Assembly: GCA_021234155.1 (NCBI GenBank)
Contig: JAJEKV010000041.1
Span: 11,728,689 to 11,792,688, forward strand
Source: Isoetes taiwanensis
Taxonomy: Eukaryota; Streptophyta; Lycopodiopsida; Isoetales; Isoetaceae
Length of the DNA: 64,000 nt
Direction of reading: 5' to 3'
Shown here: one piece after another, positions 1 to 64,000 of the stretch
How positions within the stretch are numbered: the first letter of the stretch is position 1
How the letters are laid out: every line of letters begins with the position of its first letter
Notes under the pieces: generated by a model
Told to the model about the DNA's origin: nothing
Databases searched by the model: none
What the model saw: only the letters and a program-made list of their open reading frames with translations
Program-made: the position numbers and the translations under genes

Positions 1-78
1 TGTTAAGTTCTTCTAATCATTGGAGTTAGAGTAAAATAGAATTATGCAACACTCTATATTCATTGCCATTGTCTTGCA

Positions 79-297
79 GAAGAAACTCTTCTGGAATATG
101 AAGAGAGGATTACAGATCTGATCAGGAGGGAAGATCAAGGGCCGCCCGAACAGGACTATGGCCAAAGATATGGAGAATATCCAGAATGGGATGAAGGATA
201 CGAGATGGAACCCCCGCCACCGGGAGAACCCTATTATCCGGCCAAAGGAATGGAGATAGTTAATATCCTCGAGGGGGATGAGCTTTTTGAGGACTGA
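79..297 (+). other. exon-like acidic open frame, unidentified
   Basis: An open frame of about 72 codons without an ATG runs to a TGA at 295-297. It is preceded by a pyrimidine-rich stretch ending in TTGCAG, which resembles a 3' splice site. The peptide is rich in Glu, Asp, Tyr and Pro (for example YEMEPPPPGEPYYPAKGM) and ends ILEGDELFED. I recognise no domain. It could be the last exon of a host gene, or the tail of a retroelement or pararetrovirus-like polyprotein. The opposite strand is also open here, but that frame looks like the shadow of this one. Confidence 0.3.
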
Positions 298-890
298 AGA
301 AAACTCGTGCCGCACATGGGACTCTTTGGAGCATGACCAGGCCAAGCAGCCGAGGCCTAACGACCACCAGTAGCAACTCTTTTTATGCTTTGAGGAGGCT
401 CTTCAATCTCCTCATTATTAGCCCAGCGATGGGAATACCAACCGTCATTGTCGGGCTGGGCGCTACAAGCTCGTTAGGGCCGTGGCGTGAGAGTGTTAAG
501 CTATTCAATCCTCCGCTTTTGCGCGAACCCCTAGGCCGGTCTTTCCGGTTTCTTTTTGTGTTATATCTTCGTATGTGAGCTCAATTTTAAGCTTGTTGTA
601 TCATGTTGTCCTTGTGTAATACTCACAGTATCAACTTTTGATAATTACTAAGGTGTGAAACTGTAATAGCAAAGTTTTCCTCTTATAATAATAAATTTTC
701 CTTATGTTTCTCTCTACCCTTTGTCCGACATGATAAAATTTGTAAGAATTTATATATTATAAATATGCTTATACCTTTTCATGCTCGATTTGGGGCGGAC
801 GTAGCGCCGCTGGCAAACACCTTCAAATGCCGGTAGACTCACACCCAACAGAGGCGATGTTAATGAAGAGTTAATTAGGCGAGTTACAAG
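298..890. other. no gene seen; short hairpins and AT-rich spacer
   Basis: No coding region is recognised. It contains short inverted repeats: GAGGAG...CTCCTC near 390-412 and a CCGG-TCTTT-CCGG hairpin near 536-549. An AT-rich stretch with AATAAA-like sequence follows at 680-700. This could be the 3' UTR of the preceding frame. No LTR edge lies here, so the following retroelement lacks its 5' LTR. Confidence 0.3.
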
Positions 891-1206
891 CTTATGTGTT
901 GCATGCCAACCCACCGCAAAGAAAACTCAAGGGAAGATGGGCCCGGAGTTACCTCACTTTTACCACCGAGTCCACCACTGACTTGACCATCTCCCACGAG
1001 CCGGAGTCCACATACACGCACCAAGGAGGCCTCATGCTAAGCGTCACCGGTTCCTCTAAGGATAGTGCCACTTCCTCCACGCTCAACCACTTCGAGGTCT
1101 TACGGTTCATCGGTATCGCCCGGTGACCATGCAGCCGGGATAAGGAATACCGTAAGGCAGTTGATGACTATAACTAGTATATGGAAGAATAGGAAATTGG
1201 CCCGGT

Positions 1207-1585
1207 TTGATGGGAAATCCAGAGAGGCGGACTGAATGGAGAGTCCTGGTTGGACGAAATGAAGGAGTTTGGAAAGTCCTATGGCATGGCGGAGAAAGAT
1301 ACAGAAAGGTTGCTACCACCAACCTTACGAGGGGCTGCGAGTATTTGGTGGAAGGGCTATGCGGGGCCAAGCACCTAGGCAGGGCAGTATGCAACTTCAG
1401 AAAGTTTGCCAAAGCATTCAAGTCGCATTATGTGCCTCGTGCACACAAGTGCCAAACAAATTCGGACCTTTTATAGGTTGGAGCAGAAGGGTATATCGGT
1501 TCAGGCTTACACTGATGAATTTATGCGCCTGAGGCTGTATGTACCACGTATGAATGAAAAGAGAGCCGTGAGAGGGCTATATTGA
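1207..1585 (+). pseudogene. gag relic (retrotransposon gag core)
   Basis: Across two frames this encodes the usual plant Ty3 gag core: a Trp-Trp-Lys-Gly-type stretch near 1345-1365, then FAKAFKSHYVPRAH near 1405-1440, then a frame change into a segment containing LEQKGISVQAYTDEFMRLRL (about 1470-1535). The matching segment of the minus-strand element (49658-49936) has WWKGYA and YTEEFMRLRLYVPKLGEK, which supports the assignment. Frameshifts near 1330-1440 and stops after 1585 break it. Gag would form the virus-like particle. No intact start is visible. Confidence 0.75.
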
Positions 1586-1640
1586 AGGGTCGGCCCCATC
1601 AATCAAAGCGGATGGTTAAGGCTATAGACCAAATCGGGTT

Positions 1641-1990
1641 ATGGAGGCCGAGGCTAAGGCATTGAGCCTCGAGGAGGACACACCAAGGAACAAGATCCGC
1701 GCCCCGCTCCCACTCGCGAGCCCCGCCATCCACACCGTGCACAAACCCCGTCGCCAAGCCGGCCCCCCTCGCCAGAACCCCTATGGCCGCCAGAAAAGAA
1801 AGTTACCTTCACCACGGCGGATAAATGAGAGCAATGTCGGTGAAGGAAGTACGGAACCTCTTACGGTCAATTCCTAAAGAGGCGGAGAACAGCTCTACTG
1901 ATAAGGCATGCTACGTGTGTGCGGCCCCGCACTTTATACACAATTGTCCTTATGTTACACAGACTGCCTACCGCCATGGCCGACCCTCGA
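1641..1990 (+). pseudogene. gag C-terminal linker and zinc-knuckle relic
   Basis: A Pro/Arg-rich linker (1641-1877) leads, after a frame change, into a cysteine motif CYVCAAPHFIHNCP at about 1909-1950. Spacing is C-x2-C-x3-H-x4-C, one residue shorter than the canonical retroviral CCHC knuckle (x4 before His). It is either a family variant or a one-codon loss. The knuckle would bind element RNA in the particle. Confidence 0.6.
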
Positions 1991-2119
1991 TTGGGACGAT
2001 CCGAGTCGACCTTCCATTGTCGAAGACGAGGCTCCGAAAGTATATTCACGGTCGTCTCATATCCTTGCAAATTTATAGAAACCGGCAATGCCGAAAAGTC
2101 GACCTCTTTGTCATTTCCA

Positions 2120-2500
2120 CCATAGGGTCAAGTAGACGAGAAGCCTTTTGTAATTCTTATGGATACGAGAAGTACACATAATTTTGCTTCCCCTAGGATG
2201 GCCCAGTCTTCTGACTTGAAACATTAAGATCCCACCGAGGGCCATTACTCTAGCCGATGGTAAGGTCGGGCATACTCATGGCGGCGCATCAATCTTAAGA
2301 TGCAGTTGCCAGGTGCACCAGTCGCTTTGGGTGCCGAATTGATGGATATTGGCAAATATGACCTCATTGTTGGTATGGAATTCTTGGCATCTGCAAAAGC
2401 CAACATAGACTGCGAGAAGAGAGAAGTTACCTTCAACGCCGCTAATGGAGCCTGCGTGACTATCAAAGGTGAACCATTCAACCCTATCATGCAGTCTATG
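2120..2500 (+). pseudogene. aspartic protease relic
   Basis: The catalytic region reads LMDTRSTHNFASP near 2155-2195, where the family has D-S/T-G. The equivalent in the minus-strand element reads IDSGSSHNFASP. The Gly-to-Arg change in the active-site triplet and a frame break before the next open frame (which starts at 2300) mean it is inactive. The second half, with a motif like [20 protein letters not shown] (2360-2420), is the normal C-terminal part of retropepsins of this family and is fused in frame to RT. Confidence 0.7.
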
Positions 2501-3370
2501 TCCATCAGACAGTTAGCTAAAGCTATACGCAAGGAAAAGCTCCTTTGCGCCATTATGCTTGCTTCCATAGAGTCAGAAGCTAAACAGAAGCAAGTAATCG
2601 ATACCTTGCCAGAGGGGATTACTCATCTCCTCCGAGAATTCGGTGACCTTTTTCCAGATGAGATCCGGAAGCTCCCTCCTTTTAGAGGGATGGAATGTGA
2701 AATAGCTTTAGAGCCGGGTACCAAGCCTACCAGCAGGGCCCCGTACCGTATGAGTCCTCCAGAGTTGGCAGAACTTAAGAAGCAACTTCAGGAGTTACTA
2801 AACCTAGGTTTCATCCGATCTAGTGTTTCGCCTTTTGGCGCTCCTATCCTCTTCGTTAAGAAAAAGGACGGCTCCCTGAGGATGTGTATTGATTATCGGC
2901 AACTCAACAAGCATACCATCAAGAATCGCTATGCTTTGCCTAGAGCAGATGACCTAATGGATCAGTTGCAAGGGGCTAAGTATTTCTCGAAGATTGATCT
3001 ACGCTCCGGATACCATCAGATAAGGATTAAAGAGGAGGATATCCATAAATCCACTTTTCGCACTAGGTATGGGCATTATGAATTTACAGTCATGCCTTTT
3101 GGATTAACTAATGCCCCAGCAACTTTCATGCGATTAATGAATGATGTCTTTCGACAATACTTGGATGACTTTGTTGTTATTTTCTTTGACGACATTCTCA
3201 TCTATAGTAAGACCCTGGAGGAGCATGAGACACATCTTAGGCTAGCCCTACAAAAGCTAAGACGTCATCAGCTCTATGCCAAGTTCTCTAAGTGCAAGTT
3301 TGCCACTCCGAAGGTCGATTATTTGGGCCATATCATTTCGGCAGAGGGAATTGCTACTGAGACCACTTAA
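2300..3370 (+). pseudogene. reverse transcriptase (pol fragment)
   Basis: This is the longest open frame of the element, 356 codons. It covers the protease C-terminus (residues 1-60), a linker, and most of the RT palm and fingers. Visible motifs are [64 protein letters not shown], and the catalytic FFDDILIYS at about 3183-3210 (two Asp of the YxDD box). It ends in a stop at 3368-3370 just after the [11 protein letters not shown] segment, before the thumb/RNase H linker, so RT is truncated. It synthesises element cDNA when intact. Confidence 0.92.
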
Positions 3371-3389
3371 AAGATAGAGGCCGTCGAGA

Positions 3390-4063
3390 ATGGCCTATTC
3401 GAGGGAATGTTTCAGAAGTCGGGAGTTTCTTGGGATTAGCGAGGATATTATCGAAAGTTTGTAAAAGGATTTTCGCGAAGATTGCAGCCCCTCTTACAAA
3501 TCTCACAAAGCAAGAGAAGGTGAAAGATTGGATGGAGCAATGGAAGACAAAAGTTCAGGGGAGTTTCCAGCAACTTAAGGATGCCTTAACATCAGCACCA
3601 GTTCTCACATTGCCCGATCCTGAGCAGGATAAGCTAGTGGCAACGGATGCCGATAAAATTGCCACGGGGAGTCCTAATGCGAGAGGGGAGGGTTATTGCC
3701 TATGATTCAAAGAAAATGAGCGAAAGCGAAAGCAGCGATATCCTACCCATGATCAGGAATTGTTGGCGTTGTCCCGTGCTCTACGGATATGGAGACACTA
3801 CCTTCTTGGTAGAAGATTCGGTTGGATACGGATCATCAAAGCCTCCGTTATCTATCCACCGGCCAAATCTCAATCTTCGTCAGAGAAGATGGATGGAATT
3901 CTTGGAGGAGTATGATTTCGAGATTATGTATAAGCCTGGCAAGCACAATGTGGTTGCGGATGCATTGTCACGCCATCCCTTGGTGACCCGAACCCATTGT
4001 AATGCCATTTCTACGCTCACCGGTGAGTTTGGAAAAGCAGATAGAAGCGGACCTTGGCCCTGA
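3390..4063 (+). pseudogene. RNase H domain relic
   Basis: In at least two frames the sequence continues pol: a connection segment with KQEKVKDWMEQWKTKVQGSF (3505-3565), then an RNase H start resembling [18 protein letters not shown] with the first catalytic Asp, then [20 protein letters not shown] and [13 protein letters not shown] (about 3868-3985), the classic end of the Ty3 RNase H. The frame changes near 3650. It would remove the RNA strand of the hybrid. Confidence 0.82.
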
Positions 4064-4074
4064 TCAGGAGTTAG

Positions 4075-5177
4075 TGACATTTGGGATAGTTTCGCTAAGG
4101 AAGCTCGAACAGATAAGGAGCGTGACGCTTTCCGTTCGTATAAGAAAGAAGGCAACTTGTTATATTACAAGGATAAGTTGTGTGTACCTGAGACTTCAGG
4201 AGTACGTAAGCTCATTCTCCATGATACACACAATAGCCCTATAGCTGGACACGCAGGTTTTATGAAGACCTACTTTAAGATTGATCCGGCTATTTACGGC
4301 CTTCCATGAAAAGGACATTGCGGGTACATTAAGCGGTGTCGTATGTCGGCAAACCAAAATTTGGCGATTAAGGATTCCAGCGTGCAACCTCTGGATGTGC
4401 CCAACGCCAAATGGAAGGTGATAACCATGGATTTCATTGTGGGCCTTCCAAGAACTCTCCGGGGATATGATGCCTTGATGGTTGTGGTCGACAAATTGTC
4501 GAAAATGGCTCATTTCTTGCCATGTCGTACCCACGATCTGACCTTTGATCTTTGCTCGCGCTATTTGCCAAGGAGATCTTCAGATTACCGCGGAATGCCA
4601 CGGTAATTGTTGTGGGATAGGGATCCCAAATTTGTAAGTGCATTACGAAAGATTTCTTTGCCACCATTCCGGACCAAGCTTGCTATGAGTCTGACATATC
4701 ATCCTCAAGCAGAGGTCCGACAGAGCGGTACCAATCGCATTATAGAGGATATGCTAAGAAGTTATGTGTGGAGTAAGCAATCACAATGGGCTGACTATAT
4801 TTATCTGGGTCGAGTTTGCCTTTAACAAAGATGAAACGAGAGTCTTCGGGATGTCTCCTTTATGATAAACTATGGCTACCAATGTCTTACTCCGGACACT
4901 TGGCATAACCCCGTTTTCTAAGGTGGAGGTTTCTCAAAACTCCTCACGGAGATGCAAGCTCTGGTCGAAGAAGTTCGTGGCTACTTGTTGGTCGACGCAA
5001 TCGTCGAAGAGTGTAGCCGATAAACGTAACCCCCGGCGTTTTCAGGGGGGCGAATCGGTTTGGCTTAAGATTAAAGTGAAGCGAGCCAAGCTTAAGATTG
5101 GCAATCAGAAAAGTTGGCCCCTCGGATGTAGGGACCATTCAAGATTATTGGAGTTGTTGGAAGCGGTGTACGCTTAA
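4075..5177 (+). pseudogene. integrase relic
   Basis: Scattered across three frames are the integrase N-terminal zinc region (YKKEGNLLYYKDKLCVPE ... HNSPIAGHAGF, 4138-4265), the core with WKVITMDFIVGLPRT (first catalytic Asp) and DALMVVVDKLSKMAHFLPC (4410-4520), WDRDPKFVSA (second Asp, near 4614-4645), and HPQAEVRQSGTNRIIEDML with the position of the catalytic Glu, changed from the usual QTDGQTE (about 4700-4755). Stops and frameshifts occur at about 4308, 4603, 4822 and 4870. It would insert the cDNA into chromatin. Confidence 0.8.
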
Positions 5178-5179
5178 AA

Positions 5180-5539
5180 TTGCCGCCCCGCTTGAAGATC
5201 CACAAGGTCTTTCACGTGAGTCTTCTGAAACAACACACCCCTGATCCACAGGAGGTTTTGGATTCCCCAACCCTCCTAGAAATGACAGAAGAGCAGCCTG
5301 AAGCTCTTCTTGATCGAGCTTACAAACAAACCAGAAGGACTCAAATGTTGCAATACTTGGTTAAGTGGAAACACTTACCAGTTGAGGATGCTACGTGGGT
5401 GATGAAGATAGACCTTGACAAGCATTATCCGGACTTCATGCACGAATCTGAAGGCCGCACCATCAACGACGCTATAAACCCCGCAACTGGCGGTAAGCTT
5501 AGAAGCTTGATTGCCAGGAGTAGCGCCTTAGAGGGGTAG
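5180..5539 (+). pseudogene. integrase C-terminus with chromodomain
   Basis: An open frame of 119 codons. It begins with the integrase tail (KIHKVFHVSLLKQH) and then has a chromodomain at residues about 50-95: LLDRAYKQTRRTQMLQYLVK then WKHLPVEDATWV. The pattern hydrophobic-x-YLVKWKHLP-x-E-x-TW is the chromodomain core that in this family is known to direct integration by reading modified histone H3 tails. The chromodomain at 45720-45980 is its close relative. A long 3' UTR (5540-6112) follows. Confidence 0.88.
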
Positions 5540-6112
5540 ATGCACCGTAAATAATAACAAGTTACCGATGATGAGATCACTTTGACTTCTCTAGGATGTG
5601 GTGTACTGTCAATGTTGACCTAACCACAACTTGTTGCAGAGCATATAGTTGGTAGGCCGCGTTCCTTTCGGCTACAATGGGAACTTGACCATTCCCTATG
5701 CTGCAACGAACTGCAAACCATAGACATGATAGGTTCCCTGATAGATAGGATTTTCTTGTAATTATTATAAGGGGGTACCACAATTTCATCATATGTACTG
5801 ATATACTGACATGTGCAGGCCAGTAAGCAGTGCGGGCCCTGCCCATGCTACAGGGTTACTGATGACCCGAACTCTTCAGTTTTATGTTGCCTACATGTTT
5901 TGTTTATTGTTCCACTGATGTTGGTATTGGACTTCGGTCCCTAACTTTTTGATTATGATAATGCGAATGCACCACGGTGCTTGAACTGTTTTGCAAACTT
6001 CAAAGTTTGAATATATGTATTACTTTTGGAAAAATAAGGAATTACCTTCCTTCATAATGTATTTCTTTCTACATTCGTAACTAACCCCAATGCTGAGGAC
6101 AGCATTAATTCT
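5540..6112 (+). other. 3' untranslated region of the Ty3/gypsy element
   Basis: No open frame is supported between the chromodomain stop and the polypurine tract. The minus-strand frame at 5577-5846 matches nothing I know. This is the usual place for a chromovirus 3' UTR. Confidence 0.6.
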
Positions 6113-6125
6113 AAGAAGGGGAGAA
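6113..6125 (+). promoter_or_regulatory. polypurine tract
   Basis: AAGAAGGGGAGAA lies directly before the TGTGACG edge of the LTR. This is the expected plus-strand primer for second-strand cDNA synthesis. Confidence 0.85.
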
Positions 6126-7119
6126 TGTGACGTTCCAAGTATTTATACGGTGTACGTATAAATATATTGACACGTCACTCGGTATAGATACGCCACCTGA
6201 GGTATGATAACCTAGGGGGTTGACCACAAGGGATTTATTTAGCTATGTTAAATTAATTATAAAGGATAATTATCTAAATACTTGCTATTAAGTCGCCTAA
6301 TGGTAGGAAGGCGCCATTTGGCATAACCTGAGAGGCCAGCATGGGGGTTTCTAAACTGAGCCACCAAAGGCAGCGCCACCCCCATCTTACCCCAATTTCG
6401 ACCCGCCCGCCCGACCAAAGGAGCGGTTAAAGCTCAAAGCGATTCTTTGAACATCCCCAATCGCCAAGACACCCTCTACACCGTCATTTGTTACCCGATG
6501 CAGCACTATGGAACCTTTGTGTGATCCCGGAAGGGGCGCTTCCCGACACCGCCTCATCGGACAGGTGTCATGAACACGGAGTAGGCTCAAAGGGTGATAC
6601 CTAGAGTCTGCGCCTCAGGGAAGACTATAGCGAAGCCATAAGCGTGAATCGACCCATCCGCAAAGTGTGGCGAGGAGGGGTGGATGGAGTGGACAACCCT
6701 AGCCGATGTTCTATGCCATTAGCGCCATGCCAAGACTCGGTCTGGCCGATCTCCACGAGACCCAGCCGTCAGTCGCTCCTCACTAGAGTCTGAACCGGGG
6801 TAGAACCTGGGCTTTGGGTGTTTTCTTAGCTTAGATGCATATTCTTTGCCGTTGGTACTTGGATGGATGTGCCACCCCTCGTGGTGGTTATTTATATGTG
6901 ATTTATGTTGTATGCTAACCTTGTATTCATGCTTCCGCGACGTAGGCGCCCATCGAAGGCGTGGGCCGAATGACCCCTCCGTGTCCTTCACCTGAGCGTC
7001 TCTATGTAGACAGCCCGGGTTAGATGGAGGGCCCTGCTCGTGGCGAGATGATCGCCATGGGAGGGGAAAGTCCCCGTATGTATACGACCGGGGGTCGTAT
7101 ATATTCAGGGAGCGTCACA
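6126..7119 (+). repeat. 3' LTR (994 bp)
   Basis: It starts TGTGACGTTCC after the polypurine tract and ends GAGCGTCACA, giving inverted termini TGTGACG/CGTCACA. The LTR end contains a short palindrome around CGACCGGGGGTCG. Blocks such as CGCAAAGTGTG and GGATGGAGTGGACAACCC are shared with the LTRs at 43.2-44.8 and 55.1-56.7 kb, and CAAAGTGTG with the one at 37.8-39.2 kb, so the four LTRs are related subfamilies. Confidence 0.85.
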
Positions 7120-7199
7120 AGAATCAATTTGAAGATATTGAATCCAAATATGTTTTCTCACTTCTAACTTAAGGGAGTATCACTCTAAGCCATTGGTAT

Positions 7200-7540
7200 C
7201 TTAGTCTGGACCACGGCAATAATGCTCCCATATTGATCACGGGAGCCAACCAGAACCAAGATGGAATGCCCTATGCCAAGAGGATGCAAACAAACCTTGT
7301 AGCCAGGACCACATCGTGGACAATCAAAAAGACAATGCACAAGAGTCTCAACGTCTGAAAAGCAGAGCGGGTATACTGTAGATATGCGAGGATCATAACA
7401 ATGTCAGAAGGCATTAACACACAGGCACTTGTAGATAACCTGCCACCAAAGTACAGAAAATTTAGGATAAAGCAACTTATCTCAAAGCCAGCACCATGAA
7501 CGACTCGTATTGGGCTATGGAACCTGTAGACGCCATCCAT
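7200..7540 (-). pseudogene. LINE ORF2 C-terminal fragment (probable)
   Basis: Read on the minus strand, a segment encodes CFSDVETLVHCLFDCPRC, which fits the zinc-binding C-terminal motif of plant LINE reverse transcriptases (C...ET-x-x-H-x-x-F-x-C-P). Flanking codons are decayed and the boundaries are approximate. Its orientation is opposite to the neighbouring fragment at 7860-8226. Confidence 0.4.
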
Positions 7541-7859
7541 CTGTCAACGATAGGGTTGTGGTGCTAAGTTGGCGATATACTGAGTTGACAAAGTGCTTGC
7601 CTTTGTGAATATCAATTTTGATCATATCCATAGACAAGATTTATTAATTCTCTCATCATTGAAGATTGAAGATATGCTGCTTTAAGAGCCATTCAACAGG
7701 CTTTGCATATACTAATTCATAGAGAATGGTTATAGAAGTTATTGAGGACATGCCTGCCCATTTATGTATATCAACTACGTTGTTGAGAACAAGCGTGCCC
7801 AATCTATATAAGGTCCTCATCTAAAAATTCATTAGGAGGATCCTGAACGGTGAAGATGA

Positions 7860-8226
7860 CTCTCCTGGCCTTCGCTGCATCTCCTTTTCTTCAAGAATTA
7901 TTGCAGCATGGGATGCGGTCAGACATCTATTTTAGTCGTGTCCATCCACAAATGCTCTCCTAGATATTCCATGGTGGTGGGCACCATTGTCGTCAGACCC
8001 CTTAGCTCCTCCACTCGCTGCATCTATTCATTCCCTTACGCAAAGAGGGTGGGCCCTAGCATGTATCGTCTCAATTCAAGCATGGTATGAACGTGGTCAC
8101 CTCTTGTCATGGCTGGCGTTTCAAGCAAAATTCTTATTCCCATGTTGGGATGTAAATGTATGGGAGAAGGTGGCCGAGAACTTGCCTCTCATAGTAGAAG
8201 TCGGCGTCAAGGAAAGGGTGCCATGA
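7860..8226 (+). pseudogene. LINE reverse-transcriptase tail fragment (probable)
   Basis: A plus-strand frame contains SRIIAAWDAVRHLF, then after a stop DIPWWWAPL and a segment with SIHSLTQRGWALA. An Ile-Pro-x-Trp-Trp motif followed by a Gly-Trp segment is typical of the region between the RT core and the zinc motif in L1-type elements. The identification rests on pattern only. The frame ends at a TGA at 8224-8226. Confidence 0.3.
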
Positions 8227-8229
8227 AGG

Positions 8230-8964
8230 TAAGTACTTTGTCCGCTTTATATACCGTCTGCTCTTAGCTCCGCGTCCCCTCCTATTGTTGAAGGTATTCC
8301 TGGCAAACCTTCAATCTCAATGGCTTAGAACCTCCAGGTTGCTTCAGACAACCACTCTGATCAAGAAGATTGCAAAAAAAAAGCTCAAATTTTGAGTTAG
8401 AACTGATTTCCCAAAACTAGTAAAAAGAGGCCTCAGCAAAACTGATGCCATTTGCAACACTTGAGTTTTGATATGATTTCAATTCAAAAAGTTGATCTAG
8501 CACTCAAAGAATCTATGGCCAAAAGTCAAATGCAAAAACATATGCAGAAGCCATTGAAATTTGCAATCTTGACCAAGTCAAAATTTGGTCAATGTCCCTG
8601 GCAGCAAACAAAATTTTGCAGATAGAGTTCTGGAGATGTTTTTCTTGTTCTGACACTTCAACATTTAGGTGCAGCTAGTTTGTTTCAGGAGAAATCAACA
8701 AATATGCTCAGAAAACCACTTTGAATAGTAGCTGACTGTCATGATCAGAAAAAGCAGCAAGTAGAATTTTGTAACTTTAGATCTGAGAGTTTTAACACAT
8801 CTGACTAACTCTGATAGATCTGCACATTGTATGCATCAAGTCATTTCCATAAAGGAAGGTGTTCATGCCTTGAGAATTTGACTCTTTTTGCTAACAAACT
8901 TCAAGAACGCAAGAACAACAAGCAGAATTTAGTAGATGTAATTTTTAGCATCTTTTTTTTTTTA
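8230..8964. other. no gene seen
   Basis: AT-rich sequence with no supported reading frame. It contains short self-similar phrases such as AAATTTTG and a poly(T) run at 8952-8963 immediately before the CACTA MITE. Confidence 0.4.
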
Positions 8965-8967
8965 GTT

Positions 8968-9163
8968 CACTACTACAAAAATAGGTAGAAATGGCACAAA
9001 AGTGACATTTATTCTCCGCCTTTTTACGGGGCATAAACGTCACTTTTGTGCCATTTATGACGTTTGTGCTCCCCAAATGGCACAAAAGTGACGTTTATGC
9101 ACCCTAAAAAGGCGGAGGATAAATGTCACTTTTGTGCCATTTCTACCTATTTTTGTAGTAGTG
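8968..9163. mobile_element. CACTA-type foldback MITE (196 bp)
   Basis: It begins CACTACTACAAAAATAGGT and ends with the exact reverse complement, ACCTATTTTTGTAGTAGTG. The two arms pair almost along their whole length (roughly 90 bp each). A 3-bp target duplication GTT lies at 8965-8967 and 9164-9166. CACTA at the termini and a 3-bp duplication are diagnostic of the CMC/EnSpm superfamily. Within each arm there is a second, nested inverted repeat (AAATGGCACAAAAGTGAC and its complement). It has no coding capacity. Confidence 0.93.
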
Positions 9164-9169
9164 GTTTGA

Positions 9170-12100
9170 CAACTTATAATGACTCTGGGATACCTCTAGG
9201 TGAAGTGCATCATCAATTCTAGCAGCTATGACACTAGAAAATTTATAGTAGTGGGTTTGATGAATGAATTAACTAGATGAATGCAAATTGAGTCACTAAT
9301 ATTTCTTTTTGTCTTTTCAAATACTTTTAGATTATAGGTTGCTAGACTATGTTGGACTTGTACTGAAGCTTTTTGTGCATGGGAGACCTTGCTTTAGCTT
9401 TTGATTGGTAGATATGATGGCTGAGAAGACATTGCAAGCTATGTTTATGATGCTTGAGTGGATTAAAAGCTATATAGGTTGTTAAACCTTCTTACTCCAT
9501 TAAACTAATACTTCAGAGGTTTTATCTTAACAGATGGATTACACATTCTGCTTTAGTTAGATACCTTATCAATGCAAAATGCACGAATAAGTCTTACCAA
9601 GCTCGGATTTAATAAGAATGAACATCATACTGGGTTTTGCAGCAAGCTCTATTCTCTTGAGCACAGGGCTTGAAATTTCTGATACAGTCAATAATTCTTC
9701 ATTTTGCTTCCAAATCTGAGGATTTTGAAAGGAAGGAAGGTATATGAATACTGAAAACATGAATCAGACAACCACCAATGGTATGCATATTACTTCTTGC
9801 GCAAAGGCCTTCGAATTTGCTCTGGTACAAATTCCCCCTGTTGTAAACTTCCATCTTCCGATCTGTTCTTGGCAAATCCATCATCAATTTCTGTCTTTTA
9901 GCTTCGAAAATGTTTTCTTGGGATATGAGAAGGTAAATCGGGACAAAAAGGCCATGATTAATCCGTCAAAACAGGCTAAAAATTCGTTTCTTGGCATCTG
10001 ACTGTTTTTAGGGTTCTTGAAAACATGAAACAATATTCCACAGGCCAAGATCGCCTGGGAATCGCCCTGGGCATAAAACCAATAGTCCACGTAGACTTAT
10101 AATTACACGTGCTATGCCCACGTGGGATACGGCCCGTTGCTTTGCCACACATGCTTCGGGTGTACCCGTGGTGGGGGAGAATTGGTTGGAAGAAATGTCT
10201 AGGCTTTTGGTGTTTGGGGAGATAGGAAAAAAATTTATTTTTTTGACCATGGGCATGGATCGCAAGAAATGGATTTTGAGGGTCAAAACAGGGTCTTTTT
10301 GCAAAATTTCAAAGTCCACATAACATATTTTTTTGTGCTCTACAAGATGGAAAAAACAATCTTTGGGAATTAAGCACTTTGACTTTTTGGTCAACAATAT
10401 GGTCCAAATTTGATGGTGGCAAAAAGGAGATGATTTGGCATTCTCATGATGACATGGCACAAATGTTGTGGTGATGTGGCAGGTGAAGTGGCAAGAACAT
10501 TTTTCTTAGTCAAAACTTTTATGAGATGAAAATGAGGTGGATGAGACGTGTGTGGTGACATGGACGAGATGTGATGATGTGACGTCTTTGTATGGTGAGG
10601 TGGACAATGGTGCATGAAAATGGCAAGTGCACTTCAAGTCTTTTGAATTCAAATCACGCTAGGCCAACTTTTGCCTTTTCAGATTTTGTTTAGGCATTAG
10701 TGCATCCGTCTCTCTCTAACTTTATCTTTAGAGAGAGAATATGATTTAGGACCTTGGAAAAGGCGATTTTGATGGAATTTTTGGCATCTTCTTGATGAAT
10801 GATGGATGAATGATAGGGTGTATGACATTTTGACTAGGAAAATATTTTGGCCAACTTTGGGATTTGGAGCATGGGAATGGCATATGAGGAATGGAAAATG
10901 GGAAGTGTGGAAGGTAGAGTCATGACAATAAGCCTTAGACAAGTATGAATCATGCCAAATAAACATGGAAATCGCCAAGTACCATTATAGCTTGAGGGGT
11001 CTTCCAAACTTTGACTTCAAGTGTTCAAGAGTATTCCATTTGCACCAAGCCTTCCTTAAAATGCCCATATGATGCTCATTCAAAAGTCCTTGCTTGGGTC
11101 TTCATGCTTGATGAATTCCAAAGGACTTCAATGCTTGAACAATATCCATAGATCCCTAGCTCATGCACAAGTGAGTGAGGTCAAACATCATCTTTACGAG
11201 ACAATGCATATCCTAAGTTCTTCTATGCTGCCAAAATGTGGCAGCATCATGCCAAACAAAAAAAGATAGGCTGGACCTCCAACCTCTCAAGCTTGACACA
11301 AAGATTTTTTGAGCTCCAACTAGTTGCCAATGTGGAGAAATAGTTGGCAACATGGGTTCTGTATGAAGAATAGAAGCAAGGTTTCAAGGAAGGCAGGCCA
11401 AAAGTGATTCAAATGATTATGGAGGCATGTGTAGAATGAACCTGCATGGTAGATGAGTATGATATTAGTACAATGAAGTTGCCATATGGGAATGTGGGGG
11501 CAACTAAGCATAAATGATTGGGAATGAATGAATAGAAGTGGCTAATATGGATTCTGGACAACTATGAGCAGATTATCATGATATGGATGCTTTGTAGGGT
11601 GAACCTGCATGAGAGATAATGTGAGTTAGAAGAATAGGCTGCTGTTATGGCAGAGATGGCAGCAGCACTCTATGAAGGCATAAATGAGATGAAAGAATTG
11701 GTATGAATGGATATGAAGCATGGAAATGAGTGTGCCAGATGCTTCTGCATGGAAACAATGAACCTTAGCACCATAAACTCGAACTTGAGACCTTGTATTT
11801 GCTGCTACCTGCATTCTCTTGGTTCTTCATGAGTTACTACAACAGCAAGTATCTCAAAATGCATGGAAATGAATTCTCAAGATAGAAGCTAACCTACTGA
11901 AAGCACTCAAAGCAAATCTTCTGCTACTAATTAACATCACTAAAGTTGATTTTTTTGCTTCTCTTTTCTATTTTTTAGTTTTCTCATGATCAGCAACTTG
12001 AATCCTAATCTAATGCACCCTACCTACTGAAATAAGTTCAACCTATTGAAATAAAGTCAATGCAACATGCTGCTGTCAATACCTCTTTAAAAGTAGAATG

Positions 12101-12220
12101 TTGATGGGGTTTGGGAGCTCTCTATCTTCAACAATAGATTTCAGCCAATAAGAATCTTTCCCTGCTACATCAATCCCTTCAAATGGGCCTTCCTATAGGC
12201 TTTCAAACTTGGCTGCACTA
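9170..12220. other. no gene recognised
   Basis: About 3 kb with many short open frames on both strands, none matching a family I know. The largest, 10008-10460 on the minus strand (150 codons), is low in codon bias and looks spurious. The segment 10430-10620 is rich in GATG/GGTG repeats, which explains its openness. It may be intergenic or decayed transposon sequence. Confidence 0.4.
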
Positions 12221-12225
12221 TCCTC

Positions 12226-12375
12226 TCTTATCTTATTTCATCTTATCTTATCTTATCTTATCTTATCTTATCTTATCTTATCTTATCTTATCTTATCTTA
12301 TCTTATCTTATCTTATCTTATCTTATCTTATCTTATCTTATCTTATCTTATCTTATCTTATCTTATCTTATCTTA
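12226..12375. repeat. TCTTA pentanucleotide microsatellite
   Basis: Perfect TCTTA units run from 12241 to 12375 (27 copies), preceded by two more units and one imperfect unit. The pentamer period gives open frames in the plus direction (repeating Ser-Tyr-Leu-Ile-Leu), which are not genes. Confidence 0.97.
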
Positions 12376-12377
12376 TT

Positions 12378-13042
12378 CCATTTCAGTACTATTTCTCCAT
12401 CTTTGAGTGTTCCTTGAAGCTTATGAGCAGCCTTGAAGGCTACTACATCCTTGGCTTTCTTAATGAGTATGGCATTTTTAGCCTCAAACCTATGCTCTTC
12501 CAATTGCATCAGCCTCACACATCTTTCTTTAAGTGCATCCTCCATCTCCAAGTTAAGTTTATATGCTAATCTCGGCAATTCTAGATCTATTGGGATAATA
12601 GACTCAATACCATAAACAAGGCTGAAAGGAGTATGCTACCATAAACAAGGCTGAAAGGAGTATGCTTGGTGGCTGCCTTGATAGTGGTCCTATCTGCCCA
12701 TAGAGCATCATGAAGCTTCACATGCTAATCTCTTTTGCAACTGCTAATGGTTTTCTTGAGAATAGACGTGAGCACTTTGTTTGTAGATTCAGCTTGACCA
12801 TTTCCTTGAGGGTAATATGATGAACTCTTTGTGTGCTTAACCTTGAAAGTAGAAAGCAAGGTAGCGATGACTTCATTCAAGAATTGGCTTCCTTTATCTC
12901 ATGCGAGTTTGAGGGGAATACCAAACCTAGCACAAATGTTCTCATGGAGGAATCTTGCAGTAGTCAAAGCATTGGCTTGTCTAAGCGGAACTGGTTCAGC
13001 CCACTTGGTGAAATAATCAGTAGCAACCATAATTGCAGTAGA
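12378..13042 (-). pseudogene. integrase relic of a Tat/Athila-like Ty3 element
   Basis: On the minus strand, from right to left, the reading frame gives STAIMVATDYFTKWAEPVPL, then DKGSQFLNEVIATLL (second catalytic Asp region), YYPQGNGQAESTNK (catalytic Glu), then the integrase tail LEMEDALKERCVRLMQLEEH ending in a segment with KDGEIVLKWNK. The wording matches non-chromodomain plant Ty3 integrases. A stop lies before DKGSQF, and a 28-bp tandem duplication at about 12609-12664 disrupts the HTPFSLVYG region. The N-terminus is cut off at the junction with the next feature. Confidence 0.8.
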
Positions 13043-13781
13043 TTTTGGTCGGGACTCATGAAAAATCTAGGCACAACCTTAAAGTTTTCCACCACCTATC
13101 ATCCTCAAACGGATGGCCAAACTGAGGTTGTGAACCGTGTTATTGAAGATATGCTCAGAGCCTATGTTGCAGAAAGGCAAAGTCAATGGGAAGAGTACCT
13201 TTACCTTCTGGAGTTTGCCTACAATAACACAATCCATTCCGTTGCTCAGAGAACTCCTTTTGAAGTAGTATGCAGATACTCCTTAGAATCCTCGATTGCA
13301 AAGCTTGGAGGAGAAGTACCCACTTCGGACGAAGCAACTGCAAACTTTACAGATATTTTACAAGAAGTAAAATCCTGAATCCAAAAAAAGCCAAGAATTA
13401 ATGGTTTCCAAACTTGCTAAGAAGCGAAGGAAAGTCGACTATAAAAAAAGTCAATGGGTTTGGATTCATCTTCCTAAGAAACGCTTACGGAAAATGGGTA
13501 ATAGGTATGTAAAACTAGCACCTAGTACTATTGTCCATTTCAAGTTGACGACAAAGTTGGTGAGAATGCTTATCGTTTACATTTATATGGAAAATGGACT
13601 AAACCTGCATCTAGTTTTTAATATGGGAATACTAAAACCCTATAAGGGAAGTGAAATTTCTCCTGAGATTTTGCAGAAGATGGAACATTCAGAACCTTTC
13701 AACATCAACGGTGATGAAGAGGTGCTTGAACCAGAGAAAATACTTACGCACCAAGATAAGGAGACTAGAACTTCCTCCTAA
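13043..13781 (+). pseudogene. integrase relic of a chromovirus-like Ty3 element
   Basis: The plus frame from the junction reads FWSGLMKNLGTTLKFSTTYH, PQTDGQTEVVNRVIEDMLRA (catalytic Glu in QTE) and LEFAYNNTIHSVAQRTPFEV up to a stop at 13376. A second frame (13401-13781) continues with VWIHLPKKRLRKMGNRYVKL and NLHLVFNMGILKPYKG, the integrase C-terminal domain, then EEVLEPEKILTHQDKE, which resembles the first strand of a chromodomain before it is lost. The first two catalytic Asp residues are absent because the copy starts inside the core. Confidence 0.8.
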
Positions 13782-13789
13782 TGAAGATA

Positions 13790-14232
13790 TCTTATGAAAT
13801 TCAAATTTCATCCACCTTTTGATGCAATATGGTATTTTAAGGTCTAATTTAAGGAATACAACTCACTCGTGGAGGAATATGAACAAACTTTGTAAGATTA
13901 ATAAGCAAAGTTAGGAGACATTTAAATTTTTGTATTTGGAATACTTTAATATTAAAATTGCAATTGCTTTATCAAAGAAATATCTAAAGATTGATATGAA
14001 TTCTTAATTATAAAGATATCAAGTCCTCTGACTGATTTGAGGCCATCTCTAACCGAAATGAGAAGAAAAACCTCTAAAGGAACTAAGGCCATTTCTAATT
14101 GAATTGAAATGAAAGTCTCTAAAGAAAAAGAAATTAAAGACCTCTAAATGAACTGATGCTATCGGAATAATCATCCTTAAAAGACTTAGGGTGCACAATT
14201 CTTCCTCGAAATTAACGCGGACGTTTGATCTC
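13790..14232 (+). other. 3' untranslated tail of the 13-kb integrase relic
   Basis: AT-rich, no open frame. It has imperfect direct repeats of a phrase like CCTCTAAA(G/T)GAACT near 14072, 14110 and 14144. It sits between the integrase tail and a polypurine tract, as expected for a retroelement 3' UTR. Confidence 0.4.
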
Positions 14233-14742
14233 GGGAGGGGAAGGATTGTTACGGCTTAATGCCGGCTCTGAAGAGCGGCTCAGACTCAACATACTTTTAA
14301 ACGGTTTATCCTATGGTACTCTAAAGTGGACTTAAAGTTAAAGGGTAAACTAAATTAATAATAGATAATTAAAATAATAAAGGCTGATAACGGGTTATAA
14401 GTCATTACAGGCTAAAACGCGATCAGAAATATTTGATCACCGGATCTGAGAACAAAAGGCCGATTTGATCCGGCCAAGGGCCAAATCCATCTATTCATAG
14501 TCGATTCTGTCCCAATCACTCCTAGTTTACCTTTTCCTAAGCTATTCACAGCCTAAAGTGATGACTTAAGAATATGCCGACATCCTCCATTATAAAAGAA
14601 CCATTAATCTTACCATGTACAATCAAGCTTTCTTGCTCCAATCCTGAATCATGCGCCCTTGTTGCTTCTGATCCTAGTTTGTATTGAGTCATAGTTGAAG
14701 AATTCTTGCATAATTGTTGAGCTAGCAAGATAAAGACCATGC
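14233..14742 (+). repeat. polypurine tract and probable start of a 3' LTR
   Basis: GGGAGGGGAAGGA at 14233-14245 is followed by TGTTACGGCTTAATGCCGGC, a TG-starting edge in the position of a 3' LTR for the integrase relic upstream. A TATAAAAG-like box lies near 14592. I do not see a convincing CA end; the end coordinate is a guess. Confidence 0.45.
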
Positions 14743-15817
14743 CATCTGAGCCCGATTGGGAGGCAAATCATCTCCTAAAGATTGGAGTATTCTTAAGGTT
14801 TTAGTTATTTGTATTTGTGAGATTATTGTTATCCTATCACTGTTGTTGCCCATGTTTTGCTCAAAGCTAGTTTCGGCCTCCCCTTCATATTTTCTTGGCC
14901 AATTCTGACAAACCAACTTCTGTGTGCATTTGAGAAGGCTGTTGCATATGTCATGATTCCTGGATCTCATATTCTAATTTGATTTTCCCTTCTTCACTTC
15001 CACCTGTCTGCAGATAGGGCATATGAAGATGCTTTGTTGGTGTCTGTGGATAGGGCAAAGTTCTTGGGTTTGTTGTGCACTGTAGCAGATGTCTCCCACT
15101 AAGATGTTAGATTCATGTGTCATCAATAGAAATATGCTACAAAATGGCCATTGTGGGCATCTCCATAAACAGAAACATGCTATAAATCTCTAAGAAGGAA
15201 GCTTATCCTCAGGATAAAAACCTCGCCCTTTTGGGTTTTCGAGGAAATCTTAAAGATAAACAACCATCTAAGAGATTTTATACACAATTGAAAAGGAAAA
15301 AAACCCTCATGCATACAGCGAATGGAAATTAATCCTTTCCTTTCAGATTGGTTTGCAATCTGTCTTGAAGATTATAAACAGAAGGATACATTCGAGTATA
15401 GTCGTCAGGACTTCATGCACACTCTATTCTACTGATATGGTACTCTAGTATGAGATTATGCACAACAAGAGCTTCTTTTATGATTTTACATTCATTTGGA
15501 AAATCCTTGCATAAACATTTCTGGTGTCGGTTCTCTGTCTTTTCTCCCCGCGCATTGGAGGCCATCTACAAAATTTTCATGGCAGGACTTGCCATTATTG
15601 TTTCCGCTGATCTGACTTTCTATGAGATGTGTTGGATTCTATTTAAATATCCTTTGGAAACTCTGTATTTCCTGTTGCATGTCTTCCTGTGCCATCACAT
15701 TCTTCTTTAGACTTCGGATAATTTTCGAATTTGGGGTTTCGAACAGAGGGGTTTCTGTCCTTTAGAAATAAGTATTTCAAATATATTCACTCGTAAGTCA
15801 TGGATAGATCAAACAAA
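14743..15817. other. no gene recognised; LINE 3'-UTR-like block at 15205-15262
   Basis: No coding region is supported. At 15205-15262 the sequence AACCTCGCCCTTTTGGGTTT then TCGAGGAAA resembles, in minus orientation, the hairpin-rich 3' UTR of the LINE family found at 29.4-29.6 and 33.7-33.8 kb. It may be a remnant of another LINE copy. Confidence 0.35.
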
Positions 15818-16260
15818 GGGAAAATGACCAAAATACCATTAGAGTTTGCCAAGGTTACCAAAATGCCACTAAACCCAGTGGTATTTTGGGAAAATTGGCA
15901 ATAACGTTTTTCCAATGATCTTAATGCAAATGTGCCCTTCAAATGAATTGTAGATTAAGCTGAGATCTTTCCAACAAGCATAAGATCATTCAATTCTAAG
16001 ACCACAATCTCAAGTTATGTGATTTTTCATTTCTCAAATTCTGAAGAACTCAAGAGCTTATAATTTGAAATTTTCATATCCAATTAAGACGATCTTATGC
16101 TTGTTGGAAAGATCTCAGCTTAATCTACAATTATTCTGAAGGGCACATTTGTATTCAGATCATTAAAAAAACGTTATTGCCACTTTTCCCAAAATACCAC
16201 TGGGCTTAGTGGCATTTTGGTAATTTTGGCAAACTTTAATGGTATTTTGGTAATTTTCCC
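15818..16260. mobile_element. Mutator-like foldback MITE (443 bp)
   Basis: The ends are GGGAAAATGACCAAAATACC and its near-complement GGTATTTTGGTAATTTTCCC. The inverted arms extend inward for roughly 180 bp (for example TTGTAGATTAAGCTGAGATC near 15949 pairs with its complement near 16110). A perfect 9-bp target duplication TCAAACAAA flanks it (15809-15817 and 16261-16269). Long arms and a 9-bp duplication point to the Mutator superfamily. No coding capacity; the arms differ by small changes, so it is not very recent. Confidence 0.88.
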
Positions 16261-16339
16261 TCAAACAAAATAGCAAACAAATACTTTATTATTTTTCTTT
16301 TTGTTTTGACTTGGAAGCTTTTGTTTACTTCCCTTGCAT

Positions 16340-17300
16340 CACAATTTTAGTGACAGTACTATATTGCAAAGACGTACATTTAGTGATAATACTATGTTGC
16401 AAAGACGTACATTTGTGTTGGAAACACTGTTTTCCCTTTGATCAGGTATGTCCCCATGTATAAGAGGATAAAGTTTGATCCAACATTTCACTGGCTACCT
16501 AATGGAAAGAAATCAAGATGGATCTCCAAACAAGATTTAGAAGGGATGCTATAGCAATTTTGATTTAGAAGGTAGCTTTTCTTCCTTAGGTATTTTACCA
16601 TTGTCACACTTTTTCCTCTCAGTTTTTTTCTAAGATTTATTCATAAGGTTTGTTACAGGCAACCATTTGTGCAAAAGCACCTCACTTCCTTTGCTTAACT
16701 GCATCGTTGACTCTTGTTCCCTCCTGTTCCATGCTCCTAAATTTTAGAGTGATGTAGAAAATCTTGTTTGATCCATCTTCTTTTTGGGTCGACCGCTATG
16801 CTTTGGATATGATATGTTCCCCGGTGCATTCTTTGGACCAATGCTCCTAAAATTTTAGAGTGATGTGGAAAAGCTTGTTTCACCCATCTTCTTTTTGGGT
16901 CGACCGCTACGCTTTGGATATGATATATTTCTCTGGATCAATGATCCAGATGCAACGATATAAGAAAGCAACGATTAAACGATTACTTCTCTTGAAAAAA
17001 AGTTCCTGGTCATATTTGAAACGACTTATATGTGATGCCAAAAGATAGATACTATTTAATTCTCCTGCTCTTCCTTTGCCAATCATGGCAGAGCAAAAAG
17101 CAAAACACGAAGATCTGCAGCTAAGAACACAATTTTCATGTGCCTGAAGCAAAACACGAAGATCTGCAGGTAACAACACAATTTTCATGTGTCTGGTTTT
17201 CATGTGCCTGCATAAACATAGGTGCTCAGACAATATATTTATGAAGACATCAGATATACAGGTGCTCAGACAATATATTTATGAAGACATCAGATATAAT
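16340..17300. repeat. cluster of four two-copy tandem duplications
   Basis: Four separate head-to-tail duplications follow one another. (1) About 37-bp units at 16348-16420, each ending TTGCAAAGACGTACATTT. (2) About 110-bp units at 16731-16940, each containing TTTTTGGGTCGACCGCTA. (3) About 53-bp units at 17096-17195, with AAAACACGAAGATCTGCAG. (4) About 42-bp units at 17219-17300, with GGTGCTCAGACAATATATTT. Copies within each pair are nearly identical. No gene is recognised between them. Confidence 0.85.
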
Positions 17301-18113
17301 GTCAATCAGTACAGTACAGTTTCGTTTCTCACCAAAACTAAAGTTGTGGCAAATATAGAACTAATGGGGTATTTCTTCATGCTTCACCTAAGCTCATGTA
17401 ACACTGCTGCTGGTCCTAGATGAGCATACAAACAATAAGAAAAAAGATAGCGCACATAGATATTTGATCAGGAATTCCTTTTTTACAGTCCCTGCAAGCA
17501 TGTTGCAACTGCAAAAAGTGGGCCTGCATAGATAATGGAACCCTATAAGCTCCCGAGATAATTGCAGACATGTTTGCACTTTGCAGGAAGTAGAATTCTC
17601 TGTAAAAGCACAATTTTGATGCATTGTAAATATAGATAGCCTTCTAGACTAACCAACACATGACACCGAGTCTGGCATGCAAAATAGCCTCTTATGTCAT
17701 CCTACTCTCACATATAGGTAAATAATATAGAGCTCAAAGGCTCCAAGGCAATTCTAGACGTTTGCACCAGCTTTGGGATGCAAGAAGGTTTAAGTTATGA
17801 TGGCATACAAAAAAGCAAGTACCCTAACATGGAGGGTTAGCATTCAATTTTGGACTCTTTGGTTCCTTATATTCAAGTGAGCTTTACAGAGGTGCCTATG
17901 CATCCATGTTTTTTGAAATATAAGCTGCACAAGAGCATCATAGGAAATCCAATTAACACCAGAGAAAATTAAATGAGTACGAATAATATACAATGCCTTT
18001 TAACAAAAATTTGTTACTTCAATCTAGAGCTTTCATCTTTGTACATAAAGTTGACATACAAAACAAAGAATCTCTAGATCTTCAAATTGAGGCGATAGAT
18101 GTTACTATTGAAA
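17301..18113. other. no coding region; downstream flank of DPH3
   Basis: AT-rich sequence 3' of the minus-strand DPH3 gene. It may include its 3' UTR near 18000-18113. Short open frames at 17394-17624 are not supported by any family match. Confidence 0.4.
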
Positions 18114-18777
18114 TCATGACGCAACAGCTACCAGTGGCATAGGAACCTGCTCTTTTTTTGTTTGAGGGGGTTCTTGAAAGTCTTCCTGCACAACCACATA
18201 TGACATAGTAATAAGCATCGTAACATTACATGACAATATGTGATGTAAACACATATATACAACGTTAGTAGATAAAGTAGTAGGGCACCATTAGGTATGT
18301 GACAAACGATACTTAAATATGCAGCCAAATTGCCCTTTGGTTTTATAATGTTAATTAAGCAGTAGAATGTGCAGCAGGTACTCACCATGTTGTATATAAC
18401 TGTGATGTAGAGGGAACAACTTGGACATCGAGCAAACTCCTCCCCATTTTTTAAATCCTCCTACAAGCAACATGGGAAGAAGCAATTCTTGTGAATGATC
18501 GTTCAGCTTATATAGCTTTGCTTAAACATGAGCACCAAACATTCTCTTACAAATTTCTCTTTGACTTGAATAAAGAGCAAACCAAAACATGCAATTTCAC
18601 CACAGATAGTGGCCATGGTTTTTTTTTTCTAGACGAGGATCTTCTACACTAAACAAAGAGCGCCAAACAACATACCGGAGTGATGAGAAAGAGATCTCCG
18701 CAAGGACAAGGATATGTATAAGCCTGCAAATCGTCGCTCCACTCCATATCCTCGATCTCCACATCATCGTAAGACAT
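18114..18777 (-). CDS. DPH3: diphthamide biosynthesis protein 3 (DPH3/KTI11-like), three exons
   Basis: Intact intron-containing host gene on the minus strand. Exons are 18777-18676 (ATG, 34 codons), 18460-18386 (25 codons) and 18185-18114 (23 codons plus TGA). All introns have GT..AG borders and lie between codons. The 82-residue product starts MSYDDVEIEDMEW, has TYPCPCGDLF with Cys24 and Cys26, and RCPSCSLYITVIYN with Cys46 and Cys49. These four cysteines bind the metal in the CSL zinc-finger fold. DPH3 is the small electron-donor protein for the first step of diphthamide synthesis on elongation factor 2 and also serves Elongator-dependent tRNA modification. The C-terminal tail (EDFQEPPQTKKEQVPMPLVA) is plant-like and variable. 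Length fits the family. The only complete host gene I can identify in the window. Confidence 0.93.
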
Positions 18778-19322
18778 CCTCTTTTTTGATCTGAGGCTCT
18801 GGTGCAAAGGCGCAATATGTAAATTTAGAGTACTTTCTAGGAGCAGGGATGTCAGCTAAGGGCGAAATCGCACTAGCAACTGTTTTTTAGTTCCTGGGCA
18901 GGGGTCTAGAGGCACAAATTTTGATATCCCATACACCTCAGCAATCTGTCGAAAAAACAACCCTCTTGGAGCTTGATAAAACACGGAGAACCAAAGGAAA
19001 AATCGCTGCTATTGCTTCGTATTTGTCTGAAATTGTTGCAAAATGCACCAAATTTTATACAAAGCCGCTCTAAATTGGACCAAAATGCATTGAACACTTT
19101 GGAATTGAACGCTTTGGAATTGGCTCCAAATCGCGGAAATTTCTTCTCAAACTGCTCAATACAGCATGAAAATCGGCCGCTGCTGTAACCCTAATCTTGA
19201 AAAAACCCTAAAACTCGAGCTGAACTAGCAGGATGTAACCCTAACTTTTAAAATCGAGCTGAGCTGGCGGGTGACGGATCTTTCCATCAAGATTTCTTAG
19301 CATACCCAAGAAATTTCACGTT
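18778..19322 (-). other. upstream flank of DPH3 (5' UTR and promoter region)
   Basis: Sequence before the DPH3 ATG on the minus strand. Repeated ACCCTAA/AACCCTAA-type phrases near 19187-19240 resemble telo-box elements common in promoters of plant translation-related genes. I see no TATA box I would defend, nor any coding region. Confidence 0.4.
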
Positions 19323-19325
19323 TTA

Positions 19326-19466
19326 GAGCCGGTTCACATGCGGTGAGGGTGCCATCACCGTCATGTAAAAAGCTCACCATTTTACATCCACCATCACCTG
19401 CCATCGCCAAATAGCACATGGCAAAACAGGCCCCCTCTCCGGCGATGGTTGCATGTGAACCCAGCC
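19326..19466. mobile_element. Tourist/PIF-like MITE (141 bp)
   Basis: It starts GAGCCGGTTCACATGC and ends GCATGTGAACCCAGCC; 12 of 16 terminal bases pair. A TTA target duplication lies on each side (19323-19325, 19467-19469), as for PIF/Harbinger MITEs. The interior is rich in CCATCACC-type repeats. Confidence 0.6.
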
Positions 19467-19543
19467 TTAGGCAGCGGGGCAGTGCGTGATAGGGAAAAAG
19501 AAATTATGATGAGGGTTAAACCTCATCTCTGTAAATGTCGGAC

Positions 19544-19645
19544 GTGGGTATGTTATAGCTAGCCTTAAATGGCAAAAAATCCACTAGACCTGGGCATGTT
19601 ATAGCCAGCCTTAAATGGCAAAAAATCCACTTGTCCACAAAAATG
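19544..19645 (+). repeat. two-copy tandem duplication (about 52 bp)
   Basis: The phrase ATGTTATAG(C)(T/C)AGCC followed by TTAAATGGCAAAAAATCCAC occurs twice, at about 19550 and 19602. A complementary GGCTATAACATG lies at 19670-19682, giving a possible hairpin. Confidence 0.75.
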
Positions 19646-19689
19646 CCGTGTTTTTTTTTTTTTGGGCGTGGCTATAACATGTCAAAGAC

Positions 19690-22600
19690 TCGGATATACT
19701 ATGGATATACTCGTGGCTTAAACATGATGGTGTCCGATATATATAGTGCTCTATTAAACCCCTGAGAGAGGCCATTACACATAAAAACGGCCGAGCCCGG
19801 AGGGGCGAGCCTGTTTATCTTTGTTTCTGCTGGCCATTTTTCCAAAGTCAGCAACAGCTGAATGCCGTGGGGTTTAGAAGTCATAAGGGCTACATGACTG
19901 AATACTCACGCATTGGTAGACTTGAATATTTGCTCACAGTAAATCAGTCGGTTACAATGGTTCTTTCCTCGATTATTTGCAGGTCTGGACATCATTTTCA
20001 TCCCCTTCGCTTGCTTCTCAAAAACTCAACGTTCTCTTCTAATTCGTAACATACTTGGGGATCATTCAATGGATTAGGAAAGGCCATTCCATCACCAATA
20101 AAGAAGGTCCCATATCCAACGGTGAAACAAGAGGTATAATACTATGTTTATTTTTTCATTTGTTTGATGCCCTACATTGATTCTCATCCCGGGAGCATTC
20201 ATTTCTTTTGTTAACCGGCTTGGTCTTACGTGATGAAAGGCAATATGGAACATTGAACCCGATATATCGATATATCCGGGAGCCATTTGTCTCATCTCCG
20301 ATGCCGATAAGAACATGAGGCACAAAAAAAACTTTGGATGTTTCATTGTTATCTACTCCTGTTGGTTCATTGACAAGATATGCATCTAGTGTGGATCTCC
20401 GTGGCGGATTTCTTTATGTGACATGGTATACCTTGTCCTTCGGCTTTCATCGGTACACACATGTTTGAGAACAAATGTAACTATAACTCTCTGTAGAAGA
20501 ATGGAACAATGATTGCTGGATCCTACAACAATTCAATTGATGTGATGCAAGATGCCTGCAATGCTTCTAACCATTTTGTTGCTGCCACTAGTGCAACAAT
20601 ATGTGCAGTAAGCTCTGGTATTGTGGCTTTGAAGCCGGAAAAATTCTTAGGCAGATTTGGTACTCATGTTGCAAAGTCTGTGGATATTTCATAGTGGGTT
20701 GTCTTTATATGTGGAAAAATTTATTCCTGAAGGCTGCCATCGCCTCAAGCAAGATGCCTAGTGGTGTGGATGGATCCACCCAAAGGTGACATTGAGGAAT
20801 CGTAATCGGGGCTATGGCATTGATGGATCTGCCGTTTGTTGATCACATCATAGTTGTGGTGATCATAACACGATAGCTTATGTCTTGTTGACTAAATTGC
20901 TTGGACAGAGGCGTTCTAGTTCGGCTCTAATGGACTATGTTTATGACCCCATTTCATTAGAACTTGATTCCACTCATGTGCAAATGAAGCCATTTGCCCA
21001 AAAGCGTGGCTCGCTTTTAGCACTTCGTATGGATTTATAAAGCTATTATCTCTTACTGACTGGAGATGTTTGTTAGGTTTTTACAAAGGTACATTTGATA
21101 GTTACAGAAGACTCTTGAGTGTGCATAAAAATGTATATGCCCAAATTAATATGATCAGTCAAGTGCTTGATCTTGATGGCTGATGGCTTCTCTAGTGCAC
21201 TCCCAGCCGCATGATGCAAGAATATTCCCTCGAATATTCCTTCTAGGAGCATTGCAGCCGTACACATCATTGAGAGATGGGGTCAAACGCTTAGTTGGCC
21301 CTATTCTTCAGGCCCCTTGACAACCATTGCACAAGGAACTAATATTGCATTGACCCCAGATTAGAAGAGAGCCTATAGGCATCAGACTAAAAATAGAATG
21401 AAGTCTAAGATAAGCTTGAGGCTTCTATGAATCGTTCAACTTCTGCCACAAGCAAGGCCGCACTGCTTCCCTACAATTGCTGCTGCATTCTTCCATGATG
21501 TTCTCCTGCAACACTACAGTGCCTACATTGACTTCACACTGTTGCTTATGACTGTTCCATACCTGGGAACCCACCATCTGCAAGTAGAATCAAGACACAG
21601 AATGAAGATACAGGCTGGGGGATTTGAACCCCCTTCTTCCATTTTCAAAGACTTCTTCACATATACAAAATATTCTGACTTTCTGTAATGAAACTGAAAA
21701 ATTAACCTTACGCCCCTACTTAAGAGTTAATTGTCAGGAATCTGAGAGAAACCTAATCGGCCTGCATTAAGCTATCATCAGATATGAGCCTATGCTCCAA
21801 ATGCAGAGAACTTCCAGAAGCACTTTCTGTTCTAGCATTGCGGTCATTTACAATTTAAAAGGAGAAATTAGGCCATCATGCATTTCGCTTCTTCTTTTGG
21901 TCGTCCCATTGAAGAATCGGCAGAAAACTACTGCCAAGCATCAAAACGACTTGCATCTGCCCTAGCCGCAACCGCCCTAACCATATCTGCCCTAGCCGCC
22001 CTCTGCCTTCAAGACGCCCATAGCCTACTCGTCGCCATAGCATCTTCTAACGATGGGCCTTGCATCAAACCATGGAGGCGCCACGCCCGACCCGTCCTAA
22101 GCATTTCCTTCAATACAGGAACACAAAAGATTCCTTTCTGCTCTAAAAATATACCCAATTTCATACAATACAAGCCAAAAACCATCTAAACCATATGCAA
22201 CAAACATACGGTTTCATGAACTAGCCAACTATATCTTGCAAATGCACCGTTCATATTTTTCTTGTCTTATATTGTACACCAACACGTGGATCTATATATA
22301 AGATTTCATTTTTCTATTCATGCTATATTCTGGTCTAGTTTAGTGCAGACTAAATTTCCTTTATCTCGGGCTTTTCCCTGTTGTAAGTAGCTAGGTAGCT
22401 GAATTTCTGATATAATCATGTCGGAGAAAAAGTTGATTACATTGCAAGGGTGCATTTGTGATTGGTGAAACATAGGCTAACATATTGCAGTTATAAGTAC
22501 CATTTTATTTCATTATGCCTTACGTTTATTGAGATTTGGATTCTATAAACTAAAGGTGGTACTTTATGAAACTTGGAATTGGGTGCGTGAAACAAATGAG

Positions 22601-24650
22601 CTGAATCTGTAATGAGCTGAATCTGATCGAGTTTCAGAAAACAAGAAATTACAGGGTGACTAATGCAAATCCAGTAAATGCTGACGCTGGACCAGTCGAT
22701 TACGGTTGAGGAGCTGCTATTGTTTTTTTGTGTTTCCTGAAGACTTAGACTCTGATTTTTTTAAGAATGAATGGTGCGTGGCCTTGTTGCACATGGCCTT
22801 CTATGCCCGCAGTAGTAGCTCCAATTCATAAGGCATGTGACCCTCACTGCCCGGCCAAAACTACCACACAATCGTGATTAGCTCATTGTTGGCAAAGCTG
22901 CTGGCCAAAACTCTTGAGCAGTAATTGATAGCATGGCAGAGAAAAAAGAAGTATGTGTGCAGGGTTCAGACTTAGACACTTCACAATCTATCATATTTTT
23001 ATATTGCAGATCTTGCTTGATACAAGAAAATAGAAATAAGCGACAAGATCTTTATTGTTGCTTGTAGAGTTTGCAAAGGTTTTTGATTAAAGAATTCGTA
23101 GAACTTCTAAGCAAGAAAGATTTAGAAATCTGGAGCTTCATCTAAGTGGGCCAAAGTCTGGCATTTCATTCATTTCACTCAAGCGCAGGGTTGTGAAATG
23201 AGGACTACCAATCCATTCTTTTGTAAGATCTAGCAAGTAATCTATCTGTTTTTTGTGTTTATTCACAGAACTTTGTCACATATACTAACTACACTTTATT
23301 TTTTTCTTCCATGTAGTGGTAGCTTTACATGTACACTGTTAATCTTGGTCTTACCTTGCACTCATAGCATCTTTGAGTGCGTGGTCCATCTTCAACAGTG
23401 GTATCAGTTCATCAAGATAATTGTTTCAACTGCCTTATTGATCCTTTTTTATTGAGTGGTCTTGTAAAAGCATATGGTGATACCAGGTATATGATGACGT
23501 TTTCTATTTTGCTGGCATTCAATCCTTTGTTTAATGCTGGTTCTCAACTGGAGGTTTTCAGCGGTTCATTACAGAGAATTTTCATTCGGAGAATGCTTCT
23601 GACAAAGAAAATGAGCGGGCCTTAGAACGTCTTAAGAAAATTTATGATCAAGTTCTCAACGACTATGTCAAAGATTTGCTGGCAAGTTCACAGCTTGATT
23701 GATCCAGTAGAGCACAGGAAAGTAAGGACATTGCTTATTCTTGCATTTTAACTTCAAAATAACGGGAGCCTGCTCTTTGGTGCAACCAACTTTGCTGGAT
23801 GTATTATAATACTGTAGTCAACCAAGATAACACCATTTCTCCATCACCAAGATTATGTTCTTATCCTAAAGCATCCCGAAGGGCAGCTCTATACATGTAT
23901 ATATGCCATCAGGGCTAGTAACCTTGGCATATTAGAGTTTAGGCATCAATTATCCCTGGGACGAAGAGCCTAAAATTATTAGATTGTATACATGGTTAGT
24001 GTACAATGGGTGATATAACCTGCGATGCATTCTACATAAAGTGGTGAAAGCATTATTGCACACTTAAGTTGTGTGCTTATAAAGTCTATCAAAGCAGAAT
24101 GACTTTTGGTAATTTCAATGTTCTTAAACGTGTGCAATAACTTGAGTTTGTCAAAGTGTTTCTATTGGCGCTCACAGTTCGATAACTTAATAAGGCAGGA
24201 ATTTGAATATATTATATGATAATAATCAGGTCTATGTCATTCTATTGCAGCATCTGCTCTTTAAGAATCTTAAATACATCATCTAAATTGTCAAATTGGC
24301 TTCTGGATTTTAGGTTGATGGAAGGTTGCCAAGTAATGCTCAATCTCTGGCTACATTTTATGCTGATCCAAAAAAAATCATAAAGAATGCTATATTTGGC
24401 AAAATGCAGCCACAAGCAATAATGACTATATTTGGCAAAATGTAGCGCTTGTACTGATTTGACAAAATGCGACCAATGTAGCCCTTATACTGACCACTAT
24501 ACTTGGCCCTTGTTCTAATGCTGAATTGATTTGAGTGTAGACCATATAGTTAAAGGCGATGGCCCTTATATGTTTGAAATATAGGGAAAACTACAAAATA
24601 CTTTTCAGTTTGCGTTGGTTTAGGGGTATGTTTTTTAGGGAAAAACTATA
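19690..24650. other. about 5 kb without a recognised gene
   Basis: Several open frames exist but none is recognised. Two stand out. Frame 20509-20694 (61 codons) encodes a Ser/Ala-rich peptide with HFVAATSATICAVSSGIVAL. A possible exon at about 23560-23701, preceded by TTTTCAG, encodes a Lys/Glu-rich helix (ENERALERLKKIYDQVLNDY) ending at a TGA. Near 21610 a GGGGGATTTGAACCCCC palindrome resembles a tRNA T-arm but no D-arm is present. The rest looks like intergenic or intron sequence. Confidence 0.35.
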
Positions 24651-24657
24651 AAAGCCA

Positions 24658-24921
24658 CAAGCTGCAGATTCTCTTTTGAGGCTTGTATCTGAACTTAAAC
24701 AAAGTGCCGTATTTTCTAACTTTTTGTCATTGAATGAGCATATTGACCAACGTGTTCCGAAATTTGAGGAACAAACCGAAGAGGCGGAGATTGCTCTGAT
24801 GTCAGTTGGCGAACAAGTTAGCAACATGCTTGAAGGATCTGTAGACACATTATTATATTTCAAGGCAGAAATCTGGCATTCCAAGAATCATTTCTTAAGA
24901 AATATGCTCAGGAACAGCTAG
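24658..24921 (+). pseudogene. MED22-like exon (Mediator subunit 22 C-terminal part)
   Basis: An open segment reads QAADSLLRLVSELKQSAVFS then NFLSLNEHIDQRV and a Glu-rich helix to a TAG at 24919-24921. This matches the conserved C-terminal half of plant Mediator subunit 22 ([20 protein letters not shown] in the family), a helical head-module protein linking activators to RNA polymerase II. The last 25 or so codons no longer resemble it. I find no N-terminal MED22 exons in the preceding 4 kb, so this may be a dispersed fragment, or the last exon of a gene broken up by transposons. The LINE begins about 270 bp downstream. Confidence 0.6.
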
Positions 24922-25186
24922 ATCGAATATAAACCAAATGACAAATATTTCATAATTGCAGGTTGCAACTTCAGGTTTTAAATGAAAGCATCATGTACAC
25001 TAATAGAAATTTCGCTTTGTTCTTCAATAGAAGTCCTTGCAAGGCCTGTTTAATGTAGACTGAAATCTATATTTTGTTAATAGGAGCCCTGCAGCAATGT
25101 CCCCGATCTCAATCAAAGCATTGAAGATGATGCATTGTGACAGTGAACAAATGTTTTCCCTTGTTCTATCATGGACATAATTTTCT

Positions 25187-26092
25187 TTGGACTGCCAAGT
25201 GACTGAGCTTGCTAAGGACACATCTAGTCGAGTTGCTGCCTTGGAACGTTCCTATTCTCATGCAACCAAGGCACCTCCAACTTCTTCTTCAAAGCATCAT
25301 GATCATAATGTGAGATCCATGCCTAGTTCATCCTCCCCCCAATTTCAAAACTCTCATGTAACAGGTTTTGCATCTACACCTGCATCTACATCTGCTCAGA
25401 GGCGTAGAGAATACATTGATAGGCACAACCGTCAGTGTAATCTGGTCATTCGTGGCATGCCAGAAGAAGCATCAGAGGACTTGCAAGAAAAGGTACAGAC
25501 TTTAGTGTTAGCTAAATTGGACTTCACAACACCAGTTGTTGTCACTGCTGCACATAGGGTTGGAGCATTGCAGCCCCACCACCCGCGCATAGTGAAATTT
25601 ACAGTGCGAAATTTGAGTACTAAAATGGATATCCTCAAGCAGGCCAAGCAATTGAAAGGGACATCTCTCTATCTGGATTTTGATCTTACTAAGTCCCAAC
25701 TGTTAGCCAGATGCCAGAATTTGCAAAAGGTCCAGGACATTCAAAAGAATGGTGGTAAGGCTGCACTGATTCGTGGAAAACTACGTATTTTTACACCATC
25801 ACATGCAACCTTTGCTGACGCCTTTCATCATGCTAAGGCCACTCATACTGCTGGTGTTAAAGTCCATTCTCCCATTTCCCATGCACACACCAACGCTGCA
25901 AATGCGCCTCGTGTTGTTCCATCTTCTGCACCCACCACATCTTCTTCTGCTCAAGGCCATTCCTCTCACGATGTTGCTAATGGTACCCTTGATGCTGCTG
26001 CTGCTGATGTTGCTGCTACTGCTGCCGCTGCCGCCTCTATTGCTCCAGCCTCCTCAGCTCGCACTGCTCATACCTCAAATGTACCTTCCTAG
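25187..26092 (+). CDS. LINE ORF1 protein (RNA-binding, L1 ORF1p-like)
   Basis: An open frame of 301 codons, without breaks but lacking an ATG at its start. Residues 1-25 look like the end of a coiled coil (VTELAKDTSSRVAALERSY). A Ser-rich stretch follows. Residues about 85-205 resemble the RRM-like plus C-terminal domains of L1 ORF1p: CNLVIRGMPEEASEDLQEKV, VVTAAHRVGALQPHHPRIVK, then LLARCQNLQKVQDIQKNGGK. The last 90 residues are His/Ala/Ser-rich with an Ala run (ADVAATAAAAASIAPASS). ORF1p coats LINE RNA as a chaperone. It ends at TAG 26090-26092, four bases before ORF2 starts at 26097. Confidence 0.8.
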   Translation: MDCQVTELAKDTSSRVAALERSYSHATKAPPTSSSKHHDHNVRSMPSSSSPQFQNSHVTGFASTPASTSAQRRREYIDRHNRQCNLVIRGMPEEASEDLQEKVQTLVLAKLDFTTPVVVTAAHRVGALQPHHPRIVKFTVRNLSTKMDILKQAKQLKGTSLYLDFDLTKSQLLARCQNLQKVQDIQKNGGKAALIRGKLRIFTPSHATFADAFHHAKATHTAGVKVHSPISHAHTNAANAPRVVPSSAPTTSSSAQGHSSHDVANGTLDAAAADVAATAAAAASIAPASSARTAHTSNVPS

Positions 26093-26096
26093 GAAA

Positions 26097-27000
26097 TGTG
26101 CCTTCGGTTGGTGTCTTGGAATTGTCGAGGTTTTCCCTGGCGTAAAGGTGATGGCTTGAATCCCATTGCAAAAGATATGGATATCCTTCTGCTCATGGAA
26201 ACGTGGGAGCATTCAGCCAAACGGCTACCTCATTTTACAGGCTATCAATTCTTTTCATTATTTAATGAATGTCATGGGCAACGAGGTTGCGGTGGAGTTG
26301 CTTGCTATTTCAAGGATGCCCTTGCTCCATATATCACGCTTCATAAAGCTGATAGATATAATCGCTACATGTGGATCAAACTTCATTGCCACAATAGTAG
26401 CACCATTTTGTTCTTCGCTTGTTACTTCCCACCTACATCATCACCTTTTTATGATGAATACGATGTCGCCGCAGATGATCCCTATGGTGATCTTTATGAT
26501 GACATTGCTCGATTCAAACAGCTTGGGGCGTGTTATTCTTCTTGGTGATTTCAATGCTCGTGACCGGGCTTTGAAATGCAAGCTGCTCAACTCATACTTG
26601 AGAATGTCCGCGACCCTCTATGGATGTACGCTAATGATGATCTTTCCACGTTCATCGCCTCGATGCTAACAAACCCGATCTCAACATTTGGAAGGGAGCT
26701 CATCCGGTTGTGTGAAGTCTTTGAGATGGTACTTTGTAATGGCTTAGAGCACTGGCCACACTCTAAAGGTATTACATGCAGACAGGATAGGCAGGGTGGT
26801 GGTACTAGTGTTGTTGATTATGTCATTTCCCAAGTGCAAGCTTTGGATCTCATTTCAGATTTTCGAATTGGCACAAGGCATAGAGATGAGGAGATAAAAT
26901 CTGATCACTATCCACTTTATTTGTCATTAAAGTGGCAGCTTTCCACCTCTTCAACCCATTGCTATCCGGGCTCCTGCCCTTTCGCATTTGCTTGACTTAT
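26097..27000 (+). pseudogene. LINE ORF2 endonuclease domain
   Basis: This is the apurinic-type endonuclease of L1 elements. The frame opens MCLRLVSWNCRGF with the active-site Asn, then LLLMETWEH with the metal-binding Glu, in an open frame to 26548. A one-base shift near 26525 moves to RVILLGDFNARD (Asp and Asn of the active site). Another shift near 26575 leads into 26576-26995 with GGGTSVVDYVIS and IKSDHYPLYLSL (the final Ser-Asp-His). All catalytic motifs are present but split over three frames. It nicks target DNA to prime reverse transcription. Confidence 0.85.
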
Positions 27001-27009
27001 TCTAGATCT

Positions 27010-28320
27010 TTTGAATATGAGCAGGACATTAGCTCCCTCGAGACTTGCGTGTATGTTGGATTACCCAACTCTTCAAGAGCGTAATGCAACATTTGCTGAT
27101 GCTTTGCTTACTTCTGTTGTCTCTTGCTTTGGTACACATTATTCGGTGTTGCTCATGCCGGTAGGAAATCCTTTTCCTAGAAATGCCACGGTTTGATGAA
27201 GACTGCAAGCAGCTTAAAAAACAATTGCGAATGATAGTTGAGCTAGATACGCGACATAATGCCATTCAGAATTATAAGTCTGTTTTGAAACACAAGAAGG
27301 CACGCTTTGTTGATGAGCATCAGAAGCAAATGTTTGAATTACTACTACGTGAGCCCGGACCGGACTCGCAAAAAAATATTATATCGACCACCTCCCACCC
27401 TTGGACATATTTCTATGCAGCAATGGGATGAGCGACTGGTCCACTTATATGATCATCCTGGGGTCCTTAATTCTGTGCCTTCTTTAGTAGGTGATATTCT
27501 TCAATTCACAGAGGAGAAAGTCAAAGAAGGACTGCGGCATCTATCTAATGGCAAGTCTCCTGATCTTCAAGGTTTGCAAGCAAAATTGCTTAAATGGGGG
27601 GGTCCGCTATTGCTTTCAATCATCACTACTCTTTTAAATCAAGCTTTGCAAGAAGGCTTGCCAGAAACTTGGGCTGTCAGTAAGGTCGTACCAATTTACA
27701 AAGCAGGTGATAAGCATGACCCTTCTAATTATCGCATGATAATGGTAAGTTCCATATTCTCAAAGCTCTTAGCCGGTCTTATCGAGAAGCGATTGACATC
27801 ATCATGGGCGTAACATACCGGTATGCGGTTGTAGGACGAGCAGGCTTTCGTCCATGCCATTCTACAATAGACCATATTTTCACATTGTGCATGCTTATTG
27901 AACATAGTCGAAGTTTGAAACAAGACCTCTATATATGCTTTGTGGATTTTACTTCTGCTTTTGATACAGTACCACGCAAGCTTCTTTGGCGGTGCTTTGC
28001 GTGCACTTGGGGTTCCACAAGATCTTCAAAATGCGGTTTATCGGCTCTATGAAAGGGGTTTTGCTAAATTTCCAAAGATCGTGTACTTAAATCACTAGCA
28101 ATATTGGAGTTCCGCAGTGGTTGCCCTTTATCTCCTACACTCTTTGGCTTGTACATTGATCAATTGGAAGAATGGCTTGATAATCATGACGGCGGAGGTC
28201 CACATTTGGCACACTATATCATTAGGCAACTTATGTATCTTTGATGATGTTTCACTTCCGCACATACCGCCGCTAGTCTGCGGCAACATTTACATGCTCA
28301 GACAGTTTTTGTGAGAACAC
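27010..28320 (+). pseudogene. LINE ORF2 reverse-transcriptase domain
   Basis: The frame 27307-27813 carries FTEEKVKEGLRHLSNGKSPD, LPETWAVSKVVPIYKAGDKH and SNYRMIMVSSIFSKLLAGLI (RT motifs 0-2). After a frame change, 27804-28052 has GRAGFRPCHSTIDHIFTL and LYICFVDFTSAFDTVPRKLL (motif A, catalytic Asp). The SPTLFGLYIDQLEEW-type motif B appears near 28130-28175 in another frame. The YADD box is lost: around 28228-28250 an extra base turns it into an Ile-Phe-Asp-Asp reading (CIFDDVSL). This copy is therefore dead. Confidence 0.85.
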
Positions 28321-29420
28321 AGTGTCTCACAGATAATCTCCAAAAGACCAAGCTTTTGGTAGTTCAATCTTCTCGTCACAATGTTCCCACTATGCACTAT
28401 GATAGCTGCTGGGTTGAAGTTGTAGATAGCTACAAGTATCTTGGTGTAGAATTGTGAAGAATACACTTTGGGAACAATGTATTACCAACCAATGGTGGCT
28501 CTTTGGATGGAGAGCACTCTATGCAATGCAAAACAATTGTTTTCGCAAGAGAAATTTATGATTGGCCACGGAAAGCTCACTTGTTTTGGGCTTTGGTAGA
28601 GCCTGTTTTCTTTGTATGGTTTCAAGTGTGGGGGCACGCCATTAGTGCTAGTGCTTGGGAGAGCTTGGAGCGGGTGCAAAAGTCCTTTCTCACTTATAGC
28701 CTTGAGTTAAAACAACGGTGCCCTATGCTATTCTTTTACAAGAGGCGGGTTTTTGGCCTCTTCAACATTACGCCATGAAGTGCCATCTCCACTATATCCG
28801 CAAGGTGCACCACATGGATGATGTTAGATATCCTGTTCTCGACTTGCCATGGCTGAATCTCCTCGGCGTTTGAAACGATGTTGGAAAGAGCATTGCACTA
28901 CATGGTTTGCCCGTCGGGTTTGTGCATGATGCTTGCCGATTCGATCCCGAGCTTTTGCAACAATATCTCAATGGTCGCGTTTTCTCAAAAGATATGGGGA
29001 CGATTACTTTGGCCCAAGTGAAAACCGGGTCATTATCATGCACACATAAATCCCACCTTGGCACCGGGGCCCCAAGCTTATTTGCTTGCTTCATTGTCGG
29101 GGAACAAGCTTGTAGCTATTGCATCAATTCGCACGGGGTCCCACAGTGCCACGGATTGAGACAGTAGATGGGAGCGGCCGCGAATTGCCGCGAGAAGCGA
29201 GACTATGTGTGCTGCCGCCATTGTGAGTTATTGAAGATGAAAGCCATACTCTTCTGAGTTGCCCTGCTTTTGAGATAGTCCGGAATCATTTTTTGACCTT
29301 AGCATTCCATTCCACGCTTCCACACCTTCTCAGAGCACCATCGATGCATGACTTGGCATTATACATACTTGAGGTTCTAGATAAACGTCTGCAATTACTG
29401 AGCCCTCAGTAGTCATTATC
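28321..29420 (+). pseudogene. LINE ORF2 C-terminal region with zinc motif
   Basis: Broken frames contain the thumb/connection (ESLERVQKSFLTYSLELKQR near 28658-28715) and, near 29215-29275, a Cys-x2-Cys ... EDESHTLLSCPAF motif after a frameshift. The second LINE copy has the matching CCHRSAIEDECHALQICPAF. The frame closes at TAG about 29410, followed by the 3' UTR. Confidence 0.65.
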
Positions 29421-29590
29421 TCCGCTTGTCTAGTATCATCATTACTGCAAAGGTTTTTCCCTTGAAAACCTTTCGAGGCAGGGGTTTTTTAATCCTAGTA
29501 GTAATAATTGTACTAGCCCATTGTATGGGTCCCATGACCTATTGGTCTCCGTGGACGTTAAAAAATTTATTCTATTCTATTCTATTTTAA
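29421..29590 (+). repeat. LINE 3' UTR with ATTCT-repeat tail
   Basis: The 3' UTR carries pairable runs AAAGGTTTTTCCCTTGAAAA / CCTTTCGAGG and GGTCTCCGTGGACGTTAAAA, shared with the second copy at 33.67-33.82 kb on the opposite strand. The element ends in repeated ATTCT (about 29567-29588) rather than poly(A). Confidence 0.8.
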
Positions 29591-29996
29591 GCAGATCTTG
29601 ATTGCAAATTCGCAAACCAAATATTTGGAATAACAAGCTTTGGTTTCTAGCTTTGGTTTAATCATCTCTGCACAAGATAAAGCCTCTTGAAATTACTAAG
29701 TATTCATTAACGGAATGTTATTAGAAAACATGGTCACTGAAGGTATAACATACAAAATAATAGAGTCCATATAATTTTTGGAACATTGGACTCAAAAAGC
29801 ATTGGGTGCCCTCAGTCTACGTTTTTTATTTTTCTAATGTCCATCTAATATGCATGTTATAACTTGATGAGGATCAGAGATTTCTTCAGGCCAATGTTCA
29901 TAATGTCGTGGTATCAAGTATTGTATTGTTTTGAAGTAACAATTTTGATTGATTGTGAAAACATGAAACTGAAGTACGATTTAAGCCACTTAACCC

Positions 29997-30043
29997 TCAG
30001 GCCACGGAGGGCAACCCTCTGTGCGCAGCACCTTGTTTCACTA
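29997..30043 (+). repeat. hairpin repeat shared with 54472-54516
   Basis: The core GGAGGGCAACCCTC then TGTGCGCAGCACCTTGTTT is nearly identical to sequence at 54488-54516. It can form a GAGGG-CAA-CCCTC hairpin. The element it belongs to is not recognised. Confidence 0.55.
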
Positions 30044-30119
30044 TTATATGACATTAGATGAAGTCGTCGTACCCAAAAAGAGATGTTTGAGGTTCTGATT
30101 TATTTCTCTCTTACTATTA

Positions 30120-30152
30120 CTAGTTATGGTGCCCGGCGTTGCCGGGCTTTAG
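30120..30152 (-). mobile_element. possible Helitron 3' terminus
   Basis: On the minus strand the sequence ends with a perfect hairpin GCCCGGC-AAC-GCCGGGC, seven bases, then CTAG followed by T. A GC-rich hairpin a few bases before CTRR-T is the hallmark of a Helitron 3' end. The element would extend to the right (higher coordinates). I could not locate its 5' TC end, and no RepHel protein is present. Confidence 0.4.
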
Positions 30153-30159
30153 TACAATT

Positions 30160-33100
30160 TGACAGGGTAGTTGTTTAATTGCTGGGATGTTTTGCTAGAT
30201 AAATTTAAAATGTGCTGATAAGGAAGAGGAGATGAGGATTTGGAGCAGGTTACTTTATGAAGCTGGTCTAAATGTGACCCCTGGTTCTGCTTGCTATTGC
30301 ACTGAGCCTGGTTGGTTTCGCATTTTGCTAGAGCCACAAAGTTGAAGTGATAAGCATTACATACACAGAGTTTAAATCTATGAATGATGCAATAAATATT
30401 TTGCAAAGCCAGAGTGCTAACGTGGAAGGATAAACTATGATGGCTTGATAAATTTCGATCCCAACTTCAGGAGTCCTTAAAAATGATATATGCATCAAGG
30501 AAGATACTTCTGAAAGCACCAACATGATAGCCTCTTGCTGTTTATACCAATCCAATCCACTATCTCTCAACAACCCAGAAATGATTAGCAACAGAGTAGA
30601 TGGAGGAAAGTGGCATGGCATAAGGAAGGGAGGAAACAGTTTGATTTGATGCTTGGAACTGGCGAATAAAGGGCACAGACGTCATTCTATGGATGTGAGT
30701 AGCATCCTATCCAATTCCAACACAATTTATGAAAAGAACAAAGAACCTATAACTAAAAAAAAAGGTATTTGCAAGAAGATGTGAATTTGGCGTCCTATCT
30801 AAGCATTACAATGTAATGTGGCAGGCCCTGCAAGTGTATAACAAAAAGAAACCTCCTATGCAATGCTACAGCGCTAGCTCAACATAAAGATGGCAAATTC
30901 AAGTGCTAGTTCATAGCACAAACTAAGCCACAATAGGGCACTGCGAAAGCTAATCTGAAGAAAATAAAGCAGGAGAGTACCTATAGAACATACAATCCCC
31001 AACAACCAATGTGGTTTCCCAACACAATTTTAATAGAGAACTAAGAATCTATGACACAGCAGAAAGGTTAATTCCAAGAATACGTGAATTTGGCATATAG
31101 ATCCTACAACCGCTAGCTCAATATAAAGATCACAAATTCAAATGCTAGTTCACATGACATAAATAACACATAAATTGGAGTAAGTGCGAGATATTTTACC
31201 TCTTGATAAAGCAATGATTGCAATATTAAGCCAGAATGGGGCACTGCGATAGCTAATCTGAAGCGAATAAATTGGGAGGGTACCTAGTATAGAACATATA
31301 ATCCTCAGCAACAATAAGTATTTTATTTTGGCATTTAAAGAAAAAGGGCATTCTACTAAAAGAAACTAAATCAACAACAAATATACCATGAAGTAATCCA
31401 TTGCAAGACGTCAAACATATGGTTGTAATCTTCGTGTCTGCAAGGACTGTAATCAGAAAGGGATCGGGCACATTTGGTAGTCACAGATAACAGGGAACAC
31501 CGAGAGTGGATGACTTGATCTATGGATTTAATATCGTCCAATTGGGCACGAAAACTGTACATATACTTGAAGCCAAGCTACAGATCTATTTGACAAATCA
31601 TGCTAAGCATTAAGCACACTCAACATCTAACATGCACTAACTATATGTGCATTATACAAACTCTAATGTAAGCTTATGTGAGCTCATTTAACCGTGTACC
31701 TTGGGCAAGATTCAACTTTCTTTGTTTTTGTGTCCTGCATGTAACTACAAACACAAAGCATAATTGGTTCAGAAATCACAATGTATATTGATATGACAAT
31801 GTGGCGGTACAATAATACAACAGAAATTGATCTTTAGAAGCACATTCAGAAACGCCTCAGCTAATAAGCACATTACAGCGTGTTCTTTTATTGGGGAAAG
31901 TGGTCTTCTGCTACACTTTTGCAACTCTGAGAATGATAGAGACATGGAAAACACACAAAATTGGACCACCAGATTGCAAGCTCCTTGTTATACCTGTGTC
32001 TTTCTGATCTATCTTCATTTCCAGTCTTTGTGATCCATCTCCATCTCCCTGTAATCAGTTTATCATTGAAATTGGAAGAACAAATTTTGGCAACATGTAG
32101 CAAAGCAAAAAGAAGTTTGATACACTACCTCCAATAATTTGAAATGCTGAAGAATGACTCCAAATTCAAGAAATAGAAACAAAGCATGATTTAGTTGTTC
32201 CTGTAGCCATGGCAGTGAGTAAGTGACGAATCTAACACAGTTGCAAAAGACTTTCAGGCAAGATTTAAGGTCTAAAAGAACTACTACAAAAAATAGTCAG
32301 CATATGCAATCTAAAACCTGACTGTGCTGGCTCTAGAAACTTCTTAATGATATCTATAAGAGAACCCATATAGCAGTAGAATCTAAAATGTAAATTTGTT
32401 TAGAACCAAAAGGGTACTAACCGGTGCACAGAGAGTGATATGTTCACGTCTCCTACATCAATATGACTTGCAGACTAAATTTTTTGTGTGCCTGGTCTTC
32501 CAATAGAACTGCATTGACCATGTTGCAACCATGTTAGAAAAGATTCAACACTAAATGCTTCCTGGATTAAAAAAAAAAAAAAATGCAAACCCATGAAGAA
32601 TGGAGGAAAGGAATTTCGGTAGCAACAAACCCTGAGAAGAGCTGCATGTCGAGATCTTAGCAATCATGGCGTGCATCCTGTGTATGAAGGGGAAAAATTC
32701 GACCTACAGAGACACTCTTGGATGCCCATTTCAAGTTTTGGTTTCCGAATTTTTCTTTTGGAACCGCTGAAATAAACGAAATAGAAATAGAAAATCAGAC
32801 ACATTTTTGCCGACAAAAGCTAAAAGAACCTTTCAAAGTCGAGTGGCAGATAGATAGGAGATTACCTAAGTATAGGCATCGGAATCCAGGAACAGAATGC
32901 TGGACCAATGAAATAATATCCTCCAGATTCTTGCTAGAATAGTTGCAGCCTAACCCACCTATGCATTCAGTCGCAACGGCAAGGAGAAGCAGACGGCTTT
33001 GTTATTTGGCAAAATCATCCCTTCCATGATTTTCGGTTCATCGTGGCATATGCATGCCGGATTGGAAGGGCCGAAATCAGATTGGGGAAAATTGAAACCC

Positions 33101-33660
33101 CAAATGAAGGCCAAGGAAATTTGTTCGATTTTTGGCAAATCGGAATTTTTTTCCGGCACCCAAAAGGCTCGAAACCTTAGGAAATCAAGATAAGGGAAAA
33201 TTCCAAAAAGTTTTCGGAACCCCAGAAAAACCAAATTTAAACAATAGGATAAGTTTTGGCTAATTCTTATGGTCATAACTTGTTGACTCTAAGAGCTAAT
33301 AGTTCGATGTTTTTTTGAAGCATTCATAAGTTATAATGATTTCAATGTTGACAAAAAAAATCTCTTATATAGAATTCAGGACAAAAATAAATCTAAAATG
33401 ATTAAATAAAACTCATATATCATCTTTTAAAAGGGTAATAAAAGATGCATGCTACGCACTATACTTATATCTACGTAGATTATAATTTTATCAGCCCATA
33501 TATAGTAGTTAATCATGCATTCTTTACATTTGATTGTGTTTGTTACTACACGATATTGGAGTTTAAGTATGCTAATTGTTCATATAGTTCATCTTTTAAG
33601 AAATGCTATATTTTTTATAAGTGCAAGGCTTCATTGGCTATGCAAAGGAACATAGTGGTA
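30160..33660. other. unassigned region with possible minus-strand exons
   Basis: Several minus-strand stretches look like exons with splice-like borders. One at about 32672-32631 starts ATG and encodes MHAMIAKISTCSSQ. One at about 32455-32408 encodes HIDVGDVNISLSVHR. One at about 32055-31996 lies between ACAG and GTATAA and encodes DGDGSQRLEMKIDQKD. One at about 31735-31700 encodes DTKTKKVESCP. An open stretch at 30621-30480 encodes LRDSGLDWYKQQEAIMLVLS. I cannot identify a family. They may form one minus-strand gene or be chance. Otherwise AT-rich. Confidence 0.25.
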
Positions 33661-33665
33661 TCAAG

Positions 33666-34850
33666 AATAGAATAGAATAGAATAGATTTTTAGCGTCCAC
33701 GGAGACCAATTGGCCTATGGGACCCAAACAAAAAAGAGAGCAGCAAGCATATTACTGACAGGATTAAAAAACCCCCGCCCCGAAGGGTTTTCAAGGGAAA
33801 AACCTTAGCAGTAATAAATATGCTGGCACGCTGTACAATTGTATAGGACAGTTCAATATCGTCCCGTAGGATACAAATGAGCCCGTGCATCCATAACCTC
33901 CTGGAGGTATGACCCCAACAAACCCACTGACGCCGTAGTCAATAACTGATGCAACGGCTGGCCAGGCACTAGTAATCGAACATATCGCTCTCGGATATGG
34001 GCAAATGCTGGGCAGATCTGGAGGGCATGACATTCATCCTCAATGGCGCTACGGTGGCAACACCGCAAAGTCTTTACTCGTGCTTCCCAGCCCAACGCCT
34101 GTTTCAATGCGAGGCGATGTGCACCCCGTCTTGAATGGAAGCTATAAGTCCGCGCTTCTTCATGGGCAGTTGGGTGTACAAATGCTTGGTGTGGGCCTCT
34201 TAGGATTGCCTGGCGATAGTGTGCCCGACTTAACGCGGCGCCGGGGCATCCGCATCCCGTGAGCTTGCGAAAAGAAAGTAGCATCTAGGTACGGCTTAAG
34301 TGCCTTGTGATCTTTCTTTGTCCTGACCTGGACGATCTGTTGCCTGCACTCAAAGCGTGAGAACCACCGAGCTTGCTTGTGGATTTCAGGCGTTGAGGAC
34401 CCATCGCCGTGGCCAAAGCAAGGTGGGGCAAGCGTGTATCAGCCATATCGACCATCTTTTGGAAGTAAACGATATGGCGTTCCAATGCAGCCCGTTGAAG
34501 GGGTAGAAAGCTTGTCTCCTGGAGTAGGATCTGGTATGGAACTGTGGACTTCACCCCCAGGGCCCGTGCCAAGAAGGCCTTCTACACCGCCGAGGTCATT
34601 CGGTGTTGAGGGATATCACGGACCCACTTACGCCCCATACAAAGGACCGCTCGACCAAGGCCCGAAACAAGTGTGGACTGGTGGCCCCATACAAGTCCGC
34701 CTTGTGGGCTGTTGTTACGCATGGCATATAGTGCTTTCCAACCCGCCATGACCCGCAACCTGATGGCAGCATCCCAATGGGTGGTAGTTGAGAACTCGAT
34801 CCCCAAGAGGGAAGTACTCAACCCATAACGATTTCCAAAATTGAATTTCA
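33666..34850 (-). mobile_element. second LINE copy, 3' part only
   Basis: On the minus strand, from about 34850 down: frames with HWDAAIRLRVMAGWKALYAM and LPLQRAALERHIVYFQKMVD (RT connection), then 34284-33853 with RCCHRSAIEDECHALQICPA (zinc motif) to a TGA near 33855, then the same 3' UTR as the 29.5-kb copy, ending in AGAAT repeats at 33666-33690 (ATTCT on its own strand). The rest of the element is missing (5' truncation). The zinc-motif frame is open for 143 codons, better preserved than in the first copy. Confidence 0.85.
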
Positions 34851-34859
34851 AGAACATTT

Positions 34860-35540
34860 ATAGCTTCTATTCACGAATATTTAATCCAAGCTTGAAACTG
34901 TCTCGATTGAAGAGACAGAGAATGCTCGGAAAACAAGGAATTTTTCCTATATTTTCAAGTTGCTTCAAAACAAAGATAAAATGGGGGGGGGGGATGCCAC
35001 GGTTGAGGTGTCGAGAACACTAGATAGGTGGATGGCCACTGTAAATATTGGTCATTGCCGTGTTTAAAAATTGTCTAGGCATACCTGCAAAAAGCCTTAG
35101 CAAGTTAAATGGATTTCAGACGCGATCATGTTCAAACCGCGACTATAATCATGGTATATCCATGTCTTTTTCATGTTAAAGCCACAACAAAAAGGAAAAC
35201 ACATGATGTTTTCCTGGACTTAGGGGATTTTCTGTGTTTTAACTATTATATAAAAACCTTTTATGGTTTTTACGGGCAATAGTGGCCGCAACGACTGGCT
35301 GCAGATTTTATTTAAGATTTACTCTACAAAGTCATCATCTGCCTCTTAACGCTCTGTTCCTGGGCTATAGCATAGGCATTCATGCCACATATAATCCATA
35401 GGTCTAGTTCAACTTATATTTCGAGCTATATGTTGAATTAGTTGCTTGAACTGGTGAAGTCCTTTGAGAGAAATATTCTGTGGGCCATCAGAGGATCATA
35501 TTTTAATCCAGTAGGCTGCATTTTGAAGTCGGGCTAGCAT
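34860..35540. other. no gene seen
   Basis: Non-coding sequence with a run of ten G residues at 34983-34992. No domain or repeat was recognised. Confidence 0.4.
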
Positions 35541-35554
35541 CTCAGAATCTCCTG

Positions 35555-35696
35555 TTTTTTTTTTTTTTGTTTGAAGGCAAGGTTGGTGGGACTTGCACCC
35601 ACCCACATCTCCCACCCGATGGTAGCTAGTGGGTTTCAAACCCTGGTGGGGGTCACCCCAACCCAAGGCCTTACCACTAAACCACCACCGTGATGG
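35555..35696 (-). mobile_element. tRNA-derived SINE with target duplication
   Basis: On the minus strand an A-box-like TGGTTTAGTGG and a B-box-like GGTTTGAAACC lie in the spacing of an internal RNA polymerase III promoter. The body ends in a poly(A) run (poly(T) on the plus strand, 35555-35568). A target duplication AGAATCTCCTG plus TTTT flanks it (35544-35554 and 35697-35707). It resembles Au-type plant SINEs. Confidence 0.82.
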
Positions 35697-35711
35697 AGAA
35701 TCTCCTGTTTT

Positions 35712-37830
35712 GAACCAAAATCACTACCAAAACTCCTTACTTTGGACCAAAGCCAAAATCCCATGTTTGCGACCAAAATCCTTTGTCCCTCTGTTTGCAC
35801 CTCTGACCTGAATCGTTACAAAAAGACATCGAAATTGATCGATTCCAAGGAGTCTCTTTACCGGAAGTTCTTTAGCGACATCGCTCTTCAAAATCTGGGA
35901 GGAATTTATAGGCTTAGAAAAGCCCCTTCACGACTAGTTTAAACTTGGTGGCGGCTGGAATTTACGTTGGGGATAATGGCCATCCGTAGGCAATTACGCG
36001 GGATAAGGGCCTGGCGAGCCCATTAGGGCAAGCCAGTTCGTGTCCTGCGTTATGGCCTGCAGATGGCCATTTCCCCATGTAATAAGTGTGGGAAGTCAAT
36101 TTTCCCATCCATATGGCAGTGATATGGCAGTGATGTGTCCAAACGGGACAAAATTGATGCTTTATTTTTGCTCGAACTCTTTCTCTGCTGCTGCTTCCAG
36201 AGGCTCGATTCTTGGGCGCTGGCCCTTTCAGTGGGGCAATGCCTACTCTTTTGGCTTGCACTGTACTCCAGTATGTTTGTAGATTGGATTTAACGAATTT
36301 AGCTTGCGGATTTTGAGCATTTGGTGCTTTTTTTGTGTTTTGGATATTTTTTAAAGCTATCTTGTTTCTTGGAAGTCTACCGTCATTTTGGTGAATATGA
36401 TAACTGCATTTTCTTTTCTTGTCTATAATCTGTAAAAATTTTAGTTAACCTACTTTTTTTGTTGTTTTCTTTTTCGGTGTTAGGAAAGGGCCGATAAAAT
36501 TTTTAGTTCTATCTCTGTCTGAACTGCAAAATTCAGTTCTTTGGGTTCTTTTCTGAATTCCAGGTTGTGCCCCTTTATGAAGCGATTCAAGTTCTCTTTT
36601 GACTTCTATATTATATATGTATGTCGAATTCTGAAGGGATCTGGGTTCTTTTTGCCGGTTTCTGATGCGACCCGAGTTCTTTTTCTTGAATTCTATGATT
36701 TCTACAAATAAGATTCTATGTTGTAATTGTTGTTCTATGTTGCAATAGCAGTTCTATGTTGTTGTTACGATTCTATGTTGTAATTGCAGTTTATGATGTG
36801 TATTCATCCGTGCTTTTCAAGTGTATGCTAATCCCCTCCTCTCCGCTTCATTGCATTCTTTATATTTGAAAAAACAATTGTATAAATACATAATATGCCT
36901 AAAATATATGGAAGAAATACACTACACTGACTACATGCAGTCCAAAAATAAAAAATTCGTCAAGACTGCCTTATATTTACATAAGGTAATACTGTCTTAA
37001 TGAAATGAGTTTTTTTATTTTTTTCAGTATTTTTTTATTTTTCTATGCGAGTTAGAGAGTACAATACAAAAAACTGCACCTCATTCCAAGGTATGAGAAG
37101 GAAGATAGGGTTTATCGAACATGACAGGGTCAAAACTGTTTTTTGTCTTCTGTGGACCAATAATTATTTTAACATAAAATTAGAGATCTATATTACCACG
37201 GAAGGTTTGCATCCATAAAAAAAATATAGCTCATCATGAAAGATGATCTAAATGCACTATTATCATACTTAACCTACAATAGTTCTGGCAGCAAACATAG
37301 TAATAAGTTTATGATAGCAAGAGAAAAGTAGGTTTCTTTGTGTTTTTTGCAATATATAACATCAACAACCTCTATGCACATGTATTATTATATATGAGTT
37401 GAAAAAAAATGTTATCTTAATTAAATGATTCAAATTTTGACAAGTCCAAGTATTGACCATTAATGATCCATGTATATTTATATTTAGATCTTGCAATTAC
37501 TATATCACTCACATCAAATTTGAGATCTATTATCACATTAGAATGCTATGCTCCAATATCTAAAATTTTGAATCTTAAGTCTCTCTTTGTCGTGAAATAG
37601 CAAATGAGTAGAAGGTTGCATTGCACATTTGAGGATCTTATCAGACGCAATCAGAATCTAGAGTTGGTTGAAGTGGATCTTTTCAAAGACGGTTCGTTTA
37701 AAACAGCTATTATTGGTTGCTAAGGAGTTTTCCATACAACATCACCCTTCTTTACAAAGTGGCAAAGCACAACTATTAATTGCCCCAATGCGATAGGCAA
37801 CAAGGACCACAATTTCGAGATATATGCAGT
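35712..37830. other. no gene recognised; short TTCTATGTTGTAATTG repeats
   Basis: About 2.1 kb without a recognised gene. At 36711-36795 a unit like TTCTATGTTG(T/C)AAT is repeated four times imperfectly. The stretch 36130-36290 has pyrimidine-rich sequence (CTCTTTCTCTGCTGCTGCTT) that could be a 5' UTR, but no gene follows. Confidence 0.4.
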
Positions 37831-37839
37831 GCACTTGGT

Positions 37840-39183
37840 GCCATTGTAGTTCTAAAAGGGTTTAAGTTAGCTATACTAAAATGCCAGTTAATTAAACTAT
37901 CTAATAAATAAATGCCTAATTATTTATTATCAATTGGAATGACTGGACCAATAAGGTAAAGCCACCTGGACCAACTCGATTGGCCCGGGCTAGTTACCCA
38001 TTTGGAAAGTAATCAAGTGGATCTCTAGCTCACTTCTGCCCCAAATCGATTTGGGAAGAGTTGGAGAAGGAGCAGCTCCTTGTTCAGACTTGCCACCATG
38101 GAAACTCTTAGGGAACACAGGTTAGTACCTAGATAGATTGATCTTCTAACTAACCCTTCTACGAGTAGATGTGTGATTAGTCTCTATTTTATGCTTTGAT
38201 TAAGATTATGGATGAATCAATGTATGTATAGTAGATGTTCTCTTTCCGTTCCTTCTGCGAGTGGGAATTAAGGGGGTTAGAGATCTGAAGGCCATCTAGT
38301 AGTAGATATGCTCCTAGCTAGAAGCCCTTTAATCCCGTTAAATGCGGCCTGTGCACAAGAGCCCACTTGACTGTGGAGGTTATGCTGTGATTGAGCACCA
38401 GATAACGGACACCATGGTGAAGTGGAGGTGGAGCTTTGCTGAGCGTGGCTATTGAGGCGTAGCTACTGGGGCTCCTATAATGTGCTAGGTTTATAGTCGG
38501 TCATTGCATGTGGGCCCGGTATGGGTCTGATACCCCCTAGATCATAGGCATCGTCTGAATGGACGTCCTGGGCTCGCTAGGTGCAGTGAGTCGACCTATA
38601 CACTTAGGGGGTAAGTCGGATATCCCCTAAGTGTGCCACCCATGGAACTGTGGTGCTGAGGGAAGGGACTTGTCCCATTCCTGCCTCATCGGACTAGGGA
38701 GATGCAACCTGGAATAGTCTCATAGGGCGATTCCATGGGATTACGTCTCCGAAAGGCTACAATCATGCCATAGCATGTTTCAGCCTATCTGCAAAGTGTG
38801 CACAGGAGACCCTAGCCATTGTTCTATGCCAGCCAAGCCATTGCCATGATTCTGTCTGTTGTTACCCGGAGGCTCTGACTATTAGTTGACCCCCTTGAGT
38901 CTGAGCCCGAGGTAGAACCTTCATTTTAGATGCATCTTGCATGTTATATTTGATATTATGTTGGGTTTGCCTTGATGATGGATGGGCCACTCTTCAAGGT
39001 GGCATATTGTTATGTATGTTGTGCTAGGTGCTAACATGTATGTATGCTTCTATTATATAGGATTCCCACCCATGGTGGTCTGAGTCAGACGGAGGTCCTT
39101 TCCATGGTGATGGAGTTGCCATGGGAGGGAAATTTCTCGTATTTATACGATAGGAGCATCGTATAGGTTCGAGGAGCGTCACA
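37840..39183 (+). repeat. 5' LTR of a truncated Ty3/gypsy element
   Basis: The right edge is clear: GAGGAGCGTCACA followed by A and the primer site. Parts match the LTR at 6126-7119 (the AGCTAT...TTAAATTA-type block and the end block with GGTCGTAT/CATCGTAT then GAGCGTCACA). The left TG edge is not seen, so the start is approximate and may be truncated. Confidence 0.65.
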
Positions 39184-39184
39184 A

Positions 39185-39197
39185 TGGTATCAGAGCC
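39185..39197 (+). promoter_or_regulatory. primer binding site for initiator Met-tRNA
   Basis: TGGTATCAGAGCC, one base after the LTR end, is the standard plant retrotransposon primer site complementary to the 3' end of initiator Met-tRNA. Confidence 0.92.
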
Positions 39198-39846
39198 ATG
39201 ATCTCGGTAGACCCAGATCATAGCCCTGGCCAAGTTCTAACTCATTAGATCGATTAGTCGATAGGGGATCTTTGATGTATGAAATTCACCCCAAACCTTT
39301 AAGTATTATGCCATTTAGCTTAAATAAGTGAGAAATGAGAAGATCAGGAAGTAAATTGTAGGATATAAGGTAGGACCCTGTTGAGTTTTTGGTAGATCAA
39401 GGTCCCTGGCTCTCTGAAGCCATAACTTTCTGTAGGAGGCTTGGATGAAGGAGATTTTTTGCACCATTGCGTCGGAAACACTCCAATTAGCTAGGACCCC
39501 CATTGGGTGGCATGTCAAATGTCGTCATCTCGGCCCTAGAATCATGGGGGCATGATGGGGGAAAAGGGGCCCTAGAATCATGAGGAAAATTAAAAAACCC
39601 CCTTACGTGCCTGCTGTATTTTTATACATATAATTTTTTCTTTTAATTTTAATTTTTTTTTTAAAGTTAGGATTCAATTTTTTGGGTACGTTTATTTTTT
39701 TCTCTTCTATCTTTTGTGTTTCCTATCGCCCCTTTTCGTCCGCCATAGACACCGTATTTTGAGCTCTCTTCTGCCACAGCCAGAGTTGATTGACCACCAG
39801 GACCGCCTCGTCTCCTACATAGGCGCTTACCCTCGTCTCCATAGTC

Positions 39847-39984
39847 ATGGCTCGTACAATGCAAACTCAAAGTTATGAGACTATGAATATCACCCAGATT
39901 TTTGCTAAACTTGCATGCCACCTTGATGGAGATCCCGCGAAGATCGAGGTCTTCTGGAAGAGTTGGTCCAGTGTTTTAGGGTAG
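39847..39984 (+). pseudogene. start of gag, truncated, with H3-tail-like MARTMQT
   Basis: First ATG frame with a gag-like follow-on after the primer site and a 650-bp leader. It encodes 45 residues, MARTMQTQSYETMNITQIFA and a segment with DGDPAKIEVFWKSW, then a stop. Residues 2-7 (ARTMQT) differ from the histone H3 tail (ARTKQT) by one Lys-to-Met change; after that the resemblance ends. A 13-bp duplication (GGTCCAGTGTTTT at 39965 and 39988) lies across the stop, and unrelated sequence follows. Confidence 0.5.
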
Positions 39985-39989
39985 GGGGT

Positions 39990-40715
39990 CCAGTGTTTTC
40001 CTGTACTTTCGATAAGTGCCAAAATGCCCCAATTTAGGCATCGATGGCATGCGGGATTTGTGCAACGATGGACATGATGAGAAGGCAACACTGCCAAATA
40101 TTCTTGAGAATTACCAGATTTATGAGGGTTATTTTGCTCCTATGACAAATCCAAAATTTTCCCTCTGTAACAACAAGCATCTTCGACTTAGAGGCACTCA
40201 CTTTTATTTTATTCTTTTCTATTATTTTTCAGTGTCAACTTTCACATTGGGTTCTGTGGATGCATGTTCTTCTCCAAATCTAAAGACTGGTGGCGGTAAG
40301 ATGCATATCAAAAGACTGATAGTGAGACTCTTAAGAAATGAAGATGGTCTAATAAGAACTACATGATCTACGATTAATACACAGAATACAAGCTTTTGCC
40401 AACGTACCCCTTGAATGCAGCCATAAAGTCTAATTTTCTACATCTTTTAGATAACGAAAGCTTCCCTCTAAGACCACCTTTATTCTTTTTGCTACATATT
40501 CTAAACGAGGTGCACCCTGGACTACCACAGTCGTCGGATCTGTCAATCCTACGGCCCAGACTGTATATTGGAGCCTCTGGACACCTCTCGTTTCGATTAT
40601 GCTCAATTATGATTGGGGACGCCTATGATTTTAAGATGTCGAATACGAGTTTGCCTAAGGTTTTGATGGTATATCGTGCCTCTATACGGTTTCATTTAAG
40701 CTTTTAGAATATGAA
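39990..40715. other. no gene recognised
   Basis: Frames at 40016-40366 and 40396-40707 are open but match nothing known to me. The retroelement interior ends near 40000. Confidence 0.35.
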
Positions 40716-40795
40716 ATACGGGGATTCGAACCTCTACTAAAATAACTCAATGTCCTAATAAGACTACTTTAACCAATCTAAATAGTGAGCTAATG
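40715..40795 (-). pseudogene. tRNA-like relic or SINE head
   Basis: On the minus strand GGTTCGAATC (B box, 40732-40723) follows a D-arm-like TTGGTTAAAG and a short anticodon-arm-like segment. It looks like a degenerate tRNA or the head of a SINE. The acceptor stem is not convincing, so it is not called as a tRNA gene. Confidence 0.4.
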
Positions 40796-41750
40796 TGACT
40801 ATTTTTTATCTTAAATCTATGTTTTTTTTTTATAATAACCCATTGAATTGTTTTAGGGATATGGTCTATGGTTTCAAGAATTATATCTATATCAAATCCC
40901 CCTGGAACCCCCTGTTATTTTGCTACATATTAATGTGAGGCCACCATTGGACTGGACTGAAAATGTATAGTGGGTTTGCGCCTGTAAAAATAATGATTTA
41001 TTTGAAGCAGTTACCAGGATATAATTTTCAAATTTTTTCTCATGTTATTGGTGTGTACGGCGGTGAAACTTCTGACATCGGCATAATTAGTGCTTTTTGA
41101 CCGCCAAGGACGTAATAGTTGTGATACTAGGTGGGAAATTTGTTGTGATATTTTCCCGCCAAGAACACACTAGATGTAATTTGTGGCAAAGAGTTTTTCC
41201 CTTTGGAAATCGAAACTAATATGGGCATACTGTGGATTTTGCCTAAATTGCAGGAGCAAATATATGATCAGAACTTCAATATTCTATCTCAAATTCTTCA
41301 AGTTGAGCAGGGGACCTTTCCACCCCATTTATGCTGGAGCCTGTTTAATAGAGTTCATTTCCCTTTATTCCTCCTTCCCACTTCCTCCTGTGGTAAGGGC
41401 TAAATCCTTGATTTAGGGGGATAGAGAACCATTACACACCACTTCTTAAATCCGTAAAGACTACTCCATAGTAACATCCCAAATCTAGAAGTGGTCCCCA
41501 AATCTAAACCCATATGTTATATGGCACCTAAGACAATTATTTACAAGGGAGTCATGAAGCATCCTTACAAAGGCAAACTACTAACCACGGTTCCTTAGAT
41601 CTGTCACTTAAGACCACTGGAGTTGGGATCCAACTCCTATTTATAAAAAAGAAACACCAAGCATGCCCCTATGTTACACAATTTCTTACTATTCTAGGGC
41701 ATACTATAATCGTCTCATTGGCTGACCCTTACAACATTTGATTGGGGGTC
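40796..41750. other. no gene recognised
   Basis: AT-rich. The open frame 41183-41416 is unsupported. Towards 41690 it grades into sequence adjoining the plastid rRNA fragment. Confidence 0.35.
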
Positions 41751-41754
41751 ATAT

Positions 41755-42082
41755 CTAGTATTCAGAGTTTGCCTCGATTTGGTACCGCTCTCGCAGCCCG
41801 CACCGAAACAGTGCTTTACCCTTATCCCTAGGTGGTCTGGTCAACTGCGCCTCAACGCATTTCAGGGAGAACCGGCTAGCTCTGAGTTCGAGTGGCATTT
41901 CACCCCTAACCACAACTCATCCGCTGAAAAGATTCAGACCTCCACTTATTTTCACCCAAGCTTCATCCTGGTCATGGATAGATCACCCAGGTTCGGGTCT
42001 ATAAGATGTGACAATTGCCCTAGGAAGACTCGCTTTCGCTAGGGCTCTGGTGGGTAACCAGGCCACTACCCATAAGGCTCAT
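41755..42082 (-). rRNA. plastid-type 23S rRNA fragment in nuclear DNA (NUPT)
   Basis: Plus-strand text such as TTTGGTACCGCTCTCGCAGC, TCAGGGAGAACCGGCTAGCT, GAGTGGCATTTCACCCCTAA and GGTCATGGATAGATCACCCA is the complement of highly conserved plastid 23S rRNA, so the rRNA strand is minus. It is a partial copy with point changes (for example GCTAGGGCTCTGG for GCTACGGCTCCGG) and a short internal deletion near 41925. It is flanked by non-plastid DNA, which indicates an old nuclear insertion and not a functional gene. Confidence 0.88.
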
Positions 42083-42085
42083 TCT

Positions 42086-43175
42086 AGAATGGGGCTCGCA
42101 TGAAAACGACAAAAACCTCCTGATAGATAGGCTTCTCATTCATCTCAGCAGATTTTCTACAATGATGGATAGTGGATAGCCGCACACATGCGAACTATCC
42201 ACGAAGAAAAATAAAGGGAATGTCCCAATTATACACTTGGACCCTAGAAAATACAATGCTAATAGATGTTTGGTTTGTGTACATGCTGAAAGCTTATTAC
42301 CGGTATTAAAAAATCCCGCCCTTTTGGGTTTTCGAGGAAAAACTCTAGTGATAAACCTTCAGTAAGGGGCTTAGACAAACGTAAGGCTGAAAATTCGCTC
42401 CCAAAAAACCCACGAATGGAGAAGTCGAAGCTGCTGCCGCTTGCCAACCTATACCTGCATATCACCAACACTAGCACAAATGTGAAAAAACAAACCTCCC
42501 AAAGTGGAGGGGTTGATCACACGTGCCACACGACAACAAAAGAAAAACCTCTTCAAATAGAGGGGTTAGTCACGCGTGCGTGCCGGGCGACAAATATTAA
42601 ACAATTAAGGGGAGGGTGGGTTTCAAAGAATAGAGAATAAGGTACTGCTTAGAGAGAAGAGGAAGCGCCGACGAGACGTCGATGAAGAACCTTGCCTAAT
42701 AATGCGATCTCCCAACCAGAGAAAGCATGCAATGCATGCATGCGAGACATGCATGCTCGCCCCCTCTAGAATCTCGATCCGAGGGCTCGGGTCGATGGGA
42801 TTCTAGAATGGGGCTCGCATGAAAATGACAAAAACCTCCCGAATAGAAGAGAACTTCCTTATCAAAACGAGATCCAAGGCAAAGGTCAAAGGATTATGGC
42901 CAAAGAAGAGGCAAGGCCGAGAAAGGACATACCACAGGATGAAAGAAACGCCAAATTGGTCAATTCAAGCAGGGAGAAGCCCCTCCCCTGCATGGTTTCA
43001 AAGAATAGAGAATAAGGTACTGTTGAGAGAGAGGAAGTGCCGATGAGATATTGATGAAGAACCTCGCCTAATATAGCGATCTCCCAACCAGAGAAAGCAT
43101 GCAATGCATGCATGCGAGACATACATGCTTGCCCCTCTAGAATCTCGATCCGAGGGCTTGGATCGATAGGAATCT
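42086..43175 (+). repeat. block of nested direct duplications
   Basis: A segment of about 180 bp (42620-42800) recurs at 43000-43172, starting TTTCAAAGAATAGAGAATAA, with GCATGCAATGCATGCATGCG in the middle. A shorter phrase TCTAGAATGGGGCTCGCATG then AAAA(C/T)GACAAAAACCTCC occurs at 42088 and 42805. At 42495-42595 two hairpin units (CCTCCCAAAGTGGAGGGG and CCTCTTCAAATAGAGGGG) are each followed by a CACACGTGCC/CACGCGTGCG phrase. At 42300-42350 a LINE 3'-UTR-like block is present. No gene is recognised. Confidence 0.75.
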
Positions 43176-43188
43176 TCAACAGGCATGC

Positions 43189-44836
43189 TGTGACGTCCCC
43201 TACTCATATACGGTGCACTCACCGTATATAAACAGGAGTTCATCCCCCATACCGGCTCCATGCCGCTACAGGGCCCTCCACATGACACTGCACCCGTGAC
43301 GGGTTCCAGTGGGAAGAGTGAAGGGGTCATTTTACCCCGTCTCCCTCAGGGCCTATCTAGCTGCGAAGCGTAAACATACATGTCAGTATATAACATAAGC
43401 ACATATCCACCTCGAAGGGTGGTCCATCACATCTGCATAGACAAGGGTGAGCACAATACATATGGGAAGTCCTACCCAAGGCTCAGACTCAAGGGGATGA
43501 CCGACGGCTTGGGTCTCGAGTTCATTGCGCATTTAATTCATGGCAATGGATTTGGCCGGGCATATGAACATGGCATAGGGTTGTCCACTCCATCCGCCCC
43601 TCCCGTGCACACTTTGAGTAGGCTGAAAAGTATCGGGACTCGATCAGAGCCGGATGCATAGCCAAAGGGGCTATTCCCCGGTCTCATCCTCCCGGTTCGA
43701 TGGGGGGCAGAAGGGATCGCTCCCTCGAGAGATCTGCATCTTGGACTCAAAGGTGACTAGAGGGCCTTTGCCCGTGATTCGGTGAACCCACCGGAAAGTG
43801 TACACCACTTCACGGTGTCGAGTCCATGCCCTACCCCACACTCGGTGGTAGGCCATTAGACCTAGTCACTATGATCCCCCGGTAGGCCTTACACACCGGA
43901 GGGATGGATTCAAGAGTCGGAACATGAACCTCCTTCTTAGCCGATCGGCCCCTTCACCCACAACGGTGTGGTTCTTGTGCACAGGCCGAATCTATAGTGT
44001 GCTAGAGAGGCTAATCTAGGAGCATCTACTACCAAGCTTGAGGTCTCTACCCCCCTTCCCAATACAAGGAGTTCATAGAGATACATCATCCATATATATC
44101 ACAGAAGAACTGAAGAACTATATCTAATCTATATCATAGAGTTAGGTTCTTTAGTTAGAGGCTGGCATCTAGGGATCTAGAAGGCTGCTATGGGCAATTT
44201 AATAGGCTAAACCTACTGATTCTATGACTGAAATAGGGTTTAGACTAGTTAATTGGCCAAATACCTGATCCTTGCGTGGCTCCTCCTGACCTGAGTTCGA
44301 CCATCCTGCTGAAACGCTCGAATCAAGGGAAACTAATGGTGCAATTCTCAGCAATTGTACGGGAGGTGGTTTTGGCTCTTGAGGCAGCCAAAACAGAGCT
44401 CTAAAATCCTAGAAACGAAAATTGGGCAAGTTAGGGTTTCCCTTCTTAAATAGACAAGGGGTTGGCTAGGGTTTCCAATTATCCCCTTTAGGCATGTGGG
44501 ATAATTGGGAATGGGCCCACTTGCCTTTAATGGCTAGGTGGCAAAATGTGCCCACATGGAAATGTGTGCCCACATTAATGTGTACATTGGTAAATGTGCA
44601 CATTAATTGCACACTTGGGTGCATGAAGTGTCTACATGGAAATGTGTGCCCACATTAATGTGTACATTGGTAAATGTGCACATTAATACTAATGCACATT
44701 CTTAGCAAGTTGCCCCCTAGGGGCTACCCACTTGGCTACATGCGCGTCATTCACGCCACGGCGTAAGTGGCGTGGCTGGCGAGGCAAGATAAAGATATCG
44801 CCCCGGGACCGGATATCGCCCCTCGAACGCGTCACA
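43189..44836 (-). repeat. 3' LTR of element X (1648 bp)
   Basis: Read on the minus strand it starts TGTGACGCGTTCGAGGGGCG after a polypurine tract and ends GTAGGGGACGTCACA. It is the same family as the LTR at 55068-56738, in the opposite orientation. It contains a duplicated block near 44569-44690 built on CACATTAATGTGTACATTGG. Confidence 0.9.
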
Positions 44837-44849
44837 TTCTTCCCACCTT
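44837..44849 (-). promoter_or_regulatory. polypurine tract of element X
   Basis: On the minus strand AAGGTGGGAAGAA directly precedes the TGTGACG LTR edge. Confidence 0.85.
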
Positions 44850-45719
44850 GAAATGATCTTTGTCCCGCAAAGTATCGTGGGTCTCCCCACCTTGGGATCA
44901 TCCTAACCTGCAATAACCTGATACATACGATATACTACTATAATACTTACACATTTATTAAGATTACCTTAAGGTAACATTTTTAGAGCATTATCACGCC
45001 ATTATATTATGAAATAACTTATCAATTCATAACATCTTTAAGTAAGTTACTCGATAGTTTTACTTATCACGACAATTAAGTTTATCAAAATTTATCATTT
45101 CATAACTACAATTATTGTTCGAGGTACTCTTCATTCCTTGCAACACATTCCAACAAAATTTGTGTTGCAAGTCTTCATCTTCGACCTCCCTTGCCCTCGG
45201 GGCTCTATTGGCACAGCAGTCGACACTACGTTAGTACCATTTTAATTATTAATAAAATTTTGGTTATATGGTGACCACCCACCTATCTACATGGATGCAT
45301 GGCTAATCTCCGGCGTAGGAAGAGGGTGAATCTTCCATTATGGCCGTGGAGACGGCAGCTTATATGCCTATATGCCGCTCATGCCTACACCCTAGTTGCC
45401 CGGGCGTGGAGGATAGGTCCTTCCCCGTATATGGGGCGTGAAGGCCTGATTCCTCCTATCAAAGCATATATGGGGCTAGAGGTGCTTTTCCTATCCGGTG
45501 CATTCCTTAATGACCTCCTTTCTCTCGAGGTCGTCTACTTAGGTGGGACAGTAGACTTTCTAATCTACCTTCCACTTTCAAGCGGCGCAGCGGTCATGCC
45601 TACATTGACATTACACCACGCCCTAGAGATCACCGTAGTGGTCCCATCATCGGTAACGACGCATGCGACCCATACCTAGCATAGGTTGCATGCGTAGATT
45701 AATCTTAACTATACAAGAA
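44850..45719 (-). other. 3' untranslated region of element X
   Basis: About 870 bp between the chromodomain stop and the polypurine tract. The plus frame 45299-45679 is not supported by any family. AT-rich part 44930-45120, GC-richer part 45290-45680. Confidence 0.5.
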
Positions 45720-45980
45720 TTAATCTACACAAATCGACATGCCTGAGCCGATTTCTTCGGAGATGACTTTGCCGTCCCATTGCTCCATAAACTGCGGGTA
45801 CTGCTTTACTAGATCTTTCTTAAGTACCCACGTCGCGTCTTCCACCGGTAAGTGTTTCCACTTAACCAAATATTGGAGGAACTCCGACCTCCTTGTTTTC
45901 TTGAAAGCTTTATCAAGAATCAATTCTGGAACTATTTCCAGCTGCTCCTCTGTCATTTCCAACAACGTTGGAGTGTCCAA
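45720..45980 (-). pseudogene. chromodomain, integrase C-terminus of element X
   Basis: An open frame of 86 codons with TPTLLEMTEEQLEIVPELIL, then the chromodomain KKTRRSEFLQYLVKWKHLPV and EDATWVLKKDL. Aromatic and Trp positions of the fold (YLVKW, TW) are kept. Chromodomains of this group are known to bind methylated histone H3, which matters given the H3-like sequences in this family. It is close to the one at 5180-5539. Confidence 0.88.
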
Positions 45981-47083
45981 GACTTAAATGCGGATTTGGG
46001 TGTGCTTCTTCAACAAACTCACGTGGAAGACCTTATGAATCTTTAGGTGTCTTTGGCAAGTCTAGCTTGTAGGATTGATTACCTACTCTCTTGACTATTC
46101 GAAGGTCCAGCCCACCTTGGAGCAAGCTTCTTGCAATTCCGATCCCGAGCCAGCACGCTTCACCTTGATCTTGAGCCAAACATCATCTCCAACTTTGAAC
46201 TCTCGACGTTTCGATGCTTGTCGGTGATGCTCTTACATCGACTTCTTGCTGCTAGCAAATATCCTCTAACTTCTTCCACAAGCTGCTACATATCGGCCAA
46301 CATCTGCTGCGAAACTTCCACTTTTGACACGGGATTGTGCCAAAGTAATGCGGAGTTAGGCACGCGATAGCCGTAATTAATCATAAGCGGCGACATTTGG
46401 GATGATTCCCCGCTTTGGTGCTATTGTATGCAAACTCCACCAAGTGAATAAATTCTTCCCACATACCTTGCTTATTCCGGACATAGTTCCGTAGCATGTC
46501 CTCCAAAATCCTGTTGGTCCGCTCCGTTTGGCCATCCGATCGTCGAGGATGATCGCCGTGATGCTCATGGATAGTTTAGATGCTAATGGTGCCAAAGAGG
46601 TCTTGCCGTAAGGCACTCATAAACTTTGGATCCCAATGGGAGATAATCTCCCTTGGCATGCCATGAAGCTTTGAAGATCTCTTTGGTGAAGAGCTTTCTT
46701 TGTATCCATAGTCGTATCGTGGTTACGCAAGGCACAAAATGTGCCATTTTCGACAACTTGTCGACCACTACCATCAAGGCATCCTTTCCTCTTTCGTTCT
46801 TGGAAGCCCCAGGATGAAATCCATGCTGATCACCTCCCACTTAGCGTTTGGCACCGCTAATGGCTCTAAGGCTCACAGGAATTGACTGCTCTGCCTTCGT
46901 CTCGACGACATAGCCGACATTCTCGATGTAGCGAGCTACTTGCTTCTTCATTCCTAGCCAATAATAGGCATTGCGACTTTGAAGTATGTTTTCATGAATC
47001 CCGCATGGCCAGCTATTGGGCTGTTACCGCGTGTCATGGAGGATCAATTTCCTTACACGATGATTGGTGCGCACAACTTGTTC
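45981..47083 (-). pseudogene. integrase relic of element X
   Basis: Fragments over several minus frames. 46840-46583 has KDALMVVVDKLSKMAHFVPC and a degenerate segment leading to the second catalytic Asp. 46616-46377 holds the decayed QTDGQTNR-type region. The C-terminal domain (KVFHVSLLKKH-like, 46040-46000) joins the chromodomain. Multiple frameshifts make it inactive. Confidence 0.75.
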
Positions 47084-47760
47084 TTATGGTATAACAAAGT
47101 TGCCTTCCTTCTTATAATGTTTAAAGGCTTCCCGCTCCTTATCATTTCTAGCCTCCCTAGAGAGGCTTGCCCATACTTCCTTGAAATCCACGTCCGTTGG
47201 CAAGGACTCTTCAATCTTCTTACCAAAGTCGTTGGAGAGCGTCGAAATTGCATTGCAATGCACTCTAGTTGTCGAGGGGATGCCTTGAAAGCATCCGCTA
47301 CCACATTGAGCTTCCGGCTTGTAGACTATATCAAAGTCATACTCTTCAAGGAACTCCATCCACCTTCTCTGCCTCAGGTTGAGGTGTGGTTGCGTGAATA
47401 CATACTGGAGGCTCTGATGGTCTGTATCCAACTGGAACTTCCTTCCCAAAAGATAGTGCCTCCAAATTCTTAATGCCACGACGTACGCAAGCAATTCTGA
47501 TGCGTGGGTGGGGTAAGCGCGTTTCAAGCGTCGTTCATCTTCACGGAATCATACGCTACCACACGCTTTTCTTGCATGAGCACCGCCCTTTTTGTAGCTA
47601 TCTTACTTTCGGCGTCTATCGCTACAAGCTTATCTTTCTTCGGGTCCGCGGGGTTAGGATTTGGGGCTGTTGTTAAAGCTTCCTTCAATAATTCAAACCC
47701 TGCTTGGGCTTTCTTGTGCCAATGCTCTGCCCAATCTTTCACCTTCTCCGCCCTCGTCAA
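47084..47760 (-). pseudogene. RNase H region of element X
   Basis: Frame 47760-47524 carries AEKVKDWAEHWHKKAQAGFE and DKLVAIDAESKIA (first Asp). Frame 47527-47084 carries YPTHASELLAYVVALRIWRH (Glu), [13 protein letters not shown] (Asp) and [20 protein letters not shown]. The usual ADALSRHP end is degraded (GSGCFQGIPS). The frame changes once near 47525. Confidence 0.85.
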
Positions 47761-47782
47761 GTCTGTTAACGGGGCTGCTATC

Positions 47783-48754
47783 TTAGCTCATGAACTTCCT
47801 GTAGTACCCTGCTACATTCTTCGGCGCCGGCCACTGAATGACGGCTTCAATCTTGGCAGGATCCGTCGAGATTCCTTCTGCTGAGATCACATGACCCAGG
47901 TATTCCACCTTTTCTGTTGCGAAGTGACACTTCGAAAACTTGGCGTACAACTGGTGCCTCTTCAACCTCTCTAGCACTCTCCTTAAGTGTTGTACGTGCT
48001 CTTCAAGGGATCTGCTATACACCAAAATGTCATCAAAGAATACAATCACAAAGGTGTCTAAGAACTCCCTGAAGATGTCGTTCATGAGCCTCATGAACGT
48101 CGCGGGGGCATTCGATAAGCCGAAAGGCATTACCGTGAACTCATAATGCCCATACCGCGTTCTGAAGGCGGTCTTGTGGATATCTTCTTCCTTTATCCTG
48201 ATCTGATGATAGCCTGACCTTAAGTCGATTTTGGAGAAGACCTTTGCACCTTGGAGCTGATCCATCAAGTCATCTGATCTGGGGAGCGCATACTTGTTCT
48301 TAATGGTGTGCTTGTTCAACTGCCTATAGTCTATGCACATCCTTAAACTGCCATCCTTCTTCTTTACAAAGAGAATGGGTGCTCCAAATGGCGAGACGCT
48401 AGGTCTAATGAAGCCTAGGTCGAGCAACTCCTGTAATTGCTTCTTCAGCTCCGTCAACTCCTGCGTCGTCATTCTGTATGGAGCCTTGCTTGTCGGCTTT
48501 GTTCCCGGTTCGAGTGCTATCTCACACTCGACTCCCCTGTAAGGAGGAAGCTGCTTGATCTCATCTGGAAAGAGATCATGGAACTCCGTGATCAGCTTAG
48601 CTATTTGCTTCGGCAACTTGCTGAGCACCCTGTCTTCTTTGCTTTCTTCTGACTCTGGCTCATCAATCTCAAGCTTGAAGATGTATGCCACCTGCTCGCT
48701 CTTGATGCACTTGAACAGCCGCTTAGAAGACATACACTCGCATGATGGGAACAA
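47783..48754 (-). pseudogene. reverse transcriptase of element X
   Basis: A clean open frame of 323 codons, the best-preserved pol segment in the window. It has [65 protein letters not shown], catalytic [15 protein letters not shown], then [16 protein letters not shown] and the thumb [16 protein letters not shown] to a stop. The family's usual SFLGLAGYYR linker is shortened to NVAGYYRK. It is about as similar to the RT at 2300-3370 as subfamilies of one lineage. Confidence 0.93.
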
Positions 48755-48759
48755 CTTCT

Positions 48760-49180
48760 TTACTCGCGGATCTCAATGATCTTGCTGTTGGTGTTGGGAA
48801 GGTCACCTTCCGCTTTCCACAATCAATAATGGCCCCTCGCTGGTCCAAGGTACTCCATTCCTATGATCAAGTCGTTACTTGCCATTGCCAATGCCCATTA
48901 CTTACGCCCCATCCGGATATTATTCCACGGCAAGTCGATGTCGGTTAATTCTCTTGCCGCGTCCGCCTTTATCGCTCCAACTTGCTAAGACAACGGGCCT
49001 TGGCTTTGACTTTAGTGGTTTCAACTTCAACATTTGGACCATTCGGGGATGCAAAGTTATGGCTACTTCCCGAGTCTATCAAGACTATGAAGGATTTGGT
49101 CTTGGCCTTCCCCTACCGTGGAAATTACTTTATATCGGCTCTCTCCGCTTGCTCAGATCTATTGCGGCAAAGATATGACA
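48760..49180 (-). pseudogene. aspartic protease relic of element X
   Basis: The active-site motif FIVLIDSGSSHNFASP (Asp-Ser-Gly at 49076-49068) is intact. The following 250 bp are broken by stops (near 48990, 48945 and 48880) before the frame leads into the RT linker. Confidence 0.7.
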
Positions 49181-50540
49181 CTCACCACGAATGTAGTCGC
49201 GGACCTTCCTCGCCATCGCCGCCGTGGATGAGTGTCCCAATCTCCCAACTCCGCTTAGTCTTTGCACTCATGACGTAGGGGCAGTTCGCCGTCCTATGGC
49301 CTGGCCGAAGCACTCAAGCAAAGCTGCTTTTCTATGCACTCGCTCTCTTTTCCTTGGGCATAGCACGCAAAAGGATCGATCGCTTTGGAGTAGTTTGACC
49401 CCCCCGCTTGTCCTTGAAGGACACCCGCTTCTTCTCCTCCTGTTTCCCTTTGTTGCCACTATATGGGGCTCTAGCCGACTCGGGGCTGCCCTAGGGCTAT
49501 AACTCCCCGATTGCCTTGCCTTTATCCGGTAATGCTTTGCTGCCTGCGCCCGCTATTCCGAGGTCCCGTTTCCTTGCAAGCTTATTGCCTTGGACTCGCT
49601 TCTTTGTCTTAGGATTTATTGCCCTTACAAGCTTGCGGATCTCTTCATTCAGTGCCCTCAATGTAGCTCTCTCTTCGCATGTTTTTCGCCCAACTTTGGC
49701 ACATAAAGTCTTAGCCTCATGAATTCCTCTGTGTATTTCTGGACTGATTTGTTTCCCTGTTGCAACTTTGTAGAATCACGCATCATCTTTGGACTTGTGC
49801 TCCTTTGGGCGTAATGGCTTGAAGGCTTTAGCAAACTTTTCGAACTTACAAGCATCCCCTGCTTAAGCCATGTGCCTTTTGCATAACCCTTCCACCAAAT
49901 CCGTGCGGCTCCTTTCAAGTTGGCTGCATTTGCCACTCTCGCCTTTGTCTTTATCCTTCATGCCATAAGCATTGCCGTACTCACTCATTTCTGGATCCAG
50001 CCATGCCTCTGCTTCTAATCGACTGTTCTCCCAGGAAGCATTCCGATTTCGCCTTCCATACATTGCCCCGGTCAAGTGTAATCTACCTTCTCTCGGGTAG
50101 TCGAGGCCCCGTGTCCCTTTTGTCGTCCTTCTATGGCGCCCCCTCTCCCTTGCATCCTGCAGGTGTTCCTCGCCTTCCATCCGCTCGTCCCGGTCCGCGC
50201 TCTTTCGCCTTCCCGGAGTCCGAGTCCAGCCCTGAACTTGAGTCGAGGATTCCCAGCTGGAGGACCTCCTTCTCTTGCTCCTCTTCTTGTCCCTTCCCTG
50301 TTTTTCCGAGCTGATGCTTGAGGCACCCTGGCGTGCCCACCACCCCCTTCTCCCGCTGAAGCGGCCAACAAAGCCTTTATCCGCCTGTGTCCGTCCTCAT
50401 CTGTGATATTTCCTCTTCTAGGGTTATGGGTCCAAATTCCTCGAATAGGTTTCTTGCCGGGGGTGGCCTGGGCGGACTCTGTTCTTCCATATGGTCTCGG
50501 CGTTGTCGTTCCCCTGAGCCTAGGCCTCTAGCTGCATACA
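49181..50540 (-). pseudogene. gag core and C-terminal linker of element X
   Basis: 49936-49658 encodes ANLKGAARIWWKGYAKGTW and YTEEFMRLRLYVPKLGEKHA, the retrotransposon gag core. Upstream, 50371-49863 is Arg/Glu/Gly-rich and low in complexity. Downstream to 49268 are basic segments typical of the nucleocapsid region, but I see no clean zinc knuckle. There are several frameshifts. It is homologous to 1207-1585. Confidence 0.7.
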
Positions 50541-52202
50541 CAAGCAGTTCATGGCTATATGGTTAGTTTTAGCTTGTTCTCTTGCATTATTATGTTTGTT
50601 GGTACAAATTACATCAACAAAACATTTGAAGTGCAACAAGAAATTATATTTATATTATATAATATTTTGGTACAAAAAAGTCTCCGGGATCAAGAGTCTA
50701 ACTAATCTTGAAATCGCCGGTAAGATGGGTTGTCCTCAAGGAACTTCTTAACTTGGGCCGTTCCTACCGAATGACCCAAGTTCCTGAAGACGCTTGCTGA
50801 TGAGCCACCCTGCAAGGCTCTCGCCAAGTCTTCCACTCTGCGGTCGGATGTGAGGGTCGCGGCCACCGCTAATCTCGCCTGACGTCGATGAGGTATGGCG
50901 AAGTCGAAAAGGTCAAATGCCATTGCTCTAGGGCAACAGAGTTTTGGACATTTGCCGCTATTCGGGCATGCCCGCGCCAAGCCCCGAGTGCAATCAACAT
51001 GAACACTCCTTCCTCACCTCTAGGGCTGAATTTGCGGTGTACCACCGCTATTCTCCCTTATCAAGCGCGATGCGGGTGTAGTACCTCAATGACATTGCCG
51101 TTGTGCATCGTGGATGATTCCCCACTTGTTTGGCCTCCTGCTCTATGCCGCCCTTCATATTCATCGACCTCTATCTCGGTGAGCTCGCGGTAGTCTTCGA
51201 TTGGGAGTCGACTGCGCCGAGGTCGATTCCCTCCTCTTGCCGGAGGTGGTGTCGAGGGACTCGGCATCGGGATGCCGTGGTCTTGCCTCGATCCCCATCC
51301 GTTCCTCGAATGGCGAGGAACTCTTTCTTGGATGGCAGGTCTCGGTCTCCATAACACGCCTTATCTTTGCTGTATGCCTGGGATGGAAGTAAAGTCGCCT
51401 CGAGTAGGTGTCGGCTTCCCCGACTTGAAGCGGGAAGTTCGAGACTCCCGGACGGGATGAAGTCGCCCATGTCGGTCCGCCCAGATTGGTGGAGCAGTTC
51501 ATCCAATAGGAGCTCCCTCTCCCACGCATTGGGAGGTTACGGATGTCACCGAGGAGTAGATACTCCTCTCCATCGATGATGATAGGGGCTAGGCTTGTGA
51601 TGCCTAGCCCAAGTGGGGGAGCAACTCGGATAGTCCAAACGGGGCCCGGCCAAGTTGACCAGCCCCTGCTGCACGCTTGTCACCGTTCCTCTTCTGAGTC
51701 TAGCTCGATGTACTCTTCGTCGTCCGACTCCTCTTCTTCTTCCCTTCCTTCTTACCGCAAAAGCATCTGCTCTTCGGCTTGGACTGCTATGGGGGTCCAC
51801 CTCCATCTGAGGGATAGAGGTTGCCCCCATTGGGTTTCGCACCGGTGGGATAGGAAAATAGCTAAGGCAGCGGTGTAAGAGAAATACTTGGTCCTGTTGG
51901 CTGTCAGGACCATGTAGTCTGGTAGCCTCTGTGCCTTGTTAGTTAAGTACTTGGCGATGTTGGGGACATCACCCAAGGTGCTTGGGAAGGGAAAACTAAA
52001 TATCCTATGCAAGGGGAACTCGAACAAGGAGGGTCCTACCCTAGCTTGAAACTCTGCTAACACTTGCCTATATCTTTGGGGTTGCATTTAGCGTAGCTTG
52101 GATATCAATTTCTTTTCCCAAAGACTTGGAAGATGTCGTTGACATCCGCCCCGGAACATGGGCACCGGCGCCGCACCATCGCTGAAGTCGGCAGATGGCC
52201 AT
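50541..52202 (-). pseudogene. N-terminal gag region of element X
   Basis: The ATG at 52202-52200 follows the leader (see 52203-52904) in the same place as the H3-like ATG of element Y, but its frame (MAICRLQRWCG...) stops after 44 codons. Other minus frames continue: 52087-51752 (111 codons, with LTNKAQRLPDYMVLTANRTK), an acidic stretch EEEESDDEEYIELDSEEE (about 51745-51690), a segment with IIIDGEEYLLLGDIRNLPMR, and 50980-50702 (92 codons, ending VKKFLEDNPSYRRFQD). None matches a known domain. The AT-rich stretch 50550-50700 could be an intron or an insertion. Confidence 0.5.
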
Positions 52203-52904
52203 TGATCTAGCTTAAGAAGGAGTATCAAACGGATGCAGAAGCGCCTCAAGGAGCTGAAAGATCGCCTAAGCAGTGGAGAGCAAACTTTCAGGGTGCTAAA
52301 TGAGAAATGGAGGACCTATTTATAGAAAAGGGAAAAACCCTAATTTTTGGATGACCTAGACTTTACTGAGATTGGGTGATTCTGTTCTATTAAAGGGTGC
52401 AATTGAGAGTTTGAAGATTACTTCTAGGGTTTGAGCATGCTAAGATGGGCTAATGAACCTATTGCAACAATTTGGAGATCATTTGGTGAAGAAAATGGGG
52501 CGAGGTCTCACACGTTGTGCCCAGACCGATAATGAAAAGTTCATTTTCTGTCCTGGCGCGACGTGTGAGACATGGGTTCTAAATGGGCTAAACTTAATCA
52601 ATTTGGATAATCTAAGGCTGTAATTCTACTAAACTCGCCGAGTTAGGCAGAATTGACCCCTTATTTGGTCGATTTGGAGCAGTTTTGGGCATGGTCTCAC
52701 ACGTTGCGCCCAGCCCGAAAATGAGAATCTCATTTTCTGTCCTGGCGCGACGTGTGAGACATCGTCTCAATTTTGCTCAAAAACTCCAATTTACCCAAAA
52801 TAAAAGCCAGAAATCGATATCTTAACTTAATTAAACAAGATTGAACTCATTATTTACACAAAAATTCTTTATATTAACAAAATTTTTTATTATTTACAAG
52901 AAGT
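52203..52904 (-). promoter_or_regulatory. leader of element X with two 67-bp hairpins and a TATAAATAG box
   Basis: Two 67-bp palindromic units lie at 52694-52760 and 52505-52571. Each has an outer stem of GTCTCACACGT(T)GCGCC pairing with GGCGCGACGTGTGAGAC, and an inner stem such as AATGAGAATCTCATT. Further on (52324-52315) the minus strand reads CTATAAATAG, then a segment with TTTGCTCTCC and GGCGATCTTTC before an ATG. The same hairpins, TATAAATAG and GCTCTCC...GGCGATCTT occur in the leader of element Y. In retroelements such a position suits RNA dimerisation, packaging or translation control. Confidence 0.8.
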
Positions 52905-53170
52905 TCAAGGCCGTTCTCCCTTGATGTGTTTGGCCAAAAACATATCCTGCCTCATGAGTGTGACCCTCTTCGCGTGCACTGTGCAGGCCGTTGAATCTTC
53001 AAAATGCTGCACTATTTTCGCCTCCGCCTCGCCAGGCACAAAGACATCTCATCGGTCACCCGCATGTCCGTGTTGTACTCTGCATGACTTCTCGGACCAA
53101 GCGTTGAAGCGGTGCCCGGGATCAAGAGTAAAGTAACTTCTCGGAAGTGCCAGGTTTCCTTGAGAGCTCT
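52905..53170 (-). pseudogene. histone H3-like fold relic carried in element X
   Basis: On the minus strand three or four frame pieces align in order with the H3 histone fold. The pieces are ALKETWHFREVTLLLIP (53167-53117; H3 ALREIRRYQKSTELLIR), RAPLQRLVREVMQ (53118-53080; H3 KLPFQRLVREIAQ), YNTDMRVTDE (53077 onward; H3 FKTDLRFQS), and EAEAKIVQHFEDST then CTVHAKRVTLMRQDMFLAKH and IKGERP-stop (to TGA 52907-52905; H3 ends RIRGERA). LLIP, RAP and VTLMR recall CENH3, while the QRLVRE block and GER ending are canonical H3. Frameshifts at about 53118, 53079 and 53020 make this copy a pseudogene. It ends exactly where H3 ends, so it is not a random match. It lies upstream of the gag leader, in the same orientation. 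Confidence 0.85.
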
Positions 53171-54044
53171 CTGCTCATGCTTGCTCTTGCTCCAGCTTCT
53201 TTCCTGGTGCTCTGGGAGGCTTGGGCTTTCAGTGGCGCTTCAGGGGTCGACTCTCGTCGGTGTCCGCCTTCAATTGTCCGCACTCCCCGCTGGTAATAAG
53301 CATTGTATGCCTCCCCCCGCCATATAGGCATTGTGCTCCTTAATCTTCTTCGATAGACCTTGGACGGGTCTATCACATTATGCCTCCTCCCCAAGCGTGG
53401 GGCTTTAGCTCTATCCCGTCGAAAGGTGGGGGCTTCGCAGGGCTGCTCTGCTTTCGGGTGCCACCACTTTCGGGTACTTCCTTCTCCGCGGGCGGGGTTT
53501 TGAAGAACTTCGCCCCCTCCGTGTTGGGGGCGTAATCATCGTGCCCGAGTCCGGTCGGCGGGTTCACCGGACGGGCTCATTGATGGCGGGGCCTGGCCGC
53601 TACCAACCTTGACTGACTCTTCGCCGCCATGCCTTGATGCTCTTGGCCTTCCTCTTCTTGCCCGCCGGGCAGTGGGTTGGGTCGCCTTCCGTTCTTAGAT
53701 CCTCCGCCCCGGCAGCTCCTTGTCTTCATACTTGATGAAGGCCCGCGAGGGTCTGCTTCTTCGAGGGGGCTAAGTTGCCAGCCGCTGCCGCTCTCTCTCC
53801 TCTCCTCCTCCTCGACGGGCAGACCCAAGCCTCGAGTTGCTCCTCTCGTGTCGGCTGCCCTATCATTCCGTTGCTCCACCTTCTCCTCTCCTCCTCTGCG
53901 ATCTCCCGAGAATTTGCTCCATAATGTCGGCCGCTCTTCCTCTATGACCTCCGTTTGGTCGCTCCGGTCCGATCCCTCCTCCTCGCTGGATAAAATGTTC
54001 AAATTGTTGGGCTTTTGACTAGGTAAATCAAGCTTGTATGACAT
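53171..54044 (-). pseudogene. charged low-complexity frames upstream of the H3-like fold
   Basis: Minus frames 54044-53577 (155 codons; acidic and Arg-rich, with LSSEEEGSDRSDQTEVIEEE), 53567-53373 (64 codons, ending in a stop before the next ATG) and 53394-53122 (90 codons; contains AYYQRGVRTIEGGHRR, then shifts frame into the H3-like segment). They could be the disordered N-terminal extension of the same protein. No H3-tail motif is visible here, and the copy is cut off at about 54050. Confidence 0.45.
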
Positions 54045-54050
54045 GTTTGA

Positions 54051-55067
54051 GAAGCTTTATGTATCAAAATTTTTTTCTGGAGCTGTCTTTTAAGATTATA
54101 GAAGGAAAACCTTTTAAATAGGCAGTTAATGGCTTTATTATACGATCCAGTTATCAAAAATTTCAACCTTCAAACAATATAAAGTTTGTAATGGGACAAT
54201 TAAGGTGTATTCCTACCAGATAGAGGTTTGAACTGGACGGACTAAGCATATCCACCACGAGGATAGAAGATGCTGATTGAGAAACTGTGGAACATTTCAT
54301 TTTTGCTTGGGCCTACTTTATAAGAGGAAGCCTCGATAGAGACCTAACGGGTTCGCAGCATTTTAGAAATGCGTAGTTGCCTTTACAACTTTACCATCTG
54401 CCTTTAAATAAATCCGCTTCTTTGAATTTCAACACGAAACTACAAAACAAATAATATGCAAATACACCCTCGAGGCACTGGAGGGCAACCCTCCGTGCGC
54501 AAGCACCTTGTTTAACAAGTTTTAGTTTACTGTCAATTTCAAATACAGAATTAAACCAAAGGTCAGTAAGTTTATTATACATATGTACAAAGACATATGT
54601 ACGGACACTGGTTTGGGGTTCCTCGTTAATTGGCCGGACGGCTCTACTAATATCAACAAAAATAACCGGAGGGGGAGGGAGGGATTAGAGGGTTTAATTC
54701 AATGGTTCTATTTCTTGATATGTGGGATGCCGTAACATGTAATATTAATAATATTCATTATACAAGAAATTTATCGCGGCGATATTTTTAAGGCGGAACA
54801 ATTTCAGTTCTAGATATGCCAAAGTTGAAGTAATTGCAATGCTCATATTTCTAGATATGTCAAAGTTGAAGTAACTGCAATGCTCACGTCTATGCTTGAA
54901 GAATTTGAACCTCCATATGTGGTAGGATAACTAAAGGCAGACAAAAATGTGAAACATTCTTTCCCACCTCTGAAACTGCCTCAGAACCTAAAGCCATATC
55001 AACTTTTATGCATCCATATCCGCAACTTCTATATAATCATGTTGGGAGGAGAATTGGATCTCGCATG
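54051..55067. other. spacer between elements X and Y; small LINE-like scrap
   Basis: No gene is supported. At 54240-54320 a plus frame reads ISTTRIEDAD then, past a stop, VEHFIFAWAYF, faintly like a LINE C-terminal zinc region. At 54472-54516 lies the hairpin repeat shared with 29997-30043. At 54820-54890 a phrase TCTAGATATG(C/T)CAAAGTTGAA occurs twice. Y's LTR begins at 55068. Confidence 0.4.
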
Positions 55068-56738
55068 TGTGACGTTCCAGTGACGATACCGGTCCCGGGA
55101 CGATATCGCATCACTGCGCCACGCCGCGACATGCCACTCCGACTGACGTGTACGCCGACGTGTAGCCAAGTGGGTAGCCCCTAGGGGGCAACTTGCTAAG
55201 AATGTGCATTAGTATTAATGTGCACATTTACCAATGTACACATTAATGTGGGCACAAATTTCCATGTGGACACTTCATGCCAAGTGGGCCATACCCAAGT
55301 GTGCAATTAATGTGCACATTTACCAATGTACACATTAATGTGGGCACACATTTCGATGTGGGCACATTTTGCCACCTAGCCATTAAAGGCAAGTGGGCCA
55401 TTCCCAATTATCCCACATGCCTAAAGGGGATAATTGGAAACCCTAGCCAACCCCTTGTCTATTTAAGAAGGGAAACCCTAACTTGCCCAATTTTCGTTTC
55501 TAGGGTTTTATAGCTCTGTTTTGGCTGCCTCAAGAGCCAAAACCACCTCCCTGACATGCTCGAGAGAATTGCACCATTAGTTTCCCTTGATTCGAAAGCG
55601 TTTTCAAAGCCAGGATGGTCGAACTCAGTCGAGGAGCCACGCAAGGATCGGGGTATTTGGCCAATTAACTAGTCTAAACCCTATTTCAGTCATAGAATCA
55701 GTAGGTTTAGCCTATTAAATTGCCCATAGCAGCCTTCTAGATCTCTAGATGCCAGCCTCTAACTAAAGAACCTAACTCTATGATATAGATTAGATATAGT
55801 TCTTCAGTTCTTCTGTGATATATATGGATGATGTATCTCTATGAACTCCTTGTATTGGGAAGGGGGGGTAGAGACCTCAAGCTTGGTAGTAGATGCTCCT
55901 AGATTAGCCTCTCTAGCACACTATAGATTCGGCCTATGCACAAGAACCACACCTGGTTGTGGGTGAAGGGGCCAGACTCGCTAAGAAGGAGGTTCATGTT
56001 CCGACTCTTGAACCATCCCTCACGGTGTGTAAGGCCTACCAGGATCATAGTGACTAGCTCTAATGGCCTACCACCGAAAGTGTGGGTAGGGCATGGACTC
56101 GACACTGTGGAAGTGGTGTACACTTTCCAGCTGGGTTCACACGAATGGCAAAGTGGCCCTCTAGTCACCTTGAGTCGGCATGCAGATCTCTGGAGGGAGC
56201 GATCCCTTCCTGCCCCATCGGAACTGGGAGGATGAGACCCAGGAATAGCCCCTTTGGCTATGTCTCCGGCTGGCTGGTCAGTCCCGACACTTTTCAGCCT
56301 ACCGCAAAGTGTGCACGTGAGGGGCGGATGGAGTGGACAACCCCTATGCCATGTTCATATGCCACCCAAATCCATTGCCATGAATTGCCTCTGCAATGAA
56401 CTCTTGGAGACCCAAAGCCGTCACCATCCCCTTGAGTCCGAGCCTTGGGTAGGACTTCCCCATATGTATTGTGCTCACCCCTTGTCTATGCGGATGTGAT
56501 GGACCACCCTTCGATGTGGATATGTGCTTATGTTATATATCGACATGTATGTTTACGCTTCGCAGCCTAGGTAGGCCCCGAGGGAGACGGGGTAAAATGA
56601 CCCCTTCACTCTTCCCACTGGAACCCGTCACGGGTGTAGTGTCATGTGGAGGGCCCTGTAGCGGCATGGAGCCGGTATGGGGGATGAACTCCTGTTTATA
56701 TATGGTGAGTGCACCGTATATGAGTAGGGGACGTCACA
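55068..56738 (+). repeat. 5' LTR of element Y (1671 bp)
   Basis: It starts TGTGACGTTCCAGTGACG, ends GTAGGGGACGTCACA, and is followed by one base and a primer site. It is the same family as 43189-44836 (inverted relative to it). It contains two copies of a block around ATGTGCACATTTACCAATGT (55214 and 55310). Confidence 0.92.
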
Positions 56739-56739
56739 G

Positions 56740-56751
56740 TGGTATCAGAGC
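56740..56751 (+). promoter_or_regulatory. primer binding site for initiator Met-tRNA (element Y)
   Basis: TGGTATCAGAGC, complementary to the 3' end of initiator Met-tRNA, lies immediately after the LTR. It proves that 55068-56738 is a 5' LTR. Confidence 0.93.
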
Positions 56752-57407
56752 AATGTTCTTGGCGACCAAGAGCAAATAATCACCATGTTCCCAATAGTAC
56801 TAACTTGATAGGATCCTTAAACCTCAAAAAGTGGGGAAATTTTTTTCTCATTTTTGTAGTAGATGCTAAGCTAGTAACAGTTAGAAGTGACTGAAAACAT
56901 AATGAAAACACAAAAAGACTGAAATTGGTGAGCCAACTTCCAAAAAGTAGGGTGGTCTCACACGTCGGCCAGATGTGAAATGAGATTCTCATTTTCTACC
57001 TGGAACAACGTAGAGACATTCAAATTTTAAACACACAAAAAAAAGTCACAAATCACAGAAAATTAACTTGATAATTCTAATTTTGAGTTAAGAATTAGTA
57101 AAATGAGCATGTTATATGTGTAGAAAGCATAAAATCTAGCAGTAGGCCCCACCATGTCTCACACGTCGCGCCAGAGCAAGAAATGAGCTTTTCATTATCG
57201 GTCTGGGCGCAACGTGTGAGACCATGTTTAAATTTAGGTGTTTTAGATGTTTTAGGCAACCCAAAAAGGTAGTTTGAAGTTTGACCTAAAATCGACCCCT
57301 ATAAATAGACCTTGACCCCCTCAATTTCGCGTACCCTGCTTAGAAAATCTGCTCTCCTTTGCCAAGGCGATCTTCTGGCGCATACTCGGATCGGCGAACC
57401 GTCAAAC
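56752..57407 (+). promoter_or_regulatory. leader of element Y with two hairpins and TATAAATAG
   Basis: Hairpin units lie at about 56955-57018 (stem partly decayed) and 57156-57222 (GTCTCACACGTCGCGCCAG pairing with CTGGGCGCAACGTGTGAGAC). TATAAATAG is at 57300-57308, about 100 bp before the ATG. GCTCTCCTTTGCCAAGGCGA then TCTT matches the leader of element X. Confidence 0.8.
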
Positions 57408-57525
57408 ATGGCCCGCACAAAGCAGACCGCCAGGAAGCCCCCCCGACGCGGATCCTCCAGCGCCAGTGACCCCGGCCTGATTCAGAGGATACTGCAAGAA
57501 CGCCTTTTCCGGCAATGTTATGTGG
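57408..57525 (+). pseudogene. start of first ORF of element Y: histone H3-tail mimic
   Basis: The ATG at 57408-57410 has a strong context (AAACATGGCC). The frame reads MARTKQTARKPPRRGSSS then ASDPGLIQRILQERLF. After Met removal, residues 1-9 (ARTKQTARK) are identical to the N-terminus of histone H3, including Lys4 and Lys9; from residue 10 it diverges (PPRRGS, where H3 has STGGKA). The upstream part of this open frame has no ATG, so the mimic would be truly N-terminal. From about 57525 the sequence becomes MnmG intron/exon DNA, so the ORF is truncated; the open frame runs on by chance to 57749. It is the first frame after the leader, where gag starts in this family. Confidence 0.85.
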
Positions 57526-57603
57526 TCATACCATTCATTTGGTCAAAATATCATTTACCTTATCTTCAATTGAAGGACAATAGCGTGGACCTTTTGCATC
57601 CAC

Positions 57604-60600
57604 CCAGCCTCTTGCAAGTTATCCCGAATAATTTGATGTGTTTTTTCAGTTGTACGCGTCAAATAACAACTCATTTGATCCCTCTCTATGTGAACTTCTG
57701 GATCAACACTGAACCACTTAACCTGGCATGCAGATATGAACATGTATGAATAAATCCATTGCTTCAAAAGTCAGAAAACATAAGCAGTAATTGATGCAAC
57801 TTACAAGCCCCTTTAATAGCTTATTGCGGACATAAAAGATTATATTAAGTCGGCACTTTGCCTTTCTAGACTTACTTTCACTCTGTTTTTAGCCAGTAAA
57901 GTACATCAACGAAATGGAACCTACATCCCTGAGAAGTACATCAGGGAAGTTGCAGACCAATCATAGTGCGGACGGAAGCTTTCAGGCTACAATAGATCAT
58001 CTAAGATTAAGAGCGTTCTTGTGCATGCACTTTTCTATCCTACAGTCACTTGTCCTGAAATTTTGTTTGTACTAGAATTTTTGACCAGGTTCCTGCAGAA
58101 AGTACATAATTGAAGACAACCAAACATGCTCTTGCTTATCTCAAGGGCTCAACTTCAGATGCGACCAAAGATGTCAGTAGTTCAGCAGCAGATTATCAAG
58201 GATTCTTAATATATTGATACAAAAAGAACTACTTTATGACAATAGGTGGCTGATATATCAGTTGGTCCAGCAAGAGACAGCCTATACTTCACTCCCTAGC
58301 ATGGAGTCACTTTCAACGGCCACACATGTGGTGGTTTGGCTGCAAAAATTCTTCCATGATTTAAATTCTCCCCTGCTGTGATAATCGCAATTGTCTTTGA
58401 CTGGCAACAAATCCCATTTCTCATGACCCCAACAAACACATCAAGGCTCAATATAGTTTACATAAGGGATATGTAACTAAGCCAAATACAATGACTGGGG
58501 TGACGATGTGGCACAACATCAAAGATAAACATGCAGCACACTGCATAAAACGTATGTATGAGAGACTATGATGTGGCAGTGCTGACAATATGTCTATCTT
58601 ATTTGGCACCAGTATACACCAGTGCGTATGTTCATAACTTAGATCCTGCATCAAATACTACAATGGAATTTAAAGATGTAACTCTGACCTCTTTGTCACC
58701 TGGTTGTCTCTCTAACTTGCTGAAATCAACAGTACGAATGTCAACACGTGCAGGTGTCCCAGTCTTAAGCCTATCTAGCTCAAAACCAAGGCTTTGAAGA
58801 TGTTCTGTCAGGCCTATAGATGCAGATTCCCCTGACCTCCCTGCTGACAAAGACGCTCGACCCACCCAAATCTTCCCATTCATGAATGTTCCAGTTGTCA
58901 GCACAACTGCTGGAGAATAGAAATTCACGCCAAAGAATGTCTTTATGCCTTCTATGTCATCATTCTTACCAATCAGTATCTCCGTTGCCATTGCCTCCCG
59001 TATATAGAGATTTTTAGTACTGAATGGAAAAGAAAATAGTTGTCATTCGCAACAGCATAACACAATTGATGATCTGTTTGATAAATGATTCTTGATGGAT
59101 GTGCTTCATAAATTATAGATTCATAGTTACTTCCACTGACCTACCTTTCCACTACTCTCTTCATCTCAGCAGCATACTCCCTCTTATCAGTTTGTGCCCT
59201 CAAAGCCCAAACTGCAGGACATTTGGACTTGTTTAGAACCCTCTTTTGTAGATAGCATCTGCAAATAAAGATGAGGAGATGTACGAGCCGCTGCCTAAGT
59301 TTCTGCCAGTACAGTCTTTCCTCTAGCATGTCAGTACACATGTGAATCTCATTAAGTTAGCATTCCTATAATCACTTCCTCAAGGCCTTTGTTTTGACTG
59401 ACGCCATGCTCACACTATAAACACAGAAATTTTTGAGGTTCTGTATTACTTATGGATAAATTTTTGAGTGGGTCTGTTGTTAAATTCCAAGTGGAAGCTG
59501 GCAACAGGTGCTTCTCAATGCAATAAGCATGAGGACTGGCAGATGGAATCGACCTGCCCAAATAACAATACGGAAGCGAAGCATCCACCATCATCATTGC
59601 TCAAAAGGTTAACCTGCCCACACCTTCCTTCCAGGGAAAAAATTAAGTATACTATATATTTTTTCATAAAAAATGGTTTGGCTATTTTTCAAAATTTTAC
59701 AGTATTTTATGATATAAATTTGGCTAAAGTTATTACTATTATTATATTTATATGTATTTGGACTTGGCGAAACTTTTGAATTATGTACTATAAACTTTCA
59801 CTTGGCCATTTTTTTAACTGGAAAAAGCAAAAAATGTAAACTAAATTCTGTAGCTTTAGATAATTGTACTACAATTACAAATAATAATCAACAATCAAGG
59901 AACATACAATAACATTGAAAAACTTTTAACAGAAGCTCACAACATAGCTTATAACATCCATAGTCTGAACTACATTCAATGCAACAACACTTTGTAGATA
60001 TGGTGATCAAATTGCACTTATCTCTAACGCATGAAGGATTGTGCAACCAACTCGGGAATCTAGAGGGATATTGGCCATCTCTTACAGCTCTTCTTTGAAG
60101 ATGCATATGTGGTATATATAATAGAAATCCATAGTTTGAAGAACTACTATCACTGATGATGGTAGGTGGGGATGTGTAAAAGTCTATACTAAGAATTCAT
60201 TTTTATTTGGCTATTAATGATTTAATATATAAGTATTATAACATAAAGAAAGGCTAATCCCTTTTTCTTTAAGGAAAAGGGGGAAAATAGTTTGGCTAAT
60301 CCTAAAAAAATAATGGAGTACTTATTTTAACTATGGCTATTTTTTATTTTTTTAAAGGAAATCTCTCTTCATAAAATTCGCCGCAAAAATTGCCTAGACC
60401 CCCTAAAAAATCGCCATTTGGCTATATATAGCCATTAATTTTTTCCATGCTTCCTTCTGCATAATTTGATCAACTAACATGTGAAACTTAAATTGCGTAT
60501 TATTTGAGACTATACTTCTTTTCTAAAAGATAAAGTTACAAAGTTGAAAGTGAAAACGAAACAGACCATGTTAAACAAGAAAGTAACATCCAGGGGATGT

Positions 60601-60852
60601 GATTATGAATAACCATGCTTTGTAATTTGTGACCATTACATCTATACATTTTCCCAGTTTAATATATAATTGTGTTTCCCAACAGTCCACCATCTCCATG
60701 TGAACCAGAAAGATTCTAAGTAAATTGACAAGGGAAATAGAAGCACACAGCAAAACAAACATGTCTGCCATTTTTTCCATTTCACCACCAAGTGCATCTA
60801 CCTCATGTACTAATTGTGATTTGACAGGACCACCAACAGCAGGATTACATGG
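57604..60852 (-). pseudogene. MnmG/GidA-like gene, four middle exons, both ends missing
   Basis: Organellar-type tRNA uridine-5-carboxymethylaminomethyl enzyme, which works with MnmE on U34 of some tRNAs. Minus-strand exons are 60852-60761 ([20 protein letters not shown]), 59258-59145 ([25 protein letters not shown]), 59019-58689 (NLYIREAMATEILIGKND, GTFMNGKIWVGRASL, LGFELDRLKTGTPARVDIRT) and 57722-57604 ([37 protein letters not shown]). All have AG/GT borders and matching phases, with no stop. The FAD-binding exon (GxGxxG) is not found upstream, and the C-terminal half is missing because sequence left of about 57525 is retrotransposon Y. The exons look little damaged. Gene truncated by, or rearranged with, the element. 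Confidence 0.9.
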
Positions 60853-61084
60853 CTGCAAGAAGATAAAACTTGTATGGATGTTAATCAAACATAATGCCTA
60901 AACAATCACAACAACATGATAATATCATTTATCAGATAAAGTCTACTTCTTCCATGCTCCTTCATCACTCTGGGCTCCATTGCCGATTACCTGGAAAATA
61001 ATTCCTAACATCATTTCAACCTAAAACAGGCAGCTATGAAGAATAACATTACCTGTGCGATTCAACTGGTTCTGCGGCCGATCT
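60853..61084 (-). other. intron or flank upstream of the MnmG exons
   Basis: A minus-strand polypyrimidine tract and CTTCTTGCAG mark the splice acceptor of the first visible exon. No dinucleotide-binding motif is readable here. Confidence 0.5.
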
Positions 61085-61958
61085 CCACAGAGCGACCTTG
61101 AGCACAGCAAAAGAAAGAAACCGGCTTCAAGAAATGAGACGTCGAGTTCTTTACCAGGTGACCAAACTCTCACCAAATCAAAGTCCCTGCTCTCTACCAT
61201 GATCTTGCCCTGCCCGGCAGGACAGACCTCCATGCTGTTTCCAGTAGAGTGCAACACAACTAGTAAACATGCTTTGGGTGCCTTCAATAAGTTACTATAG
61301 TTAATGTCTTCACATTGGCTATGCTTGCTGTCAGCAAGCAGAAGAAAGAGCAGCTATAGAATCATCATTAAAAAGCTAAAAATTGATGTAAACAAGTGCC
61401 CACGAATGGTTACCTTTGTTTGCTTAAAGTCACGGATCCTTGTCAACATGCTAGTTTCTCCAAACAGGTTTGCCATTGCATCACTTTTTCAGTATATCCG
61501 ACTAACACAATGCTGCAACTCTATCTTTCTGGAAAGAAAATGATGTATATCTGGAAAATGATCTAGCACAGTAAAGCTTTGGAGAAAAATTTGCAAAGAC
61601 ATATTTTACCTTGGTTCAATCCTTATGTTGCAAGATGACTGTAAGTTGTGTGAGTTGTACTGATTAAAAATGGAATCAATGATTGATAACACCGTAATGC
61701 CTTAGCCTGCCTTGAAGTTGCAGAACAGATCAACCTCATTTGATGTAGAATAGATATTCTTTGGCTCTTGAACAAGCTGTAACAAGAGCTTTATCAGAAA
61801 CTTTAGAAAACTAAAGCCACCTCCAAGAGCTATTTCTTGGCCTTTCTCTAGCTTCCATGGTCGTTCTCATGAGCTAGTTTCCACAGAGCGACCTTGAGCG
61901 TAGCAAAAGAAAGAAACCGGTTCAAGAAATGAGACGTCGAGTTCTTTACCAGGTGACC
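61085..61958 (-). repeat. direct repeat of about 79 bp (61085-61163 and 61880-61958)
   Basis: Both copies read CCACAGAGCGACCTTGAGC then, after two changes, AGCAAAAGAAAGAAACCGG and AGACGTCGAGTTCTTTACCA. They lie 795 bp apart in the same orientation. On the minus strand the copies end in a polypyrimidine tract and CTCAAG, like a splice acceptor. The minus frame 61287-61021 through the first copy (88 codons, with SMEVCPAGQGKIMVESRDFD) is of unknown nature and could be an upstream exon of the MnmG gene or an unrelated one. Confidence 0.7.
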
Positions 61959-61963
61959 GCCAG

Positions 61964-63590
61964 TTTACAGGAAATAGGAGGTTTGGAGCAGTCACCAGTA
62001 TATCCTAGGGATATTCTAGCATATACCTAGAATATGCCAAAAGCCCACATAAACAAGGGTTTGCCCCCCTAGGGGCAACCCAAAATGAGTGCACTTAACG
62101 ATGGCCAAGATTGCCAAAAATCGACATCCAGCAGTCTGAGCATATAAAGATAAAGGGATTCTCATTCGAGTAAAGTAGTCATTGAGGTCCATGATTGCAA
62201 AATCTTATAGTAGATAATCGTCAATAAACCATATTGATTAGATTGAGATGGATGTTATATAACCATATTAAGAATATAATAGAACAGAACGTATTTTATC
62301 ATCCACAAAGGGTTATGCTATCTTTGTAAAAGTTAACTAAGTTCTGTCATGGAATTTGTGGAAAATAAATGTAGTCATGGATGCCAAAGTTATAGACAGA
62401 TAATGGGAAGGATAGTTGCAAGTCCTAGCCATTGCTTTAGCCATATAGCAAGCATATTGTTATGCTCGTGTCAATTAAATCAAATCATTACCATGTACAT
62501 ACTCCGAATACTTAACGACTGAGCATTTTTCTCTTTTTCTTTTCATCATAATCAGTTCAAAATATAGAAATACAAATCAAAAACACGTTAGTTCTCAACT
62601 TAAGATCAAGAAAATTGATTTAAAAATCAAGAAAGATTGCATCCACATTCAAACTCCATGTTAATAAGATAGTACTTTTCTGGATATTTTTTGGGCTTTC
62701 AATAGATATAAAAATAGGCACAGCCTAACATGCTCTTAATATGAATCAACTACCATATAGAACCACTACGTTAGCATAGAGAAATAGAAGACATATGTCT
62801 GATTGACATTGGGTATCCATCCTTAAATTAAGCAAGCCATTTGAGGCCCAAGAAAATTATAGCTCTAGGTAAATTTGGCCTGTACATTGGTATCTTCAAG
62901 CATGACCATGGACTAAAATCCAACAAATCAGGCACTGCAAAAATTGACGTTGGTGTAGTCAATGACATTCCTTATAGCAACTAATTGCCACTATTACAAT
63001 CCTAAATAATCCAAAGCTTCACCTCCTACCAATTTCCCTTTTGAATTTGCCTTGTATTCTTTGCTTGCATTCCTGTTTCGAGAGAAACCAAGAAAATCGA
63101 TCACACTATTACAGTCAAGACACCATCTATCTAGGGTAATCGAGCTGTCGCAAACTCCTTGTTCAGTTCACCATTTAAACATACCTTCCATAAACAACTC
63201 AAATGGGAGGGGAGGGGGGAAAAAAAAGAACTTGAAGGGTTTCACATGCCAAGGTGGAGCATGTGGCTAGGTAATGTGGCAATTCAGAAGGATGCTATCT
63301 GTAGGATAGATGCCCTACCGTTTGAATTTTAGGCTATGTTGCTACTTAAAGTATTCTAGGATCTAAATATATAAACTTAATTTACTCATTCGGGTAGCAA
63401 TATACCTCCCAATGGACACAACAATACGTGAGTTCAAAGAGACATCAACCAAGATTCGTCTTTTCCTATTCAGCCAGGATAAATTTCTTACATAAATCAA
63501 TAAAAATAGGCTCCATTTCCGTTTATTTGGCTATGGAGTTTCGAAATTTCGAAAGTGCAAGGACTGTTTGACGTGAAACCCATAAATAGA
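61964..63590. other. no gene recognised
   Basis: AT-rich sequence without a supported reading frame. A purine-rich AGGGGAGGGGGG-type run lies near 63210-63225, without an LTR edge after it. Confidence 0.4.
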
Positions 63591-63599
63591 AAGCACACA

Positions 63600-64000
63600 A
63601 GGTCTCGAAGGCCCCTGCAGCGTGCGGCCCTGGATAGTCACATTGTTTATTTCCAGAAGGTGGCTAGCATAGGCGGCCTTCGACCCCGCAACTTGGCTTA
63701 CTGCATGGCGAACCCCATAGCGACTTCGGGGCTTGTTGGAAGGACAAAGAGAACCCGGTGGCTGGCCTTGGCTACCGAACGTGAGGCACATAGGTGCGTC
63801 TAGGTGCACACAGCGCCAGCCGTGGGATAAATGAGGGGTACTTGGACTCTCTTGTTTCCGGGAAGCTACGGGACCACAATGCTCGAACAGGTAAAGATGA
63901 CATAAACCCCACCACGGTCGCCGAGGCCCACGGCTCTACCGTTCTCGGTTTGCCCATGAAGAAGCGCGGGGTCGCCAGCGATCCATTCAGCGGGGGCCCA
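63600..64000 (+). mobile_element. third LINE copy, C-terminal part, cut by window end
   Basis: The plus frame 63555-63803 contains RPLQRAALDSHIVYFQKVAS and LALATEREAH, matching the second LINE copy (LPLQRAALERHIVYFQKMVD) on the other strand at about 34.5 kb. A further frame from about 63838 has YLDSLVSGKLRDHNARTGKD. The copy continues past the window end. Confidence 0.75.

Follow-up and report, generated by a model that had tools for sequence, protein, structure and literature searches.

A Ty3/gypsy chromovirus family in Isoetes taiwanensis whose first open reading frame probably encodes a histone H3-like protein with an exact H3 tail

Transposon silencing works partly through marks on the histone H3 tail, and histone mimics and virus histones include the influenza NS1 tail, bracovirus H4 and the histones of large DNA viruses. 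Extra open reading frames and captured genes are known in plant LTR elements, as parts of PMC7264820 and PMC11963269 describe. Orchid Ty3/gypsy elements carry an AlkB-type RNA demethylase thought to counter host control, and 15 unusual domains were recorded in the LTR elements of 121 angiosperm genomes; a histone is not named in the unusual-domain section of that report (PMC9289625, in part). The word histone is also absent from the main text, in the portions available, of PMC7264820, PMC11963269, PMC5408684 and the Isoetes genome paper PMC8566536. Group II chromodomains (CHD_II) are defined in a passage of PMC3350952 as lacking Y24 and usually Y48 of the aromatic cage, and a section of a review states that their mechanisms have yet to be elucidated and that fusions confirmed heterochromatin targeting (PMC12786077).

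The element described here, element Y, lies in a window of 64,000 nucleotides of I. taiwanensis DNA (contig JAJEKV010000041.1, positions 11,728,689 to 11,792,688, forward strand). An ATG at position 57408 of the window (+) opens the piece MARTKQTARKPPRRGSSSASDPGLIQRILQERLFRQ, in which Met is followed by H3 residues 1-9 exactly (MARTKQTARK), as a preliminary description of the sequence had noticed. The 23-base DNA start of this frame, ORF1, occurs once in the window and was matched in 0 of 100 shuffles. Upstream of the ATG stand, in order, a 5' LTR (TGTGACG...CGTCACA, 55068..56738, +), a primer binding site TGGTATCAGAGC (56740..56751, +) and a leader. The primer site, which we take to fit the plant initiator Met tRNA, was found at the same place 3' of the 5' LTR in all five copies examined, the window copy and four others. 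Within the leader, an inverted-repeat module TCTCACACGT...ACGTGTGAGA (57149..57226, +) sits at about -252/-197 from the ORF1 ATG in all eight copies examined, and a TATAAAT box (57300..57306, +) lies 108-111 nt 5' of the ATG in seven of the eight.

The preliminary description let the coding piece run to 57525. Comparison with four other copies shows that element sequence stops at 57515, which limits the N-terminal piece of ORF1 in the window to 57408..57515 (+). Copies L009, L013, L014 and L022 match the plus strand as far as 57515 and resume 12 nt later on the minus strand at 53990; L009, for instance, aligns to 57100-57515 (+) and 12 nt later to 53990-53338 (-), and the same junction is seen in the other three. 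A DNA query of 57300-57520 was searched against the source genome and the best 40 of 1,017 candidates were scored, the window's own included; most of these matches stop at 57515 or a few bases from it. Since the copies run through the junction, the frame opened at 57408 continues, inverted, at 53990-52905, and ORF1 breaks off at 57515 because the 5' end of the window copy is inverted. The inverted segment (53991..57515) comprises 5' flank, 5' LTR, leader and ORF1 start. The window copy is therefore one element with an inverted 5' end, and its two LTRs, the 5' one being inverted relative to the rest of the element and compared with the minus-strand 3' LTR (43189..44836, -), are equal at 1496 of 1635 aligned sites (K2P 0.090). 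The five bases outside both LTRs are identical in element orientation, GCATG (55063..55067, +, and 43188-43184 on the minus strand, after the 3' LTR). Two unrelated insertions in opposite orientation are ruled out by this common target-site duplication (TSD) and by the copies spanning the junction. An exon of a GIDA/MnmG-type tRNA-modification gene (58635-59042, -; Pfam 1.9e-30) adjoins the inverted end of the element, and the inversion may have rearranged an intron or flank of this gene.

The remainder of ORF1 in the window copy (52905..53990, -) carries stops and frameshifts and terminates in AEAKIVQHFEDSTACTVHAKRVTLMRQDMFLAKHIKGERP and a stop codon. Its last part encodes a frameshifted H3-like histone fold (52908..53167, -), matched over two frames at 1e-12 in a tblastn search with a sequence that we take to be plant H3. 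A 40-aa single-frame piece of it (53027-52908, -) matches Pfam Histone PF00125 at 3e-6 and H3 chains in the PDB at 5.4e-9. The preliminary description saw an isolated tail followed by divergence, a view that does not hold, as the rest of the frame, inverted in the window copy, encodes an H3 core. Its judgement that this is a retrotransposon ORF and not a plain H3 gene copy was borne out.

Beyond ORF1, the window copy has two more inverted-repeat modules (52504..52765, -, at 52765-52690 and 52575-52504), in an arrangement similar to that of eight copies, a TATAAATA box (52324-52317, -) between these modules and ORF2, and the remnant of ORF2 itself (50705..52202, -), which encodes a protein of unknown family. 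These are followed by a gag remnant (49275..50400, -, approximate limits; the L013 homologue matches Retrotrans_gag at 7.1e-18), the reverse transcriptase (RT; 47786..48772, -; Pfam RVT_1 7.7e-42) and a chromodomain at the integrase end (LILDKAFKKTRRSEFLQYLVKWKHLPVEDATW; 45773..45965, -). Other features of the window are a non-LTR, LINE-like element recognised by eye only (25181-27810, +), with frames resembling an ORF1 protein, an endonuclease and an RT, a TATCT repeat array with a 5-bp unit (12184-12411, +) and an 80-base direct repeat (61084-61163 and 61880-61958, +), 96% identical and with its units about 800 bases apart.

Across the family the order is LTR, primer site, ORF1, ORF2, gag, protease-RT-RNase H-integrase with chromodomain, and LTR. 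LTRs with a TSD and a tRNA primer site, gag, RT, integrase end and chromodomain are all present, which places element Y among the Ty3/gypsy chromoviruses. Copy L013 is 13,408 bp long, has CTAGC on both sides, an LTR divergence (K2P) of 0.011 and an intact ORF1; L022 measures 13,377 bp, has the TSD CCTGG, an LTR divergence of 0.043 and a broken ORF1. LTR divergences of L019 and L020 are 0.023 and 0.029, and the blast ends of these two copies showed no flanks that match. No 3' LTR was seen for L015 and L023 within the stretches examined, and therefore not every copy is whole; pol frames are interrupted in the copies examined. ORF2 encodes 511 aa in L013 (1597-3129, -) and is also found in L029 (2080-3225, -), and the L013 protein has no Pfam match. 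A diverged ORF2 homologue was recognised by eye in a related neighbouring element downstream of the L013 copy. About 2.5 kb beyond ORF1, gag has a frame of its own, which rules out the identification of ORF1 as gag; of the two roles considered in the preliminary description, gag or accessory ORF, the second is the one that stands. Inverted repeats of the TCTCACACGT...ACGTGTGAGA type with a TATAAAT box precede both ORF1 and ORF2, the box being present between the two frames in eight of eight copies. This arrangement suggests that each of the two frames may have its own, putatively internal, promoter.

ORF1 of about 417 aa begins with H3 residues 1-9, continues as a charged linker of about 300 aa and ends in an H3-type histone fold. 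A full ORF1 of 415-417 aa ending in HIKGERP is present in three of the first 20 copies (L013, L015, L023); L010 and, among the next 19, L045 have more than 400 open codons but another C-terminal sequence. In L013, the tail is followed by a basic stretch, an acidic linker at residues 37-145 (35 acidic, 20 basic), more charged linker and the fold at about 323-417. Pfam Histone is matched at 1.5e-26 over residues 305-413, and the best PDB matches are H3.3 and H3.1 (4e-27). The fold aligns with plant H3 without gaps, 50 of 89 residues being identical, and the folds of this family, hereafter family 1, are identical at 48-53 of 89 positions to that of the host H3 gene L080 (G000:C919:11900355-11900785; 136 codons, no intron). 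The Pfam match and the closest similarity to H3 chains assign the domain to the H3-type core histone folds, and ORF1 almost certainly encodes an H3-like protein on the basis of these homologies. It is not a canonical H3, which has about 135 residues and the whole tail: the ORF1s examined range from 413 to 437 aa and share only residues 1-9 at the N-terminus, residue 10 is Pro rather than Ser in most of them, and beyond it the sequence diverges from H3 until the fold. Since AlphaFold gave poor models (mean pLDDT 58 and 47), the fold assignment rests on homology; helices at 321-340, 346-360, 368-386 and 392-412 of these models only suggest H3 alphaN and alpha1-3.

Of 18 family-1 ORF1s, 16-18 retain each of R69, R72, R83, D106, C110, H113, A114, K115, R116, T118, D123 and L126, positions that we take to be important in pairing with H4, in H3-H3' contact and in DNA binding. 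R63 is replaced by Pro, K122 by Gln and R129 by His in all 18, and K79 by Asn in 17 and Thr in one; with these four positions changed, nucleosome assembly is not to be assumed. Among the best 120 of 1,631 database matches to a window-based query, no relative of ORF1 was recognised, and the five examined in full are canonical histones, either fused or in multiple copies. Viral contigs scanned for the pattern gave 0 matches.

Copies of ORF1 are numerous. A search with the whole ORF1 protein gave 14,741 first-look candidates (a loose count), from which 100 places were scored; 36 of these, counted by eye, are 75-100% identical over residues 1-417 and free of stops, and another, nearly full-length but interrupted by a stop, has 71% identity. 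Three earlier copies and 15 chosen from these 36 form a set of 18 ORF1s without internal stops. Three of the 18 depart from the tail (MARTEQTARK, MARTKQTTRK and MARDKTVSRK), and 15 keep MARTKQTARK exactly. The exact tail is also present in 32 of the 39 copies retrieved by DNA similarity, a set biased by a query that included the tail.

For dN/dS we used 17 intact ORF1s with pairwise identities of 67-92%, L068 being dropped for want of a stop codon at the expected end. Pooled NG86 values, descriptive as the pairs are not independent, are 0.067 for residues 2-10, 0.31 for 11-36, 0.23 for 37-240, 0.126 for 241-322, 0.067 for the fold and 0.171 for all of ORF1. Pairwise fold values among L013, L015 and L023 are 0.03-0.05. 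Variants common to at least three of the 39 copies number five synonymous and no nonsynonymous in the tail and 44 and five in the fold. Singletons number four synonymous and six nonsynonymous in the tail and, in the fold, 27 and 48 with three stops in addition. This is the pattern expected of a protein constrained while elements are copied and decaying after insertion, and the purifying selection that the preliminary description had proposed to look for in further copies is apparent in the tail, and in the fold as well. Arg3 and Ala8 are each encoded by four synonymous codons, and because synonymous codons vary, the data argue against an RNA-level cause of tail conservation. Judged from the sequences, the MARTKQTARK start is not chance, because it is exact in 32 of 39 and 15 of 18 cases with varied synonymous codons. 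A tail identical to the modified stretch of H3, and kept by selection, makes ORF1 a candidate histone-tail mimic.

These results bear on the alternative that the element captured a host H3 or CENH3 gene and carries it as ORF1, a passenger without function. Gene capture by plant LTR elements is described as common in part of PMC7264820, and the window copy is itself broken. However, purifying selection acts on ORF1s that are intact at 67-92% identity, and at synonymous sites the tail DNA of the window copy departs from the host H3 gene L080, which leaves this reading hardly credible. Chance, or a functionless passenger H3 copy, is ruled out by selection and the number of intact copies.

Using a pattern that required W45, we found a chromodomain in seven of nine family-1 stretches, six of eight copies and the window; L014 and L023 gave no match to the pattern. 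All seven have W45 and no aromatic residue at the Y24 and Y48 cage positions, which we assigned by eye in an alignment to a sequence presumed to be HP1. With that alignment, the family-1 chromodomains fall into group II. The preliminary description had proposed that methylation of the Lys9 equivalent in the tail (peptide ARTKQTARKPRR) would let the chromodomain of the element's integrase bind it, so that particles are coupled to chromatin. Tail and chromodomain are indeed encoded by the same element, and fusions of group II chromodomains are reported, in part of a review, to go to heterochromatin (PMC12786077). Against this stand the missing Y24 and Y48 aromatics in the seven chromodomains detected in nine stretches with the W45 pattern, the Pro that follows Lys9, and a tail that is not on gag. 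The proposal is weakened accordingly and we consider it very unlikely. As an H3 fold is present in the same protein, the likely mechanism is that of an H3-like protein encoded by the element and no longer that of a short tail mimic. Recruitment of host readers by the tail is possible.

H3 folds are encoded by a second family of elements as well. We searched the genome with a sequence that we take to be rice CENH3 and scored the best 150 of 7,969 candidates; many of the matches sit in open frames of 420-500 aa, and three other places share the score and match of the host H3 gene. The C-termini at L079, L081 and L082 (family 2) contain folds identical to that of host H3 at 76-78 of 89 positions. 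At the three loci examined for their starts (L083 and L084, which are the loci of L081 and L082, and the further locus L085) the first Met of the open frame is not followed by the H3 tail; the frames begin MANTKSAPDPS, MAITKSAPDPS or MANAKSTIDPK, continuity from fold to start resting on open-frame lengths. Two of the three loci have gag and RT on the same strand, about 3-5 kb downstream; at the third, two places were examined and showed neither. Because the family-2 N-termini examined lack it, the tail is evidently not needed in all these elements. A partial family-2 element is present in the window itself (1170..7119, +, the start being as far as compared), with matches to RVT_1 and Chromo (5132-5536) and a 3' LTR-like end at 6126-7119 recognised by TGTGACG...CGTCACA; window 1170-1666 is 88% identical to L086 (gag) and 2959-3461 is 93% identical to L087 (RT). 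In an unrooted tree of 17 folds, including eight of the 18 from family 1, family 2 groups with H3 (96/93) and family 1 forms a long separate branch (0.49).

Another possibility is that ORF1 descends from CENH3 and would steer the element to centromeres or interfere with them. The motifs ALKEIRHFQ, LLIP.APF and VTLMR.D resemble those of Arabidopsis and rice CENH3, in sequences that we take for those of the two plants. Loop 1, however, has the length found in H3 and lacks the extra residue of the presumed rice CENH3, without the elongation seen in CENH3, and the tree, in which these two CENH3s were included, cannot place the 0.49 branch of family 1 nearer to H3 or CENH3. On these comparisons a CENH3 origin seems improbable.

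ORF1 could also act mainly as a decoy that titrates writers, erasers and readers of the H3 tail (H3K4, H3K9) and weakens silencing, the fold serving as an anchor or for stability. A tail as strongly constrained as the fold is consistent with this, as are the retention of the H3 1-9 epitope alone, with divergence from residue 10 until the fold, and the separation of the protein from gag and pol. Titration alone, however, leaves unexplained both dN/dS values of 0.03-0.07 over the whole fold and a second family that has the fold and no tail. We regard the decoy as possible but rather unlikely.

The reading we prefer, with a probability of roughly 0.6, is that the first ORF of element Y, a Ty3/gypsy chromovirus, encodes an H3-like protein of host origin that would act in host chromatin. 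The fold may pair with host H4 or an H3-H4 chaperone, by which the ORF1 protein would enter host chromatin. The linker would hold out the H3 tail, which host H3-tail enzymes and readers may treat as H3. The most likely uses would be to tie element complexes or element DNA or cDNA to chromatin, and to engage, blunt or saturate the H3-based machinery that silences transposons; we propose this mechanism as a whole tentatively, at somewhat less than even odds. Self-recognition by the chromodomain through methylated Lys9 would be the least likely version of the mechanism and is its weakest part. In a doubtful but related scenario, a retrotransposon-encoded H3 variant would assemble with host H4 on element or target DNA, and the at least two families, one tailed and diverged and the other tailless and near canonical, would represent separate or repeated evolution of an element histone in lycophyte chromoviruses.

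If the preferred reading is true, a mobile element has taken over the substrate of its own silencing, in an abundant family with some LTRs only 1% diverged. The supply of histone variants by transposons becomes testable, and the ORF1s are natural sequences for separating the roles of tail and fold. In practical terms, histone annotation and antibodies against the H3 N-terminus may mislead in I. taiwanensis.

No report of a retrotransposon-encoded histone was found in the titles from a literature search of limited reach, and what appears new here is an additional chromovirus ORF, itself of a known kind, that is a histone. Element Y shares with plant Ty3/gypsy chromoviruses bearing group II chromodomains its LTRs, primer site, gag, protease-RT-RNase H-integrase order and 5-bp TSD, as well as a chromodomain without Y24 and Y48; it differs from them in having, between leader and gag, two additional sense ORFs, of which the first is H3-like. 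Like the AlkB elements of orchids, as covered in part of PMC9289625, it has a host-type protein fixed in an LTR element family, but the protein is an RNA demethylase there and a histone fold with an exact H3 tail, in a lycophyte, here. Pathogen histone mimics and virus histones are likewise foreign proteins with a histone tail or fold, whereas ORF1 belongs to an LTR retrotransposon, exists in many intact copies and joins tail and fold in one protein. With host and plant H3 and H3.3, ORF1 shares residues 1-9 and an ungapped fold at 48-53 of 89 identical residues; unlike them, it has a linker of about 300 aa in place of tail residues 10-36, many surface changes and a mobile element as its carrier.
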